In this document: positions 1 through 64,000 of the stretch, piece after piece | Numbering within the stretch: position 1 is the stretch's first letter | Layout of the letters: the number at the start of each line of letters is the position of its first letter | Source of the DNA: an uncultured Cryomorphaceae bacterium | Lineage (GTDB): Bacteria; Bacteroidota; Bacteroidia; Flavobacteriales; Schleiferiaceae | DNA length: 64,000 nt | Direction: 5' to 3' | Assembly: GCA_937120475.1 (NCBI GenBank) | Contig: CAKZJV010000007.1 | Span: 1,194,068 to 1,258,067, forward strand | Made by a program: the position numbers and the translations under genes | The notes under the pieces: generated by a model | What the model was told of the DNA's origin: nothing | The model's input: the letters and a program-made list of their open reading frames with translations, nothing else | Databases searched by the model: none

Positions 1-44
1 CAGGGTAATATAAAACGTTTGAAAAATTTTGGAGCGTTCCACCA

Positions 45-266
45 TTAAAGATCTAAAACCGAGGTGCGAGAGCTTTGCACGTAGTCCTTAACCTTTATCC
101 AAAAAGCGAGAAACAGGTAAATCAACAGGGGCGAACCCAAGGTAATACATGAGGTGTAGATGAAATAGAGACGCACCACAGACGGACGGATACCGATGCG
201 ATCACCCAGGCGGGTACATACTTCAAAACCTCTTCTTTCGCAATAATCCCGAACTTTATTGATCAT
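45..266 (-). CDS. PspC-domain small membrane protein
   Basis: This 73-residue protein is a minimal PspC-domain protein. Residues 1-30 carry the typical cytoplasmic stretch with RLGDRIGIRPSVVRL, followed by one or two hydrophobic segments (about 33-60). PspC domains are known in phage-shock or envelope-stress systems, where they sit in the inner membrane and hold or sense partners; here no other psp gene is nearby. The start codon overlaps the end of the DUF2851 gene upstream by 11 bases, so the two are probably cotranscribed and translationally coupled. What follows beyond position 44 in the window is too short to judge. The family call is confident; the cellular role is not known. Confidence 0.8.
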   Translation of the reverse strand: MINKVRDYCERRGFEVCTRLGDRIGIRPSVVRLYFIYTSCITLGSPLLIYLFLAFWIKVKDYVQSSRTSVLDL

Positions 267-1536
267 CTTTTTTCTTCAGTATATCAGTTCCGATGGCGCA
301 ATTTAAACATTTTTTAGGCTTGCAATAATGCTTAGAAAGCTGCGCTACGGCCTGTGAATCAAGGGCACTTTTTATTGGAAATCCCAATTCCTTATACATA
401 CGAACTACCTTATTGTTCTCTGCCTTCATCTGGTCCAGAAGATCTATAGCCCGTTGCTTATAGAAGGGCTCATCTTTAAACAAGCCATAGACAAAGAGAA
501 AAGGAATAATCACATTAATCACCAGTATGTCACGAAACTGAGTACCTATTTCCCCGATTTTTTGTTCGGTGAAGGAACCTAAACGGTAGTGGTGGTTCCA
601 GTAGTCTGTAACCTCAACCGAGAGTAAATTGTACATCTGTTCAATGGTGCCGGTTTGTATAATTTGGGAAAACAGGTTAGCATGCTTACAAATTAATGCC
701 GCTAGTTGCGCCATTCTCAGTGAAGGAAAAGCGGCCGGACGAAGGCGCGCAAACTTCCAAACGGAAGGCTCCATTGACTTGAGATTGTATTTGTGGCTTA
801 AAAAGCGGTATTCCCGGGCCAGGGCCCTGCTGTAATCATCTTTGGGCTCCTCCAGCATACCGGCTGTTCCGAAAAATAAGGCTTCCAACTGATCTATGCG
901 TTGCTGATGTTTGTGAACTACAACCCAGGACAGGTGCCGCGCCAGCACCTCCATCGGGCCCTCATTTATTTTCAACCCAAAACCACGACAAAGCCAGTGG
1001 TAAAAGGTAGCGTTCCAATCGTTTTGATTTTGTGACATGAGGCCGGAAATTATACCAGCTTTAGAACTCAACCTTTCTATTGAAACTGTTTCCAGCATCT
1101 TTTCCACGATGAAAGGATCAATTGTGGGCAAGTGTCGCTGGCAGGGAATGGGCGATTGATTATTCAGTAAACGTTCATAACGCCAGTACAGGCTTTCATC
1201 AAACCGGCCTTGGAGAGATAAAGTGGGCAAGATTATGCCCCTCGCATTTTGTACTTCGGAGTCATGCTCATAAACCACATGAAGAATAACGTTGTTGTAG
1301 GCCCGGTCATCCTGATGAGCATGACGGTTCCAATCTGAGCTTCTTACATGAATCTCAATATTACCCACCCAAAGTTGATCCCCTATTTGAACGCGTGCAT
1401 CGGAAAAGTCAGGGCCTGCATCGTGATTTTGATACCCAAAACGGTGAATGACCAATGGTTCTCCTTCGATTGTAGAAAGTTGTAAGGGTTTAAATTTCTT
1501 TTGTCTCCAGATGTAGTGCAGGAAGTCTTCGGTCAT
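256..1536 (-). CDS. DUF2851 family protein
   Basis: A 426-residue protein of the DUF2851 family, common in Bacteroidota and without an established function. The N-terminal half has the characteristic conserved run around residues 30-100 (NHDAGPDFSDARV, then GNIEIHVRSSDWNRH and an ILHVVYEHD strand), which is rich in acidic residues and histidines and looks like a nuclease-like fold. That resemblance is my inference from residue pattern only. The C-terminus ends in a small cysteine cluster (CKPKKCLNCAIG) that could bind a metal. No signal peptide is seen. It is the first gene of a two-gene operon with the PspC protein. Confidence 0.75.
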   Translation of the reverse strand: MTEDFLHYIWRQKKFKPLQLSTIEGEPLVIHRFGYQNHDAGPDFSDARVQIGDQLWVGNIEIHVRSSDWNRHAHQDDRAYNNVILHVVYEHDSEVQNARGIILPTLSLQGRFDESLYWRYERLLNNQSPIPCQRHLPTIDPFIVEKMLETVSIERLSSKAGIISGLMSQNQNDWNATFYHWLCRGFGLKINEGPMEVLARHLSWVVVHKHQQRIDQLEALFFGTAGMLEEPKDDYSRALAREYRFLSHKYNLKSMEPSVWKFARLRPAAFPSLRMAQLAALICKHANLFSQIIQTGTIEQMYNLLSVEVTDYWNHHYRLGSFTEQKIGEIGTQFRDILVINVIIPFLFVYGLFKDEPFYKQRAIDLLDQMKAENNKVVRMYKELGFPIKSALDSQAVAQLSKHYCKPKKCLNCAIGTDILKKKDDQ

Positions 1537-1580
1537 CCCTTAAATATAGAAAAATACAATGGGTGCTTTTTTATTTTTAA

Positions 1581-1618
1581 TGTTTAAACATCAATGTTTA
1601 AACATCAATGTTTAAACG
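1581..1618. repeat. Three 14-bp-spaced TGTTTAAACA palindromes (putative operator)
   Basis: Perfect 10-bp palindromes TGTTTAAACA lie at 1581-1590 and 1595-1604, and a third copy with one change (TGTTTAAACG) lies at 1609-1618. The repeat unit is 14 bp. The last copy abuts the -7 box of the YceI gene, so a bound protein would block RNA polymerase. The MarR gene downstream of YceI is the natural candidate for the binding protein; that is inference. Confidence 0.7.
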
Positions 1619-1626
1619 TATATTTG
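1619..1626 (+). promoter_or_regulatory. Bacteroidota -7 promoter box of YceI
   Basis: TATATTTG matches the known Bacteroidota -7 consensus TAnnTTTG and lies 23 bases before the YceI start codon at 1650. The region where a -33 element would sit falls inside the palindrome array. Confidence 0.65.
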
Positions 1627-1649
1627 CTTGAACAAAAATTTAAAACACT

Positions 1650-2207
1650 ATGGAAACTTCCACACCAAGTAAGATAGACGTAACTGGCAAATGGGCCATT
1701 GACCCCGCCCATACCAACATTGATTTTGCGGTGGACCACCTCGTTATTTCAAGAGTTAACGGTAGCTTCGAAAAGTTTGACGGCTCCATCAGCAATGAAA
1801 ACGGAGCTTTTGAAGATTCGCAAATTGAATTCCGTATCGATACCGCTTCCATCAGCACCCGCAATGAAATGCGCGACACGCATCTGAAGAGCGATGACTT
1901 TTTCAATTCTGAAAAGTTCCCTCACATTCAATTAAGGAGTTCATCTGTCACCCAAAATGGTGAAGGCCAATACACCTTAAGGGGTGATCTTACCATCCGG
2001 GACGTAACCAGGCCGGTTGAATTTGATTTGAAGTGGGGTGGTATGGCCAAGGATGGTTATGGCAACACCAAAATGGGATTTCGCGCACGCACCGAAATTG
2101 ACCGTTTTGACTATAATTTGAAATGGAACCAACTTACCGAAGCAGGAGGTATGACGGTGGGCCGAAAGGTTGAGATAGTGGCTAACCTGCAATTCGCAAA
2201 ACAATAA
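1650..2207 (+). CDS. YceI family protein
   Basis: A 185-residue YceI-family protein, a lipocalin-like beta barrel known to bind polyisoprenoid or other lipidic ligands. The family signature is visible: an N-terminal WAIDPAHTNIDFAVDHL, the middle SDDFFNSEKFPHIQL, and the C-terminal GFRARTEIDRFDYNLKWN. No signal peptide is present, so unlike the classical periplasmic member it should stay in the cytoplasm. It is followed 56 bases later by a MarR-family regulator and is preceded by a triple palindrome, so it is probably the main target of that regulator. A second, lipoprotein-type YceI with one copy of the same box lies at 38436-39140. Confidence 0.88.
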   Translation: METSTPSKIDVTGKWAIDPAHTNIDFAVDHLVISRVNGSFEKFDGSISNENGAFEDSQIEFRIDTASISTRNEMRDTHLKSDDFFNSEKFPHIQLRSSSVTQNGEGQYTLRGDLTIRDVTRPVEFDLKWGGMAKDGYGNTKMGFRARTEIDRFDYNLKWNQLTEAGGMTVGRKVEIVANLQFAKQ

Positions 2208-2228
2208 TTAAAAGTTTGAATTATCTTT

Positions 2229-2260
2229 CTACCTCCCTTTAAGAGGGGGGGTAGATTTTT
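2229..2260 (+). terminator. Hairpin between YceI and MarR genes
   Basis: CTACCTCCC pairs with GGGGGGTAG around a short loop and is followed by ATTTTTTAT. It can terminate or attenuate transcription so that the regulator gene is read less than YceI. The stem includes a G-T pair, so strength is uncertain. Confidence 0.55.
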
Positions 2261-2263
2261 TAT

Positions 2264-2719
2264 ATGGGACTATCGGAAGACATCAAACAATCGAAATTCA
2301 AGAGCTTTCGCCAAAAAGCAGCCATTAATATTATTTATACCAATAATTGGCTTTCGGAAAGAATGCGGGACCTTCTCTCGGATGAAGACCTTACACCGCA
2401 ACAGTTCAACGTGCTTCGCATTTTGAGGGGAAGTGCCCCGAAACCTTTGAGCACCCTGCAAATACGTGAACGGATGCTGGACAAAATGAGTGATACTTCA
2501 CGCATCGTGGACCGCCTTATTAAAAAACAACTGGTTTCCAAAAAAACCTGCAAAAACGATAAGAGACTGGTGGATATCAGCATTACCGATAACGGCTTGA
2601 ACCTCCTCACCCGTTTGGATCAACACACTACCCAGGTGGAAGATAGCATGGCGAACCTTACCGAGGCCGAGGCTGAAATGCTAAGCAACTTATTGGATAA
2701 ACTACGGGCTATTAAGTAG
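2264..2719 (+). CDS. MarR family transcriptional regulator
   Basis: A 151-residue winged-helix regulator of the MarR family. Helices at about 20-45 precede the DNA-binding part (PQQFNVLRILRGS, then the recognition region near residues 65-90 with SDTSRIVDRLIKKQLVSKK), the wing follows with NDKRLVDISITDNG, and a C-terminal dimerisation helix ends the protein. MarR proteins bind palindromes as dimers and often regulate their own operon in response to a small ligand. The triple TGTTTAAACA array upstream of the preceding YceI gene is the likely operator. The pairing of YceI with MarR is a common arrangement in this phylum. Confidence 0.88.
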   Translation: MGLSEDIKQSKFKSFRQKAAINIIYTNNWLSERMRDLLSDEDLTPQQFNVLRILRGSAPKPLSTLQIRERMLDKMSDTSRIVDRLIKKQLVSKKTCKNDKRLVDISITDNGLNLLTRLDQHTTQVEDSMANLTEAEAEMLSNLLDKLRAIK

Positions 2720-2725
2720 CCCTAA

Positions 2726-3763
2726 TTAACGGACCAGGGTAACGTGGCCGTGGAAAGGGTGAAGTGTACCGTGAAAATCTTCCACCACAATTTTATACAC
2801 GTAAACATCCTGTTTACATTTTTGGCCTTGGTAATATCCCGACCAGCCTTCTATGGCATCGGTCTCCGTCCAGGTATGTAATAAAGTTCCCCAACGATCG
2901 TGTATCTGTGCGGTATAATGTTTCATTCCTACGCCTTTAAATTCGAAGATGTCATTAATACCATCATCATTTGGCGTGAAGGCGTTGGGTATGTGCACGG
3001 CAAACTCGTCCATCACAAATATCTTACGCTTTAGTGTGTCAATACAGTTTCCGGAAGTTACCAGTTGTAGTATGTTATGCTCACCTTGCTGGGTAAACTG
3101 GTGCTCAAGATAATAACCCCGCCCCGCCTCATTGTTATTAATAACCCATTGCACGCTTTGTGCGGTGTTACCGGTGTAGAATAAATCTACCCTGGTATTT
3201 ATCCGGATGGTATCCGGTAGGTCATGGATAGCGGCAATTGGCGGATCCATCACTCTTATGCGATGGTAAAAAGTGTCATTCTTGCAAGGGCCATTAAGGG
3301 CAACCAGGTAAATAAGCGTGTCGTTCTGCGGGATCAGTTTGAGGGTTTCCTTGGTTTTGCCACCCACCCACTCAAAATTGGGCCCTGCCCTACCCTGCAG
3401 GATAACCTCTTCACCCCGGCATACTTCTACCGGTCCTTCAATAAGTGCATAGTCAGGCAACGATAAATACACAAAGGCGTTAACCGGATCTCCCACGCAA
3501 CCGTTGCTATCGGTTTCGGTTACGGAAACTGGAAAAAAGCCCGGTGTATCTCCCCATTTTACCAATACGTCATTGGATCCGAAACCGGAAAGAATGTTGC
3601 CGCCTATTACGCTCCAATTGTAAGTAGAACCCGGTGTTCCTGGTACTGCCAGGTGTGAAGGATTACCAATGATACAAATGGTATCCAACACCGATGTTTG
3701 AGCCTTTGCAAAAGGAGCGTAAAGCGCCATAAGTAATAACCCTATGACTGCTTTACGCTTCAA
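2726..3763 (-). CDS. Secreted PKD-like protein with gliding/T9SS C-terminal domain
   Basis: A 345-residue secreted protein. Residues 1-21 are a signal peptide ending at AKAQ. Residues 25-250 hold Ig/PKD-like strands with repeated cysteines. Residues 255-345 form a gliding-motility-associated C-terminal domain (CHU_C, type B T9SS signal): IPNAFTPNDDGINDIFEFKG, then DRWGTLL, GWSGYYQG and a final DVYVYKI strand. T9SS cargo with this domain is exported across the outer membrane and usually remains at the surface. The start codon is TTG, since no ATG is available after the in-frame upstream stop. It is the last gene of a three-gene secreted operon, 9 bases after the preceding gene. Ligand or role is unknown. 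Confidence 0.85.
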   Translation of the reverse strand: MKRKAVIGLLLMALYAPFAKAQTSVLDTICIIGNPSHLAVPGTPGSTYNWSVIGGNILSGFGSNDVLVKWGDTPGFFPVSVTETDSNGCVGDPVNAFVYLSLPDYALIEGPVEVCRGEEVILQGRAGPNFEWVGGKTKETLKLIPQNDTLIYLVALNGPCKNDTFYHRIRVMDPPIAAIHDLPDTIRINTRVDLFYTGNTAQSVQWVINNNEAGRGYYLEHQFTQQGEHNILQLVTSGNCIDTLKRKIFVMDEFAVHIPNAFTPNDDGINDIFEFKGVGMKHYTAQIHDRWGTLLHTWTETDAIEGWSGYYQGQKCKQDVYVYKIVVEDFHGTLHPFHGHVTLVR

Positions 3764-3772
3764 GTATTTGGC

Positions 3773-4396
3773 CTATTGGTAGTGGAAAATAGCCCCGGTG
3801 CTTGGCTTACCATAGGTGAAGATAACGGCCGAAGGCAGTGACAGACTATCAGCCGCACATCCGTTGGCATCCGTTAAGCTCGTAATATCTATAGTAGTAG
3901 GATTGGCGAAGGGCGGTAACGATACTACATAAGGACTGGCGGTTGCTGTATCAGTGTAGGCATTGGTGCCATCCGTATAGTCAAAAATCCAGGGAGCTGT
4001 ACCGGTAAAAGTCAGCGTCATTTGCGATGCGGTATTAACACACACTGAATCGCCCACAGCCGCTACAGTAGGAAGCGGGGAGATTACAATATCCAACATC
4101 ACTGAATCACCCACACAGCCTCCGGCCGTAGTTTCCACCGCGTAAAGAGTATAAGTTCCGGTGGTGGTACCCCAGTCGATTTGGATTAAACTGTCGTTCG
4201 GTGCAATGGAATTGTCAATGGTTCCTGCAGCAGGATCGGACAAACTCCAGGTATAGGTACTACTGGCATCAGGATTCATAATACCATAATACACATCCTG
4301 GCTGCCTGCACATACCGTATCGGTGGCCGTTGAGGTGGTTTGCGCCATAATAGACACAGAGAACAAAAGTCCCAGAGAAATAAAAATTGCTTTCAT
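3773..4396 (-). CDS. Secreted PKD-like protein
   Basis: I place the start at the internal ATG at 4396, because it gives a clean signal peptide (MKAIFISLGLLFSVSIMAQ); a 20-residue longer reading frame exists upstream but is low-complexity and polar. The mature 188 residues are Ser/Thr/Asp-rich beta strands with paired cysteines (DTVCAG, GGCVGDS, DSVCVN, NGCAADS) typical of PKD-like modules in surface proteins of this phylum. There is no T9SS C-terminal domain; instead the chain stops at STGAIFHYQ, closely resembling the last residues (TEPIFHYN) of the protein encoded just upstream. It sits in the middle of the three-gene operon. The function is unknown; adhesion is a guess. Confidence 0.7.
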   Translation of the reverse strand: MKAIFISLGLLFSVSIMAQTTSTATDTVCAGSQDVYYGIMNPDASSTYTWSLSDPAAGTIDNSIAPNDSLIQIDWGTTTGTYTLYAVETTAGGCVGDSVMLDIVISPLPTVAAVGDSVCVNTASQMTLTFTGTAPWIFDYTDGTNAYTDTATASPYVVSLPPFANPTTIDITSLTDANGCAADSLSLPSAVIFTYGKPSTGAIFHYQ

Positions 4397-4456
4397 GATA
4401 GTAGTTGTTTTAGTGAATGAATGAAGTTTTAGATTATTTGAGTTGTTAATTTTCAT

Positions 4457-5839
4457 TTAGTTATAGTGAAATATAGGTTCGGTGAGAACGCTGTTAAAGT
4501 CAGAGAAATAGCCGTACATGCACCCGCTGGTAGCTCCGCCATTTATAATGGCTGCGTGAAACAATTCGTTGGAGTTGGTAATGATGTAATTATTATCCTT
4601 TACAATTTCGGAGGTGGTAAATTGTATGCGGGCTACTTTGTATTGGCCGGTAGAGCTGCTTACGGTGTGAAAATCACTGGCACTTACCAGGTTTTTGTTG
4701 CCGTTGATCTCAAATTGTCCTTGCCCACCGGTTTTAACCAATAGCAGTAAATAAAAATCTTCATTCTTACTGCGGGTAAAGCTTACCTGGCTCGAACCGG
4801 TGCAGTAAAGGGAGGGTAGAACCGCTGCACCGGCTTCGCACCCAAAACCGGAAATGTGTAATACATATACATCTTTACTGGTAAGAATATGTAAATCAGC
4901 GTTACTTAAGGATACTTCATATTGTTCTCCCTTACTCAAAGTTACGGACGCAGTGGCTGAACCGTCCAGGTAAACATCGGTATTATCGCTAACGGCCGTA
5001 ATGTAAACCTTGTCGTCCAGGGATGAACCGGAACCATTCTGGAAAAATCCTTTAACAACTATGTATTCGCTACCAATAACGCTTACCGGGATCAGCTGGT
5101 CACCCATAATATCTTTGCATCCACCGTATGCAGAATTATGTCCTGAATCATCGGATATAGTAATGGCAATTGGTTTATCACTGGTTACCTCTGAACCTCC
5201 CAGGTGGTCAGCCCCCAGGGCCGATGTGGCCCGGGCCGAATAAGTTTGTCCCTGATCCAGGTTAATGCTAAAGGTGCTACCCGCTGAGTACCCCACAATG
5301 CTGTTGCTTACCTCAATGGTTACATTGGTATTGTCCTGGGTAGCCACAATTTCAAAACTGGAATACGGACGGGGGGTATAGGTAGCTGAGTTGTTCCAGA
5401 AAGTTTGGGCAGGGATTACAAAATGAGTGCCCAGTGCGTTGTCGGCTTTCAGCGAAAATATATCGGTATTATTACCATTGGACTTGATCTCGTAATAGGC
5501 ACTGATATCCGCTGTGCTTTGAATATAGATGCCTTTGTTGAGCACGGTATTGGGGGGTGCATTTTCAATATCGGTTATATAACTGGTCAGATTAGTGGAT
5601 TGGGTCTGGTTTGCACCCAGGCTAAAACTTATGGGGGTAAAAGAAGAATTTGCCGGTTGACTGATGGTAACTGTAGCGGCAGAGGAATAGGTAGAAACCC
5701 GTAGAAATATGGGCTGGTCAGAATGGCCCGAAGTAGCGTCAGGCGCAACAAACCAGAACTCGGTGCCCCTTTGGGCTGCCGCACCCAAGGCATACAACAA
5801 GAAAAATAAGATTAAGGATATTTTGTAGCTGTTGTTCAA
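4457..5839 (-). CDS. Secreted protein with IgGFc-binding-like domain
   Basis: A 460-residue secreted protein. Residues 1-23 are a signal peptide ending in GAAAQ. Most of the mature chain matches the IgGFc-binding N-terminal domain family (RGTEFWFVAPD, later GIYIQSTADISAYYE, SFEIVATQDNTNVTIE, SDKPIAITISDDSG and KDIMGDQLIPVSVIGSEY), a beta-rich module of bacterial surface proteins named after a human mucin-like protein. Real antibody binding is not implied. The start codon is TTG at 5839. No T9SS domain is present; it ends in TEPIFHYN. It is the first gene of the secreted operon, with a 352-base upstream gap. Likely a surface adhesin component, by inference. Confidence 0.78.
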   Translation of the reverse strand: MNNSYKISLILFFLLYALGAAAQRGTEFWFVAPDATSGHSDQPIFLRVSTYSSAATVTISQPANSSFTPISFSLGANQTQSTNLTSYITDIENAPPNTVLNKGIYIQSTADISAYYEIKSNGNNTDIFSLKADNALGTHFVIPAQTFWNNSATYTPRPYSSFEIVATQDNTNVTIEVSNSIVGYSAGSTFSINLDQGQTYSARATSALGADHLGGSEVTSDKPIAITISDDSGHNSAYGGCKDIMGDQLIPVSVIGSEYIVVKGFFQNGSGSSLDDKVYITAVSDNTDVYLDGSATASVTLSKGEQYEVSLSNADLHILTSKDVYVLHISGFGCEAGAAVLPSLYCTGSSQVSFTRSKNEDFYLLLLVKTGGQGQFEINGNKNLVSASDFHTVSSSTGQYKVARIQFTTSEIVKDNNYIITNSNELFHAAIINGGATSGCMYGYFSDFNSVLTEPIFHYN

Positions 5840-6191
5840 GTTCGTTTCCCCCTTAAATACTTCCTTGGCTCAACGCCTGTGACAAATAAATATGAAATAA
5901 AATGGCTTATTTTAAAAAACTCATTACCAGAACCTTAATACAATTACAGCATAATAATTGGCCATAATGTTTCATTATTTTTGTGATTATTGTTCTTGGC
6001 GCTTTCCCTAATTTCTTCTAAATCAAAAACTTTGACTCTACGCATTCTTACATGTCCGCCCAAGGCACCTACATGTACGATATTCCTTTCAGTTCGGATT
6101 GCTAAATTAAAGATTTTTCTGACAAAATAAACCTACAAAACGAGTTTTTGTCAGAAGAAAAAAAAGGGGGGGGGGATTTAGAATAGTAGTT
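5840..6191. other. Intergenic region with inverted repeat and G10 tract
   Basis: This 352-base gap separates pyrF from the secreted-protein operon and must hold the operon promoter on the minus strand; I could not find an exact TAnnTTTG box. It contains a perfect 11-bp inverted repeat at 6117-6127 and 6146-6156 (TTCTGACAAAA / TTTTGTCAGAA, 18-base loop) and, next to it, a run of about eight A followed by ten G (6166-6175). I see no open reading frame with coding character here. Confidence 0.6.
6117..6156 (-). terminator. Inverted repeat downstream of pyrF
   Basis: An 11-bp perfect inverted repeat begins 36 bases past the pyrF stop. On the minus strand it lacks a clean U-tract after the second arm (AAATCT), so it may be a weak or Rho-assisted terminator, or a binding site, rather than a classical intrinsic terminator. 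Confidence 0.4.
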
Positions 6192-7022
6192 TTAAACTAC
6201 AAATGCCTGCATTTGGGCTTGTAGCTTTGAGGCTGCCTTTTGAGCCTCTTCGGCAAAATCCCTTTGATCAGAAGCGTAAATTATTCCGCGAGAGGAGTTT
6301 ATAAGCAGATTGGGTTCCTGCCCCATCCCGTATTTCAACACCTCCTGAAGATTTCCTCCCTGTGCGCCTACCCCCGGTATCAAAAGGAAGTGTTCCGGGA
6401 TAATGTTTCTTATTTTTTTGAGGTATTCCGCCTGGGTTGCCCCTACCACGTACATCATGTTCTCAGGGGTTCCCCATTCACTGCTGATGCGTAACACCTT
6501 TTCATAAAGCATCTCTGGTTCAGAGAGCTTATAGGTATTCAGGGAAGTGGTTTGAAAGTCAGTAGCTCCGGGATTAGAGGTAAGCGCCAGAAGTATCACC
6601 CATTTCCCTTCTACCTGAAGGAAAGGTTTTACCGAATCTGACCCCATGTAAGGGGCTACTGTAATACTGTGGAAATTTAATTTTTTTAAAAAACCTTCAG
6701 CGTACCTTAAGGAAGTGTTTCCAATGTCACCCCGTTTGGCATCGGCAATGGTGAAAATATCCGGATACTCACGATTCAGGTAGTTAATGGTTTTTTCCAG
6801 GCTTTGCCAACCGGATAAGCCGTAGGCTTCATAAAATGCAATGTTAGGCTTGTAGGCCACCGTGTACCTATGCGTGGCATCAATAATAGCCTTATTGAAC
6901 TCAAAGAGGGGGTCTTCAGAACTTTTGAGATGATCCGGTATTTTGTCCAGGTCGGTGTCCAAACCTATACAAAGCATTGATTTTTTCTGGCGGATTTGTT
7001 CCTGAAGTTCTTGCCTGGTCAT
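6192..7022 (-). CDS. pyrF: Orotidine 5'-phosphate decarboxylase
   Basis: A 276-residue OMP decarboxylase of the longer type-2 family, which converts orotidine monophosphate to UMP in the last step of pyrimidine synthesis. The catalytic motif [11 protein letters not shown] is at residues 94-104, with the Asp-Lys-Asp set expected for the family. The N-terminal [12 protein letters not shown] and the phosphate-binding VGATQAEYL and [11 protein letters not shown] regions are present. It starts 3 bases after the prfA stop codon, in a purM-prfA-pyrF operon that couples purine synthesis, translation termination and pyrimidine synthesis. Intact and of normal length. Confidence 0.95.
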
Positions 7023-7025
7023 AAC

Positions 7026-8099
7026 TTATGCTTCTGATCCTTCTTTGAGCCGTTCTGCATTCTCGGCTATTTTAAGCTCATCAATAAATTGTTGGACTTC
7101 ACCGTTCAACACTTCGGATAAGTTGTAAACGGTAAGGTTAATACGGTGATCGGTTACCCTGCCCTGTGGAAAGTTATAGGTACGGATTTTAGCCGAGCGA
7201 TCACCGGTAGATACCATGGATTTACGCTGGCTGGAAACCTGCTCATTGTGTTTTTGCAGTTCCTGCTCATAGAGCTTGGTTCTCAGCATTTGCATAGCCC
7301 GCTCGCGGTTGGCAAGCTGCGAACGCTCCACCTGGCACACCACCACAATTCCCGAAGGCTTGTGGGTAAGCTGTACTTTGGTTTCTACCTTGTTCACGTT
7401 TTGTCCTCCGGCTCCTCCTGAACGGGAGGTTTGCATTTCAATATCAGCCGGGTTAAGCTCTACATCCACTTCCTCGGCTTCCGGTAAAACGGCTACTGTA
7501 GCTGCTGAAGTGTGCACACGTCCCTGGGTTTCTGTATCGGGCACCCTTTGTACACGGTGTACGCCTGACTCAAATTTAAGCGTGCCATAAACGTCTTCAC
7601 CATTCACTTCCAAAACCACCTCTTTATAGCCACCAACCGTGCCCTCGCTGACGTCCACCACGGCATACTTCCAGCCCTTTTGTTCGATATAGCGGGTGTA
7701 CATTTTATAAAGGTCACCGGCAAAAAGTGAGGCTTCATCACCCCCCGTACCGGCCCGAATCTCCAAAATGGCGTTCTTTTCGTCTTCAGGGTCTTTGGGT
7801 ATCAGCATCCATTTAATCTTCTCCTCCAGCTCTTCCAGTTCCGGTTCTTTTTCTGCCAGCTCCATCTGGGCCATTTCCTTTAACTCGGGATCATTACCAC
7901 TGCTGATAATACTCTTGGCCTCGGCTATGTTGGACTTAAGGTCTATATACTCTTTCCTCACCTTAACCAGGGGTTCCAGCTCTTTGTACTCTTTATTGAG
8001 TTTGATGTATCGCTTTTGATCAGAAATAACATCGGGTTGTATAATGAGGTCGTTCACCTCATCAAACCGTTGTTTTATAGCGTTCAGTTTGTCTTCCAT
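7026..8099 (-). CDS. prfA: Peptide chain release factor 1
   Basis: A 357-residue class I release factor. The catalytic GGQ motif is at residues 231-233 inside [20 protein letters not shown]1 rather than RF2 is indicated by PDT at residues 187-189 in the tripeptide anticodon position (PxT type, reading UAA and UAG), followed by the RF1-like [15 protein letters not shown]. The RF1 N-terminal helical domain is complete and there is no programmed frameshift of the prfB kind. It is six bases downstream of purM and three upstream of pyrF in the same operon. It acts in the ribosomal A site to release finished chains. Confidence 0.96.
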
Positions 8100-8105
8100 G
8101 CTTCA

Positions 8106-9284
8106 TTAACTATATATAAATTCCCCTTTTTCACTGCGGATGGTAAGCTTTTTGGAATCGGCCGCTTCTACCCTGCCTACAATTCTTGCCTCTACATTAT
8201 AAGCCTTTGAAATGGCCATAAGATCATGAGCAACACCGGGGTCACAGTATAACTCCATGCGATGCCCCATATTGAAAACCTGGTACATCTCCTTCCAATC
8301 TGCACCCGATGATTGCTGAATCAAATTGAACAAAGGGGGTATTTCAAAAAGCTCATCTTTTATAACATGCAGCTTATCCACAAAATGTAAAACCTTGGTT
8401 TGTGCACCTCCGCTACAATGCACCATACCGCTAATGCTTGTGCGATGTTTGCTCAGCATTTCCTTTATAATGGGGGCATAAGTCCGGGTGGGTGACAATA
8501 CCAATTTACCGGCATCCAGGGGACTTCCTGCTACCTCATCGGTAAGCTGAGATGGTCCGGAATATACGAGTTCATCTGGCACAGCCTGATCAAAAGACTC
8601 GGGGTATTTCAGGGCCAATTCCTTGTTGAAAACGTCATGGCGGGCAGAGGTAAGTCCGTTGCTACCCATACCGCCATTATACTCATTTTCATAAGAAGCC
8701 TGTCCGTAACTGGCCAGGCCTACAATTACATTTCCGGCTTTAATGTTGGCATTATCAATTACATGGCTTCTTTTCATTCGGGTAGTCACCGTACTATCCA
8801 CAATAATGGTCCGTACCAGGTCTCCTACATCAGCGGTTTCGCCTCCGGTTAAAATAATATCTATCCCGTGCTTACCTAGCTCTTCAGCTAGCTGTCGGGT
8901 ACCTTCAATAATGGCTGAAATCACTTCTCCCGGAATCAGGTTCTTATTCCGGCCAATGGTAGAAGATAGCAGTATAGGCTCCTCCACTGCTCCCACACAT
9001 AAGAGATCGTCCAGGTTCATCACCAAAGCATCCTGGGCGATTCCCTTCCAAACTGAAAGATCCCCGGTTTCTTTCCAGTACATATAGGCCAATGATGACT
9101 TAGTACCGGCTCCATCGGCATGCATTACCACGCAATGATCTTCACTACCTCCCAAAAAATCGGGGATGATCTTACAAAAGGCCTGAGGGTAAAGCCCCTT
9201 ATCCAGGTTCTGGATAGCCTTATGTACATCTTCCTTTTGGGCCGAGACCCCTCTTTGATTGTAGCGGGATGTGTTTTGATCCAT
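8106..9284 (-). CDS. purM: Phosphoribosylformylglycinamidine cyclo-ligase (AIR synthetase)
   Basis: A 392-residue AIR synthetase of the form common in Bacteroidota, which closes the imidazole ring in purine synthesis using ATP. Visible family marks are RYNQRGVSAQKEDVH at the start, HADGAGTKSS, the ALVMNLDDLLCVGA metal and nucleotide region, ILTGGETADVGDLV, and NGLTSARHDVF. It is the first gene of the purM-prfA-pyrF operon. A TATTTTTG promoter box ends only 4 bases before the ATG, so its mRNA may have almost no leader. The start region lies directly behind the terminator of the OmpA/LysM gene. Confidence 0.9.
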   Translation of the reverse strand: MDQNTSRYNQRGVSAQKEDVHKAIQNLDKGLYPQAFCKIIPDFLGGSEDHCVVMHADGAGTKSSLAYMYWKETGDLSVWKGIAQDALVMNLDDLLCVGAVEEPILLSSTIGRNKNLIPGEVISAIIEGTRQLAEELGKHGIDIILTGGETADVGDLVRTIIVDSTVTTRMKRSHVIDNANIKAGNVIVGLASYGQASYENEYNGGMGSNGLTSARHDVFNKELALKYPESFDQAVPDELVYSGPSQLTDEVAGSPLDAGKLVLSPTRTYAPIIKEMLSKHRTSISGMVHCSGGAQTKVLHFVDKLHVIKDELFEIPPLFNLIQQSSGADWKEMYQVFNMGHRMELYCDPGVAHDLMAISKAYNVEARIVGRVEAADSKKLTIRSEKGEFIYS

Positions 9285-9288
9285 TCTG

Positions 9289-9296
9289 CAAAAATA
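9289..9296 (-). promoter_or_regulatory. Candidate -7 box of purM
   Basis: On the minus strand the bases read TATTTTTG, a fit to TAnnTTTG, ending 4 bases before the purM ATG. It overlaps the T-rich tail of the upstream gene's terminator, and no good -33 element is seen, so this call is moderate. Confidence 0.4.
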
Positions 9297-9301
9297 AAAA
9301 A

Positions 9302-9333
9302 AGCGCTTCCGGTATAAGCCTACCGGAAGCGCT
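9302..9333 (-). terminator. Rho-independent terminator of OmpA/LysM gene
   Basis: A perfect 13-bp stem (AGCGCTTCCGGTA / TACCGGAAGCGCT) with a 6-base loop is followed on the minus strand by a T-rich run. It closes the OmpA/LysM gene that ends at 9353. Confidence 0.9.
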
Positions 9334-9352
9334 GAAAAAGTATTTTAAAAAG

Positions 9353-11908
9353 CTATTTTATGCGAACCCAGAAACCGGGTTGAAGATTGCGGTCATCCAC
9401 ATCAGGATTCAGCTCTTCCAGCTTATCATCATCCATATCCAGCTTGCGGGCAATATCCTTAAAGTCCTGGCCCCTGCGCTCAACCTGGAAGTGAGTAGCA
9501 TCCCATTCCTCGTAGTTTCCATCAGGGGTAACTTTTAGTTGCATACCATCAAAAGGACGCAGTCCCCGTAAACCACCGTTCAGCTCTTTGAGGGTACGGA
9601 TGTCAATATTGTTCTTACGGGCTACCACTCCAAAGCTTTCGCGGCCTTTGATAATATATATTTCACCGGGCGCATTGGCCTCCTTTTCTTTCTGTTCAAT
9701 AATCGCATTAGGATCAACCGCTTCAGGACGATCCAAACCACCGGCCGGTACATAGTCATCACGCAGTACCTTGAAGTCGGTCCTACGGTTGATCTGGTTA
9801 GCGATCTCCTGTTTTTCTGGACTGAGTTCGGTTTTAATGAACTTTTCGGTAAGGGTCACTTTCTCAGGAAGCTGATCGGCTCCATAGCCACTGTACGTTT
9901 CCGAAATATAGAAGGGCTCGGTCTCTCCCATTCCCTTAGGAACCAGGCGGGGGGCATCAATACCTTTGGAAATTAAATAACTCACACAGGTGTCCGCCCT
10001 TTTTTGAGATAATATCTTGTTACTGGCATCGGAATCACGGTAATCCGTATGCGAGCGCAGTTCAATCACAAAGGTGGGGTTGTTATTCAAAATAGTAACC
10101 ACCGAGTCCAGCGAGTTACGGGCTTCAGGACGCAGATCCCACTTACCCAGGTCGAAGAAAACGTTAGGTAATACAATAGGGTCTTCAATGGGATCGAGAG
10201 CCTTATTCAGCCGAAGGGTATGCACAAACTGTGTTTCGGAAGGAAGGTATTCAAAAGCTGAAATTGGGATACCAATGGTGGTAACATCACCGGTATTGGT
10301 AATGAACTTTTTCTTTTCGAAGGTCAGTTTATAATTTACGTCTTCCTTGATCTTGTCTTCTTCAAAGAGGTAGTATCCATCCTTATCAGCGGTAGTCTCT
10401 AAACTGGTACCGTCCGAACCATCCAGCTTTACGGTAGCCTCCGGAATAGGCTGCAAGGTTTTGGAGTTGGTAACCACTCCTTCCAGTTTGAATACCAAAG
10501 GAGTTTTGAATACCGCGTAAATATCATCGCTACCCTGACCTCCTTTACGGTTACTGGATAGAAAACCTCTTTTATCGGAACCCGGCTCCAACACCAGGTG
10601 AAAGTCATCCCAGTTGGTATTGATGGGGTATTGCATATTTTCAGCCTTGGCATCGCCCAGGGGCAAACCGTCCTCTCCTACTTTAATCCTGAAAATATCC
10701 AGCCCGCCCATTCCGGGTAAGCCGTTGGAAGCAAAGTAAAGGTAGCCATCATCGTGTGCAAAAGGATAGTATTCATCTCTTTCGGTATTTACCTTGGGAC
10801 CAAGGTTTTGGGGTGTATTCCAGGTTTTACTCCTACGGTCAAAGGTGGTTACAAAAATATCGCGACCACCACGTGAAGTGTAATCCGTAGAAACGAAATA
10901 AAGCAAACGATCATCCGGTGACAAACTAGGGTGACCTACGTTTGAAGAGGTATCTGCACCTATAATGATAGGTTCAGGCTGCCGCCAGGATTGTCCCACT
11001 TCTTCGGTAGTCCAGATGGAGCAACCCAACTTTTTATCCTTTTCGCGTATGCAACGAGTGAAGTAAAGCGTTTTTTTACGACTATCGAAACAGGCTGTAC
11101 CCTCACTAAAGCCGGTATTGACAATATCTTCTTCATCGATGGGAACGGGAATAGACCATTTTAATTCGGTAACATCCAATAGATCATCGTCATTACCGCG
11201 ACCTCTTCTTCGGCTATTTTTACGTTCGGATGAGGTGGTAAAAAGGTCCATAAAAGTCTCTCCGGTCCATCCGTCTTCCTTGCTGCCGGTGGCCTCCTCC
11301 CGTGAAGAAGCAAATATCAGCACATCGGTATCTTCCCTGCGGTCACCACCGTACACCGCACTAAAATCCATATAACGGGTGTTGATGTCTCCCATATTAC
11401 TTACCTGGTAAAGGCTGGGGCTATTTTGCCAGGCGATGGCCTGACGGGTGGATTCAATCCCTATTTCGCCTCTGGGATCGCTGGGGTTAGCCTTTTTATA
11501 CTCCTGGTAGGCCTCTATGGCTTCTTCATATTCTCCCTGCGCCTTGAGCATATCTGCATAGTAGAGTTGCGCCACGGGATCTTCATAACCCAGCTTGTAA
11601 GCCCGTTGGTAGTTGCGTTCGGCCTCTTTGTAGTCATTGATATTACGGTAGCTTTCAGCCAGTTTAAATAAAACTTCGGTTTTGGCTTCCCGGCCACTTA
11701 CTTCAGAAAGGGCTCTTTTCAATAACTCAATGGCCAGGGTGTACTCACGTGCATTATAGGCATCGTAAGCTTTTTCCACGTCCTTGTCAAGTGGCTTTTC
11801 TTTTTTCTGACTGTCTTGATTTTGGTTGGATTCTTCCTCCTGCGCAAAGTTTGGTGTTGAAATTAAGGTAGATAGAAATAGAAATACTCCCCAGTAAGGT
11901 ATTTTCAT
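9353..11908 (-). CDS. PorE-like OmpA family protein with TPR, beta-propeller and LysM
   Basis: An 851-residue envelope protein. Residues 1-22 are a signal peptide; 40-150 hold TPR-like helices (REYTLAIELLKRAL, KEAERNYQRAYKLGY, YEEAIEAYQEYKK); about 175-480 form a PD40/WD40-like propeller (GHPSLSPDDRLLYFVS, TERDEYYPFAHDDGYLYFAS); 485-565 a carboxypeptidase-regulatory-like fold; 590-690 an OmpA domain with peptidoglycan-contact residues (SHTDYRDSD, LSQKRA); two LysM repeats end the protein. The TPR, propeller, regulatory fold and OmpA order is that of PorE, a T9SS peptidoglycan anchor in Porphyromonas. This one lacks a lipobox and adds LysM, so it may be an outer-membrane anchoring paralogue. 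It is a single-gene unit. Confidence 0.85.
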   Translation of the reverse strand: MKIPYWGVFLFLSTLISTPNFAQEEESNQNQDSQKKEKPLDKDVEKAYDAYNAREYTLAIELLKRALSEVSGREAKTEVLFKLAESYRNINDYKEAERNYQRAYKLGYEDPVAQLYYADMLKAQGEYEEAIEAYQEYKKANPSDPRGEIGIESTRQAIAWQNSPSLYQVSNMGDINTRYMDFSAVYGGDRREDTDVLIFASSREEATGSKEDGWTGETFMDLFTTSSERKNSRRRGRGNDDDLLDVTELKWSIPVPIDEEDIVNTGFSEGTACFDSRKKTLYFTRCIREKDKKLGCSIWTTEEVGQSWRQPEPIIIGADTSSNVGHPSLSPDDRLLYFVSTDYTSRGGRDIFVTTFDRRSKTWNTPQNLGPKVNTERDEYYPFAHDDGYLYFASNGLPGMGGLDIFRIKVGEDGLPLGDAKAENMQYPINTNWDDFHLVLEPGSDKRGFLSSNRKGGQGSDDIYAVFKTPLVFKLEGVVTNSKTLQPIPEATVKLDGSDGTSLETTADKDGYYLFEEDKIKEDVNYKLTFEKKKFITNTGDVTTIGIPISAFEYLPSETQFVHTLRLNKALDPIEDPIVLPNVFFDLGKWDLRPEARNSLDSVVTILNNNPTFVIELRSHTDYRDSDASNKILSQKRADTCVSYLISKGIDAPRLVPKGMGETEPFYISETYSGYGADQLPEKVTLTEKFIKTELSPEKQEIANQINRRTDFKVLRDDYVPAGGLDRPEAVDPNAIIEQKEKEANAPGEIYIIKGRESFGVVARKNNIDIRTLKELNGGLRGLRPFDGMQLKVTPDGNYEEWDATHFQVERRGQDFKDIARKLDMDDDKLEELNPDVDDRNLQPGFWVRIK

Positions 11909-12034
11909 AGTATTGCGATATCTAATATTATGCAGTAACGTGCTAAAATAGTCATTTATTCCAAACGCATTTCACATTCGTAGAATGCCTTAGAATATAG
12001 GATTTCGCCACGAATATAATGTTTGGAAACAAGA

Positions 12035-12068
12035 AAGCCACTCCCTAACCATGGTTAAGGGGTGGCTT
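12035..12068 (-). terminator. Terminator downstream of glnN
   Basis: AAGCCACTCCCTAACC pairs with GGTTAAGGGGTGGCTT with one or two mismatches around AT, giving a long stem 25 bases past the glnN stop. The minus-strand tail is TCTTGTTT, moderately T-rich. Confidence 0.7.
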
Positions 12069-12092
12069 TTTAACAAATTTTCCTACAAGAGA

Positions 12093-14279
12093 TTAATTGA
12101 ACAACAGTTCGCGGTATTTGGGTAATGGCCACAATTCATCGTCAATCAGCATTTCCAACTTATCACATTCGTAACGGATCTTACCCAGGAACGGAACTAC
12201 TTCTTCGCAGTACCCGATAGCCATCTCGCGCATATCCTCCAACTTGTTTAGCCTTTTACGGGTTTCGATCATCGCCTCTTTTTCGGAAATAATAACCGAA
12301 ATGCGTTCAGATATTTCTTCGATCATCTCCAGTTGCTCCTTGGCTACCTTTTTAAACACCTTATCTTCCAGCACCTCTTTCAGTCCGCGTACGTTCTCAA
12401 TTAAGCGGTTTTGGTATTTGATAGCCGTTGGAACAATGTGATTACCGGCCAGATCACCTAAAACGCGGCTTTCGATCTGTATCTTCTTTTGATATTCTTC
12501 CAGCATGATTTCATGGCGGGCATCTACCTCAACCCGGTTCATCACTTTGGCTTCTTCAAAAATTTCGTAGGCCTTTTCGGTTACAAAGAAGTCGAGAGCA
12601 TGTGGAGCCGTTTTCACATTATTCAAACCTCTTTTTGTGGCTTCTTTCACCCAATCTTCACTGTAACCGTCTCCTTCAAAGCGGATGGGCTTGCTTTCCT
12701 TAATATAGTCTCTTAATACGTTGAAGATGGCATCATCCTTCTTCATTCCGTTATTGATCAGCTTATCCACGTCACCTTTAAATATTCTCAATTGGTGTGA
12801 TACGATGGCATTCAGGATGGTCATAGGCTGCGCACAGTTCGCATTGGAACCTACCGCCCTGAATTCGAATTTATTACCGGTGAATGCAAAAGGCGAAGTC
12901 CGGTTACGATCGGTATTATCCAACAATATTTCAGGTATCTTGCCTACCACATTCAACTTGAGATCGGTTTTTTGCTCGGGTGAAAGGCTTCCCTTCTCCA
13001 GTTTTTCAAGCGCATCCAGGGTTTCGGTGAGCTGACTTCCGATAAATACGGAAATAATGGCTGGGGGTGCCTCATTGGCTCCCAGGCGGTGGTCATTACC
13101 GGCCGTAGCAATGGATGACCTTAAAAGATCGGCATTATCATATACCGCCTTAATGGTATTGATGAAAAACGTAATAAACTGCAAGTTACTCTTCGGGGTT
13201 TTTCCGGGACTTAAAAGGTTTACACCCGTATCGGTAGCCAATGACCAGTTGTTGTGTTTACCACTTCCATTTACTCCGGCATAAGGTTTTTCGTGCAGTA
13301 AAACCTTAAAATGATGTCTGCGGGCCACCTTTTCCATAACGTCCATCAACAAAGAGTTGTGATCAACGGAAATATTGGCCTCCTCGAACATCGGAGCTAA
13401 CTCAAACTGGCTGGGAGCCACCTCATTGTGGCGGGTAGTTACCGGAATACCAAGGCGATAGCATTCATATTCCATTTCCCTCATAAACTGGCGCACACGC
13501 TCCGGAATACTTCCAAAGTAGTGATCGTCCAATTGTTGCCCCTTGGCCGGAGCGTGACCGAACAAGGAACGTCCGGTTAACTTCAGGTCGGGACGTGCAT
13601 TGAACAAGGCGGTATCTACCAAAAAGTACTCTTGCTCCCATCCCAGGGTAGCCGTTACTTTCTTAACGTTCTTGTCAAAATATTTACAAACCTCGGTGGC
13701 CGACTGATCTACCGACTGAAGGGCCCTGAGCAACGGTGTTTTATAGTCCAGCGCTTCTCCGGTATAAGCCACAAAAATGGTAGGGATGCAGAGAGTACGG
13801 CCAATAATGAAGGCCGGACTGGTAGGGTCCCAGGCTGTATAACCCCTGGCTTCAAAGGTATTTCGAATTCCTCCGTTCGGGAAGCTGGAAGCATCAGGCT
13901 CCTGCTGCACCAAAAGGCTGCCGGTAAACTTTTCAATGGCACCGCCATCTTCAGTGGGTTGAAAAAATGAATCATGCTTTTCAGCGGTGGCCCCGGTTAA
14001 TGGTTGAAACCAGTGGGTGTAGTGGGTAGCCCCTTTTGAAATGGCCCATGATTTCATACCGGAAGCAACCTGATCGGCAATCGTACGGTCTATTTTAGCA
14101 CCACGATCCATAGCTCCCTCCACGCTTTTAAAAGCTTCGGGAGTCATGTATTCACGCATGGTGTTTTTATTGAACACGAATTCACCAAATATTTCGGAAA
14201 TACGTTGATGACCCGGATCATAATGAATGGGCTTACGGTTGTAAGTGGTGTTTAAAGCTGAAAAGCGGATAGACGGCAT
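12093..14279 (-). CDS. glnN: Glutamine synthetase type III
   Basis: A 728-residue type III glutamine synthetase, the large form typical of Bacteroidota, which joins ammonia to glutamate with ATP. The length and the N-terminal block FSALNTTYNRKPIHYDPG and GMKSWAISKGATHYTHWFQP mark GSIII. The catalytic core follows: GWEQEYFLVD, RHNEVAPSQFELAP, and a NGSGKHNNWS loop near residue 340, where metal and nucleotide residues are found in GS enzymes. The C-terminal third is helical and conserved in the family. It is transcribed alone, between two terminators. This is probably the main ammonium-assimilating enzyme of the organism, since no other glnA is in view. Confidence 0.95.
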   Translation of the reverse strand: MPSIRFSALNTTYNRKPIHYDPGHQRISEIFGEFVFNKNTMREYMTPEAFKSVEGAMDRGAKIDRTIADQVASGMKSWAISKGATHYTHWFQPLTGATAEKHDSFFQPTEDGGAIEKFTGSLLVQQEPDASSFPNGGIRNTFEARGYTAWDPTSPAFIIGRTLCIPTIFVAYTGEALDYKTPLLRALQSVDQSATEVCKYFDKNVKKVTATLGWEQEYFLVDTALFNARPDLKLTGRSLFGHAPAKGQQLDDHYFGSIPERVRQFMREMEYECYRLGIPVTTRHNEVAPSQFELAPMFEEANISVDHNSLLMDVMEKVARRHHFKVLLHEKPYAGVNGSGKHNNWSLATDTGVNLLSPGKTPKSNLQFITFFINTIKAVYDNADLLRSSIATAGNDHRLGANEAPPAIISVFIGSQLTETLDALEKLEKGSLSPEQKTDLKLNVVGKIPEILLDNTDRNRTSPFAFTGNKFEFRAVGSNANCAQPMTILNAIVSHQLRIFKGDVDKLINNGMKKDDAIFNVLRDYIKESKPIRFEGDGYSEDWVKEATKRGLNNVKTAPHALDFFVTEKAYEIFEEAKVMNRVEVDARHEIMLEEYQKKIQIESRVLGDLAGNHIVPTAIKYQNRLIENVRGLKEVLEDKVFKKVAKEQLEMIEEISERISVIISEKEAMIETRKRLNKLEDMREMAIGYCEEVVPFLGKIRYECDKLEMLIDDELWPLPKYRELLFN

Positions 14280-14361
14280 TGCTGAACGTTTTTAAAATTT
14301 TCAGCAAAATAAAATATTCCGAAGGGGTTATTCAAGGAATTGTTTATAAAATTTTAAAACA

Positions 14362-14381
14362 CCCCCTATTTTTTCAGGGGT
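14362..14381 (-). terminator. Candidate terminator of Na+/Ca2+ antiporter gene
   Basis: On the minus strand a short CCCCT...AGGGG stem around an A-rich loop is followed by TGTTTT, 19-38 bases past the antiporter stop. Short stem, so modest confidence. Confidence 0.45.
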
Positions 14382-14399
14382 TCTTTTTGGAAAAACACC

Positions 14400-15350
14400 T
14401 TAAAAAAGAAAAACACCCCCTAAAAAAATCAGGTAAACTAAAAACATAATCAAACCTTCCCAGCGCGTGATCATAGATCGGGTAACAAAGCGCATGAAAA
14501 AATAAAGCAACACGGATATACCGAGTAGCCACGGAAAGTCAAAGCTTATGAGAGCTGGATTGCTCAATGGAATGTCGATAATAATTCCGGTGATCCCGAG
14601 TACGGCCAGAATGTTAAAGATATTAGAGCCAATTAAATTTCCTACCGAAAGGTCCGGTTCTCCTTTAAAAGCGGCCACCAGCGAAGCGGCCAGTTCAGGT
14701 AAACTGGTACCTACGGAAACAACGGTTATACCAATTACCCTTTCACTTACACCCCAGTCACGGGCCAGAGACACCGAGCCATCGATTAAAAATTCAGAAC
14801 CGTATTTTAAACCCGCTACCCCAAGTACTATAAACACGAAGGTAAGCCATGGATTGCGTAAACCTGAAGTATCGATATCCGCCTTTACATTGGACTTACG
14901 GGAGGCATAAACCTGCAATACATTATATACTACCAGGATAATTACCATGATCGAAGCCTCCCAACGATCCAGTTTACGGGTTTCGTCTTCGTTGAAGTAC
15001 AGGAAAAATCCCAACAGCAAGGTAACCCCCATCATTACCCACCAATCCAAACGGTAGGTTTTAACTTGTACGGAAAGGGGAACTATCAGGGCGGTAAGCC
15101 CCAGAATTAATGAGATGTTGGCAATATTACTACCTACCACATTGCCAAACGAAATATCGGTGTAGCCATTCAGGGCAGCATCAAGGCTAACCAGTAGCTC
15201 CGGAGCTGAAGTAGCAAAAGAAACCACGGTCATCCCTATGACCAATATGGAAACCTTTAGCCTCAGGGCCAGATCAACCGCACCCTTAACGATAAAATCA
15301 CCACCGAAAAGTAATAGGACAATGCCTGCAATAAGATAGAGATAGGCCAT
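14400..15350 (-). CDS. Calcium/sodium antiporter (CaCA family)
   Basis: A 316-residue inner-membrane exchanger of the YrbG / K+-dependent Na+/Ca2+ antiporter type. The two inverted alpha-repeats that carry the ion site are clear: SFATSAPELLVSLDAAL with GNVVGSNIANISLILG (residues 44-84), and SVGTSLPELAASLVAAF with GNLIGSNIFNILAVLG (about 205-245). About ten membrane segments are evident. The role is Ca2+ extrusion driven by Na+. It is 10 bases downstream of tatA and probably cotranscribed with it, although no functional link is known. Confidence 0.92.
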   Translation of the reverse strand: MAYLYLIAGIVLLLFGGDFIVKGAVDLALRLKVSILVIGMTVVSFATSAPELLVSLDAALNGYTDISFGNVVGSNIANISLILGLTALIVPLSVQVKTYRLDWWVMMGVTLLLGFFLYFNEDETRKLDRWEASIMVIILVVYNVLQVYASRKSNVKADIDTSGLRNPWLTFVFIVLGVAGLKYGSEFLIDGSVSLARDWGVSERVIGITVVSVGTSLPELAASLVAAFKGEPDLSVGNLIGSNIFNILAVLGITGIIIDIPLSNPALISFDFPWLLGISVLLYFFMRFVTRSMITRWEGLIMFLVYLIFLGGVFLF

Positions 15351-15360
15351 ATAGCAGACT

Positions 15361-15633
15361 TCAGAGTTTGCGTCTCACCGAACCGGCTATATCTTCCAGT
15401 TCCTTTTTTTCTTTTTCTACCTTCTCCCTGAATTTCTTGAGATCCTCATCATCCTTTGTAGAATTGTTGATTTCGTTTTTTATATCGTTGGCCGCATTGC
15501 GAACTTCTTTGATTCCCTTACCCAGGCCCCTGGCTATTTCCGGGATTTTATCGGCACCGAATAGCATAACCACTATCAACAGAATAAAAAAAATCTCGCC
15601 TCCACCAATACTAAACAGAAAAACACCTGTCAT
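15361..15633 (-). CDS. tatA: Sec-independent protein translocase TatA/E
   Basis: A 90-residue TatA-type subunit of the twin-arginine translocase, which forms the membrane pore for folded proteins. It shows the short N-terminal hydrophobic helix ([13 protein letters not shown]), the hinge and the amphipathic helix [21 protein letters not shown], followed by a charged tail ([19 protein letters not shown]). tatC is not in this window. It follows secDF, separated by that gene's terminator, and leads the antiporter gene. Confidence 0.9.
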
Positions 15634-15666
15634 TCCAATAGATTTTCTTCAAAAGTACTAAGAAAA

Positions 15667-15697
15667 AACCCCGCCTTGTTATTTAACAGACGGGGTT
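15667..15697 (-). terminator. Terminator of secDF
   Basis: AACCCCG and CGGGGTT flank an inner TGTT/AACA stem, and on the minus strand a run of T follows. It lies 23 bases beyond the secDF stop. Confidence 0.85.
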
Positions 15698-15719
15698 CTT
15701 ATTCGATTTCAATACAATT

Positions 15720-18700
15720 TTATTCCTCTTCGCCCCGGTCGGTCTTCTTCAAAGTATCCAACATCAATGGAGTAGCTATGAAAAGAGACGAATACGTGCC
15801 TACCACTATACCGATTAGCAGGGCAAACATAAACCCACGGATAACATCACCTCCAAAAACAAAGATCACCAACAGTACAAAGAAAGTAGTTAAAGAGGTG
15901 TTCACCGTACGGCTCAACGTACTATTCAGTGCCTCATTTACCACGGTATTCATGGATTTCCGCTTGCTTTTGATGCGGAGGTATTCACGAATACGGTCAA
16001 ATACTACCACTGTATCATTAAGAGAGTAACCGATTACTGTAAGCACGGCTGCAATAAACGCCTGATCAATCTCCAGTGAAAACGGCAGGAAGCCATACAA
16101 CAGTGAGAATACCGAAAGCACCACCAGTACATCATGGAAAGCAGCCGCTACGGCTCCAAGGCTGAACTGCCATTTGCTAAAACGAATCAGTATATAAAGG
16201 AAGATTACCACCAGTGAAAATAGTATCGCCCAAACCGCAGACTTCTTAATATCATCCGCAATGGTAGGCCCTACCTGGCGCTCAGCCACAATCCCGATAT
16301 CGGCATTATCTCCTTCTGCGAAGAAGTTTTCCTTAGTGGGAGGGTTACTGAAAAACTGCTGAGTTCCTTCAAACAATTTATTCTTGATCTCATCTTCTAC
16401 TTCAGGACCGGTTTCGGCAATCTTGTATTTAGTAGTAATTACCACCTGATTGTCATCGCCAATGGTTTTTACTTCAGGATAAACCGTGGTTCCATCTTCG
16501 TTCACAAAATATGCACCCAAACTGGTTTGAATATCAACCGAGCTAACCGGTTGGTCAAAACGCACCTGGTAAGAGCGACCTCCTACAAAGTCAACCCCGT
16601 AGTTCAATCCACGGGTTACTAAGGATGTGATACCCGCAGCGATTATAATACCACTGAAAATGTAGGCCATCTTCCGTTTGGACAGGAAGTCAATATTGAA
16701 ATTGCGGAAGGCTCCCTTAGTGATATTGGTGGAGAAGGCCACCGCTTTTTTACGATCTAAACGTCCTTCAAAAATGAGGCGCGTAATGAAAATTGCGCAG
16801 AATAAGGAAGTTAGAATACCAATGATGAGGGTGGTAGCAAAACCCCGGATAGGACCGGTACCGAAGGCATACAGAATAACCCCGGTAAGGAAGGTAGTTA
16901 CGTTGGCATCAATAATAGAGCTATAGGCATTATTGTAACCATCTTTTATAGCGAGCTTAAGGCCTTTGCCCTGGTATAGTTCTTCACGTATTCGTTCATA
17001 TATAAGCACGTTTGCATCTACCGCCATACCAATGGTAAGTACAATACCGGCAATACCCGGTAGGGTAAGTACCGCTCCCAGGGAAGCAAGCACTCCGAAA
17101 ATGAAGAACATATTCACGATCAAGGCGATATCGGAAGAAATACCGGCACCACTGTAGTAAAAGATCATGTATAACATTACGATACCCAGTGCAATTGCGA
17201 ATGACCATAAACCGGCATTAATAGCTTCCTGACCCAGCGAAGGTCCTACAATATCAGCCTGGATAATACGTGCTGGTGCCGGAAGAGCACCGGCCTTCAG
17301 AATGTTTGCTAAATCCTGAGCTTCCGTAACGGTAAAGTTACCCCTGATCTGGGTATTACCGGTAGGAATTTCGCCATCCACCGTAGGGTAGGAATACACA
17401 TAATTATCCAATACCACCGCTACGCTACGTTTAGGTTCCTGCGAAGAAGCCTCACGGGTAATTTTTGCCCATTGCTTGGCCCCCTGGGCATTCATAGTCA
17501 TCGAAACAACGGCACTATTGCTTTCATTAAAATCCTGGCGTGCATCGGTTACCACATCGCCTGTAAGGGCGGGTTCTTGATTACGGTCGGTTTGAACAGC
17601 CAACAGGTAAAGCAGATCATTTTCGGTAGGCTTCGAAGTCCATAAGAACTTGGTATAACGTGCATTACCACTCAATAAAGCCCGCACTTTGGGGTGACTC
17701 AGGTATTCATTTACCTTATCCGTATCCTTAACAGCGGCAAAACCTACAATGGGACCGTTACCGGGGCGGCCGCTCTGGAAGTCGTAATTAGGAGCAAATA
17801 CCTCAAATAAAGGGTTAAAAGCATCTGCACCCAGACTATCGGTTTCCAGGGAATCCGCACCGCCACCCAACAGGGAATCGAGAATATCCGAATCGGTTCC
17901 TTCTTCACCGATAATTCCGGTGTCATTCAGAGCAATGTTATCAGTTTGGTCATCAACGGCAATAATGTTCAACTCATCTTCCATGCCTACCGCATCTACT
18001 TCAAGGCTATCTTTTGCTCTTGGATCGTCAACGATAGTCTTAAGCTTTTCATTGGCGGCATTGAGAAATCCCAGGAATTCAGCTCCTTCATAAAGGTTCC
18101 AAAATTCCAGCTCAGCCGTGGCCTGGAGTAGTTTTTTAACACGGTCCGGATCTTTAACGCCCGGTAACTCCACCAGGATACGTCCGCTATTATCCAACCG
18201 CTGGATGTTGGGTTGTACTACCCCGAATTGATCGATACGGGCACGTAATACGGTATAAACATTTTCTACGGCAGCATTTACCAGGCTGGTCAGTTCATCA
18301 CGCACTGCCTGGTCGTCTGCATCGAAACCCAGTTTATCGTTCATCTCCTTGGTGCCGAACAATGTAGGGTCACTCAACTTGAGATTTACCTTTTTTTCCG
18401 TTTTTACTTCTTCAAAAGATTCAAAGAAAGTATTCAGGTAGGTTTCCTGGGTATTGGTTGCTTTTTGATCGGCCTTTTGCAGGGCTTCAACAAGAACCGG
18501 GTTGCTCGGATTGTTGCTTAGTTCCCTGAGGATGTCTTTTACCGAAACCTCAAGAATAACGTTCATCCCGCCTCTAAGGTCGAGACCGAGGTTAATTTCT
18601 TTTTCTTTTACCTGGGCATAAGTGAACTCGGCAAAGCCAAGGTCATATACCGTAACGCTGTTAACAGAGTCCAGGTACCTCTGCTTTTTGGCAAGATCAC

Positions 18701-18821
18701 CCTGGGCATATTCCTCAGCATCGCCTTCCACACTGGTGGCAACGTATGTAAAAGATAATTGATAAAGACACGCTAAGGCGAAAATTATCGCAAACAATCG
18801 AATAACTCCTTTATTCTGCAT
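15720..18821 (-). CDS. secDF: Fused protein translocase subunit SecDF
   Basis: A 1033-residue fusion of SecD and SecF, the proton-driven motor that pulls exported proteins out of the SecYEG channel. The SecD half (about 1-690) has the first membrane helix, the large periplasmic part beginning with LGLDLRGGMNVILEV, and a six-helix bundle with GMAVDANVLIYERIREE. The SecF half (about 690-1033) carries NYGVDFVGGRSYQVRF and SLNDTVVVFDRIRE. Fused SecDF is usual in Bacteroidota. An insertion of acidic and Gly-rich sequence near residues 270-340 (DSDILDSLLGGGADSLETDS) is low-complexity. Strong -7 box upstream. Confidence 0.95.
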   Translation of the reverse strand: MQNKGVIRLFAIIFALACLYQLSFTYVATSVEGDAEEYAQGDLAKKQRYLDSVNSVTVYDLGFAEFTYAQVKEKEINLGLDLRGGMNVILEVSVKDILRELSNNPSNPVLVEALQKADQKATNTQETYLNTFFESFEEVKTEKKVNLKLSDPTLFGTKEMNDKLGFDADDQAVRDELTSLVNAAVENVYTVLRARIDQFGVVQPNIQRLDNSGRILVELPGVKDPDRVKKLLQATAELEFWNLYEGAEFLGFLNAANEKLKTIVDDPRAKDSLEVDAVGMEDELNIIAVDDQTDNIALNDTGIIGEEGTDSDILDSLLGGGADSLETDSLGADAFNPLFEVFAPNYDFQSGRPGNGPIVGFAAVKDTDKVNEYLSHPKVRALLSGNARYTKFLWTSKPTENDLLYLLAVQTDRNQEPALTGDVVTDARQDFNESNSAVVSMTMNAQGAKQWAKITREASSQEPKRSVAVVLDNYVYSYPTVDGEIPTGNTQIRGNFTVTEAQDLANILKAGALPAPARIIQADIVGPSLGQEAINAGLWSFAIALGIVMLYMIFYYSGAGISSDIALIVNMFFIFGVLASLGAVLTLPGIAGIVLTIGMAVDANVLIYERIREELYQGKGLKLAIKDGYNNAYSSIIDANVTTFLTGVILYAFGTGPIRGFATTLIIGILTSLFCAIFITRLIFEGRLDRKKAVAFSTNITKGAFRNFNIDFLSKRKMAYIFSGIIIAAGITSLVTRGLNYGVDFVGGRSYQVRFDQPVSSVDIQTSLGAYFVNEDGTTVYPEVKTIGDDNQVVITTKYKIAETGPEVEDEIKNKLFEGTQQFFSNPPTKENFFAEGDNADIGIVAERQVGPTIADDIKKSAVWAILFSLVVIFLYILIRFSKWQFSLGAVAAAFHDVLVVLSVFSLLYGFLPFSLEIDQAFIAAVLTVIGYSLNDTVVVFDRIREYLRIKSKRKSMNTVVNEALNSTLSRTVNTSLTTFFVLLVIFVFGGDVIRGFMFALLIGIVVGTYSSLFIATPLMLDTLKKTDRGEEE

Positions 18822-18859
18822 CAGTTCAGCAAGTTTACTGGGTTCAAAAAATAAGTCGG

Positions 18860-18867
18860 CAAATATA
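18860..18867 (-). promoter_or_regulatory. Promoter of secDF
   Basis: Minus-strand TATATTTG (TAnnTTTG) with a TTG about 20 bases upstream (18888-18890) matches the Bacteroidota two-element promoter. It lies 38 bases before the secDF ATG. Confidence 0.65.
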
Positions 18868-18933
18868 GAACTTCAACTAATAAATCGCAATGAACGTTTA
18901 CTTATTAAGTCTGGTACTTTCCGCTTTGGCTCT

Positions 18934-18941
18934 TATCTTTG
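18934..18941 (+). promoter_or_regulatory. Candidate promoter of FG-GAP gene
   Basis: TATCTTTG fits TAnnTTTG and lies 17 bases before the ATG at 18959. The two divergent boxes at 18860 and 18934 share the 137-base gap. The -33 element is not clear. Confidence 0.5.
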
Positions 18942-18958
18942 AATAACAATTGTAAAAT

Positions 18959-21682
18959 ATGCGCAATCTTACATTCCTATTATTTTTCATTGCTTTTGCT
19001 ACATTCAGCGTAAAAGCCCAACCTCAAAATGGTTTTTCATTTGATGAAATCACCAGTGTACCTGTTCTTCAGGGGGGCGACAGCTTAATAAATGCCTGGG
19101 CCGGAGGACTTAATTACCCTCACTTTGGTACCATCGACCTGGATGGTGACAATGTTGAAGACCTCCTGGTTTTTGAAAAAGCAGGGCAACGCATCATCCC
19201 TTTTCTCAACAAGGGCACCAGCAACGGGGCCACCAAGTACAAATATGCTCCGAAATATCGGTACAGCTTTCCGGAAGGAGAAAGTTTTTACTTGCTGGTT
19301 GATTATGATTGCGATGGTAAAAAAGATGTTTTTACCGGCAGGAATGGTGCGATGGTTGTTTTTCGCAATGTTTCTCCGTCTAATGGCTTACCACAATTTC
19401 AAAAGGCTCATTCCTCAACTTTCCTGGAAGGTATTTATCCCAGCTCGGGTAGCTCGGCTCCGGTTTCCATGGCATCGGTTGATATGCCCGCGTTAGTGGA
19501 TGTAGATAATGATGGTGACCTGGACATACTCGCTTTTTTGTTTGGCGAAAACAGTGTATCGTGGATAGAAAATACTCAAAATTGTGGCCTGCAGTACATC
19601 TATAAGGAAAGGTGTTGGGGGCACTTTTTAGAAGATGGACAAAACAGTTCCATCCACTTTGATGCTTGTACCCCTTCCGGTTATAAAACTAACCAGGGTG
19701 CGCACACCGGAAGTACCATTTTAGCCCTGGATTTGAATGCTGATGGTGTTAAGGAAGTTTTAATTGCAGATGTTTCCGACCCGTGGGCACGGGCACTTTT
19801 TAATAATGGTACTCCTGATAGTGCATACATGAATGCCCAGGACTCTACGTACCCGAGTTATGATGAACCCATTAATTTGCAGCAGTTTCCGGCATTTTTC
19901 TACGAAGATATTGATGGGGATGGAGTAAAGGACTTGATTACTACGCCTAACGAGCCCGATTTTGGAACCAGCTTTGTGAGTAGTGATAATATATGGGCCT
20001 ACCATAATCAGGGTGCTGATAATGCTCCTGACTTTGACCTTAGTAACAAAAACTTTTTGCGTGAAACGCAATTGGATGTTGGCCAGGGCTGCGTGCCCAG
20101 AATAGTGGATTTAAATGGCGATGGGCTGAACGACATTGTGTTGGCCAATGCTTTTTACCGCAGAAGTCTTAGCAGCCAGAAGGAAGCTTTTATTTACTTG
20201 CAGAATACCGGTAGTATTCAAAATCCTGAGTTTACGGTGGTGGATACTAATTTCGCCAATATTGCCTCTTATGGATTGGGGCCTGAACTGATACCGGCTT
20301 TCGGTGATCTGGATCAGGATAATGATATCGACATGATTGTAGGTGATGCCAACGGAGGTTTGCATTATTTCATTAACAACGGTACCTTACAAAACCCATC
20401 CTACTCGCTTCAAACTCCTTTAATTACCAGTTTAAACCGAAAAAATGCCGCTCCTTTTTTAATAGATGTTGACGAGGATGGTGATTTGGACCTGATTGTA
20501 GGAAAGGACAATGGAACCCTTTCTTATTTTACCAATCAATCGGCCACCAACCCTTCCTTTAACCTGGAAACCAATTTTTACGGTGGTGTGGATGTTTCCC
20601 TGCTCACCAACGGTTATAGCATTCCTTATTTATTCAGATACAATGGCTTTTTGAACCTGATGGTATCCAGTGAAAGTGGTGTGTTGCAATACGACAGTAT
20701 AGCCTCCGTGAGTAACCAGCCTTCCATGTACGAAAAACAGATTGGTACGGGAACCCTGGAAAGTGCGGATTCCGATGAAAGTCCATTTGGCACCAGCAAG
20801 GCCAGTGGCCGAAACCGCCTGTTACTGCTGGCGTCAGAATTGCGCAATGCGGGGTTAGTGGCCGGAAAGATCACCCACCTTTCCTTTAAAGTTACCAACA
20901 TTTCCAACTTCGTAAACAAGTTATCCATCTCTATGGCCAATGTAAACGTTAGCGATGTCACCAATTTTAACACTCCTTTGCAAGCCCTGGTGAATGACCT
21001 TAACTATTCGTTTAAACCCGGTTGGAACGAAATTAAAATGGGAACCAATTTTGAATGGGATGGCTACTCCAACGTAATGGTTGAAGTATGTTTCAGAGGA
21101 AATTTCACCTCCTCCTCTATTCCGGACATTAAAGTGGAAATGTCGGCCACCTCTCATTATTCCAATGGCTATGGAGATGTAACCAACTTCAATACTCTGC
21201 AAGCCAACGGTTGCCAAATGCCCTACCTGAACTCCATCAAAAAACGCCCGAACGTAAAAATAAGGCTCACACCCAGTTTCCCCAACACCTCTATTGTTAT
21301 GTCAGATGGTCACCGTAATGCAGCCGCTTTTGGTGACCTGGACCAGGATGGGTTTATCGATGCTTTATTGGGAAATTTTGCCGGAGGAGTAACTTACTAT
21401 AAAGGACGGCAGTACGTAATCAGCACACCGGAAGAAAGAACCATTAGCAGCGGGCTCCAGGTTTATCCAAACCCCGGACAAGGGCAATTTTCCATCTCTT
21501 CACCCAATACCGGTACGGCTACCTTAAGGATCTTTGACTTAACCGGTCGCCAGATCCGTGAAAGAGAAATTACCGGAGCCGAAAACCAGGTTGATCTGAG
21601 CCAGGAGCCTGACGGAATGTATATATTTCTCCTACAGGACGGAGACCGGGTGGAATCCAGGAAGGTGATACTACAACACTAG
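18959..21682 (+). CDS. FG-GAP/VCBS repeat protein with T9SS type A sorting domain
   Basis: A 907-residue secreted protein. Residues 1-20 are a signal peptide (AQPQ junction). At least eight calcium-binding FG-GAP/VCBS loops of the DxDxDGxxD kind are spread along the chain (for example DLDGDNVEDLLVF, DVDNDGDLDILAF, DIDGDGVKDLI, DVDEDGDLDLIVG, DLDQDGFIDALLG), suggesting a propeller of seven or more blades. Residues about 835-907 are a type A T9SS sorting domain (YPNPGQGQFSI ... RIFDLTGRQI ... GMYIFLLQ). Such proteins are exported by T9SS and attached to the cell surface. The substrate is unknown. It is monocistronic, divergent from secDF. Confidence 0.9.
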   Translation: MRNLTFLLFFIAFATFSVKAQPQNGFSFDEITSVPVLQGGDSLINAWAGGLNYPHFGTIDLDGDNVEDLLVFEKAGQRIIPFLNKGTSNGATKYKYAPKYRYSFPEGESFYLLVDYDCDGKKDVFTGRNGAMVVFRNVSPSNGLPQFQKAHSSTFLEGIYPSSGSSAPVSMASVDMPALVDVDNDGDLDILAFLFGENSVSWIENTQNCGLQYIYKERCWGHFLEDGQNSSIHFDACTPSGYKTNQGAHTGSTILALDLNADGVKEVLIADVSDPWARALFNNGTPDSAYMNAQDSTYPSYDEPINLQQFPAFFYEDIDGDGVKDLITTPNEPDFGTSFVSSDNIWAYHNQGADNAPDFDLSNKNFLRETQLDVGQGCVPRIVDLNGDGLNDIVLANAFYRRSLSSQKEAFIYLQNTGSIQNPEFTVVDTNFANIASYGLGPELIPAFGDLDQDNDIDMIVGDANGGLHYFINNGTLQNPSYSLQTPLITSLNRKNAAPFLIDVDEDGDLDLIVGKDNGTLSYFTNQSATNPSFNLETNFYGGVDVSLLTNGYSIPYLFRYNGFLNLMVSSESGVLQYDSIASVSNQPSMYEKQIGTGTLESADSDESPFGTSKASGRNRLLLLASELRNAGLVAGKITHLSFKVTNISNFVNKLSISMANVNVSDVTNFNTPLQALVNDLNYSFKPGWNEIKMGTNFEWDGYSNVMVEVCFRGNFTSSSIPDIKVEMSATSHYSNGYGDVTNFNTLQANGCQMPYLNSIKKRPNVKIRLTPSFPNTSIVMSDGHRNAAAFGDLDQDGFIDALLGNFAGGVTYYKGRQYVISTPEERTISSGLQVYPNPGQGQFSISSPNTGTATLRIFDLTGRQIREREITGAENQVDLSQEPDGMYIFLLQDGDRVESRKVILQH

Positions 21683-21689
21683 CATGGTT

Positions 21690-21714
21690 TCCGGGTTTAT
21701 CCCGGGTGTTTTTC
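21690..21714 (+). terminator. Terminator of FG-GAP gene
   Basis: CCGGG TTTAT CCCGG hairpin followed by a T run (TGTTTTTC). It overlaps the last codons of the convergent gene at 21697. Confidence 0.6.
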
Positions 21715-22458
21715 GTACAGAAACCTCCAGTAACGCTTAGGAACGTGACGCAAATGTAGCTTTGGGTTTTTACGAGCCTTTATATTGGTGCTCTCAAAAT
21801 AATTCTGCCAAAGTTTTTGATACCCCTTCTCCTCGGCATGAAGAAACTCATCGGAAAGCTTTTCAAGTGAGCCGTTCATGGAAAAATCCATTTCTACGAA
21901 CTCGGTTCGTTCCAGATCGTAATAAAGGCCATAATTTCTTTTAATGTCGTATATCACCCATTTTTGATCGGCATAGCGCTTTTCAAAATGCCTTCCTATA
22001 AGCGGCATTACATTGAAATCGGGTTGAATAGGTGCCAGCCAAAGATCGTCCGCGGTTCTCTGGAAACGCACAAACGCGTGCATCCGGTGAACTTCTCGGT
22101 TTATCTTCTTTTCAATGCGTTCACTTAGCCTTACGTCCGGGTTTCTGAAATCGGCTAAAGCCCGGTTGATGTCCTGCAATTGTAACCGGATCAACCGGTA
22201 GATGAGCATTTCACGGCCTGCTTCTTCCGAAAGAAATATCTTGAATAACCTATTCAGGAACCGGGGAGAGGTTTTCCGAAGCTTTTGCTGTACCCGCTCT
22301 GCATGACCGTCAATTAAAGGGACTTCTTCCCCTATTGAAAATAATGATACCGAAGAGCTCATCTTTACGTGAATAGCATCGGGGGATTGATTCTCATTGA
22401 AAACCTGGAAATACACGCAGAGCAGGCCTTCCCAACTTCCATTATATAGAAAGGTCAT
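21697..22458 (-). CDS. TIGR03915 family putative DNA repair protein
   Basis: A 253-residue protein of the TIGR03915 family (DUF4130), which is nearly always encoded beside a radical SAM partner and is predicted, not shown, to act in DNA repair or modification. Family marks are YNGSWEGLLCVYF at the start, RNYGLYYDLERTEFVEM near residue 185-200 and the C-terminal WQNYFESTNIKARKNPKLHLRHVPKRYWRFL. Residues 60-120 are helical. Its start overlaps the end of the radical SAM gene by 4 bases, which supports coupled translation. It resembles the C-terminal part of bifunctional DNA glycosylase-type proteins in some species; I cannot verify that here. Confidence 0.85.
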   Translation of the reverse strand: MTFLYNGSWEGLLCVYFQVFNENQSPDAIHVKMSSSVSLFSIGEEVPLIDGHAERVQQKLRKTSPRFLNRLFKIFLSEEAGREMLIYRLIRLQLQDINRALADFRNPDVRLSERIEKKINREVHRMHAFVRFQRTADDLWLAPIQPDFNVMPLIGRHFEKRYADQKWVIYDIKRNYGLYYDLERTEFVEMDFSMNGSLEKLSDEFLHAEEKGYQKLWQNYFESTNIKARKNPKLHLRHVPKRYWRFLYEKHPG

Positions 22459-23699
22459 GCGTTGAATAAAGAGGTTTGACCAAAGTTTTGGTGAGTCGAG
22501 GAAATCAGGTGGGTTTTAAGAACCTCAGGTTTCCAGTCATGGAGCTTCAGGCTGCCATTAAACCCGCATATAAAGTATCTGGCCCGGTTAAAGGCCAGCC
22601 CCATCTTTTTTAAGTGCTCCTCTCTCAGTTTTCCGAACTTCCGGCTCGTTATAATCATTCTTGCCGATTTCACCCCGATACCGGGTACTCTCAGGATCAT
22701 TTCATAGGGAGCTTTTTGAATATCCACCGGGAAAAGCCACGGGTTTCTTAAAGCCCAGCACACCTTTGGGTCTAACCGCAAATCAAGGTTGGGTTCACTT
22801 TCATCGGTCAGTTCTTCAGCCTGGAAACCATAAAAACGCATCAGCCAATCCGCCTGGTATAAACGGTTTTCCCGCAGCAGGGGTGGGCTTTTCAAAGCCG
22901 GTAAACGGTTATCGTCACTAACCGGAATATATCCCGAGTAATAAACTCTCTTCAGTTCTTGATCCTGGTACAGTGATTCGGAAAGACTGAGAATATGGCG
23001 ATCGGTCTCGGGCGTGGCTCCTACCACCAATTGGGTACTTTGCCCGGCCGGAGCAAAAAGACGGCCTTTGTTTTTTCCCTTCTTTTCCCCTTGGTAACCG
23101 GTAATTTGCTCCTGTAAATAGTTCATCGGGTCATAAACCTCTTTATAGTTTTTTTCGGGCGCAATCTTCTTAAGGTTTTTCTCAGAAGGGATCTCCAGGT
23201 TTACACTCAGGCGATCAGCGTAGAGGCCAGCCTCGTGCACCAGTTCATCACTGGCACCGGGAATAGTTTTCAGATGTATGTAACCATTGAATTTATGGAG
23301 GGTACGCAGGTCCCTGGCGATACGCACCAGCCGCTCCATGGTATAATCGGCATTCTTAAATATGCCCGAACTAAGGAATAAGCCCTCTATGTAATTTCTT
23401 CGGTAAAAATTGATAGAAAGCTCAACCACCTCCTGAACCGTAAAAGCGGCACGCTTTACATCATTGCTCGATCGGCTAACACAGTAAGCACAGTCATAAA
23501 TGCAAAAGTTGGTCAACAAGATTTTCAACAGAGACACACAGCGACCATCCTCGGTATAGGAATGACAAATACCCATTCCTTCTGCATTACCCAAACCTCC
23601 ATTCTTATTTTTCCGTTTACTACCACTGGATGAACAGGATACATCATACTTGGCTGCATCCGCCAATATCTTCAGTTTTTCCAAGGTCTTTGCATTCAT
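22455..23699 (-). CDS. Putative DNA modification/repair radical SAM protein (TIGR03916)
   Basis: A 414-residue radical SAM protein. The iron-sulfur motif CxxxCxxC is CIYDCAYC at about residues 67-74. Conserved family stretches include an N-terminal SCSSSGSKRKNKNGG, GMGICHSYTEDGRCVSLLK, GLFLSSGI and ERLVRIARDLRTLHKFNGYIHLKTIPGA. Near residue 340 there is a helix-hairpin-helix (RVPGIGVKSARMI), the element that contacts DNA in repair enzymes. It forms the first gene of a two-gene operon with TIGR03915. A 24-bp palindrome lies immediately upstream and may be the operator. The reaction catalysed is unknown. Confidence 0.88.
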   Translation of the reverse strand: MNAKTLEKLKILADAAKYDVSCSSSGSKRKNKNGGLGNAEGMGICHSYTEDGRCVSLLKILLTNFCIYDCAYCVSRSSNDVKRAAFTVQEVVELSINFYRRNYIEGLFLSSGIFKNADYTMERLVRIARDLRTLHKFNGYIHLKTIPGASDELVHEAGLYADRLSVNLEIPSEKNLKKIAPEKNYKEVYDPMNYLQEQITGYQGEKKGKNKGRLFAPAGQSTQLVVGATPETDRHILSLSESLYQDQELKRVYYSGYIPVSDDNRLPALKSPPLLRENRLYQADWLMRFYGFQAEELTDESEPNLDLRLDPKVCWALRNPWLFPVDIQKAPYEMILRVPGIGVKSARMIITSRKFGKLREEHLKKMGLAFNRARYFICGFNGSLKLHDWKPEVLKTHLISSTHQNFGQTSLFNA

Positions 23700-24131
23700 T
23701 AGCCATTTATTTTAGAATGCTAAAATAAAAAGAATAATGCTTTTAAAAAGCCTATTTTCACTCTCCTTCTCCACCGGGATTTCCAACGGAAAACATCGAA
23801 AAACATAGGAAAAGCAGGGCTTTTGGAGTCCCTTAGTTTTGTCGTGTGATTTGAATTCAAGTCCATTTTAAGGAGCAAATTTCCAGGCTTTTGTGCACAA
23901 AGGTCATCCTCACTCCCGGGAATCCAGAGGAATAATGAAGTTGCTCCAAAGGTGTAAAAGCCGGGTGTTCGTGGTCAGCTTTTGAGGAAGAAGCGGTTCA
24001 TCAACACCCTGCATTACTCCTCCCTTCCTCAAAGCGACATTCTCCAGCTACCTGGCCCCAGGATAATCATTTCTGATGGGCAGGAACCGGGTATGTCTTC
24101 ACTGAAATCGAAACTATCAAATCCAAGATTT
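23700..24131. other. Intergenic region with palindromic operator
   Basis: About 430 bases. Near the radical SAM gene it holds the palindrome 23706-23729 and the short inverted repeat GCTTTT/AAAAGC (23739-23751). The rest (about 23760-24131) precedes the lipoprotein gene; a longer open frame begins at 23982 but its first 50 codons look non-coding. I see no RNA gene here. Confidence 0.5.
23706..23729. promoter_or_regulatory. Perfect 10-bp-arm palindrome upstream of radical SAM gene
   Basis: TTTATTTTAG and CTAAAATAAA are exact reverse complements separated by AATG. It lies 6 bases ahead of the start codon at 23699, so protein binding would block both transcription and, if transcribed, form a hairpin at the start codon. 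Plausible operator for a repressor of the repair pair. Confidence 0.6.
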
Positions 24132-24509
24132 ATGACATCTCATTTTTTAAAACTGTGTTTTTTCGCTTTTGCCTTGAGTATAGGTTTTTCCAGTTGCCAA
24201 AAACAAGACCGATTGCTCCTTAATGAGCCCGGCCTGGAAAAGAAAGGCGGAGACAATGACGAACCTATCATTTTAGGGATAGTGATGACCGAACAGCAAA
24301 GCCCAGCCTACCCTGCCTTATTGAAGGTATGGGAGCAAGGTGGTACAAGCCTGGTTGATCAGGTAAATACCGATGAGGGTGGTAATTACTGTACTCAGGC
24401 ATTGGAAGAGGGCAATTATTACATTGAGGTTTATGTGGATGACGCCCTGGCTTTTACGAGCCCGGTGCTTCAGGTAAACGAAAGGGTGGAATACGATATC
24501 GACCTTTAA
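24132..24509 (+). CDS. Small lipoprotein, carboxypeptidase-regulatory-like fold
   Basis: The likely start is the internal ATG at 24132, which gives a clean lipoprotein signal peptide: a hydrophobic segment and lipobox SIGFSSC with Cys at residue 22. The longer frame (from 23982) has a charged, unstructured N-terminus. The mature 104 residues form beta strands resembling a CarboxypepD_reg or Cna-B fold (IILGIVMTEQQSPAYPALLKVW, GNYCTQALEEGNYYIEVYVDD). Probably a small surface or periplasmic lipoprotein. It is bounded by a terminator shared with the convergent histidine kinase gene. Function unknown. Confidence 0.6.
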   Translation: MTSHFLKLCFFAFALSIGFSSCQKQDRLLLNEPGLEKKGGDNDEPIILGIVMTEQQSPAYPALLKVWEQGGTSLVDQVNTDEGGNYCTQALEEGNYYIEVYVDDALAFTSPVLQVNERVEYDIDL

Positions 24510-24520
24510 TTTTATTTTTA

Positions 24521-24546
24521 AACAGCCTCACTACGGTGAGGCTGTT
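24521..24546. terminator. Bidirectional terminator
   Basis: AACAGCCTCAC TACG GTGAGGCTGTT: an 11-bp perfect stem with a 4-base loop. The stop codon of the minus-strand histidine kinase falls in the loop. It separates two convergent genes. Confidence 0.8.
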
Positions 24547-26471
24547 CTTAACTTCATCCTTACCCGGGCAACGGTTTCATCATTTTCAGATGTAATCTTA
24601 AAGTCACCGCCCAATTGCCTGGCAAAAACCCTGACCATTTTTAAACCATAGGAGTCTGCTCGGGTCCCACCATCCTCAAAAGTGCCGCTATTCCGTATTT
24701 CAAGCAGGTAGTCCTTTCTATCGTGCGATTGTAATTCAACACTAAGTTCTGCCTCATCCTTACCGGAAAAACCATATTTAAAACTATTGGTCACCAACTC
24801 GTTTACAATAAGGGCCAATGGCGTGGCCTGATCAGCTTCCAACTGCAAAGGGGTAATATTGAGGGTAACGGATACCGATTGGTGCTCCGGCTCAAAGCTG
24901 GACTTGATAGCATAGATCAAATTTTCAAGATAACTCTCCAACAGTACCCGATTGCTTAAACCTGACAGGGAGTTATGGATCATAAGCATAGCGTTTACCC
25001 GCCCTTCACTCTCCTGAACTATAGCTCTTGCTCCAGGGTCATTAATTCTTCTTGATTGAAAATCGTAAAGATTGGCCAGGGTTTGTAAAAAGTTTTTGGT
25101 GCGGTGCTGAATTTCACGACTTCTTTCTTTTTGCCATTTTGCATTGCGATAAACAAGAGCGATAACCACAACGGCCCCCAGGAGAATAAGGCCAAGAATA
25201 ATAGCGGTAAGACGTTTTTCCGATCGTGCCTGTTCCAGCATCAGGCTTTTTATTTTCGTTTCTTCCGATAAACGCTGCTTTTCCCGTTCAATATCCCGCA
25301 GCCTTAACGAAATCTTCATAGACTGAAATATTTTCTCCTGACTTTCCTTAAAAAGTTGCTCTTTTATTAAAGCTATGCTATCGGACATTACCAGGGCCTT
25401 TTGAAACTCACCGGTTTCAGCCCATAAGCGTTTTTGCCATTGGTAATTGCTCAGTAATATTTCCCGGTAGCCTTTTTCCCGGGCTATTTTAAAACCCTTT
25501 TCTAAAAAAGTGAAAGCTTTATCTTCCCGACCCAGGGCAAGGTACAAGCCTCCAAGCTCGGTTAGCGTAAGTGCAACCCCATTTTGATCCCCTATTTCAT
25601 TTCGAATTTTAAGGCTTTGATTAAAATATTCAAGGGCCTTCTCATATTGCTTCAAGTTAAAGTAGGTCTCACCAATATTATCGAGCGTTGAACCGATAAA
25701 CAGAGGATTCTCAGAGCCCAGGGCTTTTTGATAATAGTTTAAGGCCTTTTCATGGTAACCGGATTTACGATAGGTATTACCCAAATCATTATAGGATGCG
25801 TATAATCCCTCACGATCGTTTAGTTTGTTTTTAAGTGCAATAGCTCGCTTATGGTACGAAATGGATGGAGAATATTCTTCTCGCTCCCGGTAAATGTTGC
25901 CTAAAAGCTGGAATATTTTGGCCTCAACCTTTTCGCCCTCTTCCAACTGCTCAAAACTATTCAAGGCGGAGTCCAGGTTGAGAATAGCCTCGGCAAACAG
26001 GGCGTTCTTTTTGTACAGCAAGCCTAAATTATAATAGGCTTGCCCTACCACCTCGTCATCCTTTAAGCTCTTAAAGGTTTGAAGGGCTTTTTGCGTCATG
26101 GCAATACCCTCGGCATATTCTCCTCTTGAAGTATAAACCGAGCCCTGGTTGAAATGAGCCATACCTTCCAGGCGAAGATCGGACTGGTTCCGTGCACTTT
26201 CCGCAGCCGCCTGATAATAGTACAAGGCGGAATCGAGATACTTCAGGTGAAAGAAAACTTTGCCGATATTAAGATAGTGCCGGCCGGTATTTTCATCGGG
26301 GCAAGCCCGGTAAAAAGCCAATGCCCTTTTATACTCACCCAACTTAATAAGGCTATCACCCGAGCCAGGATGGTTGCAAGTGAAAGCACTGACTTTTAGT
26401 GGTAGGGCAACTATCAAGAGGGACAAAAAACCGGTAAAAAAGTAAAACCTCAGTTGTACGCTCAAAACCAT
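24531..26471 (-). CDS. TPR sensor histidine kinase (HisKA_2 type)
   Basis: A 646-residue sensor kinase. An N-terminal signal anchor (about 7-29) precedes eight or nine TPR repeats (about 40-370), a coiled linker, a single membrane segment at 421-441, and a short cytoplasmic kinase. His456 in REIQHRTKNFLQ is the phosphorylation site of the HisKA_2 family, followed by the ATP-binding N box (ELVTNSFKYGF) at about 557-567 and DSYGLKMV. TPRs face the periplasm and would read protein partners. It is divergent from the LytTR response regulator at 26552, only 80 bases apart, which is very probably its partner. Confidence 0.9.
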   Translation of the reverse strand: MVLSVQLRFYFFTGFLSLLIVALPLKVSAFTCNHPGSGDSLIKLGEYKRALAFYRACPDENTGRHYLNIGKVFFHLKYLDSALYYYQAAAESARNQSDLRLEGMAHFNQGSVYTSRGEYAEGIAMTQKALQTFKSLKDDEVVGQAYYNLGLLYKKNALFAEAILNLDSALNSFEQLEEGEKVEAKIFQLLGNIYREREEYSPSISYHKRAIALKNKLNDREGLYASYNDLGNTYRKSGYHEKALNYYQKALGSENPLFIGSTLDNIGETYFNLKQYEKALEYFNQSLKIRNEIGDQNGVALTLTELGGLYLALGREDKAFTFLEKGFKIAREKGYREILLSNYQWQKRLWAETGEFQKALVMSDSIALIKEQLFKESQEKIFQSMKISLRLRDIEREKQRLSEETKIKSLMLEQARSEKRLTAIILGLILLGAVVVIALVYRNAKWQKERSREIQHRTKNFLQTLANLYDFQSRRINDPGARAIVQESEGRVNAMLMIHNSLSGLSNRVLLESYLENLIYAIKSSFEPEHQSVSVTLNITPLQLEADQATPLALIVNELVTNSFKYGFSGKDEAELSVELQSHDRKDYLLEIRNSGTFEDGGTRADSYGLKMVRVFARQLGGDFKITSENDETVARVRMKLRTASP

Positions 26472-26520
26472 ACTGGCTTAGTAATCCGGCCAATTTAGCC
26501 AATGTATCTGGTATTACGGT

Positions 26521-26528
26521 TATATTTG
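26521..26528 (+). promoter_or_regulatory. Promoter of LytTR regulator gene
   Basis: TATATTTG lies 23 bases before the ATG at 26552 and fits TAnnTTTG. It sits in the 80-base divergent gap between the kinase and regulator. The -33 element is weak. Confidence 0.5.
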
Positions 26529-26551
26529 AATACCAGCAAGGGAAGAGCTTC

Positions 26552-27274
26552 ATGAAGAGGATTTTGATAGTTGAAGATGATTTTTTAACGGCCGAGAATA
26601 TTTCAGAAGACCTGGAATCAAGGGGTTACCAAACCAATGTAGCCCATTCTCCAAACGAAGCGCAAAGCTCGATCAAAAATAAAATCCCCGATCTCATTCT
26701 TATGGATATTCACCTCAACGACTCAATGGATGGGGTGGAACTAGCGCAAAAGATCAATGAGCATAACAACATTCCTGTTATATATCTTACTGATGATCAG
26801 GACGACCGCCTGTTTGAAAAGATCAGGAGGCAACATACCTCTCATTTTTTGAACAAGCCTTTTCGCGCTGCGCTCCTGGCCCATACTATCGACCTGGTTT
26901 TGGGCGGTGAAAACCCAGAGACTTCGAACAATCCCGATTTCCTATTCGTAAAGGTAAAAACCTCGGACGGCCGTAAACAAAGGGTACTATGCCGGGATAT
27001 TTGCTACATCCGGGCCGACCGTTCGTATTGCAAGCTTTACGTTTTACAGGACGGTAAGGACACCGTAAAAATGCTTCACCTGAGTAACAATATGGCCCAG
27101 ATTTTCAAACACCTTCCATCCAACGACTTCCTTCAGGTTCATCGTTCCTTTGTGGTTAACATTGGGCATATAAAGGAATTTGATGCCAAAGACCTTTATT
27201 TACCAGGTGGTACTTCCATTCCCTTGGGAGAAAGCTATAAGGCTGAATTTTTGCAACGAATTCGGCAGGTTTAG
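26552..27274 (+). CDS. LytTR family response regulator
   Basis: A 240-residue response regulator. The receiver domain (1-120) has the acidic pocket (VEDDF near 8-12), phospho-acceptor Asp52 in ILMDIHL, and the conserved Thr/Lys region (YLTDD; LNKPF near 109). Residues about 140-240 are a LytTR DNA-binding domain (CYIRADRSYCKLYVL, DFLQVHRSFVVNIGHI). LytTR regulators bind direct repeats upstream of targets. It is divergent from the TPR histidine kinase and is followed 81 bases later by the three-module orphan protein, which could be in the same transcription unit. Confidence 0.92.
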   Translation: MKRILIVEDDFLTAENISEDLESRGYQTNVAHSPNEAQSSIKNKIPDLILMDIHLNDSMDGVELAQKINEHNNIPVIYLTDDQDDRLFEKIRRQHTSHFLNKPFRAALLAHTIDLVLGGENPETSNNPDFLFVKVKTSDGRKQRVLCRDICYIRADRSYCKLYVLQDGKDTVKMLHLSNNMAQIFKHLPSNDFLQVHRSFVVNIGHIKEFDAKDLYLPGGTSIPLGESYKAEFLQRIRQV

Positions 27275-27355
27275 GAAACATTTTTGGCGTTTTGGGAAAG
27301 TTAAACCCTTAAGTCATTTTAAATCCGGCTTATTTGGCTAAAACGTTTAAGCCGT

Positions 27356-28216
27356 ATGGCCTTATTTCCGGTCAATGAAATCCATACCCTCCTTTTTACG
27401 GCAGCCTCTAAAGCCGGAGTAGAGCAATTTGACAAACGTGGTTTTGAAATTCTAGCTAAAAAAATCCAGGAGGAAATCCCCAGAAGTGAGTATGGGGTTC
27501 TTCTTTCCTACCGCTACCTTCGGGAGTCTATTTACGACAGTTTAATGGATTCCATCCAAAAGGGGGAAGATGAAATTGGATTTAACCCAGACTATATAGA
27601 TACCCTTTGCCAGTTTGCCGGATATAAAAGTTTTAACACCTTTCATGAACACTTTGAGAAGTGGCAAAAAGAATTAGAAGCTCTGATATCCGAACCGGCC
27701 CGTATTGCCATTTTATTTTCTCCGGAAGAACAAAAAGATGCCGAAGAAATCCGAAATATAGCTGAACTTAACAAGTTGGAGTGTACCATGCAGGTACTAC
27801 AAAATAAAGGGGAGGAGGTGGAAACCCTTCCTCACGAGGTACTTTTTGCCATAATTGTTTTAGGGGAGTCGCTGCAATTGCGAAGCACCCTGGAGCGAAC
27901 CTCAAAATGGGTAGAAAATATCTCCTCCCCTGTTTTTTTCTTTTTATCCAACCCACTTATAAAAGACCGTCTTCCACCCGATTGGAATTCCCGGCCCTTT
28001 CTAAAACCCAGAGACCGGCATCTATTCTTTTCCATGATACAAATGCACACCAAAAAACTACTGGGTAAGAGTTTTAAGGCCAAAGAGGGTGGTGTGTCTA
28101 TGCACATCCAGGCCCAAAACATCGGTACTATATTCGTAGGACACAATCATATTCATACCCGCTTTTCAGCCGTGGAGGACATCCCCTTGGGTAAGGAAGG
28201 GACTTCTGATCACTAG
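27356..28216 (+). CDS. Three-module protein of unknown function
   Basis: A 286-residue cytosolic protein I do not recognise as a named family. Residues 1-105 are helical and end in a conserved-looking core (LLSYRYLRESIYDSL, then DYIDTLCQFAGYKSFNTF) that resembles HTH-like N-terminal modules seen in Bacteroidota. Residues 113-235 look like an alpha/beta Rossmann or TIR-like fold: strand ARIAILFS, helix, strand CTMQVLQ, strand EVLFAIIVLG, helix with SKWVENIS, strand SPVFFFLSN. The tail (247-275) is beta-like with GTIFVGHNHIH. Three-part signalling or conflict proteins often look like this, but that is inference. It follows the LytTR regulator. Confidence 0.55.
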   Translation: MALFPVNEIHTLLFTAASKAGVEQFDKRGFEILAKKIQEEIPRSEYGVLLSYRYLRESIYDSLMDSIQKGEDEIGFNPDYIDTLCQFAGYKSFNTFHEHFEKWQKELEALISEPARIAILFSPEEQKDAEEIRNIAELNKLECTMQVLQNKGEEVETLPHEVLFAIIVLGESLQLRSTLERTSKWVENISSPVFFFLSNPLIKDRLPPDWNSRPFLKPRDRHLFFSMIQMHTKKLLGKSFKAKEGGVSMHIQAQNIGTIFVGHNHIHTRFSAVEDIPLGKEGTSDH

Positions 28217-28308
28217 CCAAACCCACCTTGCGAATATTGATCTATCAAGATTTAAAAAAAATCATATATTGTAAGGTATTTCATTCATCATTAATTTAAA
28301 CTTACATT

Positions 28309-28719
28309 ATGAAAACTCTAATTTTGAAAGGAATGGGTTGTTTAGCCTTCTTCCTTATTTCTAGCCTGGCCTTTGCCCAAACAACCAACCTTGTGGTAAG
28401 TAACAGCACAGATTGTTATTATTATGTAAAGGCAAAAGCTACCAACTCAACCAATTGCGATGGGTGTACTGGTGTGGCCTGCATTCCCCCTAACACTGAA
28501 GTGGCCATTTCACCCTGTGGTGGTGAAGACCTGAACTGGAATGCAATAGAGATAGCTCCGGCCGATCAAAATTGTCGTGAGTGTGAACGTCCGGTAACTG
28601 TGAGCAGATTATTCAGTTGCTTCCCTTATCCTAATACAGCTACAGGACATCATTGTGACGGCAACTGTGCTACATTCACAGCCGACTTCAGCACTGCAAA
28701 TACCCTCCTTATTTACTAG
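28309..28719 (+). CDS. Small secreted cysteine-rich protein
   Basis: A 136-residue protein with signal peptide 1-23 (hydrophobic FFLISSLAFAQ) and ten or so cysteines in the mature part (for example STDCYYY, TNCDGCTGVAC, NCRECERP, HHCDGNC), so it should be disulfide-bonded outside the cytoplasm. No T9SS C-terminal domain or lipobox is seen. I do not recognise the family. It is monocistronic and closed by a strong terminator. The CDGC and CREC motifs could coordinate a metal, but nothing in the sequence proves it. Confidence 0.65.
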   Translation: MKTLILKGMGCLAFFLISSLAFAQTTNLVVSNSTDCYYYVKAKATNSTNCDGCTGVACIPPNTEVAISPCGGEDLNWNAIEIAPADQNCRECERPVTVSRLFSCFPYPNTATGHHCDGNCATFTADFSTANTLLIY

Positions 28720-28740
28720 TAGCTCGTGAATAACCTAATA

Positions 28741-28769
28741 AAAGGGAGCGCGCTACGCTCCCTTTTTTT
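28741..28769 (+). terminator. Rho-independent terminator
   Basis: AAAGGGAGCG CGCTA CGCTCCCTTT with a following T run (seven T in 28763-28769): a textbook intrinsic terminator for the Cys-rich protein gene. Confidence 0.9.
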
Positions 28770-28806
28770 GTTTCCATCAAATAGTATGATTTTATTTTCA
28801 GTATTT

Positions 28807-28837
28807 TTTGAAAATTAAAAAACCAATTGTACATTTG
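28807..28837 (+). promoter_or_regulatory. Promoter of GbsR-type regulator
   Basis: TTTG (28807-28810), 19-base spacer, TACATTTG (28830-28837). Both elements match the Bacteroidota promoter. The predicted transcription start is about the ATG at 28842, so the mRNA may be leaderless or nearly so. Confidence 0.65.
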
Positions 28838-28841
28838 TGGT

Positions 28842-29342
28842 ATGGAATTGCAAGAAGCCAAAGAAAAATTTATCCAAACCTGGGGTGCCCTGGGAAGTCA
28901 ATGGGGTATTAACCGCACCATGTCCTCCATTCATGCTTTGCTGATAACCAGTAATGAACCACTTAGCACGGAGAATATTATGGAGCAGCTCAAAATATCA
29001 CGAGGCAACGCTAATATGAATATTCGCGCTTTAATAGACTGGGGCCTGGTAAAGAAGCAATTGCTGGCCGGAGAACGCAAAGACTATTTCACCGCCAGTA
29101 AAGATGTTTGGGAAATTGCACGCGTCATTGCCAAAGAAAGAAGAAAGCGGGAATTGCAGCCGGTAATAGAGATAGTAAGTGAGTTGAAGGACATCCGGGA
29201 AAAAAATGAGGAGGCAGAAGCATTTAAGGAAGTAATCAGCAATATGGAAAACTTTACCACCCAGGTGGATCGTGTTTTAGAGAAGTTTGTGAAGTCGGAT
29301 CGCAACTGGTTTTACCGGTCCCTGTTGAACCTGATCCGCTAA
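28842..29342 (+). CDS. GbsR/MarR-type transcriptional regulator
   Basis: A 166-residue winged-helix regulator of the GbsR type. The ATG at 28842 is preferred to an earlier TTG because it leaves the promoter box outside the gene. Family marks are GALGSQWGINRTMSSIHALL near the start, the recognition region SRGNANMNIRALIDWGLVKK, and GERKDYFTASKDVW. The C-terminal half is a long coiled helix (about 90-150). GbsR proteins respond to small molecules such as choline in Bacillus, but the ligand here is unknown. It leads an operon with three small membrane proteins and may regulate them. Confidence 0.8.
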   Translation: MELQEAKEKFIQTWGALGSQWGINRTMSSIHALLITSNEPLSTENIMEQLKISRGNANMNIRALIDWGLVKKQLLAGERKDYFTASKDVWEIARVIAKERRKRELQPVIEIVSELKDIREKNEEAEAFKEVISNMENFTTQVDRVLEKFVKSDRNWFYRSLLNLIR

Positions 29343-29389
29343 AATTTTTTACTCTACACCTTTCAATTTTTTCTGAAAATTCTAAAAAT

Positions 29390-29728
29390 ATGAATTTAAA
29401 TATCCTTGCTTACGCCTTTTACTTCGGCATAACGGCCTTTATCACCTTACGGGTTGGCTGGTTGTTTTACCATTATGGTGCTAACTACCTGTATGAATTA
29501 TACCCACAACAACAGGAACTGGCGGATAGCTTAAACCGCATACTACTCATCGGCTATTATCTGCTTAATCTCGGACATATAGCCCACAGCCTGCACCATT
29601 GGCCATTAATAACCTCTGAGTTGCAGATGATAGAACTCCTTAGTCAAAAAACCGGGTTCATCTGCCTGGTACTTGGGGTTATACACTTTGCAAATATGCT
29701 TTGGGTAAGGCTTTGGAAAAAAATTTAA
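29390..29728 (+). CDS. Small three-helix membrane protein, paralogue A
   Basis: A 112-residue protein with about three membrane helices (residues 5-27, 50-70, 85-105), a periplasmic or cytosolic loop rich in Tyr and Gln (LYELYPQQQELADSLNR) between the first two, and the conserved stretch LIGYYLLNLGHIAHSLHHW. The architecture mirrors the next gene, and the shared LNxG / YYLLNxG motif suggests tandem duplication. There is no known domain I can name. It belongs to the GbsR operon, 47 bases after the regulator. Confidence 0.65.
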   Translation: MNLNILAYAFYFGITAFITLRVGWLFYHYGANYLYELYPQQQELADSLNRILLIGYYLLNLGHIAHSLHHWPLITSELQMIELLSQKTGFICLVLGVIHFANMLWVRLWKKI

Positions 29729-29752
29729 TTCTAATCTTTAAATCTAAATATC

Positions 29753-30145
29753 ATGTACAATCTCACCGTAGTTGCCTATTACATTTACATTCCTCTTACC
29801 CTGCTACTCACCTGGTATGTAGCTCATAACCTCTTTAAAAATGGACTGGTCTATATGCGTGACATCTTTAATGGCCGGGAAGAAATTGCCATTAGTACCA
29901 ATCAACTGTTCAAAACGGGGTTTTATTTACTGAACGTAGGTTTTGCCCTTTGGATACTTGAAATGGGTATAATTGACAACACCCAGGAAATGATTGAGGA
30001 GCTCGGCCAGAAAGTGGGAGGGTTCAGCATTTACCTTGGGTTGGTGCTCTTTTTTAACCTGTTTATGTTTTTCCGGGGCAAAAAGGTGGCCAGGGAAAAC
30101 CGCTTAGCGGCAGAGCGAGCTAAACTTCAAAATGCAGAATTATGA
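29753..30145 (+). CDS. Small three-helix membrane protein, paralogue B
   Basis: A 130-residue membrane protein with helices at about 5-27, 50-72 and 90-110 and a charged cytosolic tail (KKVARENRLAAERAKLQ). It is related to the preceding 112-residue protein: the loop FNGREEIAISTNQLFKTGFYLLNVGFALWI matches LYELYPQQQELADSLNRILLIGYYLLNLG in the other. It overlaps the next gene by 4 bases (ATGA), so those two are coupled. Function unknown. Confidence 0.65.
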   Translation: MYNLTVVAYYIYIPLTLLLTWYVAHNLFKNGLVYMRDIFNGREEIAISTNQLFKTGFYLLNVGFALWILEMGIIDNTQEMIEELGQKVGGFSIYLGLVLFFNLFMFFRGKKVARENRLAAERAKLQNAEL

Positions 30146-30603
30146 AAAAGGGAATTTTTCTCAGTCGTTTAGCAGGTTTTACCATCAGCCTGGTTGGAAT
30201 AGGCGTTGCTATACTGCAAATGCTAGTCGTTCAAGGGGAGACCAGCCTCGAAAAAATAGCATCTGCATTGAAGATCATTTTTGAGTTACCAGTGCTCTCA
30301 GCCGTTATACTGGCTTTAATTAACGGGCCTTTGATTGCTTCCATCTTATTCAAACGTTATTCGATTGAACGCGGAAAAAGCATTTGGGCAGGAATTATTG
30401 GAGCCCTTGTTTCGCTTAGTTCTATGGTTTTAATAGCCCATGCTGTTAACTTAATACAGTCCGGTGCAGATGCAGACTGGTTGGGTGCCCTATTGTTTTA
30501 TTGGGTCTTCACTATGATTGGTGCTGGCATCCCGGCAATTGTTCTGGGGGCTATTCAGGGATTCTGGATTTATAGAATTCGACTCAAGGTTCCAGCGGAA
30601 TAA
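30142..30603 (+). CDS. Four-helix membrane protein
   Basis: A 153-residue membrane protein with four hydrophobic segments (about 8-30, 48-68, 80-101 and 115-142), the second to third joined by a basic loop (FKRYSIERGKS). It has no recognisable family motif. The sequence is distinct from paralogues A and B in the same operon. It ends just before a strong bidirectional terminator. A role in an envelope complex regulated by the GbsR-type protein is an inference from operon context only. Confidence 0.6.
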   Translation: MKKGIFLSRLAGFTISLVGIGVAILQMLVVQGETSLEKIASALKIIFELPVLSAVILALINGPLIASILFKRYSIERGKSIWAGIIGALVSLSSMVLIAHAVNLIQSGADADWLGALLFYWVFTMIGAGIPAIVLGAIQGFWIYRIRLKVPAE

Positions 30604-30636
30604 TTAAAAAAGGGCGCAGTGCGCCCTTTTTTAATT
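30602..30636. terminator. Bidirectional terminator
   Basis: A perfect 16-bp stem AATTAAAAAAGGGCGC / GCGCCCTTTTTTAATT with a 3-base loop closes the GbsR operon on the plus strand and the icmF gene on the minus strand. Confidence 0.92.
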
Positions 30637-33600
30637 ACATATTTCTACGGTATTGCCCGCCTACTTCAAACAGGGCGGTGGTAATTTGTCCCAGCGAACA
30701 GTATTTTACCGCTTCCAGCAATACATCGAACATATTGTCATTATGGATAGCCGCTTGTTGTAGTTTTTTCAGCCACTGGCTGCTTTGATCTTCGTTCTTT
30801 TTATGCAGGCGGCCCAGCATTTCAATCTGGTACTCTTTCTCCTCCTGGGTGGCACGGATTACCTCCCCGGGGCGAACGGTTGGGGAACCGGTGGAGCTCA
30901 AAAAGGTGTTTACGCCCACAATAGGATAGTCTCCGGTATGTTTCAGCGTTTCGTAATACAAACTTTCCTCTTGTATTTTTCCACGTTGATACATGGTTTC
31001 CATGGCACCCAGTACACCTCCCCTTTCGGTAATACGGTCAAATTCGGTCAATACGGCTTCTTCCACGAGATCAGTCAATTCCTCTATGATGAAGCTACCT
31101 TGAATAGGGTTTTCATTTTTGGCCAGACCTAATTCTTTATTGATGATCAATTGAATAGCCATCGCCCTGCGCACACTTTCTTCGGTAGGCGTAGTAATCG
31201 CCTCATCGTAGGCATTGGTATGCAGGGAATTACAGTTATCGTAAATAGCGTACAGGGCTTGCAGGGTGGTACGTATATCGTTGAACTGTATTTCCTGGGC
31301 ATGTAGGGAGCGGCCGGAGGTTTGGATGTGGTATTTCAGCATCTGCGCCCGGGCATTGGCACCATATTTATGTTTCAGGGCCTTACTCCAAATCCTGCGG
31401 GCCGCACGGCCGATTACCGCGTATTCCGGATCGATTCCATTACTGAAAAAGAAACTGAGGTTCGGGCCGAATTCATTGATATCCATACCCCGACTCAGGT
31501 AATACTCTACGTAGGTAAAGCCATTGGCCAGGGTAAAAGCCAATTGCGTAATGGGGTTGGCCCCGGCCTCCGCAATGTGATAACCACTGATGGATACTGA
31601 ATAGAAGTTTCGAACCTTTTTAGCAATAAAACTTTCCTGAACATCACCCATAAGGCGCAATGCAAATTCAGTGGAGAAAATACAGGTGTTCTGAGCCTGG
31701 TCTTCCTTCAGTATATCAGCCTGCACCGTTCCACGTACGGTGGCCAGGGTACGGGCCTTAATCTCACGATATACCTCTTCTTCCAAAACCTGGTCACCGG
31801 TAATCCCCAGTAACATCAGTCCGAGTCCGCTGTTTCCTTCCGGCAAATCACCGTTTACCGCCACACCGGAAAGCACTTCCTTCTGGGCTTTTTCATTCAC
31901 CTCGGTGGCTCCGGTTTCTACTTCGTTATTGTCTTCAATTTTTTGTTCTTCTCCCCTTTTGGCAATGTTACCTTGATACATTGGGCGTTTCAATCCCCGA
32001 TCATCGTAGAGGGCTTTCAGCTTGGCTTCTACCTGAGCTTCCAGACCGTTTTCGCGGATGTATTTTTCACACTGCTGATCGATAGCCGCATTCATGAAAA
32101 AAGCCAGCAACATAGGAGCCGGACCATTGATGGTCATACTTACGGAGGTGGTTGGATCGCAAAGATCAAAACCGGAGTATAATTTTTTGGCATCATCAAG
32201 ACAGCAAATGCTAACGCCTGAATTACCGATCTTTCCATAAATATCAGGACGGTAATCGGGGTCATTACCGTAAAGGGTGACCGAATCAAAAGCCGTGCTT
32301 AGGCGCGCTGCAGGCATATCCAGGCTCACATAGTGAAAACGCCTGTTGGTACGTTCGGGACCACCTTCACCGGCAAACATCCGGGTTGGATCTTCACCGG
32401 TTCGCTTGAACGGGTAAATTCCTGACGTATAGGGGAACTCCCCCGGTACATTTTCCTGAAGATTCCATTTAAGCAAGTCGCCCCAGGCTCGGTAACGCGG
32501 TAAGGAAACCTTAGGTACCTGGGTATGACTGAGCGATTCCGTATGCGTTTTAATCTCTATTTTTTTATCGCGTACGGTGAAGGTATAAACATCATCTTTA
32601 TAAAGCTTCACCTTGGCTTCCCAGTCCTTAATAATATCCCAATTATGCGGGTCCAGGTCTTTTTTGATTTCTTTGAACTTGCTCAACAGCTTTTGCACGG
32701 TTTCATCGTCTGATTCTGCCGGCTCCTTGATCATATCCGGACCACCAAAGGTGAGTATGGCCTGATACAGTCCATAAAGCTTTTGAGCCACTTCCCCTTG
32801 CTCTTCCACCTTTTGGTCATAAGCACGGTTATTCTCCGAAATTTCAGAAAGGTAACGGGTGCGGTTGGGAGGAATAATGTAGATTTTTTCACTCATCTCC
32901 TCACTACTCATAAAACTGCTTTTGAGCTGCTCCGCACCGGTTCTTTCCACAATCTTATCCATAATGGCACGGTAAAGTTGGTTGGTACCCGGATCATTGA
33001 ACTGGCTGGCAATACTGCCATATACCGGCATATCATCTGTATTCTTATCAAAAAGCTGGTGGTTGCGCTGATACTGTTTCTTCACGTCACGCAACGCATC
33101 CAGGGCACCGCGCTTATCGAACTTATTCAGGGCAATAATGTCCGCAAAGTCCAGCATATCAATTTTTTCCAGCTGTGTAGCCGCACCGTATTCCGGAGTC
33201 ATCACGTACAGTGAAACATCACTATGTTCGATGATCTCCGTATCACTCTGACCAATACCCGAAGTTTCCAGTACAATAAGGTCGTAATTAGCGGCTTTGA
33301 GAATATTTACCGCTTCCTGCACGTGTTTACTGAGAGCCAGGTTGCTCTGACGGGTGGCCAGGGAGCGCATATACACCCGGTCATTACGGATGGCATTCAT
33401 CCGGATTCGATCCCCCAGAAGGGCTCCCCCGGTTTTACGTTTACTGGGGTCCACCGAAACAATGGCAATGGTTTTATCTTCGAAGTCCATCAGGAATCTT
33501 CTAACCAATTCGTCCACCAATGACGACTTACCGGCCCCACCGGTTCCGGTTATTCCCAATACAGGTGTTTTTACCGCAGCCGCCTTTTTATCGATGGCAT

Positions 33601-34153
33601 CCAAAACTTCACGGGATTGTTCCATGTAGTTTTCCGCAGCCGAAATTAGTCGGGCAATGGCCGGTTTGAACTTTTCGTCCAGTTGGTCAATCTCACCGTT
33701 TATATCCTTTCCCGTGGGAAAATCCGATTTCTCCACCATATCGTTGATCATCCCTTGCAAACCCATTTCACGGCCATCGTCAGGGGAATAAATACGATCA
33801 ATACCATACTCGTGTAGTTCTTCAATTTCTTCGGGCAGAATTACACCGCCACCGCCACCGAAAATCTTGATATGTTCGGCTCCTTTTTCATTTAAAAGAT
33901 CACGCATGTACTTAAAGTATTCAATATGGCCACCCTGGTAAGAGGTCATGGCAATGGCCTGGGCATCTTCCTGAATGGCAGTATTGACCACCTCCTCAAC
34001 GGAGCGGTCGTGGCCAAGGTGTATTACCTCGCAGCCAGTGGCCTGAATGATGCGCCTCATAATATTGATGGCGGCATCATGCCCGTCAAAAAGGGAGGCG
34101 GCTGTAACTATGCGGATCTTATTTTTGGGAGTATATGGAGCTACTTGTTGCAT
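30635..34153 (-). CDS. icmF: Isobutyryl-CoA mutase fused (IcmF)
   Basis: A 1172-residue fused acyl-CoA mutase (start placed at ATG 34153; an upstream in-frame codon adds 11 residues). Layout: N-terminal B12-binding domain (DGHDAA with the lower-ligand His at 25), MeaB-like GTPase chaperone (GTGGAGKSS near 203-211, [16 protein letters not shown]), then mutase barrel from about 550. Two substrate residues indicate the isobutyryl-CoA class: Phe593 in RMFAGE, where methylmalonyl-CoA mutase has Tyr, and Gln821 in AQNTCIF, where it has Arg. A low-complexity insert near 735-770 ([14 protein letters not shown]) separates them. It needs adenosylcobalamin and GTP. A single gene between two terminators. 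Confidence 0.88.
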
Positions 34154-34343
34154 CGTTGAATATTTGAAGCCTACAAAGTTAATCAATGTGACTATGGCTG
34201 GGCAAATACCCGGCCTATTACAATGGTTTACCTTAAGCGTTTTCTAACTTCCGGGCACAATTACACCGGCTAAGCTTAGTCACACTCAATGGGGCTGGTA
34301 TGTTTAGGAATGATTTTAGTTATTTGCCAGTAGTGAATTTTAT

Positions 34344-34760
34344 ATGAGAACATTACTTTTTCTGATCTTAATTGGTTTGAGTGATTTGGCCTTCGCACAA
34401 ACCCCGGTGGACAGTCTTCCCAATCCGGCAAGAAACCGAGCGGTATTATTAAAGCCTTTCACTATTGAGGCCAAGGTAATCAGTTTGCTGCAAGGCCATG
34501 ATGATATCGGTGTTGTGCAAATCACCAAAGTGGCAACTAATCCCTGGAACCTTAAAAAAGGAGATGAAATACTGGTGAGCTTTCTCATTAAACCGGAGAA
34601 TTCCAAAAAAGTAGCCGGTGGCGACCTTATTCGGGCCGAAACCATAGGTACCATGAATAAGAATACCGTACAGGTAGATTACAGGGTTTTGCGCTATTCT
34701 GTTTTGATGTCGGCTATAAAAGCTTCAGAAGTTCCTTCAAACTCTGAATCTCAAAAGTAA
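34344..34760 (+). CDS. Secreted protein of unknown function
   Basis: A 138-residue protein with a signal peptide (about 1-19, ending DLAFAQ) and a beta-rich mature part with charged strands (DDIGVVQITKVATN, KGDEILVSF, NTVQVDYRVLRYSV). No known family or sorting domain was recognised. Its 3' end overlaps the convergent HAD gene by 47 bases. A small periplasmic protein is the safest description. Confidence 0.55.
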   Translation: MRTLLFLILIGLSDLAFAQTPVDSLPNPARNRAVLLKPFTIEAKVISLLQGHDDIGVVQITKVATNPWNLKKGDEILVSFLIKPENSKKVAGGDLIRAETIGTMNKNTVQVDYRVLRYSVLMSAIKASEVPSNSESQK

Positions 34761-35418
34761 CCTCTTCCCGGTGTGGCTCACCTTCGGGATTGAAGTACAC
34801 CTGATCAATACCACTGTTGCGGGCACCGATAATATCCGCTTCCAGATTATCACCGATCATCAGCGATTCACCCTGAAGGGCTCCGGTACGCCTCAGTGCC
34901 TCTGAAAAAATAGGAGCATGCGGTTTATTAACGCCAATAGACTCCGAAGTAATGATATACTTGAAATAAGGTTTCAACCCACCCCGGCTTAATTTTACAT
35001 CCTGAATTTCGGTAAAACCGTTGGTTAAAATGTGTAAATCATAACGGGGTGCCAGGTAATCCAACACCTCCAAAGCATAGGGTACTAAAGCAGTTTGATA
35101 CGGACTGATCTCCAGGTACTCCCTGTCGAGGGTTACGCCCAGGTTTTCATCTTCCACATCGTAAGCCGCCAGGGCCTGCTTAAACCTTTCTTTGCGCAGC
35201 GTTATTTTATCCACACTTCCTTCCCGGTATTGGGCCCACAAGGCATTATTTACCTGCAGGTAGGTGGCTCTAAAAGCTTCTTCCGAAACTTTTAGTCTTT
35301 CCTCCAATCCATATTTTACAAATAGCTGGCTCAGGGCCAGGTTGGAGTTGGTGTGAAAATCCCAAAGGGTATGATCGAGATCGAAAAAAAGGTGGCGGTA
35401 TTGTTTCACTTCAGCCAT
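34714..35418 (-). CDS. YjjG-family noncanonical pyrimidine nucleotidase
   Basis: A 234-residue HAD phosphatase. Motif I is FFDLDHTLWDF (Asp13 and Asp15), motif II ILTNGFTEIQ, and motif IV SLMIGDNLEADIIGARNSGI. The cap helices lie between. The YjjG group hydrolyses damaged or noncanonical pyrimidine nucleotides, such as 5-fluoro-dUMP or dUMP analogues, which keeps them out of DNA. Its start overlaps the 3' end of the next upstream minus-strand gene, 12 bases apart. Its 3' end overlaps a convergent small gene by 47 bases. Confidence 0.88.
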   Translation of the reverse strand: MAEVKQYRHLFFDLDHTLWDFHTNSNLALSQLFVKYGLEERLKVSEEAFRATYLQVNNALWAQYREGSVDKITLRKERFKQALAAYDVEDENLGVTLDREYLEISPYQTALVPYALEVLDYLAPRYDLHILTNGFTEIQDVKLSRGGLKPYFKYIITSESIGVNKPHAPIFSEALRRTGALQGESLMIGDNLEADIIGARNSGIDQVYFNPEGEPHREEVTFEIQSLKELLKLL

Positions 35419-36320
35419 TTCAAAAAGAAAGGTAAGCCATTGTACTTTAAGTTCTGATAAGGGTAAACCTCAGCACCGAACCCCTGGTAAAAACGAGCCA
35501 GGCCCGGTTCGTTACTTCCCTCAAAATCCAATCTTTTGGATTTGCCGCATTGCATAATAATATACTCGTTAAGTAAATAAGCCATGGCCTGACGTTTTCG
35601 CCCCGCTTCCGTATTACCCGTAAATAATAGGGTAAGGCGGTTGCCGAATTCTGTGATAAAAATTCCGGCTTCCACCTGGTTTCCTTCACCGTATAAGGTC
35701 CATAAATACCCACAGGAACGATGCAGGCAAGCGAACATCACTCTTTCAAGGTTGCGGTAAAAGGAATCCGGAAGTTTCAGCTCCTTTCCCCGGTCCTGCT
35801 TAAATAATTCAATCAGCCGTTCAGGACCATCATTCTCAAAAAGCTGCCAGCTGTTTTTGGCCGCCTTACGCAGGTTGCGTTTAAGGTTGTTGGAGTAGGA
35901 ATCGTAAACCTCTTCATAAGATTTATCCAATTCAAGAATGTAATTGTTATTACTCTTCCATTGACCGTTCGATATTTTAGGCGTCCAGGGGTGGGTATCG
36001 TTAAGATAAACATCGGCAAAGCGGCAATTTTTTACCAAAGCACCGGTGAAACGCTCCAGTAGCTTCTGGTTAAGCCTCTTTTTAGAAAAAACTCCCAATT
36101 GTTGTACGGCAAAGGGGCGAAAAAAATACCTCACTCCCATTTTATCTCGAACCGGCAAAGGCCAAACCGCATCATAATCATTGAGTACCAAAGCATCCCA
36201 GCTTTCGCAAACCGTATCCAGGTACCAGGAGAGGCCATAAATAAGCTGAGCCTTATCCAGCTTTATGCATTGATCATATTTGTCGCGATTAATATAGGCG
36301 TGTTGTACGTAGCGAATCAT
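35406..36320 (-). CDS. GNAT/FemAB-like acyltransferase
   Basis: A 304-residue GNAT-fold protein of the type found near surface-polysaccharide genes. I place the start at ATG 36320, which overlaps the deacetylase stop by 4 bases; a longer frame would add 16 residues. Marks: EEVYDSYSNNLKRNLRKA in the first half, RQAMAYLLNEYIIMQCGKSKRLDFEGSNEPGLARFYQGFG in the second. The DFEGSN element and tail resemble the gene at 62809, so the two are paralogues. The acyl donor and acceptor are unknown. It follows the DUF7033 deacetylase in the same operon. Confidence 0.65.
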   Translation of the reverse strand: MIRYVQHAYINRDKYDQCIKLDKAQLIYGLSWYLDTVCESWDALVLNDYDAVWPLPVRDKMGVRYFFRPFAVQQLGVFSKKRLNQKLLERFTGALVKNCRFADVYLNDTHPWTPKISNGQWKSNNNYILELDKSYEEVYDSYSNNLKRNLRKAAKNSWQLFENDGPERLIELFKQDRGKELKLPDSFYRNLERVMFACLHRSCGYLWTLYGEGNQVEAGIFITEFGNRLTLLFTGNTEAGRKRQAMAYLLNEYIIMQCGKSKRLDFEGSNEPGLARFYQGFGAEVYPYQNLKYNGLPFFLKWLK

Positions 36321-37621
36321 ATAGCCGCCTTGATCATTTCCTCGAAAACATGGTTCCAGCCCTTCCACTCATCCAGCTTTTCACTAAAAATACGGTTATG
36401 CCAAATGGGTATAAACTCACCTCCGTATTCGCGATAGATGTTTATGTAATCCTTAATTTCCTTAAGAGCCACATCAGGTAAGGCTTTTTTGTAGTAAATG
36501 AAAGTACCGTCCATAAAGGGAAAAGGGTGCACTGTGAGAGGCGTTTCTACTTCCATTTCAAGGTCGTAAAAGCGGAAAGGGGTACAAATACCCGCCCTGA
36601 AACCGGTTTCAGCTGCAAAGCCCATGGTATAATCATCGGTAATCTCAAGCTTAAGCAGGTTACGATAGGTTTCGGGAAATTTCAATTTTAAAAAATGCTG
36701 GCGACTGCGGGTAATATCGATATTAAGCACCCGTTCAAGCCCCAGTAGTTCTTCCTCCATAATTTTCACATCCTCATTACTCCGGTACGATGGATGAATG
36801 CCTACTTCACAAAAATCATTGATGGATTTAATGTAACGATGTAATCGTGGACTGTGTAAACTCAAACTACGATCATACTGCGATAATCGGGCAAAAAGGG
36901 CGAAGTAAATAGTGGAGTACTGATATTTTTCCTGTAATTCCAGTTGCCACTCAAAAGTTTCAAAGGGATCTTTTTGAATGCCCAATAAAACCTGGATACG
37001 CTCTTTAAGTTCATCAAACTCAAAAGCAGCAATGTTCCTGAAAATACCACCGAAAGTGCGAAACACACCCTTGCCCAGAAAGGCGAAAGCATTATCAATA
37101 TCAATGGTATTGATAAAGCGGTATTGGGGCCGTTTTATTTCAAGGTTGGGATAAAAGTCAAGGATAATCTTTTCCAGATGGCGGGCATAAATATTCACCA
37201 GGGGTTTGTTGAGTACACCCTGCTTAAACATAAAGCTTTCACGGGCCGGAAAGCGGTTGTGGTCATCGGCAATAAAGGGCATATACTCTTCGTACCGGCT
37301 TACCAGGTAAAAAGCCGCTGCCAGTGGATCATAGGGCAGTTGGGAGCGGTTACCACTTAAAAAGAATACCGGTGTATCCTGGTAATTGGTAACCTGGAAT
37401 TCCTGGTCAAAGATGTCCGACTCGAACAGAAGGTTTTCTGCCTGCAGGTAAATGCCGCTCTGCAGGGGATTTTTGGAGTAGTTGATCTTAGCGATAGTAC
37501 TTTGCAAATACTCCTCCTTGTCCGTAGTCATGCGTACTTCCTGCCCCATCAGGCCCTGAAACATCAACCGTACGATGTAACGAAAGCGGGGGGTAATCTT
37601 TTCAGAGTAAATCAGTAACAT
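36317..37621 (-). CDS. Polysaccharide deacetylase family protein (DUF7033 type)
   Basis: A 434-residue protein starting at ATG 37621. N-terminal half (about 1-130) is a DUF7033-type module; the second half has polysaccharide-deacetylase features (HPFPFMDGTFIY near 380, TIDIDNAFAF near 145-155, GIHPSYRSNEDVK in the middle). These enzymes remove N-acetyl or other acyl groups from glycans, often at the cell surface, but whether this one is catalytically active cannot be judged. Followed by a GNAT/FemAB-like gene and preceded by radC, in a small operon unrelated in position to the main polysaccharide locus. Confidence 0.7.
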   Translation of the reverse strand: MLLIYSEKITPRFRYIVRLMFQGLMGQEVRMTTDKEEYLQSTIAKINYSKNPLQSGIYLQAENLLFESDIFDQEFQVTNYQDTPVFFLSGNRSQLPYDPLAAAFYLVSRYEEYMPFIADDHNRFPARESFMFKQGVLNKPLVNIYARHLEKIILDFYPNLEIKRPQYRFINTIDIDNAFAFLGKGVFRTFGGIFRNIAAFEFDELKERIQVLLGIQKDPFETFEWQLELQEKYQYSTIYFALFARLSQYDRSLSLHSPRLHRYIKSINDFCEVGIHPSYRSNEDVKIMEEELLGLERVLNIDITRSRQHFLKLKFPETYRNLLKLEITDDYTMGFAAETGFRAGICTPFRFYDLEMEVETPLTVHPFPFMDGTFIYYKKALPDVALKEIKDYINIYREYGGEFIPIWHNRIFSEKLDEWKGWNHVFEEMIKAAI

Positions 37622-37644
37622 GGGCAACGGATAAGCAAACAGGC

Positions 37645-38343
37645 TTAGATAAGCCCTTCGTCAGCAAAGCTATAATATTGATGTTCGGTAATGATCAAAT
37701 GGTCGATAATTTTAATATCCATAATGTTACCGGCCGCTGCAATTTTCCGGGTTAGTGATTTATCCTGTGAGCTAGGTTTTACTGACCCGGAGGGGTGATT
37801 ATGGGCCAATACCACCGCGGGGGCATTCAACATCAGGGCTTCTTTAAAGATCATCCGCAAATCGGCCATGGTACCAGTAAGTCCTCCCCGACTTACACAT
37901 TTGGCGGAGCGCACCCGGTTGGAAGAGTTTAGAAAAACCACCCAGAATTCTTCATGGGCCAGATCTCCGATAAGGGGTTGCAAAACTTCAAAGGCTTCGG
38001 AGCTACTGGTCACTTTTTGCCTTTCGAGGGCCTCGGATAAACGCCTGCGTTTGCCCAATTCAAGGGCAGTGATAATACTGATGGCCTTAGCTTCACCAAC
38101 ACCTTTGAAAGGTAAAAGGTCTTCCACGGAAAGGCGACCGAGTTCATTGAGGTTATTCTTGCTGGATTGTAAAATGCGCTTGGCGAGGTCAACGGCCGTT
38201 TCATCGCGATTACCGCTACCTAAAAGGATGGCTATTAATTCGGCATCGGATAAAGCAGCAGGCCCTTTTGCACGCATTTTTTCGCGGGGCCGGTCATCTT
38301 CTGCCCAATTTTTGATTCCCATTTTTTCTGCCTTACCCGCCAT
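37645..38343 (-). CDS. radC: DNA repair protein RadC
   Basis: A 232-residue RadC protein. The N-terminal helix-hairpin-helix region (RLSVEDLLPFKGVGEAKA) is followed by a JAMM metallopeptidase-like domain with the zinc site HNHPSGSVKPSSQD near residues 180-195 and the ITEHQYYSFADEGLI end. Despite the name its repair role in bacteria is unproven. Start could also be at the second Met (seven residues later); the sequence is otherwise a normal member. It is 23 bases upstream of the DUF7033 gene. Confidence 0.9.
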   Translation of the reverse strand: MAGKAEKMGIKNWAEDDRPREKMRAKGPAALSDAELIAILLGSGNRDETAVDLAKRILQSSKNNLNELGRLSVEDLLPFKGVGEAKAISIITALELGKRRRLSEALERQKVTSSSEAFEVLQPLIGDLAHEEFWVVFLNSSNRVRSAKCVSRGGLTGTMADLRMIFKEALMLNAPAVVLAHNHPSGSVKPSSQDKSLTRKIAAAGNIMDIKIIDHLIITEHQYYSFADEGLI

Positions 38344-38376
38344 AAAGTTTAGTGTTTAAAGCCGAAGATAAAAAAA

Positions 38377-38398
38377 GGCCCCCGAAAATGCGGGGGCC
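38377..38398 (-). terminator. Terminator of YceI lipoprotein gene
   Basis: GGCCCCCG AAAATG CGGGGGCC with a T run on the minus strand. It lies between the YceI lipoprotein gene (ending 38436) and radC. Confidence 0.9.
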
Positions 38399-38435
38399 CT
38401 TTTACAATCAACCAAATCTCAAAGCAATTATTTCA

Positions 38436-39140
38436 TTAAGCTTTTTCCTGAGCTTTAACGTTTAATCTTAGCTTGATGTTGTTATCTACCGCTTTATCCT
38501 TGGCTACACTGGCCAGGTTAGAAGAAAGGTACATTACTTCCCAATTAGTACGGTCAATTACAAATTCAGGAGTAGTCATTTTTACTATTCCGTTTTCAAC
38601 GGTAATATCAGCCGGGAAGGTGATATTTTTTTCGTTTCCACGCATATTCAGGTTTCCGCTCACCATATAATCGGCATGCTCAGCCTCACCTTCAGCGTGG
38701 TCGCCACCGTGCTCGGCAGCTTTGATGCTGGTAATGGTAAAAGTAGCCGTTGGGTATTTCTCTACGTAAAAGAAATCCTGGCTCTTCAGGTGGCCTTCCA
38801 ATTTAGCCTTGTTGTAGTCTCCCTCTACCGGAAGATCTTCATTGCTAATGGTATTCATGTCAATAACAAAGGAACCTCCGGTTACCTCACCGTTCTCAAC
38901 CATGAACGTACCTTCTTTTACCTGGATGGTACCGGTATGAGAATCTCCGGCAATGGTTTTATAACCTTCCCACATAATCTCATCTCCTTCGGTAGTTACA
39001 GCGTAGGATACTGCGCCTTGCTCAGGCTGCTTTACTTCTTCGGCTTCTTTAGTTTCTACTGTCTCCTCGGGAGCATTATTACAGGCCGCAAAGCTTGTGG
39101 CTACTAAGGCAATAGCGAAAAATTTACTTAGGGTTTTCAT
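38436..39140 (-). CDS. YceI-domain lipoprotein
   Basis: A 234-residue lipoprotein: hydrophobic signal and lipobox TSFAAC with Cys20, then an acidic linker, then a YceI beta barrel (GTIQVKEGTFMVENGEV, DFFYVEKYPTATFTI, NITFPADITVENGIV). An insert HGGDHAEGEAEHAD near residues 145-158 is rich in His and Glu and may bind metal, or may be a flexible loop. It is envelope-bound, in contrast to the cytosolic YceI at 1650. A single TGTTTAAAC-like site lies between its promoter and start, as at the first YceI locus. Confidence 0.85.
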   Translation of the reverse strand: MKTLSKFFAIALVATSFAACNNAPEETVETKEAEEVKQPEQGAVSYAVTTEGDEIMWEGYKTIAGDSHTGTIQVKEGTFMVENGEVTGGSFVIDMNTISNEDLPVEGDYNKAKLEGHLKSQDFFYVEKYPTATFTITSIKAAEHGGDHAEGEAEHADYMVSGNLNMRGNEKNITFPADITVENGIVKMTTPEFVIDRTNWEVMYLSSNLASVAKDKAVDNNIKLRLNVKAQEKA

Positions 39141-39157
39141 TTCTGGTGTTTATTTAA

Positions 39158-39167
39158 TGTTTAAACT
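39158..39167. promoter_or_regulatory. Single TGTTTAAACT site in the YceI lipoprotein leader
   Basis: One copy with a single change from the palindrome TGTTTAAACA seen three times at 1581-1618, placed downstream of the -7 box of the lipoprotein gene. Likely bound by the same MarR-type protein; inference. Confidence 0.5.
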
Positions 39168-39176
39168 TTGATAGTA

Positions 39177-39207
39177 CAAATATAGTACAAGCTTGCAACC
39201 GCCCAAC
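39177..39207 (-). promoter_or_regulatory. Promoter of YceI lipoprotein gene
   Basis: Minus-strand TATATTTG (39177-39184) with a GTTG element 19 bases upstream (39204-39207). The -7 box is flanked by two direct AGTACAA repeats (39173-39179, 39184-39190). Confidence 0.6.
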
Positions 39208-39245
39208 TTTTTTTTTTGTTCATAAGGAATTTTTTTGTACTATTA

Positions 39246-39264
39246 TGATATCAAATTAATATCA
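39246..39264. promoter_or_regulatory. TGATAT inverted repeat before SPFH operon
   Basis: TGATAT CAAATTA ATATCA ends 5 bases before the ATG at 39270. It is a plausible operator for the Arc-type protein encoded at the operon end. Confidence 0.5.
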
Positions 39265-39269
39265 TATCA

Positions 39270-40121
39270 ATGGAAAATGAAAAATTAGTACAAGCTCAAT
39301 CGGGTTACATTCACCTCGTTATCAGCCTGCTTTTGCTGGCTACAGGTATTTACCTGTTTACCCTCCCTAACCTATTAGGCATACTGGCGGTAGTGTTGTT
39401 TATTATTCATCTCATCGGTTTTATGGTGGTTAATCCCAACCAATCTGCCGTGTTAGTACTCTTTGGTGCTTATAAGGGTACCGTGGTTAAAAACGGCTTT
39501 TTCTGGACCAATCCTTTTTACGTAAAAAAGAAGATCAGCCTGAGGGCCAGGAATATGGAGAGTAAGCCCATTAAGGTCAATGATAAGTTAGGCAACCCCA
39601 TAATGATCAGCGTAGTGCTGGTATGGCGGGTACGCGACACCTACAAAGCGGCTTTTGATGTAAATAATTTTGAGGAGTTTGTTTTTATACAAAGCGAAAC
39701 GGCTGTTCGCAAATTAGCCAGTGCTTACCCCTATGATACCTTTGATGATGAGGAGGCAGAAATAAGTCTTCGTTCAGGACTGGAAGATATCAACCATGAA
39801 TTGGATGCTGAAATGCAGGAACGCCTGAATATAGCCGGTATTGAAGTTATTGAAGGCCGAATTAATCATCTGGCCTATGCTTCGGAAATTGCCGGTGCCA
39901 TGTTACAAAGGCAGCAGGCAACTGCTATTGTAGCGGCCCGCCTCAAAATTGTAGAAGGTGCCGTAGGTATGGTAGAAATGGCCCTGGAACAACTCAGCGC
40001 AAAACAGATACTGGAGTTGGACGATGAAAAACGGGCCTCAATGGTAAGTAACCTGATGGTAGTGCTCTGCGGTGATAAAAACGCCCAGCCGGTTGTGAAT
40101 ACTGGAAGCCTGTACACCTGA
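39270..40121 (+). CDS. SPFH/band 7 domain membrane protein
   Basis: A 283-residue protein: two N-terminal membrane helices (about 14-35, 38-54), then a SPFH (band 7/stomatin-like) domain with [25 protein letters not shown] and [29 protein letters not shown] helical segment follows ([32 protein letters not shown]). SPFH proteins form large membrane rings or microdomains. It is the first of three genes; the next starts on its stop codon (TGATG). Overall a compact three-gene operon with a repressor-like Arc protein. Confidence 0.88.
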
Positions 40122-40618
40122 TGCAAAGAGAAATTGTTATTCGCCAAAGTATTCTCAATCCTCCCTGGCCACTAGTACTGGCCGTAGCTATTTTTATGAC
40201 ACTGTTTAGTATTTATTGGTTTGATTGGGATTTGCGGAATAATCTCAATGTTGGGGAGATACTGATATTAATTTTCCCTACGCTGCTAGTTTCAGCCTTG
40301 ATGGGTTTTGCCTTCTCACATAAAAATGAGATTGTTATTGCCGAAAAAGGTGTTCGCTACCGCACCACTCCCTTTTTAAAGAAAACCCGCTTTTTAAGTA
40401 CGGCCGATATAAAGAGCTGGGAAGTAACGGATTATTCCTATCGAAATTTCAGGGGCCTGGGCTACCGAAGGGATTTTTGGGGTAATCGCTATTATGTAAT
40501 GCGGGTGGGTAAAGTGTTGAAAATAGTTACCCGAAAAAACAAAAAGTTTTACTTCGGCATTGAGCAAGAAGGAAAAGTGCGGCAGCTTATTGAGCAGCAC
40601 TGGGATTTAAAGAAATAA
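40121..40618 (+). CDS. Membrane protein with PH-like domain
   Basis: A 165-residue protein with two membrane helices (about 18-36 and 45-65) and a C-terminal soluble part (about 70-160) whose strand pattern ([52 protein letters not shown]) resembles bacterial PH-like domains. I base this only on strand pattern, not on a search. Its start overlaps the SPFH stop. It may be recruited to membrane microdomains made by the SPFH protein. Function unknown. Confidence 0.6.
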
Positions 40619-40619
40619 T

Positions 40620-40775
40620 ATGGCTACTAAAAAAGCCTTTGCATTACGCATCGACCAAGAATTACTGGATGCCGTTGAAAAATGGGCTGCGGATGAATTC
40701 CGCAGTACCAACGGCCAGTTGGAGTGGATAATTAACAGGGCATTAAAGGAACATGGACGCTTGAAAAAAGACTAG
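40620..40775 (+). CDS. Arc-type ribbon-helix-helix DNA-binding protein
   Basis: A 51-residue protein (MATKKAFALRIDQELLDAVE and so on) with the ribbon-helix-helix layout: a beta strand AFALRID, helix 1 QELLDAVEKWAADEF, a loop with STNGQLE, and helix 2 WIINRALKEHGRLKK. It is the Arc/MetJ type, binding DNA as a dimer. It follows the PH-like gene by one base and shares its stop CTAG with the convergent HlyD-type gene. Probably autoregulates the operon through the TGATAT inverted repeat upstream; inference. Confidence 0.75.
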   Translation: MATKKAFALRIDQELLDAVEKWAADEFRSTNGQLEWIINRALKEHGRLKKD

Positions 40776-41860
40776 CTGGAACGGTTCCAGATTTTAATTT
40801 TGGCATCTTCGGGAATCCCACCCAATAACTCTACATTAATACCATCAGAAAGTCCCAGCTCTACCGGCCGCTTTTCAAACTGCTGCTCACCGGTAGCCAC
40901 TTCTACGTAGGGTTTGCCGTCTTCGTACTGTACCAGGCTCTCCTTTATGGTGAGTACCGAGTCTCTTCGGGAAAGTACAATATCGGCATTAGCGCTGTAA
41001 CCGGCCCTTATAAAATCGGCTGAATCAAGCTTTACCCTGGCCCGGATCATAAACTGTATGGCTCCGTTCTCCTCCACCCCTTTGGGCGAAATGTATTCCA
41101 ACTCGGCATTAAAACGCTTATTTTCAATGGCTCCCACGGTAAGCAATATCGGCATGCCTTCCTTAATCTTTCCTACTTCGGACTCATCGATCTTTCCTTC
41201 AAAAATCAGGTCGTTCATATCGGCTACGGAGGCTATGGTAGTACCTTCATTAAAGTTATTGCTTTCGATTACCTGGTTACCCACTTTAATGGGTACGTCC
41301 AGTACCATTCCGGGAATAGTGGCTTTTACGATATTGAGAGAGGCTCTTCCGGCTTTACGGCTGGCACCTTCCTTTACAATTTGCAGATTATCCTGTGCGG
41401 CCTCCAATTCCTGGCGGGCATTACTGTAGCTGAGCTCAAATTGCTGGTATTCACTGCTGGAAATCACTTTTTTCTCGTACAGGGTTTTGTTGCGCTCGTA
41501 ATCCAGCTTCGCATTATCAAGTGCCAAACGTGCCACTTCCAGGCGGTTCTCTGCGTTGTTGAGCGATACCATGTCCGGTATAACCTGAATTTTTGCAATC
41601 TCTTCATTAAAGCTCACCTTATCACCGGCTTCTACGTACAACTCTTTAATAATACCGCTCACCTGTGGTTTAATCTCAATTTCTTCACGCGGAATAATGC
41701 TACCGGTGGCTACCGATTTATTGATGATGTCTCCATAAAAGGGTTCTGAAGTTTCATAGATCTCTGGGGCCTTTTGGGATTTGGAATAGAGGTAATACAG
41801 GGTGTAGATAAATATCCCTCCTATGACTATAAAAAGCAATATCCTGAAAAAGCGTTTCAT
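40772..41860 (-). CDS. Efflux periplasmic adaptor (HlyD/MacA-type)
   Basis: A 362-residue membrane-fusion adaptor: an N-terminal membrane anchor (about 3-25), the barrel-sandwich domain (IIPREEIEIKPQVSGIIKELYVEAGDKV), a long helical hairpin (about 80-150), and C-terminal beta barrel (RRDSVLTIKESLVQYEDGKPYVEV). Such adaptors link a MacB-type ABC exporter to an outer-membrane channel. It is the last gene of the ABC operon (two permeases upstream) and converges on the Arc gene, sharing the CTAG stop site. Confidence 0.88.
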   Translation of the reverse strand: MKRFFRILLFIVIGGIFIYTLYYLYSKSQKAPEIYETSEPFYGDIINKSVATGSIIPREEIEIKPQVSGIIKELYVEAGDKVSFNEEIAKIQVIPDMVSLNNAENRLEVARLALDNAKLDYERNKTLYEKKVISSSEYQQFELSYSNARQELEAAQDNLQIVKEGASRKAGRASLNIVKATIPGMVLDVPIKVGNQVIESNNFNEGTTIASVADMNDLIFEGKIDESEVGKIKEGMPILLTVGAIENKRFNAELEYISPKGVEENGAIQFMIRARVKLDSADFIRAGYSANADIVLSRRDSVLTIKESLVQYEDGKPYVEVATGEQQFEKRPVELGLSDGINVELLGGIPEDAKIKIWNRSS

Positions 41861-41889
41861 GTTTGGGTTTAGTTTGTTCTTAGTTTAAA

Positions 41890-43155
41890 TTATTCGTAGC
41901 GAAGTGCATCTACGGGTTTTACTTCTACCGCTCTTCGCGCGGGTATTACCCCAGCCAATACACCTGAAACGATCAGTATCAATAAGGCCGTTAAAACAAT
42001 GGGTAATTCTACTCCCGGGTTGCGGAAGAAGCCGCTTTGCTCCGAGGCAGCATTCATACCGGCCGAAACCAGCTCCAGCAGCCAAACTCCGGCAATAATA
42101 CCTAAAATACCGGCTCCTACGGTAAGTACAACCGACTCCAGTACCACTTGCTTGATTATGGAGGCTGGCGGTGCCCCGATGGCTCTCCGTACCCCGAATT
42201 CCTTGGTACGTTCCTTTACAATTACCAGCATAATATTACTGACCCCTATGGCTCCGGCAAAAAGGGTTAATGTGCCTACTATTAGTGATAATACATTAAT
42301 ACCGGTAAGCAGGCCCATCATGCGGTTAAAGGCTTCTTCTTTATTAAAGCTACCAAAGGCACGGTCGTCATCAGGATGAACGGAACGCCTTTGTTTCAAT
42401 AAACTTTTGATTTTTTCACCAACCACTGAAACCGGAACATCGGGTTGGGCGGTTACGGCTAACCACCCTACTATATCACCCCAGTTATAGGCTTGCTGAA
42501 AAGTGGTAAGGGGTATAACAATCGATTTTTCCTGCTCCTCGGCCCGGTTGGGGTCGTCCACAGTACTTTTGAAAAGGCCAACTACCTTGTAATTGATACC
42601 CTGCGCGCGGATGTAACTACCCAAAACCTCCTCACCCGGTTCGTAAAGTGTATTGTACACCTCCCGACCAATAAAACACACTTTTCTTTTTTCTTCGATA
42701 TCGCGGTGATTGATAAAACGACCCTGTAATATATCCATGGGCTCTATCTCCAGGTATTGGGGGTAATCACCGTAAATACTGAAAGCCCCGGTTTTAGTAC
42801 CCCGGATAATATTGTCCGAGCCACGATATCCTCCCGCCTGGCAACGAGGAGAAAGTATATCCATCTCAGGCACGGACGCTCTCAGGGCTTCTACATCGTC
42901 ATTGTGCATATTGAAATTACGTCCTTGCCTGAAACCCTTATAGGGCATGCTGGTGCGTTGGGTCCAGATGTACATGCTATTGGTTACCGAAGTGCCAAAC
43001 CCGGCCGCTGCCCCGTTTTTTAAACCGTTGCCGCTACCCAGCATAATAACCAGCATCAGTATGCCCCAAAAAACACCAAAGGCGGTAAGGAAGGTGCGCA
43101 ACTTATTGCGTCCCAGAACCACTGCTATTTCATGCCATTGATCCCGGTCTATCAT
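41890..43155 (-). CDS. MacB-like ABC transporter permease
   Basis: A 421-residue FtsX/MacB-type permease: one N-terminal helix (about 22-41), a large periplasmic domain (residues 55-275), and three C-terminal helices (about 290-410) with the coupling element VIVKERTKEFGVRRAIGA. MacB-type exporters pump lipoproteins, peptides or small molecules across the envelope by mechanotransmission. It starts inside the end of the first permease gene (4-base overlap). It is a paralogue of the permease at 43152. Together they probably form a heterodimer. Confidence 0.9.
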   Translation of the reverse strand: MIDRDQWHEIAVVLGRNKLRTFLTAFGVFWGILMLVIMLGSGNGLKNGAAAGFGTSVTNSMYIWTQRTSMPYKGFRQGRNFNMHNDDVEALRASVPEMDILSPRCQAGGYRGSDNIIRGTKTGAFSIYGDYPQYLEIEPMDILQGRFINHRDIEEKRKVCFIGREVYNTLYEPGEEVLGSYIRAQGINYKVVGLFKSTVDDPNRAEEQEKSIVIPLTTFQQAYNWGDIVGWLAVTAQPDVPVSVVGEKIKSLLKQRRSVHPDDDRAFGSFNKEEAFNRMMGLLTGINVLSLIVGTLTLFAGAIGVSNIMLVIVKERTKEFGVRRAIGAPPASIIKQVVLESVVLTVGAGILGIIAGVWLLELVSAGMNAASEQSGFFRNPGVELPIVLTALLILIVSGVLAGVIPARRAVEVKPVDALRYE

Positions 43156-44384
43156 TCGTCTCGTAAAGCTTCAATAGGTTGAATAGTTGCTGCCTTGCGT
43201 GCCGGTAAAAACCCGGCCAGGGCTCCCGCCAATATCAAAACCCCCAGTGTGATCAACGCAATATTGAAATTGATTTCCGGGTTTTTGAAAAAATCGTGAT
43301 CTATCTTCCCCCCGATGAGGCTCACCAGGCCTACACCTAATACCAGGCCTATATAACCGGAAAAGGAGGTGATAAAAATTGCCTCCTGCATAATGAGGCT
43401 GATAATGGAGCCGGGGGTAGCCCCGAGGGCTTTACGAACACCAATTTCCCGGGTCCGTTCCTTTACCACCACCATCATAATGTTGGTTACTCCAATAATA
43501 CCGGCAATAATGGTAAATATACCGATCACCCATACAAAAATCTTGATACCGGTAATTACCCCGATCACCTCCTGCATATTTTCCTTTCGGTTCCAAATAC
43601 GGAGAGCTCGCTTATCTTCAGGGTCAAAACCATGGCGGGCCGCCAGGTCTGCGGTAATCTCCTTTTCCAGCTCTTTGGCCTGTGTGGCCGTAAAATCCTC
43701 TTCGTAAGCTACGATCATTCGGCTCATTTCCTCGGGCTCCCGACTCAGGGTTTTTTGGCCTACGTTAATAGGCAAATAAATATTGTCCTCCTCATCATCA
43801 CCTCCTTCATCGGTATAAACCCCTACTATTTCAAAAAGCACCCCGTTTATCCTGATGTATTCTCCCACCGGGTCTTTACCCTTAAAAAGATCGGTTGATA
43901 TCTTACGCCCGATTATGGCTACTTTTCTAAACTCATCGATATCCCTTTGGTTGATATAGCGGCCGGAAAGAACATAGTTGTTTTCCATGTACTGGTTATC
44001 GGGATGAATAGCCCGGGTTTCGTAATTGGCCGCCTCTTTGCCATACACCACCTCTGCTCCCCAGTAGTTTTTACTGGCCGATGACTTTATAATGGAGGTA
44101 TAGGCTTCCGTTACATGATCGTAGTCACTGTTTTTAATGATGATCGGGCGGTTGGGTTGATAGCCGCCATAGGGAACGGAAGTACGCCCCCCGTTAATCC
44201 ATAGGGTATTTACCGCATCGGCCAGAAATTCAGACATAGCACCGTTTTGCAGACCCTGCCCGGCTGCTAACAGGATCACCAACATCATGATGCCCCAGGC
44301 TACGCTGAAACCGGTAAGGAAGGTCCGCAGCCGGTTTTTACGAATAGTAGCGAATATTTCCTGCCATTTATCCCAGTCGAACAT
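43152..44384 (-). CDS. MacB-like ABC transporter permease
   Basis: A 410-residue MacB/FtsX-type permease starting at ATG 44384, one base after the ATPase stop (a longer frame adds ten residues). N-terminal helix (about 20-42), large periplasmic domain, three C-terminal helices and the coupling motif VVKERTREIGVRKALGA. Paralogue of the next gene; likely a heterodimer with it and the ATPase at 44386. Substrate unknown. Confidence 0.9.
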   Translation of the reverse strand: MFDWDKWQEIFATIRKNRLRTFLTGFSVAWGIMMLVILLAAGQGLQNGAMSEFLADAVNTLWINGGRTSVPYGGYQPNRPIIIKNSDYDHVTEAYTSIIKSSASKNYWGAEVVYGKEAANYETRAIHPDNQYMENNYVLSGRYINQRDIDEFRKVAIIGRKISTDLFKGKDPVGEYIRINGVLFEIVGVYTDEGGDDEEDNIYLPINVGQKTLSREPEEMSRMIVAYEEDFTATQAKELEKEITADLAARHGFDPEDKRALRIWNRKENMQEVIGVITGIKIFVWVIGIFTIIAGIIGVTNIMMVVVKERTREIGVRKALGATPGSIISLIMQEAIFITSFSGYIGLVLGVGLVSLIGGKIDHDFFKNPEINFNIALITLGVLILAGALAGFLPARKAATIQPIEALRDE

Positions 44385-44385
44385 A

Positions 44386-45066
44386 TCAGGTGGCCAGTAC
44401 AGCCGGTTTTTCAATTAAACCATCCTTGATGCGGATAATACGGTCGGTCATATTGGCGATATCCTGTTCATGGGTTACCACCACTACCGTAATTCCCTGC
44501 TGGTTAATGTCCTTGAATATCTTCATTACTTCATAGGAGGTTGTGGTGTCCAGGGCTCCGGTAGGTTCATCGGCCAGTAATACTTTGGGCTGGGCAATAA
44601 GGGCACGGGCAATGGCCACTCTTTGCTTTTGCCCTCCGGACAATTCACTGGGAAGGTGTTCCGCCCAGTCTTTAAGACCTACCTGCTCCAGGTATTCCAT
44701 GGCCATTTTATTGCGCGTACTGCGGCCTACCCCCTGGTAATAAAGTGGCAGGGCCACGTTCTCCATCGCATTCTTGAAGGTGATCAGGTTGAACGATTGG
44801 AATACAAAACCAAGGAATTTATTGCGGTAGCGTGCGGCCTTTTTCTCGGAAAGTTCACGAATGGGGGTACCAGCAAGGGTATAAAGACCCTCGTCATAAG
44901 CATCTAGTATTCCCAGGATGTTAAGTAAGGTGGACTTCCCCGATCCCGAAGAACCCATGATAGAGACAAATTCCCCCTCTTTAATAGTGAGATCGATCCC
45001 TTTTAATACTTGTAATGGCTTGCCGCCAGTAATGTAGGATTTGGTAATCCCTTGTAATTCAATCAT
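44386..45066 (-). CDS. ABC transporter ATP-binding protein (LolD/MacB type)
   Basis: A 226-residue ATPase: Walker [10 protein letters not shown] (residues 38-46), signature [15 protein letters not shown], Walker B with [11 protein letters not shown], and switch His in VVVVTHEQD. It belongs to the LolD/MacB/FtsE subfamily, powering the two downstream FtsX-type permeases. Only 56 bases separate it from the XrtF-associated gene upstream, so it may share that transcript. Confidence 0.93.
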
Positions 45067-45122
45067 AAAAATGCAATGAAAATTTCAAGGGTAGCAGAAT
45101 AGAACGATAAATGTAGTAATTT

Positions 45123-45572
45123 TTAGGCATTGCCTGCTTTGGACTGAAATTTCTGGTAATAAAAAGCAGGGATTAGGAGCATCATTAAAACCGGGTTCAA
45201 TACCAGGCGGTGCAAATGGCTGATCATAGAACTGTACCCCTCTGGTTGCGCAAAAAATAACAAAAGGTAAATGGGTAGTATAAATACCAAACCGAAAGTC
45301 ATCACATAAAAAGCGAAGCGCACGTATTTCCTTTCCCCAAACAAACCGTAAATAATGGCTATGGCGCACAGATCGTTCAGTAAATAACGAAAAACCTTGT
45401 TTACAGTATATTCCAGCTTATCTACTTCTTTAAAGTCAGCAGTATAATCCAAAACCCGTGGCACTTCCCATTTAAAGAGTACCGTGTAAAAATCAAGGTA
45501 GGCCTGGAAAACATAAACGGCTACCATAACCGTTACACCCAATATAAGAAAGGCCCAGCGTTTAAGACTCAT
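45123..45572 (-). CDS. Exosortase F system-associated membrane protein
   Basis: A 149-residue membrane protein of the exosortase F neighbour family (TIGR04127). It starts at ATG 45572, overlapping the exosortase stop by 4 bases. About four membrane helices are seen, with a conserved FQAYLDFYTVLFKWEVPRVLDYTADF loop after the first, and ending in LVLNPVLMMLLIPAFYYQKFQ. It occurs only beside XrtF and is thought to be part of that sorting system; its action is not known. Confidence 0.85.
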   Translation of the reverse strand: MSLKRWAFLILGVTVMVAVYVFQAYLDFYTVLFKWEVPRVLDYTADFKEVDKLEYTVNKVFRYLLNDLCAIAIIYGLFGERKYVRFAFYVMTFGLVFILPIYLLLFFAQPEGYSSMISHLHRLVLNPVLMMLLIPAFYYQKFQSKAGNA

Positions 45573-46156
45573 GAGCCGGTTTTTTGTGATCGGGTTTTGC
45601 GCCCTGAAAACCGGGTTACCCATAGGTACCATAGTATAAGTATGGAAAGGTATATGACGGCCGTAAATCCGTACTTATGAAAAAAATGGAAAGCTCTGCC
45701 ACCCCATTCTACGTTCAATAAGCTCAATAATAACAGCCGGCCAATATTGCACAGGTGTATAAAAAGAATACCAACCGGAATGAAGATTAGCATATTGACC
45801 AACCTACCGCCAAAAGCTACTACAAAGGCCAGAAAAAGAATCATAATATTAACTCCATTACAACCCTCCTCTACTGAAATGGCGTATTGATCATTAAGGT
45901 AAACGCTATCAAAAGTTTGTTCCTCTTCCTTTTTAGGCCAGTTTAAATGATCATTTTCAATAATGCTCCATTGATAACCAAAGAGCCCAGCTGTGCGGGT
46001 ACAGTTTATGGTAACCAGTTGCGTAAGCGGATCGGTTACGGGTGGATCAGACTGATCGTAATTTTTGATGTATAAACCGTACAGCGCAGATAGTACCAGA
46101 TACACTCCAAGAAATTTAACGAGGAAAATAATGGTTGGCCTAAACTCCTTCAACAT
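45569..46156 (-). CDS. xrtF: Exosortase family protein XrtF
   Basis: A 195-residue exosortase-family membrane protein. The catalytic triad is seen: Cys99 in EGCNGVN, Arg140 in CNIGR, and His157 or His160 in AFHFFHKYGF. Five or six membrane helices. Exosortases cleave C-terminal sorting signals and are linked with extracellular polysaccharide genes; XrtF is the form in Flavobacteria and its substrates are not known. It lies 3 bases from the barrel gene and overlaps the associated protein. Confidence 0.9.
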   Translation of the reverse strand: MLKEFRPTIIFLVKFLGVYLVLSALYGLYIKNYDQSDPPVTDPLTQLVTINCTRTAGLFGYQWSIIENDHLNWPKKEEEQTFDSVYLNDQYAISVEEGCNGVNIMILFLAFVVAFGGRLVNMLIFIPVGILFIHLCNIGRLLLLSLLNVEWGGRAFHFFHKYGFTAVIYLSILILWYLWVTRFSGRKTRSQKTGS

Positions 46157-46159
46157 GCG

Positions 46160-47761
46160 CTAAAAGTCGTAATAGCGATTAAAAAATTCGGTGCGCAAAC
46201 CTACAAAAGCGTAGTTAGACTCTCCTGTTGGCAGGTAGCGGGTTGACACATTTTGAGCGTTTTGAACGGTAAGGCTACGCATTTGGTAACCTGCTTCAAT
46301 CTTAAGGCCAGATTCTGGGTTGATCAACCATGCTGCTCTCAGCAACACATACAACAGTCTGCCTTCCAAACCCTGGCCGGTAACATTGCCGTAATCTTGT
46401 TCCCGCTCCCGGTAGTTGCGGTATATATCCGAGCCCCAGTTGCTTCCGGCTGAATCTAAACCTATTTTCCCGTAGTGAAAGGCCATTTCAAATTCCCAGC
46501 GGTGTTTTTGGTAAAGCCAGCGGGTTAGGGTTTCGTTAAAGTTGGCACCCCACGGGTGAGTCAGGGGTTGGCCGTAATGCCCAAAATTGGTGAGCGGTTG
46601 AAAGTGTGCGTAAGTATAGGGCCGGGAACCGTTATACTCCAATCTTCCAAAAAGTCCTTCTATACCAAAGGCGTTGTAATATTTGATACCGGCCTGATAA
46701 CTGAATTTATTGGCCCAATACCCACTGGAAGAAAAGAATTCTGAAAAGGTAAACTCATCTAACAGACCCTGGATGTACACCATAAGACCATCCTTCAGTT
46801 TGTAGGAACTACCTAAACCCAACAGGGCGTTTCCGGCTCCTGAACCTACCGCAAACTCAATTGGCCGATAGAGTATAACCGGGTTAAAAAAAGCAGGATC
46901 AATACCACTTTGCTGATTGGTATCTCCTAAAATAATGGTTTCAAAGAGGCTGATGTTCCAGCGTGGTGTTATGTTTACGCTTAAGTAGTGGGATGACATG
47001 TACTTCCGGGCAAAAACTCCTCCCGGACTTACCTCATCCCGCACATCGTATAACTGGGCCCATAAATTGGTGTATTTGAACTTCCAAAATGAGGTTTGTA
47101 TGCGGAAGAAGGGGTAATTAAAGCCTACGTCTGACAGTATCAGGGAACGGTAACCTTCTCCAAAAAAGTTACGTCCCTGCCCCAGGGTAAATGCGAAAGT
47201 AGAGTTCGGGCGATAGCTTATTTCTCCGCTGGCCATGGCGAAGTCAAGGGCATTACCGCCAAATTCACGGGCATAACCCTGGCCGGGAACTACTTTGGTA
47301 TTGGCTGCAAATTGTGCAATGTAGGCCGGAAAGCGCGCCTGGTTTTCAAGAAAGGATGAAGTAAAGGTAAAATTCTTTCCCAGGCGTCCTTCAAGGTTAA
47401 AGCCCCTGGAACTGGTATATAAGAAGCGATTATCCGAAAAATCATTTCCGTACCGCAGGTTTACTATGGGGTCAAGGGTTAACTCATATTTATCGCTACT
47501 GAGTTTTACCAGGCTTTCATCAAAGGTTTTTTTCCAAAACCACTTTTGATAATTGAATTTTAAATCAGGTGCCGGATCATAGCCCAGGGTATTGTGTATT
47601 TCCTCCCGGCTAAACGGTGATACGGAGGTATGAAAATCCACGTCCGTATTATACAAATCGGCATTTTGCCGAACGTTGAGAATGTGATTTAATCTTTGGT
47701 AGTGATATTGGGCTGCCAGAAAACCGGGACAGGCCAGCAAGATCAGAAGGTATCTAGTCAT
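46160..47761 (-). CDS. Wzi/RemB-like outer-membrane beta-barrel protein
   Basis: A 533-residue protein with signal peptide (about 1-17) and a 500-residue barrel of many alternating strands (FALTLGQGRNFFGEGYRSLIL-like, NPVILYRPIEFAVGSGAGNALLGLG, SSHYLSVNITPRWNISLFE). The strand pattern and the GEGYRSL and FNPVILYRP segments fit Wzi capsule-assembly or RemB gliding-motility proteins. The two are related and I cannot separate them here. Wzi-like activity, anchoring polysaccharide at the surface, would suit this locus. It overlaps the dehydratase gene by 8 bases. Confidence 0.75.
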   Translation of the reverse strand: MTRYLLILLACPGFLAAQYHYQRLNHILNVRQNADLYNTDVDFHTSVSPFSREEIHNTLGYDPAPDLKFNYQKWFWKKTFDESLVKLSSDKYELTLDPIVNLRYGNDFSDNRFLYTSSRGFNLEGRLGKNFTFTSSFLENQARFPAYIAQFAANTKVVPGQGYAREFGGNALDFAMASGEISYRPNSTFAFTLGQGRNFFGEGYRSLILSDVGFNYPFFRIQTSFWKFKYTNLWAQLYDVRDEVSPGGVFARKYMSSHYLSVNITPRWNISLFETIILGDTNQQSGIDPAFFNPVILYRPIEFAVGSGAGNALLGLGSSYKLKDGLMVYIQGLLDEFTFSEFFSSSGYWANKFSYQAGIKYYNAFGIEGLFGRLEYNGSRPYTYAHFQPLTNFGHYGQPLTHPWGANFNETLTRWLYQKHRWEFEMAFHYGKIGLDSAGSNWGSDIYRNYREREQDYGNVTGQGLEGRLLYVLLRAAWLINPESGLKIEAGYQMRSLTVQNAQNVSTRYLPTGESNYAFVGLRTEFFNRYYDF

Positions 47762-49691
47762 TAACGATCTTCTTGAGGTCTAATGACGCAAAGATCGAAT
47801 TATTACTGATAAACTCGGGGACAATAGCCTTGAGTTCGGCCACCATGTCTAAATTATCCTTATTCTCAAGATTGTGTTCCAGATGGTTTACCAGGTGTTT
47901 TACTTTATTATAAGCTACCGGCTCTACCTCAGCGATTAGTATCTTCGGATGATGAGTAGGTTTGGTATTTTCCTTTACAGCCAACAGCTCCTCGTAAAGC
48001 TTTTCACCCGGGCGTAAACCAACCTCCACAATTTCAATATCCTTACCCAACTGCAAACCCGAAAGTTTTACCATTTTCTTGGCAAGGTCAATAATCCTTA
48101 CTGACTCGCCCATGTCAAACACGAAAATTTCTCCACCATTTCCCATAGCCCCGGCTTCAAGCACCAGGTTGCACGCCTCAGGGATAGTCATGAAATAACG
48201 AGTAATGTCCTTGTGGGTGATGGTAATTGGTCCTCCTTTTTCAATTTGCTTGCGGAAAAGAGGAATTACCGAGCCATTGCTTCCCAATACATTACCAAAG
48301 CGGGTAATGATGAATTGGGTATTCACACTTTTACGACAGCCCAGGGCCTGAGTATAAATTTCGGCCGTACGCTTAGTGGCGCCCATCACATTTGTAGGAT
48401 TCACCGCTTTATCGGTAGAAACCATTACGAATTTCTGAATATTGAAATCAGCCGAGAGGTCAGCCACTATCTTGGTACCGCAAATATTGGTCTTTATGCC
48501 TTCATAAGGATTGTCTTCCATTAATGGAACATGCTTGTAAGCGGCAGCGTGGAAAACTATATCCGGTTGAAAAACCCTAAAGACTTTCGTCATGCGCGCC
48601 TTATCGGTTACATCACCTACCACATATTCAGTGAGTCCGTAATTAGCCGGGTCTTTGGATTTAATCTCATTTTCAAGATCATACAAGGCGGATTCCGCCT
48701 GATCCAGCAATATAACCTTGCGTGGAGCGTAGTAGATCAACTGGCGCGATATTTCGCTGCCAATAGAGCCAGCGGCTCCGGTAACCAGTATCACCCGGTC
48801 TTTTACCTCCCGGGAAATGTTGACATTATCCAGGATAATGGGATCGCGTTCCAGCAAGTCCTCAATTTTAACATTTTTGATTTGCTTGGCACTCAACTCC
48901 CCATGAATCCAGTTTTCAATGGGCGGAACAATTTTTACCTCCAGGTTTTTCTCCAGGGCCGTTTCCGTGATCTCCTTTTTACGTTTGGGGGAAAGGTTGG
49001 ATTGAATCGATATTATAATCTGGTCCACTTTATTCTTCTCAACGAAGTTGCTACCGAATATTTTTTTCGGACTATACACCATAATTCCTTCTATGGCCTT
49101 GCCCACCTTATAAGGATTATCGTCTATAAAGCCGAGGATATCGTAGTCACGCTTACTTTCCTGCTGCAGAGTATTTTTAGTGATCATCCCGGAAGCTCCC
49201 GCTCCGTAAATCAAAACTTTGGTTTGTTTTTGCACCCTTGACATTTGGGTACTTTGATAAATCACCTTTACGGCCATTCTGGAACCGATCAGGAAGAAGA
49301 GGTTCAAAAGAAAATGGATTACCAATACGGAGCGGCCAATATTAAAATCGGACCGGAAGGACTCACTGGCCATATAGCTGAGCAAAGTGAGCACGAATAA
49401 AATTGAAAATGCGATCAGGGAGGCTTTTAAGATATTAAAGGCGTCCCTCAGGCCCGTGTGCCTAATAATACCTGCGTACGATTTGGAAATGAGAAAACCT
49501 CCCAGGTAGGCCAGGACCACCATAGCCAGATTGGTAGGCTTCCAGTCAGCGGCCAGTTCCGAGGCATCAAAATTATAGCGAAGAAGCGAGGCGATGAAAT
49601 ACGAAATGGCAATGACACTCAAGTCGAAAGTTAAGACGATCCACCGGGCCAGGTACCGGTCAGAATTTCTATTTACAAACTCTCTTAGCAA
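47754..49691 (-). CDS. UDP-sugar 4,6-dehydratase (PglF/WbpM/CapD type)
   Basis: A 645-residue membrane-linked dehydratase: four N-terminal helices (about 18-38, 53-72, 90-107, 122-140), a first Rossmann domain (YGAGASGM near 162), and a second, catalytic one (VTGAAGSIGSE about 303-313; STDK at 425-428; Met436 and Lys440 in the usual Tyr-xxx-Lys place, as in WbpM-type enzymes). It should convert UDP-GlcNAc to the 4-keto-6-deoxy sugar, the first step toward bacillosamine or QuiNAc derivatives. Start codon is TTG. A strong promoter lies 27-34 bases before it. It heads the run that continues through XrtF and the ABC exporter. Confidence 0.9.
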   Translation of the reverse strand: MLREFVNRNSDRYLARWIVLTFDLSVIAISYFIASLLRYNFDASELAADWKPTNLAMVVLAYLGGFLISKSYAGIIRHTGLRDAFNILKASLIAFSILFVLTLLSYMASESFRSDFNIGRSVLVIHFLLNLFFLIGSRMAVKVIYQSTQMSRVQKQTKVLIYGAGASGMITKNTLQQESKRDYDILGFIDDNPYKVGKAIEGIMVYSPKKIFGSNFVEKNKVDQIIISIQSNLSPKRKKEITETALEKNLEVKIVPPIENWIHGELSAKQIKNVKIEDLLERDPIILDNVNISREVKDRVILVTGAAGSIGSEISRQLIYYAPRKVILLDQAESALYDLENEIKSKDPANYGLTEYVVGDVTDKARMTKVFRVFQPDIVFHAAAYKHVPLMEDNPYEGIKTNICGTKIVADLSADFNIQKFVMVSTDKAVNPTNVMGATKRTAEIYTQALGCRKSVNTQFIITRFGNVLGSNGSVIPLFRKQIEKGGPITITHKDITRYFMTIPEACNLVLEAGAMGNGGEIFVFDMGESVRIIDLAKKMVKLSGLQLGKDIEIVEVGLRPGEKLYEELLAVKENTKPTHHPKILIAEVEPVAYNKVKHLVNHLEHNLENKDNLDMVAELKAIVPEFISNNSIFASLDLKKIVND

Positions 49692-49717
49692 AGTGTCATA
49701 CTTAAATTAGAATGATC

Positions 49718-49747
49718 CAAAATTACTTCATAATCGCTCAAGCGCAA
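49718..49747 (-). promoter_or_regulatory. Promoter of the dehydratase-XrtF run
   Basis: Minus-strand TAATTTTG (49718-49725) with TTG (49745-49747), 19-base spacer. It gives a short leader before the TTG start at 49691. Confidence 0.65.
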
Positions 49748-49990
49748 GGAAACTACTTTAAAAATGAGTAAACCGACTGTAAATCTAAGTATATAGCAAA
49801 AAAAGCCGGGTGAAAACCTAACTTCCTATAAAACAAAGATGAACATAAATTATAATTCATACACGAAGTAATATAGTTTACCGGACGGTTTTGAAGGACG
49901 AACGGAAAAAGCAAATCAGGAAACGGCCCATTATTGAATTTGCTTATACCTAAACAAGCATCCGTATTTCTTGCCATATAATACCAAAAT

Positions 49991-50017
49991 AAAAAGCCCC
50001 GCAAAGCGGGGCTTTTT
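49991..50017 (-). terminator. Terminator of polysaccharide operon
   Basis: AAAAAGCCCCGC AAA GCGGGGCTTTTT, a perfect 12-bp stem, ends the operon that begins beyond 64000 or near 63771. Confidence 0.92.
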
Positions 50018-50041
50018 AAAAATTTTCGGATTGGGTTAAGC

Positions 50042-50617
50042 TTACACTTTCTCTACCTTACCCTCGTTTAAGGAATATACCTCTCCACTTTCGGGGCAGG
50101 TAGCTTTTCCTTCTTCATTAAAGTTCAGGCGATGGCCAAATTCGCTCATCCAACCTATTTGTTTAGCAGGATTGCCCACTACCAGGGCATAATCGGGAAC
50201 CGTTTTGGTAACCACTGCCCCAGCCCCTATAAAAGCATACCGGCCGATATCATGACCGCACACTATGGTAGAGTTAGCCCCGATGGAGGCTCCTTTTTTA
50301 ACGGTGGTTTTCTCGTATTGTCCCCTACGGTTTACGCCACTACGGGGATTGGTAACGTTCGTAAAAACACAGGAAGGCCCCAGGAAAACATCATCTTCAC
50401 AAATAACACCGGTGTAAATAGATACGTTATTTTGAATCTTCACATTCATCCCGAGGATTACCTCCGGTGATACCACTACGTTTTGGCCGATGTTACAGTC
50501 CTTACCGATTTCACAGTTTTTCATAATGTGTGAAAAATGCCAAATCCTGGTGCCCTCACCGATGATACAGGGTTCATCGATAACGGCTGTTTCGTGGGCG
50601 AAATAATTAGTTTTCAT
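50042..50617 (-). CDS. UDP-2-acetamido-3-amino-glucuronate N-acetyltransferase (WbpD/WlbB type)
   Basis: A 191-residue left-handed beta-helix acyltransferase starting at ATG 50617. The hexapeptide coil ([58 protein letters not shown]) and [13 protein letters not shown] end match WbpD/WlbB, which adds acetyl to the 3-amino group of UDP-GlcNAc(3N)A. It overlaps the end of the WbpB-like gene by 11 bases, its step partner. Last gene in the operon. Confidence 0.85.
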
Positions 50618-51587
50618 AATTCTTCTTATCAAATGGGTGAGCACTGAGTTCTTTCTTGGCTAAAGGGTGATATTCGCCTTTTAAGCCAATCGGTTCGAGA
50701 TGGCGTATTTCATGGACAATACGAATAGATGGCATGGTCTCTACGATACGAAAACCTTCTCCTGTCAGTATTTGCTCATAACTGCGAGTGTGCAGGTCCG
50801 TAAAACCATCACTAAACTCTAATTCTTCTCCTTCAATCTGAATAGAGCGAAAAGTAGTTTTACCTTCCTTCCGCAACTCTTTAGGAATGGTCTTTTCGTT
50901 TATGCTAAGGAACCACCTTACCCTGGCCCTTTCCAATTCAAGGTATCCAGAGGCACGATCATGGGTATGAACATGTACTATATTTTGTTTTACATTCCCA
51001 AAAACCCATGTAAGCATATCGTAAAAATGAACACCTATGTTGGTGGCAATACCGCCAGATTTATGAATATCGCCTTTCCATGATGTATAATACCAATGCC
51101 CACGTGAGGTGAGGTAAGTAAGATCCACATCATAGATTTTATCTTGAGGGCCGTTCTTAACCTTCTCCCTAAGCGACTGGATGGAGGGGTGAAGCCGTAA
51201 CTGTAATATGGAATAGATATTCTTTTCGGTCTCTCTCTCTATTTCTTCCAAAGCCTCAATATTCCAAGGGTTAAGTACTATAGGTTTTTCACAAATGACA
51301 TCCGCATGATTGCGCAATCCAAATCGGATATGGCTATCATGAAGATAATTAGGAGAGCAAACCGAAACATAATCGATAGGTTGATGACTCCGTTTTAATT
51401 TCTCGATATGCCGATCAAAACGCTCAAATTCAACAAAAAAATCGGCATTAGGGAAGAAACGATCCATTATTCCCACACTGTCGAATGGGTCAAGAGCGGC
51501 CACAAGATTATTCCCGGTATCTTTAATGGCTTTGAGATGGCGCGGGGCTATATATCCCGCTGCTCCGATTAGAGCAAACTTTTTCAT
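50607..51587 (-). CDS. UDP-GlcNAc-glucuronate 3-dehydrogenase (WbpB/WlbA type)
   Basis: A 326-residue Gfo/Idh/MocA oxidoreductase with NAD-binding start [20 protein letters not shown] and an active-site region ([24 protein letters not shown]). The first forty residues are near-identical in pattern to WbpB and WlbA, which oxidise C3 of UDP-GlcNAcA. It is paired with the WbpD-like acetyltransferase immediately downstream. A WbpA (6-dehydrogenase) is not in this window. Confidence 0.88.
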
Positions 51588-51601
51588 GATATTAATACAT
51601 T

Positions 51602-52768
51602 CTATTGATTATTGAAACAAAAGTCGAGAGTTTCAAAAACCCTCTTGAATTGATTTTTATCCATATTACTTCCACTAGGTAGACATAGTCCTATTTTAAA
51701 CAAGTGGTCTGCAGTACCATTTCCTATAAATGGATAATTTTTAAAGGCCGGTTGCAAGTGCATGGGCTTCCACAAAGGTCGGCTTTCAATGTTTTGTTCC
51801 TCAAGCCGGTGATGAATTTTTTCACGGGTCAAACCCTTATTCTTTAAAGGGTCAATCAGAATACAAGTTAACCAACGATTGGAAAAACAGGCCGTGGATT
51901 CCTTTTGAAATTCAACATGATACCCTTTTTTATTCCACTTTTCAAAATACCTACGGTAATGTTCAAAGTTCGCTCTTCTTGCCTCTATCCTGTTCTGTAG
52001 CACTTTCATTTGTGCACGTCCAATACCAGCAAGAACATTACTCAAACGATAGTTATAGCCAGTTTCCGAATGTTCATAATGGGGAGCTTCCTCACGTGCC
52101 TGTGTGGCTAAAAAGCGGGCTCTTTTCACCAGGTGCCCATCATTAGACATTAATGCTCCACCCCCACTGGTAGTGATAATCTTATTTCCATTAAAAGAAT
52201 AAACACCAATCTTTCCAAAAGTACCCGTATATCGTCCTCGATACTTGCTACCTAAACTTTCAGCGGCATCTTCTACTACTGGAATTTCATACTTAGTCCC
52301 CAAGGCCATTATTTTATCCATATTGGCCGGAACACCATAGATATGTACTGGAATTATGGCTTTTAACTTTACTTTGGTAGATGAATCACCCTTATCCAGA
52401 AAGAAACGAATAGCTTCTTCCAGAGATTCAGGACTCATGTTCCAAGAATCAGGCTCAGAATCTATAAACACAGGGGTTGCGCCTTGATAAATAATGGGGT
52501 AAACACTACCCGCATAAGTGTGAGATTGTATAAAAACAAGGTCTCCAGGGCCAACATTGAGCAATACCAGGGAAAGGTGAAGTGCGGCCGTTGCAGAATT
52601 AAGTAGGCAACAATCTTTAGACCCCACCATTACACTTAATTCCTGCTCCCACCGGTCCAGGTCAGGCCCCACCGGTGCCACCCAGTTGGAGTCCAAAGTT
52701 TTGCCGATATACTCTTTTTCAAGACCTGAAAGATGAGGAGGAGAGAGGTAAATACGTTCCGACTTCAT
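51602..52768 (-). CDS. DegT family PLP aminotransferase (PglE/EpsN type)
   Basis: A 388-residue sugar aminotransferase from ATG 52768. PLP-lysine is Lys196 in SFNGNKIITTSGGG. Start block ERIYLSPPHLSGLEKEYIG resembles PglE and EpsN, which put an amino group on C4 of the 4-keto sugar. That would follow the dehydratase at 47754. The next gene (52822) is a PglD-like acetyltransferase. Together they would make UDP-N,N'-diacetylbacillosamine. Confidence 0.82.
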   Translation of the reverse strand: MKSERIYLSPPHLSGLEKEYIGKTLDSNWVAPVGPDLDRWEQELSVMVGSKDCCLLNSATAALHLSLVLLNVGPGDLVFIQSHTYAGSVYPIIYQGATPVFIDSEPDSWNMSPESLEEAIRFFLDKGDSSTKVKLKAIIPVHIYGVPANMDKIMALGTKYEIPVVEDAAESLGSKYRGRYTGTFGKIGVYSFNGNKIITTSGGGALMSNDGHLVKRARFLATQAREEAPHYEHSETGYNYRLSNVLAGIGRAQMKVLQNRIEARRANFEHYRRYFEKWNKKGYHVEFQKESTACFSNRWLTCILIDPLKNKGLTREKIHHRLEEQNIESRPLWKPMHLQPAFKNYPFIGNGTADHLFKIGLCLPSGSNMDKNQFKRVFETLDFCFNNQ

Positions 52769-52821
52769 TGACCACAATTAGCTTTCAAAAGTAAAGAGCC
52801 TTTAACAGGCTAAACAAAAAT

Positions 52822-53481
52822 TTAATGGTTTTTAACAGGATGCGCTTCAATGGCAGGTACCCCTACAAAAGTTTTTCGGGCCGGAACGTTAGTTCTTACC
52901 AAAGCACCTGCACCTATCATACAGCCCTCATTCAAAGTAGTTGCATTGATCAAGGTAGCTCCAGTGCCCACATAAACCTCATCTTTCAAAACGTGTCCCC
53001 CACTTACATTTACAGAAGGCATAAGAGAACAAAAGTTCCCTATTTTCACATCATGTCCTATAGTACAGGATAAATTAACCAGGTTAAAGTCACCCAGAAT
53101 AATATCGGTAGTAAAAATGCTACCGATACCGATTACATTCCCTTTACCCATTTTAATGGTATCTGGATTTTGGAGGGAAACACTTGGATGTAGGATATTC
53201 GGGAATTTAAGCTTGGGATTTCTTTCAAGTTTTTGAGCAATGGATTTACGGACAGCCGGGCTACCTATGGCCAATACCACAGCCGTTTGTTCAACGGCTT
53301 CAATTAATCTAGAAATCTTTCCCATTACCGGCAAATGGTTTACCAAGGTATCTGTGGTTAAGCCATCATCTACAAATCCTTGCAGCTCAAACTGCTCGTT
53401 AAGTCCGGAATACCTGATCATAGCCGCTACCTCACGGCCAAAACCACCTGCTCCAACAATAATGAGCTTAGTTTTTTCCAT
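52822..53481 (-). CDS. PglD/NeuD-family acetyltransferase
   Basis: A 219-residue protein with an N-terminal Rossmann-like sugar-binding part (IIVGAGGFGREVAAMI) and a C-terminal left-handed beta helix (GKGNVIGIGSIFTTDIILG, GHDVKIGNFCSLMPSVNVSG). This is the PglD layout, the enzyme that acetylates the 4-amino group in bacillosamine synthesis. Its stop lies 53 bases before the PglE-like start downstream, and its start overlaps the sugar transferase by 14 bases. Confidence 0.85.
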   Translation of the reverse strand: MEKTKLIIVGAGGFGREVAAMIRYSGLNEQFELQGFVDDGLTTDTLVNHLPVMGKISRLIEAVEQTAVVLAIGSPAVRKSIAQKLERNPKLKFPNILHPSVSLQNPDTIKMGKGNVIGIGSIFTTDIILGDFNLVNLSCTIGHDVKIGNFCSLMPSVNVSGGHVLKDEVYVGTGATLINATTLNEGCMIGAGALVRTNVPARKTFVGVPAIEAHPVKNH

Positions 53482-54022
53482 TATAGGCTTCTCTTATTTG
53501 GGTTTCACTCCGTGAAGGTTTAGTAATTCTGAAAAAGGTCTTCCAAAGAATCTTTAGATCCAGCAGCCAACTTTGGTGATCAACATACCAGACATCCAGT
53601 TCGAACTGTTCCTTCCAGCTTAAGTTATTGCGGCCCTTTACCTGTGCCCAACCTGTAATACCGGGCTTCACTTCATGCCTTCTATTCTGCCGGGAGGAAT
53701 ATAACCGCAAATATTCCGGTAAAAGCGGCCGCGGCCCTACAAAAGCCATTTCTCCTTTAATAATATTGAGCAGTTGAGGCGTTTCATCTACGGAGGTAAC
53801 TCTTAAAATACGACCCCAGGTATTGAGTCTTTTCCTATCACTCTCCTCCTCTTTCTGAGTAGTCAAACTTTGAAATTTCAAAAGCCTGAAAGGTTTGCCA
53901 TGTTTACCGCTTCTGAGCTGTGAAAAAATAATATTTTGAAAAACAAACAGTTGAACCACACCTATGATCAACCAAAAGGGCAACAAAACGATAATGAGTA
54001 TCAGAGCTACCAGCCGTTGCAT
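53468..54022 (-). CDS. PglC-like phosphoglycosyltransferase
   Basis: A 184-residue monotopic sugar-1-phosphate transferase. It has a reentrant N-terminal helix (residues 3-28), the Arg-rich FSQLRSGKHGKPF, catalytic Asp79-Glu80 in VDETPQLLN, FVGPRPLLPEYL and the end PGITGWAQVKGRN. The PglC type puts a bacillosamine-like phosphate on undecaprenyl phosphate and starts a glycan. It follows the second transferase by one base. Confidence 0.88.
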   Translation of the reverse strand: MQRLVALILIIVLLPFWLIIGVVQLFVFQNIIFSQLRSGKHGKPFRLLKFQSLTTQKEEESDRKRLNTWGRILRVTSVDETPQLLNIIKGEMAFVGPRPLLPEYLRLYSSRQNRRHEVKPGITGWAQVKGRNNLSWKEQFELDVWYVDHQSWLLDLKILWKTFFRITKPSRSETQIREAYNGKN

Positions 54023-54622
54023 TTAACTTTTGTTTCCCGCTACCACCTTCCCTAAAGTTTTGAAGATTACGGAAAAGTATTTTCCCAAACTGCGGTCATT
54101 CACACAACTTTTATCCAGTTCTATTTTCTCCGGAAGCACTACTTCGCGATAATATTGTTCGGGGTTTTCCTGAGCGGACAATATCTCATTTTCATTGCTA
54201 AAAGCTATGGATGCAGGGCTGGTCATCCCGGGACGCACCTTCAATAGGTAGGCAAAATCTTCGGGATAAATATCTACGTATTTCTGTACCTCCGGGCGTG
54301 GGCCAACCAGGCTCATATCTCCATTAATCACGTTAAAAAGTTGCGGCAATTCATCCATTTTGGATTTACGCAAAAAGTAACCTGATCTGGTGATTCTCGG
54401 ATCGCGGCCACCTACGGTGATCAAGCCTCTTTTATGGGCATCCTGATACATGGTCCTGAACTTCAGAAGCCTGAAAATCCGTCCATTTTTACCGAGGCGG
54501 TCCTGGCGAAAAAAAACGGGAAACCCATCATCCAATACCACCATCAGAAAGCCCAAAAGGTACAATGGTGATAAAAGGACTACGCCTACCAATGCTGCTA
54601 GCAGGTCAATTAATCGCCACAT
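54023..54622 (-). CDS. Second phosphoglycosyltransferase
   Basis: A 199-residue monotopic sugar transferase from ATG 54622, overlapping the aminotransferase end by 17 bases. Catalytic Asp90-Glu91 in MDELPQLFN, then [11 protein letters not shown] and [11 protein letters not shown]. Its preferred sugar is likely different from the PglC-like partner. Two initiating enzymes next to each other are unusual and may point to two glycans, or a bifunctional start. Confidence 0.85.
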
Positions 54623-55838
54623 TATGACTTTCGGTGACCACTTGTTTAATAGTTTCAAAAATGCGCTGACAATCCTCGTTTGTTAACTGAGGATATATGG
54701 GCAGTGTAATCACTCCTTCAAACTGATCTTTAGCCATCGGGTAATCTGAGAGTTGATACCCCTTTTCCTTAAAAATACTGAGTTCGGGAAGTGGGATAAA
54801 GTGAACATTCAGCGCAATGCCGACTTCGGCAGCTTGCTGAATAACCTTGTCTCTCAATTCACTATTCCGAGGAATAAGGCGAAGGGCAAACAGGTGGTAG
54901 GATGATTCAGTTGCTCCTTGTTTGAATGGAGGCAATTGTGCCCAATCTTCGTTTTCAAAAAGTGAAGTGTATTCATCAAAAACCCGTTTTCTTTCGGGCC
55001 ACAATCGGTCCTTATACTGCCTGATTTGCGCCAGGGCAATGGCAGCACATACATCCGGCATATTTATTTTAAAACCAGGATATACTATATCATAACGCCA
55101 ACTACCTCCTTGCGATTTGGTAAAAGCATCTTTGGTTTGTCCATTTAGTGACCAAAGCCGCATAGTGGCGTAAATCTCTTCGCTTTTAAAAGGTTCTGGC
55201 ATATTGATAGCAATATTACCACCCTCAGCACTCGTAACGTTTTTTACCGCGTGTAATGAAAACACGGTAAGGTCGGCCAAACTGCCACAAGGTTGTCCTT
55301 TATATTCGGCACCAATTGAGTGAGCCGAATCCGCCATAATCAGAACCCTTCCCAATTTTTCCTGAGTTTCGTTATCCGGTTTAAAGAGTTCTCGCTTTTC
55401 CTCAACCACTTTTTGAATAGCTTCATAATCACAAGGCCAACCACCGAAGTCCACCGGAATTATAACTTTGGTTTTGGGACTAATAGCCTCCCTGATCTTT
55501 TCAGTATCTATGTTAAAATCGTCCTGGATATCCACAATTACCGGAATGGCTCCTAAGTGCTGAACCACCAGGGCTGTTGCTACATAGGTGTAAGCAGGTA
55601 TGATAACCTCATCGCCCGGCCTTACACCATACCAATGGAGTGCCAGCATCATTCCTGAAGTGGCGGAGTTTACACAAAGTGAGTGGCTCACCCCTGCCAA
55701 TTTTGAAATTTCAGTCTCCAGTGCTCTTACTTTGGGGCCGGTGGTTATCCATCCCGATCTCAAAGATTCCAAGACTTCACGCTCTACACTTTCATCGATA
55801 TAAGGAGGCGAAAAGGGTATTTTTTTTAGTTCATTCAT
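54606..55838 (-). CDS. DegT family aminotransferase (WbpE-like candidate)
   Basis: A 410-residue PLP aminotransferase from ATG 55838 (an upstream frame adds 29 residues with no signal). PLP-lysine Lys199 in SLHAVKNVTSAEGG. Start SPPYIDESVEREVLESLRSGW and GPKVRALETEI resemble the large DegT family. In WbpB and WbpD company it may add the 3-amino group (WbpE); alternatively it could be a second 4-aminotransferase. 17 bases after the GT2 gene. Confidence 0.72.
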   Translation of the reverse strand: MNELKKIPFSPPYIDESVEREVLESLRSGWITTGPKVRALETEISKLAGVSHSLCVNSATSGMMLALHWYGVRPGDEVIIPAYTYVATALVVQHLGAIPVIVDIQDDFNIDTEKIREAISPKTKVIIPVDFGGWPCDYEAIQKVVEEKRELFKPDNETQEKLGRVLIMADSAHSIGAEYKGQPCGSLADLTVFSLHAVKNVTSAEGGNIAINMPEPFKSEEIYATMRLWSLNGQTKDAFTKSQGGSWRYDIVYPGFKINMPDVCAAIALAQIRQYKDRLWPERKRVFDEYTSLFENEDWAQLPPFKQGATESSYHLFALRLIPRNSELRDKVIQQAAEVGIALNVHFIPLPELSIFKEKGYQLSDYPMAKDQFEGVITLPIYPQLTNEDCQRIFETIKQVVTESHNVAIN

Positions 55839-55855
55839 TATTAGAAAAACAGGTT

Positions 55856-56869
55856 TCAGGGATTGGCAAAAAATCCTTTTAAGGTACCTAGTCCGTAGCT
55901 GAGGTGGAAGCGGTAAACCTCCCATGGAAAAGCCCTACGATTTACTTTAAATTGAAACTCAAAGTGGCTGGTTTCCCTCAGCAGCATAAGCCAATAAATC
56001 AGATAAACCAAAAGCATTGGTATAAGCAACCAGTAAAAACCCGTGACCACCGAAATCAAAAGTACCACCAACAAGCTTACATTGAACAACAAAAAGAAAA
56101 AAGGAACAAAGTGCAATAGCCTTAGCGTGAAAGACCCTAATTTTAGCGAAAAGGCGTTCCACAATCCGGAATTGAAGGCATACTTTCGCAATGCCTTCAA
56201 ATTATTCTTTGGGTAATAATAGGCCCGGGTGCGGTCGGTAATGTAAAGTTTATATCCGGCTGCATTAATTCGGGCATTCATATCATTATCCTGGTTTCGC
56301 ACCAAACGTTCGTCATAAGGCCCTACCTTATCAAATACTTCCTTTTTAAAAACTCCATAGGGTATGCTTTCAGCAAAACCGGCTGGGCGGGTTCTGAAAG
56401 AGCCCCCGGAAACACCAATAGAGGAGGTGAGTATTTTCAGGCAAAGTTCTGACTCAGGATTCATTTGTTGCATCTGAGGGATAACCTGTCCACTGCAACC
56501 AGCCACCCCGTTTGCTCGCATTTCCTCTATACATACACGCAGGTAATCATCGGCATATTTTGCATGAGAACCGAAAATGGCAATGTAATTTCCAGTAGCT
56601 TCCTTTATACCTAGGTTAAAGGCAGCAGGGGCAATCTGTTTTTCATTGAATACATACTTCAAACGGCCGTGATATTTAACTGCCATTTCCCTCAAAATCT
56701 CAGGCGTCTTATCCGTTGAGTTACCATCTACCGCCAATATCTCTACATCAAAATCGGGAGCTTCCTGCCGTAACAATGAAAGTACAGCGTCATGCACTAT
56801 GGCTTCTTCGTTGTAAACAGCCAACACAATAGAAACCTTATCTCTACTGACATTCATAACCGCACTCAT
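55856..56869 (-). CDS. Family 2 glycosyltransferase with membrane tail
   Basis: A 337-residue GT2: nucleotide-sugar binding start VSIVLAVYNEEAIVHDAV, DGNSTDKT, DxD-like region FGSHAKYAD, and acceptor-site RNQDNDMNARINAAG. C-terminal helices (about 235-300) anchor it. Resembles ExoA-type polysaccharide enzymes. Overlaps the sulfotransferase stop by 4 bases. Confidence 0.85.
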   Translation of the reverse strand: MSAVMNVSRDKVSIVLAVYNEEAIVHDAVLSLLRQEAPDFDVEILAVDGNSTDKTPEILREMAVKYHGRLKYVFNEKQIAPAAFNLGIKEATGNYIAIFGSHAKYADDYLRVCIEEMRANGVAGCSGQVIPQMQQMNPESELCLKILTSSIGVSGGSFRTRPAGFAESIPYGVFKKEVFDKVGPYDERLVRNQDNDMNARINAAGYKLYITDRTRAYYYPKNNLKALRKYAFNSGLWNAFSLKLGSFTLRLLHFVPFFFLLFNVSLLVVLLISVVTGFYWLLIPMLLVYLIYWLMLLRETSHFEFQFKVNRRAFPWEVYRFHLSYGLGTLKGFFANP

Positions 56870-57672
56870 TTTTTCCAGTGACCCAGGTCACGTTGCAGTA
56901 AGCTTGAAATCCGGTCAATATCCTTATTGATATTCTCACGCAGCCATGCAGGGAATTCCACGGCTTCCTTTTGAGCTTTTTTGTACAGGATGGATTTGGT
57001 GAGCCCACTATTTTTGATGTTATCTAAAATACCCACCATACCCAACTTCCGCATGGCATTTGCACCTAATCGTATTGGCACTGCTAGAATTGATGATTTA
57101 AGAGCTACACTTTGATTTACCTTGTCTCCCACCCCTTGTAATTCCGCCATCTCAAGGCCCAAAAAGTGAAATAGTTGCTTATAAAAGGTATCCGGTTTAT
57201 TGGAGAGATCGTCATAAACCCCTACAAACAGGCGTTCTCCAAACCATTCACGATATTTTTTCAAGTAAATCCCAAATTTATCCTGATCCCCTAAATCGGG
57301 GAACTTTTCAAGGGCTTCATTAAAGTCCATATTAGGGGGTATAGAACCGCTTCTTTTTTGATACATGAAGTTGGACATCATGCGGTCAAAAGGATTTCGC
57401 ATTACCGTAATGACCTTTACTTCTTTGAGGTTATCCTTAATGAGTTCCACGTATTCCGGATGGTAGAAATAAAGATTGGTAAACTCACCGGTCAACCCTT
57501 CCTCCGGAAATTTTTTAAAATACCAATCCAGCCCCTTTTGATAATTGCGGTTAAAAAAGTTAATCTCCTTTTCGTTGGGCAGATTAATGCCCGGGTGCTG
57601 ACCTAGCATTTTAAAAATATAGGTAGTACCGGTTCGTCCCGGGCCAATGTGAATAAAGTCAGGGCTTTTCAA
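56866..57672 (-). CDS. Sulfotransferase
   Basis: A 268-residue sulfotransferase. The PAPS-binding P-loop-like 5'-phosphosulfate motif is HIGPGRTGTTYIF (residues 8-20) and the 3'-phosphate motif is MRNPFDRMMSNF (about 91-102). It uses PAPS to sulfate a sugar, cytosolic or membrane-associated. Start is TTG at 57672 (an in-frame stop is two codons upstream), with a 14-base overlap to the deacetylase-like gene. In this locus it would sulfate the surface glycan or a precursor. Confidence 0.85.
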   Translation of the reverse strand: MKSPDFIHIGPGRTGTTYIFKMLGQHPGINLPNEKEINFFNRNYQKGLDWYFKKFPEEGLTGEFTNLYFYHPEYVELIKDNLKEVKVITVMRNPFDRMMSNFMYQKRSGSIPPNMDFNEALEKFPDLGDQDKFGIYLKKYREWFGERLFVGVYDDLSNKPDTFYKQLFHFLGLEMAELQGVGDKVNQSVALKSSILAVPIRLGANAMRKLGMVGILDNIKNSGLTKSILYKKAQKEAVEFPAWLRENINKDIDRISSLLQRDLGHWKK

Positions 57673-58465
57673 GGGCTAATTGTTTACGGGCCTGGTCAAA
57701 AGTAGTAAAACTGAAACCTCGTTTTTTGAAATAGGAAATAAGCCACTTATACCATTGGTAATGGGCGTGATAAGCCGGATCAAAATAGTTATCGTGAAAA
57801 ATTACGGTGAAGTATTCCAGGTTTTGGGCTTCCGCTTCTTTGATAACCTCAAGGGTTTTCTCCTTGCCTTTTTCAAAGCTGTCGTCTGTATCATTTATGG
57901 CATATACATCCATAATGCTAACCGGAAATTCCAGCATAGTACCATTCACCCAATAGGGGTTTTGAATAGCGTAAGTGGTTGAATCATGAGTGTAACCTGC
58001 TTGCGCAAGGTACTGCAAGGTATGTTCATTATTCCTAAGGTAATGCATTCGTAGCCCCTTTGCCTGGTAACCCGAGAGATCAAAACGCTTTTTCTCCTCT
58101 ATTATTCCTTTCTTATCGGAATAAGCGATGCCATGAACACCCACCGGGAAGCCATCCGAAAAGCCTTTTAGATAACGAATAGTCCTGTGGGCTTTTTTAA
58201 GGGAATAGGATAATCCGAGTCCATTTTTAGTTCCTAAAAAGAAATTGGATTGGACCCCATTATCACGATTGAAAGCTATTAACTCCGGTAAGCGGTGTTG
58301 CCTGTTTTTAAATAATAAGCCTATGCGTTTTCGAAAAAGCCCTAGGCTTATCTGACCTCTGAGCAAAAAAAGTAAATGCTTCACCAAATATTTAGGAATG
58401 AACAGGTCGTGCCAATGATCCGTCCAATGAAGGTGGTCAATATCGTGAGAGATAATTACCTTCAA
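57659..58465 (-). CDS. NodB-like polysaccharide deacetylase
   Basis: A 268-residue protein with NodB-homology features: first metal-Asp motif ISHDIDHLHW, VGVHGIAYSD (second motif with His), and GLRMHYLRNN. These enzymes remove acetyl from N-acetyl sugars with a metal. Starts at TTG 58465 whose first bases overlap the epimerase stop (TTGA). Deacetylation before sulfation is a step in heparan-type chains; see the findings. Confidence 0.75.
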   Translation of the reverse strand: MKVIISHDIDHLHWTDHWHDLFIPKYLVKHLLFLLRGQISLGLFRKRIGLLFKNRQHRLPELIAFNRDNGVQSNFFLGTKNGLGLSYSLKKAHRTIRYLKGFSDGFPVGVHGIAYSDKKGIIEEKKRFDLSGYQAKGLRMHYLRNNEHTLQYLAQAGYTHDSTTYAIQNPYWVNGTMLEFPVSIMDVYAINDTDDSFEKGKEKTLEVIKEAEAQNLEYFTVIFHDNYFDPAYHAHYQWYKWLISYFKKRGFSFTTFDQARKQLALEKP

Positions 58466-59520
58466 GCGGTTATCACGTCAATGATTTTTTCACCGGCTTT
58501 ACCATCTCCATACAACTGAAGGTCTTTGGGAAATGGTGTTTCCCGGATTTGAATAAGCGCGTCTTCCACCTTTCCGGCATCGCTGCCGCAAATGAAGTTA
58601 ACCCCGTTATTTACCAGCTCCACCCACTCCGTTTGTTCTCTTAGGGTGATGCAAAATTTTCCGAAGAAGAAGGCTTCCTTCTGCAAGCCTCCGCTATCCG
58701 TTAATACGAAATCACAATTCTTCAACAAGCGAATCATATCGTAATAGCCTACCGGGTCAATGGTTTTAATACGTGGTGCTATTCCAAACTCTTCAAATTT
58801 TTTGCGGGTACGGGGGTGTAGCGGTAAAACTACCTCTTGATCTATATTTTCAAGGATAGTAACCAGTCTTTTTAAAGTGTCCAGGTCATTGGTGTTTTCC
58901 TCCCGGTGCAGTGTTACCAAAGCAAAAGGCTTCTCCGGCATATCCACTTTTGAAGGAACCTCATCCAATTTGGAAGAATAGTAGAGAGCCGCATCGTACA
59001 TCACATCACCACTCAGTTCTATTTGTGCCTGAAACGAATCATAACCTTCCTTACGCAAGTTATGCACAGCAGTTTGAGTAGGACAAAAAAGCCATTTGCT
59101 TACCCGGTCTGAAAGAATACGGTTAATCTCCTCGGGCATACGCATATTGAAACTTCGTAAACCGGCCTCTACGTGGCCAACTGGTATGTGCAATTTAGCA
59201 GCCACCAAGGCACCTGCCAATGTGGAATTGGTGTCACCATAAATCAGAAACGCATCGGGTTTTTTACGCATGGCTACCTCTTCCAGTTTTTCCATCATCC
59301 GTGCGGTCATTGCACCGTGAGACATACTGTTAATATCAAGATTGATAGCCGGGTGGGGAATATTCATTTCCCGAAAAAATACATCAGACATATTCGCATC
59401 GAAATGTTGACCGGTGTGCACTAAAAGTTCCTCAATACCAGACCTTTCCCTGATGACCCTTGAAACTACCGCTGCTTTTACAAACTGCGGGCGGGCACCC
59501 ACAATTGTCAGTATCTTCAT
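58462..59520 (-). CDS. Non-hydrolysing UDP-GlcNAc 2-epimerase (WecB/WbpI type)
   Basis: A 352-residue 2-epimerase. The start MKILTIVGARPQFVKAA, VHTGQHFDANMSDVFF, INSMSHGAMTARMM, YGDTNSTLAGALVAAKL and GHVEAGLRSFNMRMPEE are clear. The latter stretches are closer to WbpI, which converts UDP-GlcNAc(3NAc)A to UDP-ManNAc(3NAc)A, than to plain WecB, and WbpB, D and E-like genes are in the operon. Without a search I keep WecB as a possibility. Confidence 0.82.
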   Translation of the reverse strand: MKILTIVGARPQFVKAAVVSRVIRERSGIEELLVHTGQHFDANMSDVFFREMNIPHPAINLDINSMSHGAMTARMMEKLEEVAMRKKPDAFLIYGDTNSTLAGALVAAKLHIPVGHVEAGLRSFNMRMPEEINRILSDRVSKWLFCPTQTAVHNLRKEGYDSFQAQIELSGDVMYDAALYYSSKLDEVPSKVDMPEKPFALVTLHREENTNDLDTLKRLVTILENIDQEVVLPLHPRTRKKFEEFGIAPRIKTIDPVGYYDMIRLLKNCDFVLTDSGGLQKEAFFFGKFCITLREQTEWVELVNNGVNFICGSDAGKVEDALIQIRETPFPKDLQLYGDGKAGEKIIDVITA

Positions 59521-60683
59521 TTTATTTCGGATTTATAGATGTTCATTAATCGTTGCGCATACTGTGAACTGTCAAAGTCAGCCTCCACCCTGTTCCGGGC
59601 GGCCTTTCGCATACTGTCCATGGCACCATAACCCAAGATCACTTTTTCAAGGGCATCAGCCAGGGCATTGGCATCAGCCGCCTTTACCATGATACCGGTT
59701 TCACCTTCTATGATTACCTCAGGAATACCCCCCACACGGCTTGCTATCACCAGCTTTCCGGCTGCACAAGCCTCTACGGCTACATTGGGTAATCCTTCGG
59801 ACAGGCTTGGCACCAAAACTATATCAGATGAGTTAATATATTCAGGCACTTGCTCCGGAAGGAGTTCTCCAAGCATTTCAACGGATCCAGATAAAGAAAG
59901 TGACTGTTTCCATTCCTCAATCTTTGAAGACTTGCTTTCCGGTCCACCCAATTGCAAAACAGCTTCCGGCCTCATTCTATCCAACAATAACGACCAGGCT
60001 TTTTTCAAGGTTTCTCCTCCTTTAAGGTTACTTCCAAAATCGGTTGACGCCCGGTGAGCAAAACCACCAAGGAAAAGTATTTTTAAAGGACCTTCTGGTG
60101 ATGTTCGTTGCTGAGGTTTGAAATTGCTAAGGTCTGTACCCCGATAAGCACAGTAGGCGGGCAAGCCAGGGTATTTTTGCTGAATATCTTTCACGATGGC
60201 TTCGCTATTACAAATAGCCGCCCTGGTGCCCTTGGTCCATTTTCTTTCCAGTGATGAGCCTTTTAACTCATCCATATGGAAATTGATATCGCTACCTATG
60301 ATCTGAGCAAAATGCGGAAGCTTACTTTTTTGGGATAAACGTGAGGCTATCATGCCGCCTACATCCAAACCTACCGAATGAATAATATCCACAGATTTCA
60401 ACTGCTTCTTAAGGATTTTACGGGTCAAGTATATCCACAACCTAAGACGCATAATTTTGATGGTGCGGTTCTTCTCCGGTAAATAAGGAAAGTTCAACCG
60501 GATAACTTTTACTCCTTCGTAATCCACATCTTCCTTAAACGATCTCCCTGGCTTAAAAAAGCGATAATGTACTACCGTAACATCAGCAATCTGTGACAGT
60601 GATTTAGCCGCTCGCAGGTTAAAAATACTTTTCTGGGGTTTGTCCTCGGAAGGAAAACCACCGGTGATCATCAGGATCTTCAT
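59517..60683 (-). CDS. Family 4 glycosyltransferase
   Basis: A 388-residue GT4 (GT-B fold) from ATG 60683, overlapping the epimerase-like gene upstream by 4 bases. Donor-site VPSLSEGLPNVAVEACAAGK, GGIPEVI and acceptor-side residues near GLDVGGMIASRL. Assembles the repeat unit from nucleotide sugars. Overlaps the 2-epimerase start by 4 bases as well. Confidence 0.88.
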   Translation of the reverse strand: MKILMITGGFPSEDKPQKSIFNLRAAKSLSQIADVTVVHYRFFKPGRSFKEDVDYEGVKVIRLNFPYLPEKNRTIKIMRLRLWIYLTRKILKKQLKSVDIIHSVGLDVGGMIASRLSQKSKLPHFAQIIGSDINFHMDELKGSSLERKWTKGTRAAICNSEAIVKDIQQKYPGLPAYCAYRGTDLSNFKPQQRTSPEGPLKILFLGGFAHRASTDFGSNLKGGETLKKAWSLLLDRMRPEAVLQLGGPESKSSKIEEWKQSLSLSGSVEMLGELLPEQVPEYINSSDIVLVPSLSEGLPNVAVEACAAGKLVIASRVGGIPEVIIEGETGIMVKAADANALADALEKVILGYGAMDSMRKAARNRVEADFDSSQYAQRLMNIYKSEIK

Positions 60684-61618
60684 CGTTTCTGCCACTTCCC
60701 CTTAATGATCTGTACCCCCGCCAACATACGGTTTAATGATGATCCTGAATACTTTTTAAACCTTCTGGCCCACTGCTCAAACTCTTCATCACCTGTAACT
60801 TTTGCCAAGTAACTTAACTGGCAAATGTGCAGGTTGTGGTACATCATGCTGGCGATGTAGTGCGGATCTTTATCCGCCACCCAGTAATAAGTCCAACGAC
60901 CTGTATCATATAATGGAAGTGCTTCTTTCAAATATTGCAAACCAGCCTGCCACAGTGATTTGGCTTCTTCAAGACTAGGAATAGCTATGCTGATATCTCG
61001 TAGTCCCACCGTGGCATAGCACATTCCGTTCAAGATGTGCTTTCCAGGTATCACTGCTTTTTCCTCATACCACGAGGTATCTTTCAAATCCTGAAACCGA
61101 CCTAGTACGCCTTGCTCTTCCACTCTGTGCTGATAAGCACGTATGATTTTCCCTGCCAGTTCCACGAGTTCTTCCTGTGGGTTCAACTCGTAGCATCTTG
61201 CAATTACAGCCAAGGCTTCTCCCTGGTTCATGGCTGAAAGGGAATCCTGTTTACCGGGGAATACAATACCGTTATAAGGAGTGGTTTCATGTTCCTGTTT
61301 CAGAAAATCCAGGGTTTTAAAAAGGGGGAGAGTATATTTTTCGTCAGCCGTTTCGAGGTACAACTCATAGTTGGCCAAAGCATAGGAGCAGATGGTGGTA
61401 TAGTTGTAAACCTTTTTTCCTTCTGCCATGCGGATGGGTAGCCCTGCCTCGTCAAACTTATCATAGTGATTGTCAAACAAACGATCCTTGATATGCATAC
61501 CCATAAAAGGGCCAATGGTCGATTTAACTTTCCAGTTATTGTGTTCCACCGATCTCCAGTATGGCTTACCGCGAATAAAATAGATGGACACCTTTTTAAG
61601 TTTATGTGCCAGACTCAC
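60680..61618 (-). CDS. D-glucuronyl C5-epimerase family protein
   Basis: A 312-residue soluble protein (start GTG 61618, 4-base overlap with the upstream GT). Conserved positions match the glucuronyl C5-epimerase C-terminal family: SAMNQGEALAVIAR at about 128-141, KHILNGMCYATVGLRD at 193-208, LPLYDTGRWTYYW at 234-246 and YHNLHICQLSYL at 260-271. The family turns GlcA to IdoA in heparan or alginate-like chains. I do not see a signal peptide, so it probably acts on cytosolic, lipid-linked or nucleotide-bound precursors, or is exported otherwise. Confidence 0.75.
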   Translation of the reverse strand: MSLAHKLKKVSIYFIRGKPYWRSVEHNNWKVKSTIGPFMGMHIKDRLFDNHYDKFDEAGLPIRMAEGKKVYNYTTICSYALANYELYLETADEKYTLPLFKTLDFLKQEHETTPYNGIVFPGKQDSLSAMNQGEALAVIARCYELNPQEELVELAGKIIRAYQHRVEEQGVLGRFQDLKDTSWYEEKAVIPGKHILNGMCYATVGLRDISIAIPSLEEAKSLWQAGLQYLKEALPLYDTGRWTYYWVADKDPHYIASMMYHNLHICQLSYLAKVTGDEEFEQWARRFKKYSGSSLNRMLAGVQIIKGKWQKR

Positions 61619-62769
61619 GAACGGGACAGCAATTTAAAATAGAACTTTTCCAATACCTCCAAATCCACATGGTAACCGTAAGTACCTTCCATGGCTTGCC
61701 TTCCCCTCCGCCCCATTTCTTTGGCCTTTTTCGGGTTTTTCAAGAGCTCCTCAAGTCCCCGGGCAATATCCCTTGGATCCTCGGAATTGACCACTATACC
61801 GCACTGCGCCTGTGACACTACTTTTTTAAGTTCCGGAAAATCAGACACCAATACCGGAATACCACAGTACATGTATTCAAATAAACGGTTGGGTATGCCT
61901 ACACGGTTATTGGGGTTATCCTCGTAAAAAACACAACCACAGTAGGCCTTGGCAATTCGCCTAAAGTTCTTCTCCCAAGGCATCATTCCGTCAATTTTGA
62001 GATACTCGGAAGTTCCATCAGCTTCAGCCTGCGCGGCCATTTCCTTATCCATTCCATCAATATACCTGCCCACAAACTGCATAATGGGTTTTTTAGTAAG
62101 TTTTTCTACCAAAAAGGGTAATGCCTTTACGGTTTGCAGGCAATTGCGGGCATGGGAGTGAGAACCTGAGGTTACAATCACCGGAGCTTTTTCAGTATCT
62201 GGTTCTGGTAAATCAATACCTCGCAAACGCTCAATATCAGTGCTGTTCCGAGTAATTTCAATGGGTGTTTTTACGCCTTTAAACAAAGTACTCATGGATT
62301 CAGAAACCACGGTAATTCCGTCCAGCTTATTGATGACGGATTTTTCATAGAGCCGAAAAAAGTTACCTAAAAAGGATGGCAGACCCCAATTGGCGAAACG
62401 CCCGGCATAATTCTCATGGATATCATAAATAACCACCGATTTAGGAACTTTTTTTTGGAGAAAACCGATATGTGGTAAAATATCCGGATCATGAAACTCA
62501 TAAACCTCTGCTCGCAATTCAATTGCAGCCTTAACCACTGCCTTTGATCCCTGCCACCTCCTTTGACAGCCTGAAAGGTGGGCTAAACAATGAACCTTAA
62601 CACCCAAGGATTCAAAGTCTCCTGTTTCCTGCCCCTCTTCACAAATGGCTACCAGGTGTACCTCGTGCCCTAAGCGGGCGAGGCCAGCACAAGCTCTTTG
62701 AAAAATGCGGTCATCTTCCCAGTCATGCATACTGGTTATATGACATATTTTTAATTTACGTCCGGTCAC
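61615..62769 (-). CDS. Family 4 glycosyltransferase
   Basis: A 384-residue GT4 (start GTG 62769). Features KICHITSMHDWEDDRIFQRA, GIPNRLFEYMYCGIPVLVSD, and HDPDILPH near 93-101. Its gene overlaps the epimerase-like gene by 4 bases, so the two are coupled. Specificity unknown. Confidence 0.85.
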   Translation of the reverse strand: MTGRKLKICHITSMHDWEDDRIFQRACAGLARLGHEVHLVAICEEGQETGDFESLGVKVHCLAHLSGCQRRWQGSKAVVKAAIELRAEVYEFHDPDILPHIGFLQKKVPKSVVIYDIHENYAGRFANWGLPSFLGNFFRLYEKSVINKLDGITVVSESMSTLFKGVKTPIEITRNSTDIERLRGIDLPEPDTEKAPVIVTSGSHSHARNCLQTVKALPFLVEKLTKKPIMQFVGRYIDGMDKEMAAQAEADGTSEYLKIDGMMPWEKNFRRIAKAYCGCVFYEDNPNNRVGIPNRLFEYMYCGIPVLVSDFPELKKVVSQAQCGIVVNSEDPRDIARGLEELLKNPKKAKEMGRRGRQAMEGTYGYHVDLEVLEKFYFKLLSRS

Positions 62770-62808
62770 GGTTTCTATGTTCCAAGGTTAAGCCAAATGT
62801 TCTGATAA

Positions 62809-63771
62809 TTACTTGTAGCGCATTGCTGCAAAGTAAGTTTTGCCCAACAACGAAAAGGGTATTTGAATTCGGTACTTCAGCGTTGGTTCGCCACCCATAA
62901 GTCGGTAGTAATTAGCTACGCCTGGTATATTACTTCCTTCAAAATCGAAATTTAACTTTTGTTCCATCGCCTTTTGTATAGCCAAGTAAGTGGACAGTAT
63001 ATTCGAACGGTTCAATAAGCTATCTTCATGATTTATAGAAGCATTAACCAGGTGGTAAGCACTGAAAGAATCATAAGGACAGTAGGCTCCTGATAATGCT
63101 TTACCGTCAGGTGTGTATAAAACCAATGCATAGGCCTGATCATCCCTAAGCGATTCCATTATTTTTCGCAGTACTTTTTTACTGGCATCAAAACCACTTT
63201 TCTTTCCGGTTTCGGTTTGCAACCACAGCAGATCTTCTATGCACTGCGGTCCTTCCTTCAATAGGATATCTCCATTGTCCATAGCCTTCAATAACTTCTT
63301 CAGATACCGCCTTTTGGAAGAATGTATAAAGTTCTGTCCGAAATCAGGGGTATATTTGAAGATATGGGTTTGGCTGGCCATTATGGAAGCCCCTAACTGG
63401 TTATAATTAATAATGTCATTATCCGGTAAGGCTAATTGCCATTCTACCAGGGGTTGCTTTTTAAAACCCTTCAGCATTTGGGAAACAACAGCCCCTTCAT
63501 CCTTAACCCTTTTCGGTATTAAAACTGGGCCGTAGGTATATCCGTAGGGTGGAATGTGCGAAGCGCGCAAACCATACTTTTTAGTAGTAAGCTGAGGTAA
63601 GGCACCCACAATATCATCCTCCTCAAAAGCCACGGCCACGTGAAGATCATTCCCCACCGCGCGTAAAAATTCAAGCTGCTGGAATATAGTCGCATTTTCC
63701 TTTAGAAAATGATTCAGAGCCTCATGAGCTTGGGCTTGTTTATCATTAAGTATTTCAATGCGTAATGCCAT
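62809..63771 (-). CDS. GNAT/FemAB-like protein, paralogue of 35406
   Basis: A 320-residue acyltransferase-fold protein from ATG 63771. C-terminal LNFDFEGSNIPGVANYYRLMG matches LDFEGSNEPGLARFYQGFG of the 35406 protein, and the total length is nearly the same. The role may be acylation of glycan or lipid intermediate. Placed upstream of the GT4 gene by 39 bases in the same operon. Confidence 0.65.
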   Translation of the reverse strand: MALRIEILNDKQAQAHEALNHFLKENATIFQQLEFLRAVGNDLHVAVAFEEDDIVGALPQLTTKKYGLRASHIPPYGYTYGPVLIPKRVKDEGAVVSQMLKGFKKQPLVEWQLALPDNDIINYNQLGASIMASQTHIFKYTPDFGQNFIHSSKRRYLKKLLKAMDNGDILLKEGPQCIEDLLWLQTETGKKSGFDASKKVLRKIMESLRDDQAYALVLYTPDGKALSGAYCPYDSFSAYHLVNASINHEDSLLNRSNILSTYLAIQKAMEQKLNFDFEGSNIPGVANYYRLMGGEPTLKYRIQIPFSLLGKTYFAAMRYK

Positions 63772-63817
63772 CAAAGCATTTTTTCGGGTAAATAAATGAT
63801 GTGAAGAAAAACGAAGG

Positions 63818-64000
63818 TCACTGTTTTGGTATTCCTCGCTTTATCCATTTATTCAAAAACTTGGGATAGGGAATAATTCCTCCGAGCAGTTCAGTTTTAA
63901 AGGGTATTTCCGTCACCTCAAAACCAAAGCTTTCCTTAAAGCTATCTAAAGTGGGACGTGTACTTTTACCCCCATACCACATCTCTTTTATACCACCTCG
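63818..64000 (-). CDS. C-terminal end of a protein (partial, GNAT-like?)
   Basis: Reading back from the right edge, an open frame of 60 codons (ending at a TGA at 63818-63820) codes for a fragment starting RGGIKEMWYGGKSTRPTL and ending NKWIKRGIPKQ, with SFGFEVTEIPFKTELLGG in between. FG and FKESFGFE are common at the end of GNAT-type domains, and two GNAT-like genes are in the window, but the fragment alone is not enough. The start lies outside the window. Coding character is good: no stops in 60 codons and the codon use resembles neighbours. Confidence 0.55.
   Translation of the reverse strand, partial: RGGIKEMWYGGKSTRPTLDSFKESFGFEVTEIPFKTELLGGIIPYPKFLNKWIKRGIPKQ

Follow-up and report, generated by a model that had tools for sequence, protein, structure and literature searches.

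Does a bacterial polysaccharide locus that carries a C5-epimerase, a sulfotransferase and a deacetylase make a heparan-like polymer, or a different glycan modified by similar chemistry? The question was raised by three ORFs in the window (the whole 64,000-nt stretch of marine bacterial DNA that was analysed), in which the initial annotation recognized a glucuronyl C5-epimerase, a PAPS sulfotransferase and a NodB-like deacetylase. The three ORFs are found where that annotation had placed them, and the peptides it quoted are present. Below, the features of the locus, the three proteins, the supply of PAPS and the distribution of the genes are considered in turn.

Organization and conservation of the locus

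The three genes are part of an unbroken same-strand run of 49 ORFs (49.2 kb) that reaches beyond the window. There is no opposite-strand ORF of at least 110 aa inside the run, the widest gap is 350 bases, and the ORFs of the trio overlap with their neighbours by 4–16 bases. At the head of the run are genes for an anion permease, cysC, cysD and cysN. Other members of the run are wza, wzc, wzx, a wzy-type gene, TviB/TviC-like genes and a gene for a further sulfotransferase (ST2, with ST1 being that of the trio). The set used to recognize a Wzx/Wzy-type sulfated cluster, i.e. wzx, wzy, wza and wzc together with cysC/D/N and a sulfotransferase, is therefore contained in one run. The wzy-type gene product matches PF04932 (35.6 bits, cut-off 31.7), a family that also covers ligases. 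The three glycosyltransferases scanned belong to GT2 or GT4. The part of the run around the trio is as follows.

47754..49691, minus strand: 4,6-dehydratase-type protein, 645 aa; final ORF of the run as drawn
50042 and 52822 (within 50042..53481), minus strand: acetyltransferases, by family matches
50607 (within 50042..53481), minus strand: GFO_IDH_MocA oxidoreductase, by family match
51602 (within 50042..53481), minus strand: DegT/LegC-like aminotransferase, by family match
53468..54658, minus strand: two initiating enzymes of the sugar-phosphate transferase type, related to TIGR03025 and scoring under the cut-off of that family
54606..55925, minus strand: DegT-type aminotransferase, by family match; start codon uncertain
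55856..56869, minus strand: GT2 glycosyltransferase with a hydrophobic tail, by family match and hydropathy
56866..57672, minus strand: ST1, PAPS sulfotransferase, 268 aa (PF00685/PF13469)
57659..58465, minus strand: deacetylase-like protein, 268 aa, distant NodB/WbmS relative
58462..59520, minus strand: WecB-type UDP-GlcNAc 2-epimerase (TIGR00236, 301 bits, cut-off 210)
59517..60695, minus strand: GT4 glycosyltransferase, by family match
60680..61618, minus strand: GlcE-type C5-epimerase, 312 aa (PF06662)
61615..62769, minus strand: GT4 glycosyltransferase, by family match
62809..63774, minus strand: protein with no Pfam or NCBIfam match

A sweep of genome contigs for related loci revealed one relative only (L005), and a PHROGs search gave nothing useful. 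The entire run is collinear in a second genome of the genus (G188), with 62–96% identity. Comparison of the trio genes between this genome and the source genome (G000) gave pN of 0.086–0.118 and pS of 0.72–0.81, which indicates strong purifying selection on all three.

The predicted C5-epimerase

The assignment of the 60680–61618 product to the C5-epimerase family was borne out. PF06662 matched aa 127–289 with an E-value of 5.5e-36 (124.3 bits, cut-off 23.3), and the best PDB match was human GlcE (6hzz, 9.6e-21). Five catalytic residues of GlcE are named, E499, Y500, N510, Y560 and Y578 (PMC13308652), with Glu499 and Tyr578 forming the acid/base pair (PMC12834895). Four of them, including both members of the pair, are kept as E186, N197, Y245 and Y260, but the position of Y500 is occupied by K187. 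The same lysine is present in both proteins of the genus. E186 and Y260 are invariant in all 14 proteins of an alignment drawn from 14 of the 18 genomes with an epimerase match (G421, G441, G443 and G498 were left out; the G188 row was taken from L005). Since similarity to GlcE ahead of the helical domain is weak (9.6 bits), the beta-sandwich domain appears to be absent. Structure prediction from two rows was of low confidence (mean pLDDT 43.2).

The lysine in both proteins of the genus would also suit a PF06662 protein that is no longer an epimerase, being either a related helical-barrel lyase or hydrolase or a protein inactivated by the Tyr500 to Lys replacement. The profile weakly touches GH76 mannanases and cellobiose 2-epimerases, and the text of PMC13308652, as far as covered, names only one bacterial member as proven. 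The invariance of the acid/base pair and the strong purifying selection on the gene argue against this reading, and we consider it unlikely. Judged from its sequence, the protein quite probably acts on a uronate, and the C5-epimerised uronate that had been predicted in the glycan is likely from the family and the acid/base pair, even though one of the five catalytic residues differs.

A tentative and rather doubtful extension concerns the substrate, which could be an N-acetylhexosaminuronate rather than GlcA. Lipid-linked GalNAcA or GlcNAcA would be converted to L-AltNAcA or L-IdoNAcA and then sulfated, and the Tyr500 to Lys replacement would fit the site to the amino sugar. In this reading the GalNAcA or GlcNAcA would come from the in-operon TviB/TviC-like pair.

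Sulfotransferases and PAPS supply

The PAPS sulfotransferase assignment for 56866–57672 also held, with ST1 scoring above the cut-offs of both PF00685 (5.1e-14, 52.7 bits, cut-off 22) and PF13469 (2.5e-11). Its nearest solved relatives are heparan N-sulfotransferases (NDST1). ST1 residues R13–T17 align with NDST1 K614–T618, a PAP-binding stretch (PMC10864358), with four of the five letters identical. ST1 is thus firmly predicted to be a PAPS sulfotransferase. ST2 is above the Pfam cut-off as well. Hydropathy analysis of the epimerase, ST1, ST2 and the deacetylase-like protein revealed no membrane segment (values of 1.06–1.21, compared to 2.44–2.86 in three membrane controls).

CysC, CysD and CysN of the run are all above NCBIfam cut-offs. 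The source genome contains one APS kinase in total and one PF01507 protein, which is the CysD of the run, and a profile search of this genome (99.92% complete) found no PF01077 sulfite reductase. PAPS should therefore serve sulfation, and the anion permease at the head of the run presumably carries sulfate. The presence of PAPS and sulfotransferase genes within a cluster has been described as a hallmark of sulfated polysaccharides (PMC11641403; also PMC11766843).

The PAPS genes may instead serve sulfotransferases elsewhere, acting on other glycans, lipids or small molecules, with the locus glycan sulfated little or not at all. Further sulfotransferase matches of the source genome are located outside the run (C9:213198, C7:1177524 and C7:1438956), and a locus of the same genus (G387) keeps permease-cysC-cysD-cysN on a contig with no PF00685/PF13469 match, which allows for such a use. 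However, ST1 and ST2 lie within the same closely packed glycan gene run, their positions are kept in the second genome, and ST1 is under purifying selection. We regard this reading as quite improbable. The proposal of a sulfated glycan has more behind it than the initial annotation could draw on, given that PAPS genes belong to this very run and that assimilatory use of PAPS left no sign, and on gene content the locus product is very probably sulfated.

The deacetylase-like protein

The third assignment fared less well. The 57659–58465 product had no Pfam match at E<=0.1 and no NCBIfam match, and its orthologue (80% identical) had no Pfam match either. Five distant relatives (23–26% identity) provide a link: two of them pass the PF01522 cut-off, one of these also passes PF22537 (WbmS-like), and a seven-row profile matches the PDB entry 3rxz, "polysaccharide deacetylase" (4.2e-4). 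D8, D10, H111, H141 and H224 are invariant in all seven proteins. The HxxxH metal motif is missing, with the H+4 position being Tyr in both proteins of the genus and His in one of the five distant relatives. A single-sequence structure prediction was of low confidence (mean pLDDT 44.6). The relationship to NodB/WbmS deacetylases thus stands as plausible but distant, while a family match of its own and the HxxxH motif are lacking. Removal of an N-acetyl group by this protein is conceivable, at slightly under an even chance. Of the trio, the epimerase (PF06662) and sulfotransferase (PF00685/PF13469) assignments are thus firm, and that of the deacetylase is a plausible but remote one.

Is heparan the product, and is the trio a module?

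A true heparan-like pathway would require a GlcA/GlcNAc backbone in which GlcN uncovered by the deacetylase is N-sulfated by ST1 and the epimerase makes the adjoining IdoA. ST1 is closest to heparan NDST1 among solved proteins, the epimerase is closest to GlcE, and a UDP-Glc 6-dehydrogenase-type protein is present in the genome. That dehydrogenase, however, is encoded ~250 kb away, outside the run, whereas the uronate enzymes of the operon are TviB/TviC-like and many other sugar pathways are encoded within the run. The deacetylase is a distant NodB relative without HxxxH, while the NDST1 deacetylase domain is reported to be Agd3-like (PMC10864358). We find this pathway very improbable, and heparan itself is not supported as the product. 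The caveat already attached to the annotation, that the resemblance is of modification chemistry and not of backbone, is retained.

Of the 18 epimerase genomes, 5 (G000, G188, G498, G575 and G443) have a sulfotransferase match no more than 10 kb from the epimerase, compared to 0.21 expected from random placing. For WecB/NeuC-type loci the counts were 4/28 within 10 kb and 5/28 within 20 kb. Within 20 kb and with G188 left out, 4/17 epimerases and 5/28 WecB-type loci had such a match (Fisher p=0.46). Among genomes with any sulfotransferase, the figures were 5/8 and 5/12. In these counts sulfotransferase matches were accepted at E<=0.001 (a few are below the curated cut-off), adjacent matches within 900 bases were merged as one gene, 9 of 37 WecB-type matches lying within 60 kb of an epimerase were dropped, as were the sulfotransferase matches of G387, which is without an epimerase, and the 18 genomes include G373, with a partial match of 65 bits. 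A conserved epimerase-sulfotransferase module was rejected, closeness being not significantly above that to WecB-type loci. Nor is there support for the heparan trio as a module: its deacetylase is distant and without HxxxH, and the only genomes in which all three genes were met, G000 and G188, belong to one genus.

Proposed pathway and comparison with known systems

In-run PAPS genes, no other detected use of PAPS and the epimerase family together make a sulfated Wzx/Wzy-type glycan with C5-epimerised uronate likely. The whole explanation, a 49-kb Wzx/Wzy-type surface-polysaccharide locus making a sulfated acidic glycan with its uronate C5-epimerised, is in our view reasonably probable; at the level of sequence it draws on gene content, families, order, conservation in the second genome and the failure to find sulfite reductase. 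The permease, CysD, CysN and CysC would provide PAPS, and the glycosyltransferases would use amino sugars and uronates to assemble a lipid-linked repeat. This repeat would be sulfated by ST1, and probably also by ST2, in the cytosol, the site of PAPS synthesis. The GlcE-type protein would invert C5 of a uronate already in the lipid-linked oligosaccharide, with Tyr260 removing a proton at one face and Glu186 donating a proton at the opposite face. The uronate may be GlcNAcA/GalNAcA, made by the TviB/TviC-like pair of the operon, or else GlcA, for which the distant UDP-Glc dehydrogenase would be the source. Wzx, Wzy, Wzc and Wza would carry out flipping, polymerisation and export.

Animal GlcE (PDB 6hzz, 4pw2) shares the PF06662 domain and the four catalytic residues, but its solved chain is 527 aa compared to 312 aa here, the beta-sandwich domain appears to be missing here and Tyr500 is replaced by Lys, and the bacterial enzyme probably acts on a lipid-linked repeat. 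The C5-epimerase of Bermanella marisrubri RED65 (Raedts et al. 2013, as described in citing papers) is likewise bacterial, marine and GlcE-type. The Agl32 pathway of Halobacterium salinarum also yields a prokaryotic glycan with epimerised and sulfated uronate, the epimerase substrate being a short chain (PMC13308652, PMC11980604); however, Agl32 is without the GlcE residues and its predicted site differs (PMC13308652), and the sulfotransferases are annotated as alkaline-phosphatase-domain proteins (PMC11980604). In Vibrio sp. KMM 8419 and Cobetia marina KMM 1449, the clusters for sulfated capsules contain cysC/N/D and sulfotransferases (PMC11641403, PMC11766843), in C. marina also a sulfate permease (PMC11766843), but export there is by an ABC transporter (Kps) and not of the Wzx/Wzy type seen here, and a C5-epimerase was not met in the text covered (PMC11641403, PMC11766843). 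The cluster for the GAG-like exopolymer of Pontiella sulfatireligans, which is mainly N-sulfated, has a GAG-type sulfotransferase amid glycosyltransferases (PMC7356697); the word "epimerase" is absent from the main text of that paper. Among the matches listed in a search mostly outside subscription literature, no paper dealt with a bacterial locus that combines an epimerase of the PF06662 type with sulfotransferases.

The locus joins a GlcE-type enzyme to sulfotransferases of the heparan type and to a PAPS supply encoded in the same cluster, in a genome without visible other use of PAPS, and its surface glycan probably is sulfated, with heparin-like modifications and no heparin backbone. In the search for sulfated glycans of bacteria that contain L-uronates it offers a clear target, and it is also a source of soluble enzymes with which to make heparin-like polymers. 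Were the substrate indeed an N-acetylhexosaminuronate, the heparin-epimerase family would gain a new class of substrate, and the epimerase would be an enzyme candidate for the origin of such L-amino-uronates on a chain. If the explanation as a whole is right, the chemistry of epimerisation and sulfation would be joined here on a backbone that differs from the animal one.

The trio lies within a single-strand polysaccharide locus

The initial annotation proposed a heparan-like trio of a NodB-like deacetylase, a PAPS sulfotransferase and a glucuronyl C5-epimerase. All three predicted ORFs were confirmed, within a tight same-strand run:

56866-57672 (-), sulfotransferase ST1
57659-58465 (-), deacetylase-like protein
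60680-61618 (-), epimerase, 312 aa

The window (G000:C7:1194068-1258067; genome G000, contig C7) ends within the locus. In the next 52 kb examined, the same strand continues to a permease ending at C7:1291054. Counting ORFs of at least 110 aa, the run comprises 49 ORFs spanning 49,234 bases, all on the minus strand, with a largest gap of 350 bases; 23 of its 48 junctions touch or overlap, some overlaps hinging on start-codon choice. From the permease end, the order is:

(-) permease, cysC, cysD, cysN, wza, wzc, small protein
(-) UpxY-type antiterminator, TviB-like dehydrogenase, TviC-like epimerase, NeuB-like, NeuC, PseF-like
(-) methyltransferase, wzx, two small ORFs, GNAT-type protein, DegT-like protein, second sulfotransferase ST2
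(-) aminotransferase, further genes, wzy-type gene
(-) the window's genes as far as the 4,6-dehydratase at 47754

The permease was classified through its orthologue in the genus-mate G188 (69% identical; PF03600 and PF00939), and we infer that it carries sulfate. Beyond the window, the run also includes GAPDH-like, cytidylyltransferase, FAA-hydrolase, D-2-hydroxyacid dehydrogenase, HAD and CDP-glycerol-transferase-like genes (locus L002 12591-18012, minus strand), perhaps for an undescribed CMP- or CDP-activated acid of the glycan. Directly downstream of the run (45123-46156, minus strand) are an exosortase of family XrtF (131.3 bits versus 90) and the membrane protein associated with it (59.8 versus 35), conserved in G188 and in another genus-mate, G387. 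Elsewhere in the window, 30635-34186 (-) encodes a fused isobutyryl-CoA mutase/GTPase IcmF (1788.8 bits versus 1500).

Epimerase and sulfotransferase resemble heparan-modifying enzymes

Both family assignments were borne out by profile searches. The epimerase matched PF06662 at 5.5e-36 (aa 127-289) and, in a PDB search, human heparan C5-epimerase GlcE at 9.6e-21; a profile of 14 proteins reached GlcE at 3.4e-54, with one further match ahead of the helical domain that was weak and not significant alone (9.6 bits). Key GlcE residues listed in PMC13308652 are E499, Y500, N510, Y560 and Y578, with Glu499 as acid and Tyr578 as base according to PMC12834895. Pairwise alignment with human GlcE, in which a single numbering offset (90) suits all five letters, places E186, K187, N197, Y245 and Y260 at these positions. 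E186 and Y260 are invariant in the 14-protein alignment, and N197 and Y245 are each conserved in 13. The acid/base pair is intact. The Y500 column holds Tyr in 11 proteins, Lys in two (both of the G000 genus) and Ala in one; the Lys, overlooked initially, is unusual. Among 17 listed PF06662-type proteins, four have N-termini resembling lipoprotein signals (L030 18417-19916, L048 18693-19622, L056 18746-19681, G443 L038/L039), which suggests that some family members sit at the surface or in the periplasm.

ST1 exceeded the cut-offs of both PF00685 and PF13469. Its best solved relatives were chains of the heparan N-deacetylase/N-sulfotransferase NDST1 (2.2e-13 to 1.8e-12), followed by 3rnl, an entry named 'Sulfotransferase' (6.4e-12), and 3-O-sulfotransferases (about 1e-9). 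NDST1 Glu642, which we take to be the catalytic base, aligns with ST1 E36. ST1 R13-T17 aligns with K614-T618 of NDST1, a stretch that binds PAP according to PMC10864358.

The deacetylase-like protein is more distant

On its own, the 'NodB-like' protein matched no family in Pfam or NCBIfam. Relatives comprised four matches outside G000 (E<=1e-5, 296 genomes of the phylum) and a fifth encoded by a haloarchaeal plasmid, where its annotation reads 'polysaccharide deacetylase family protein'. Two of the five passed the PF01522 cut-off, one of them also that of PF22537, and a seven-row profile found PDB 3rxz at 4.2e-4. H7, D8, D10, H111, R139, H141 and H224 are invariant, which suits a metal enzyme. 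Four residues past H111, however, the window protein and its G188 orthologue have Tyr, and a single one of the five distant relatives has His. De-N-acetylation is plausible. Since the NDST1 deacetylase domain is reported (PMC10864358) to be akin to Aspergillus Agd3 (metal residues H389, H393, D320), the heparan parallel of this protein is loose.

PAPS use and uronate supply

The strongest new evidence comes from PAPS use. The genome (completeness 99.92%) encodes one APS kinase, located in the run, and one PF01507 protein, the run's CysD, and a genome profile search found no PF01077 sulfite/nitrite reductase; in 14 control genomes PF01507 was matched in 13 and PF01077 in 11. G188 and G387 agree with G000 on both families. 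These searches revealed no assimilatory role for PAPS in G000; sulfation is the known use left.

The run's dehydrogenase fell slightly short of the TviB cut-off, at 579.7 bits versus 592, and the gene after it encodes the TviC relative (293.4 bits versus 760). The sole other PF03721 protein of the genome, of UDP-Glc 6-dehydrogenase type, lies about 250 kb away. Possible epimerase targets are GlcNAcA, GalNAcA or GlcA.

Conservation and spread

G188 carries the entire run in unchanged order (62-96% identity), and pN versus pS for the G000-G188 pair indicates strong constraint on all three trio genes. G387 shares the ends (permease, cysC, cysD, cysN, wza, wzc and TviB-like; dehydratase and XrtF), and the middle of its locus is exchanged: it contains no orthologues of the epimerase, ST1 or the deacetylase-like protein, and none of the genome's PF00685/PF13469 matches is on the locus contig. 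Across the genus, the sulfate-activating genes at the head are retained and those specific to the glycan, in the middle, are replaced; this calls for caution, since the head may serve sulfotransferases elsewhere. The exchanged middle has two pairs of glutamine-amidotransferase and HisF-like (His_biosynth) genes (L068 4630-5999 and 10245-11631, plus strand), of the kind known from amidino-sugar pathways.

PF06662 was matched at E<=0.001 in 50 of 395 genomes of the order (above 100 bits in only four, above 60 in one more) and at E<=1e-8 in 14 of 395 genomes of the phylum; the window epimerase as query found relatives in 2 of 88 genomes of the family. Plasmid relatives, annotated 'D-glucuronyl C5-epimerase family protein', occur in Priestia (two records) and Deinococcus (one). 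A single 30-kb contig of G575, from a different family, carries epimerase, sulfotransferase, cysD, fused cysN/C, NeuB-like and NeuC-like genes and is a second case of an epimerase with PAPS genes. A control comparison revealed no special epimerase-sulfotransferase tie. In two other families, sulfotransferase matches lie about 5.5 kb (G498 contig C105) and 8.9 kb (G443 contig C12) from the epimerase, with no APS kinase near either pair.

A proposed route to a sulfated glycan

Hydropathy revealed no membrane segment or signal in the epimerase, ST1, ST2 or the deacetylase-like protein (best 19-residue means 1.06-1.21, versus 2.44-2.86 in three membrane controls). Together with the Wzx/Wzy system, this suggests that the lipid-linked repeat would be modified in the cytosol and then flipped, whereas the heparan chain is modified in the Golgi. 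A precedent for a short target is a Halobacterium epimerase with a different active site, which acts on a tetrasaccharide (PMC13308652).

Heparan itself is not supported. What stands of the proposed resemblance is the modification chemistry: the locus is a new combination of known parts, and its product is likely a sulfated, C5-epimerised acidic glycan.
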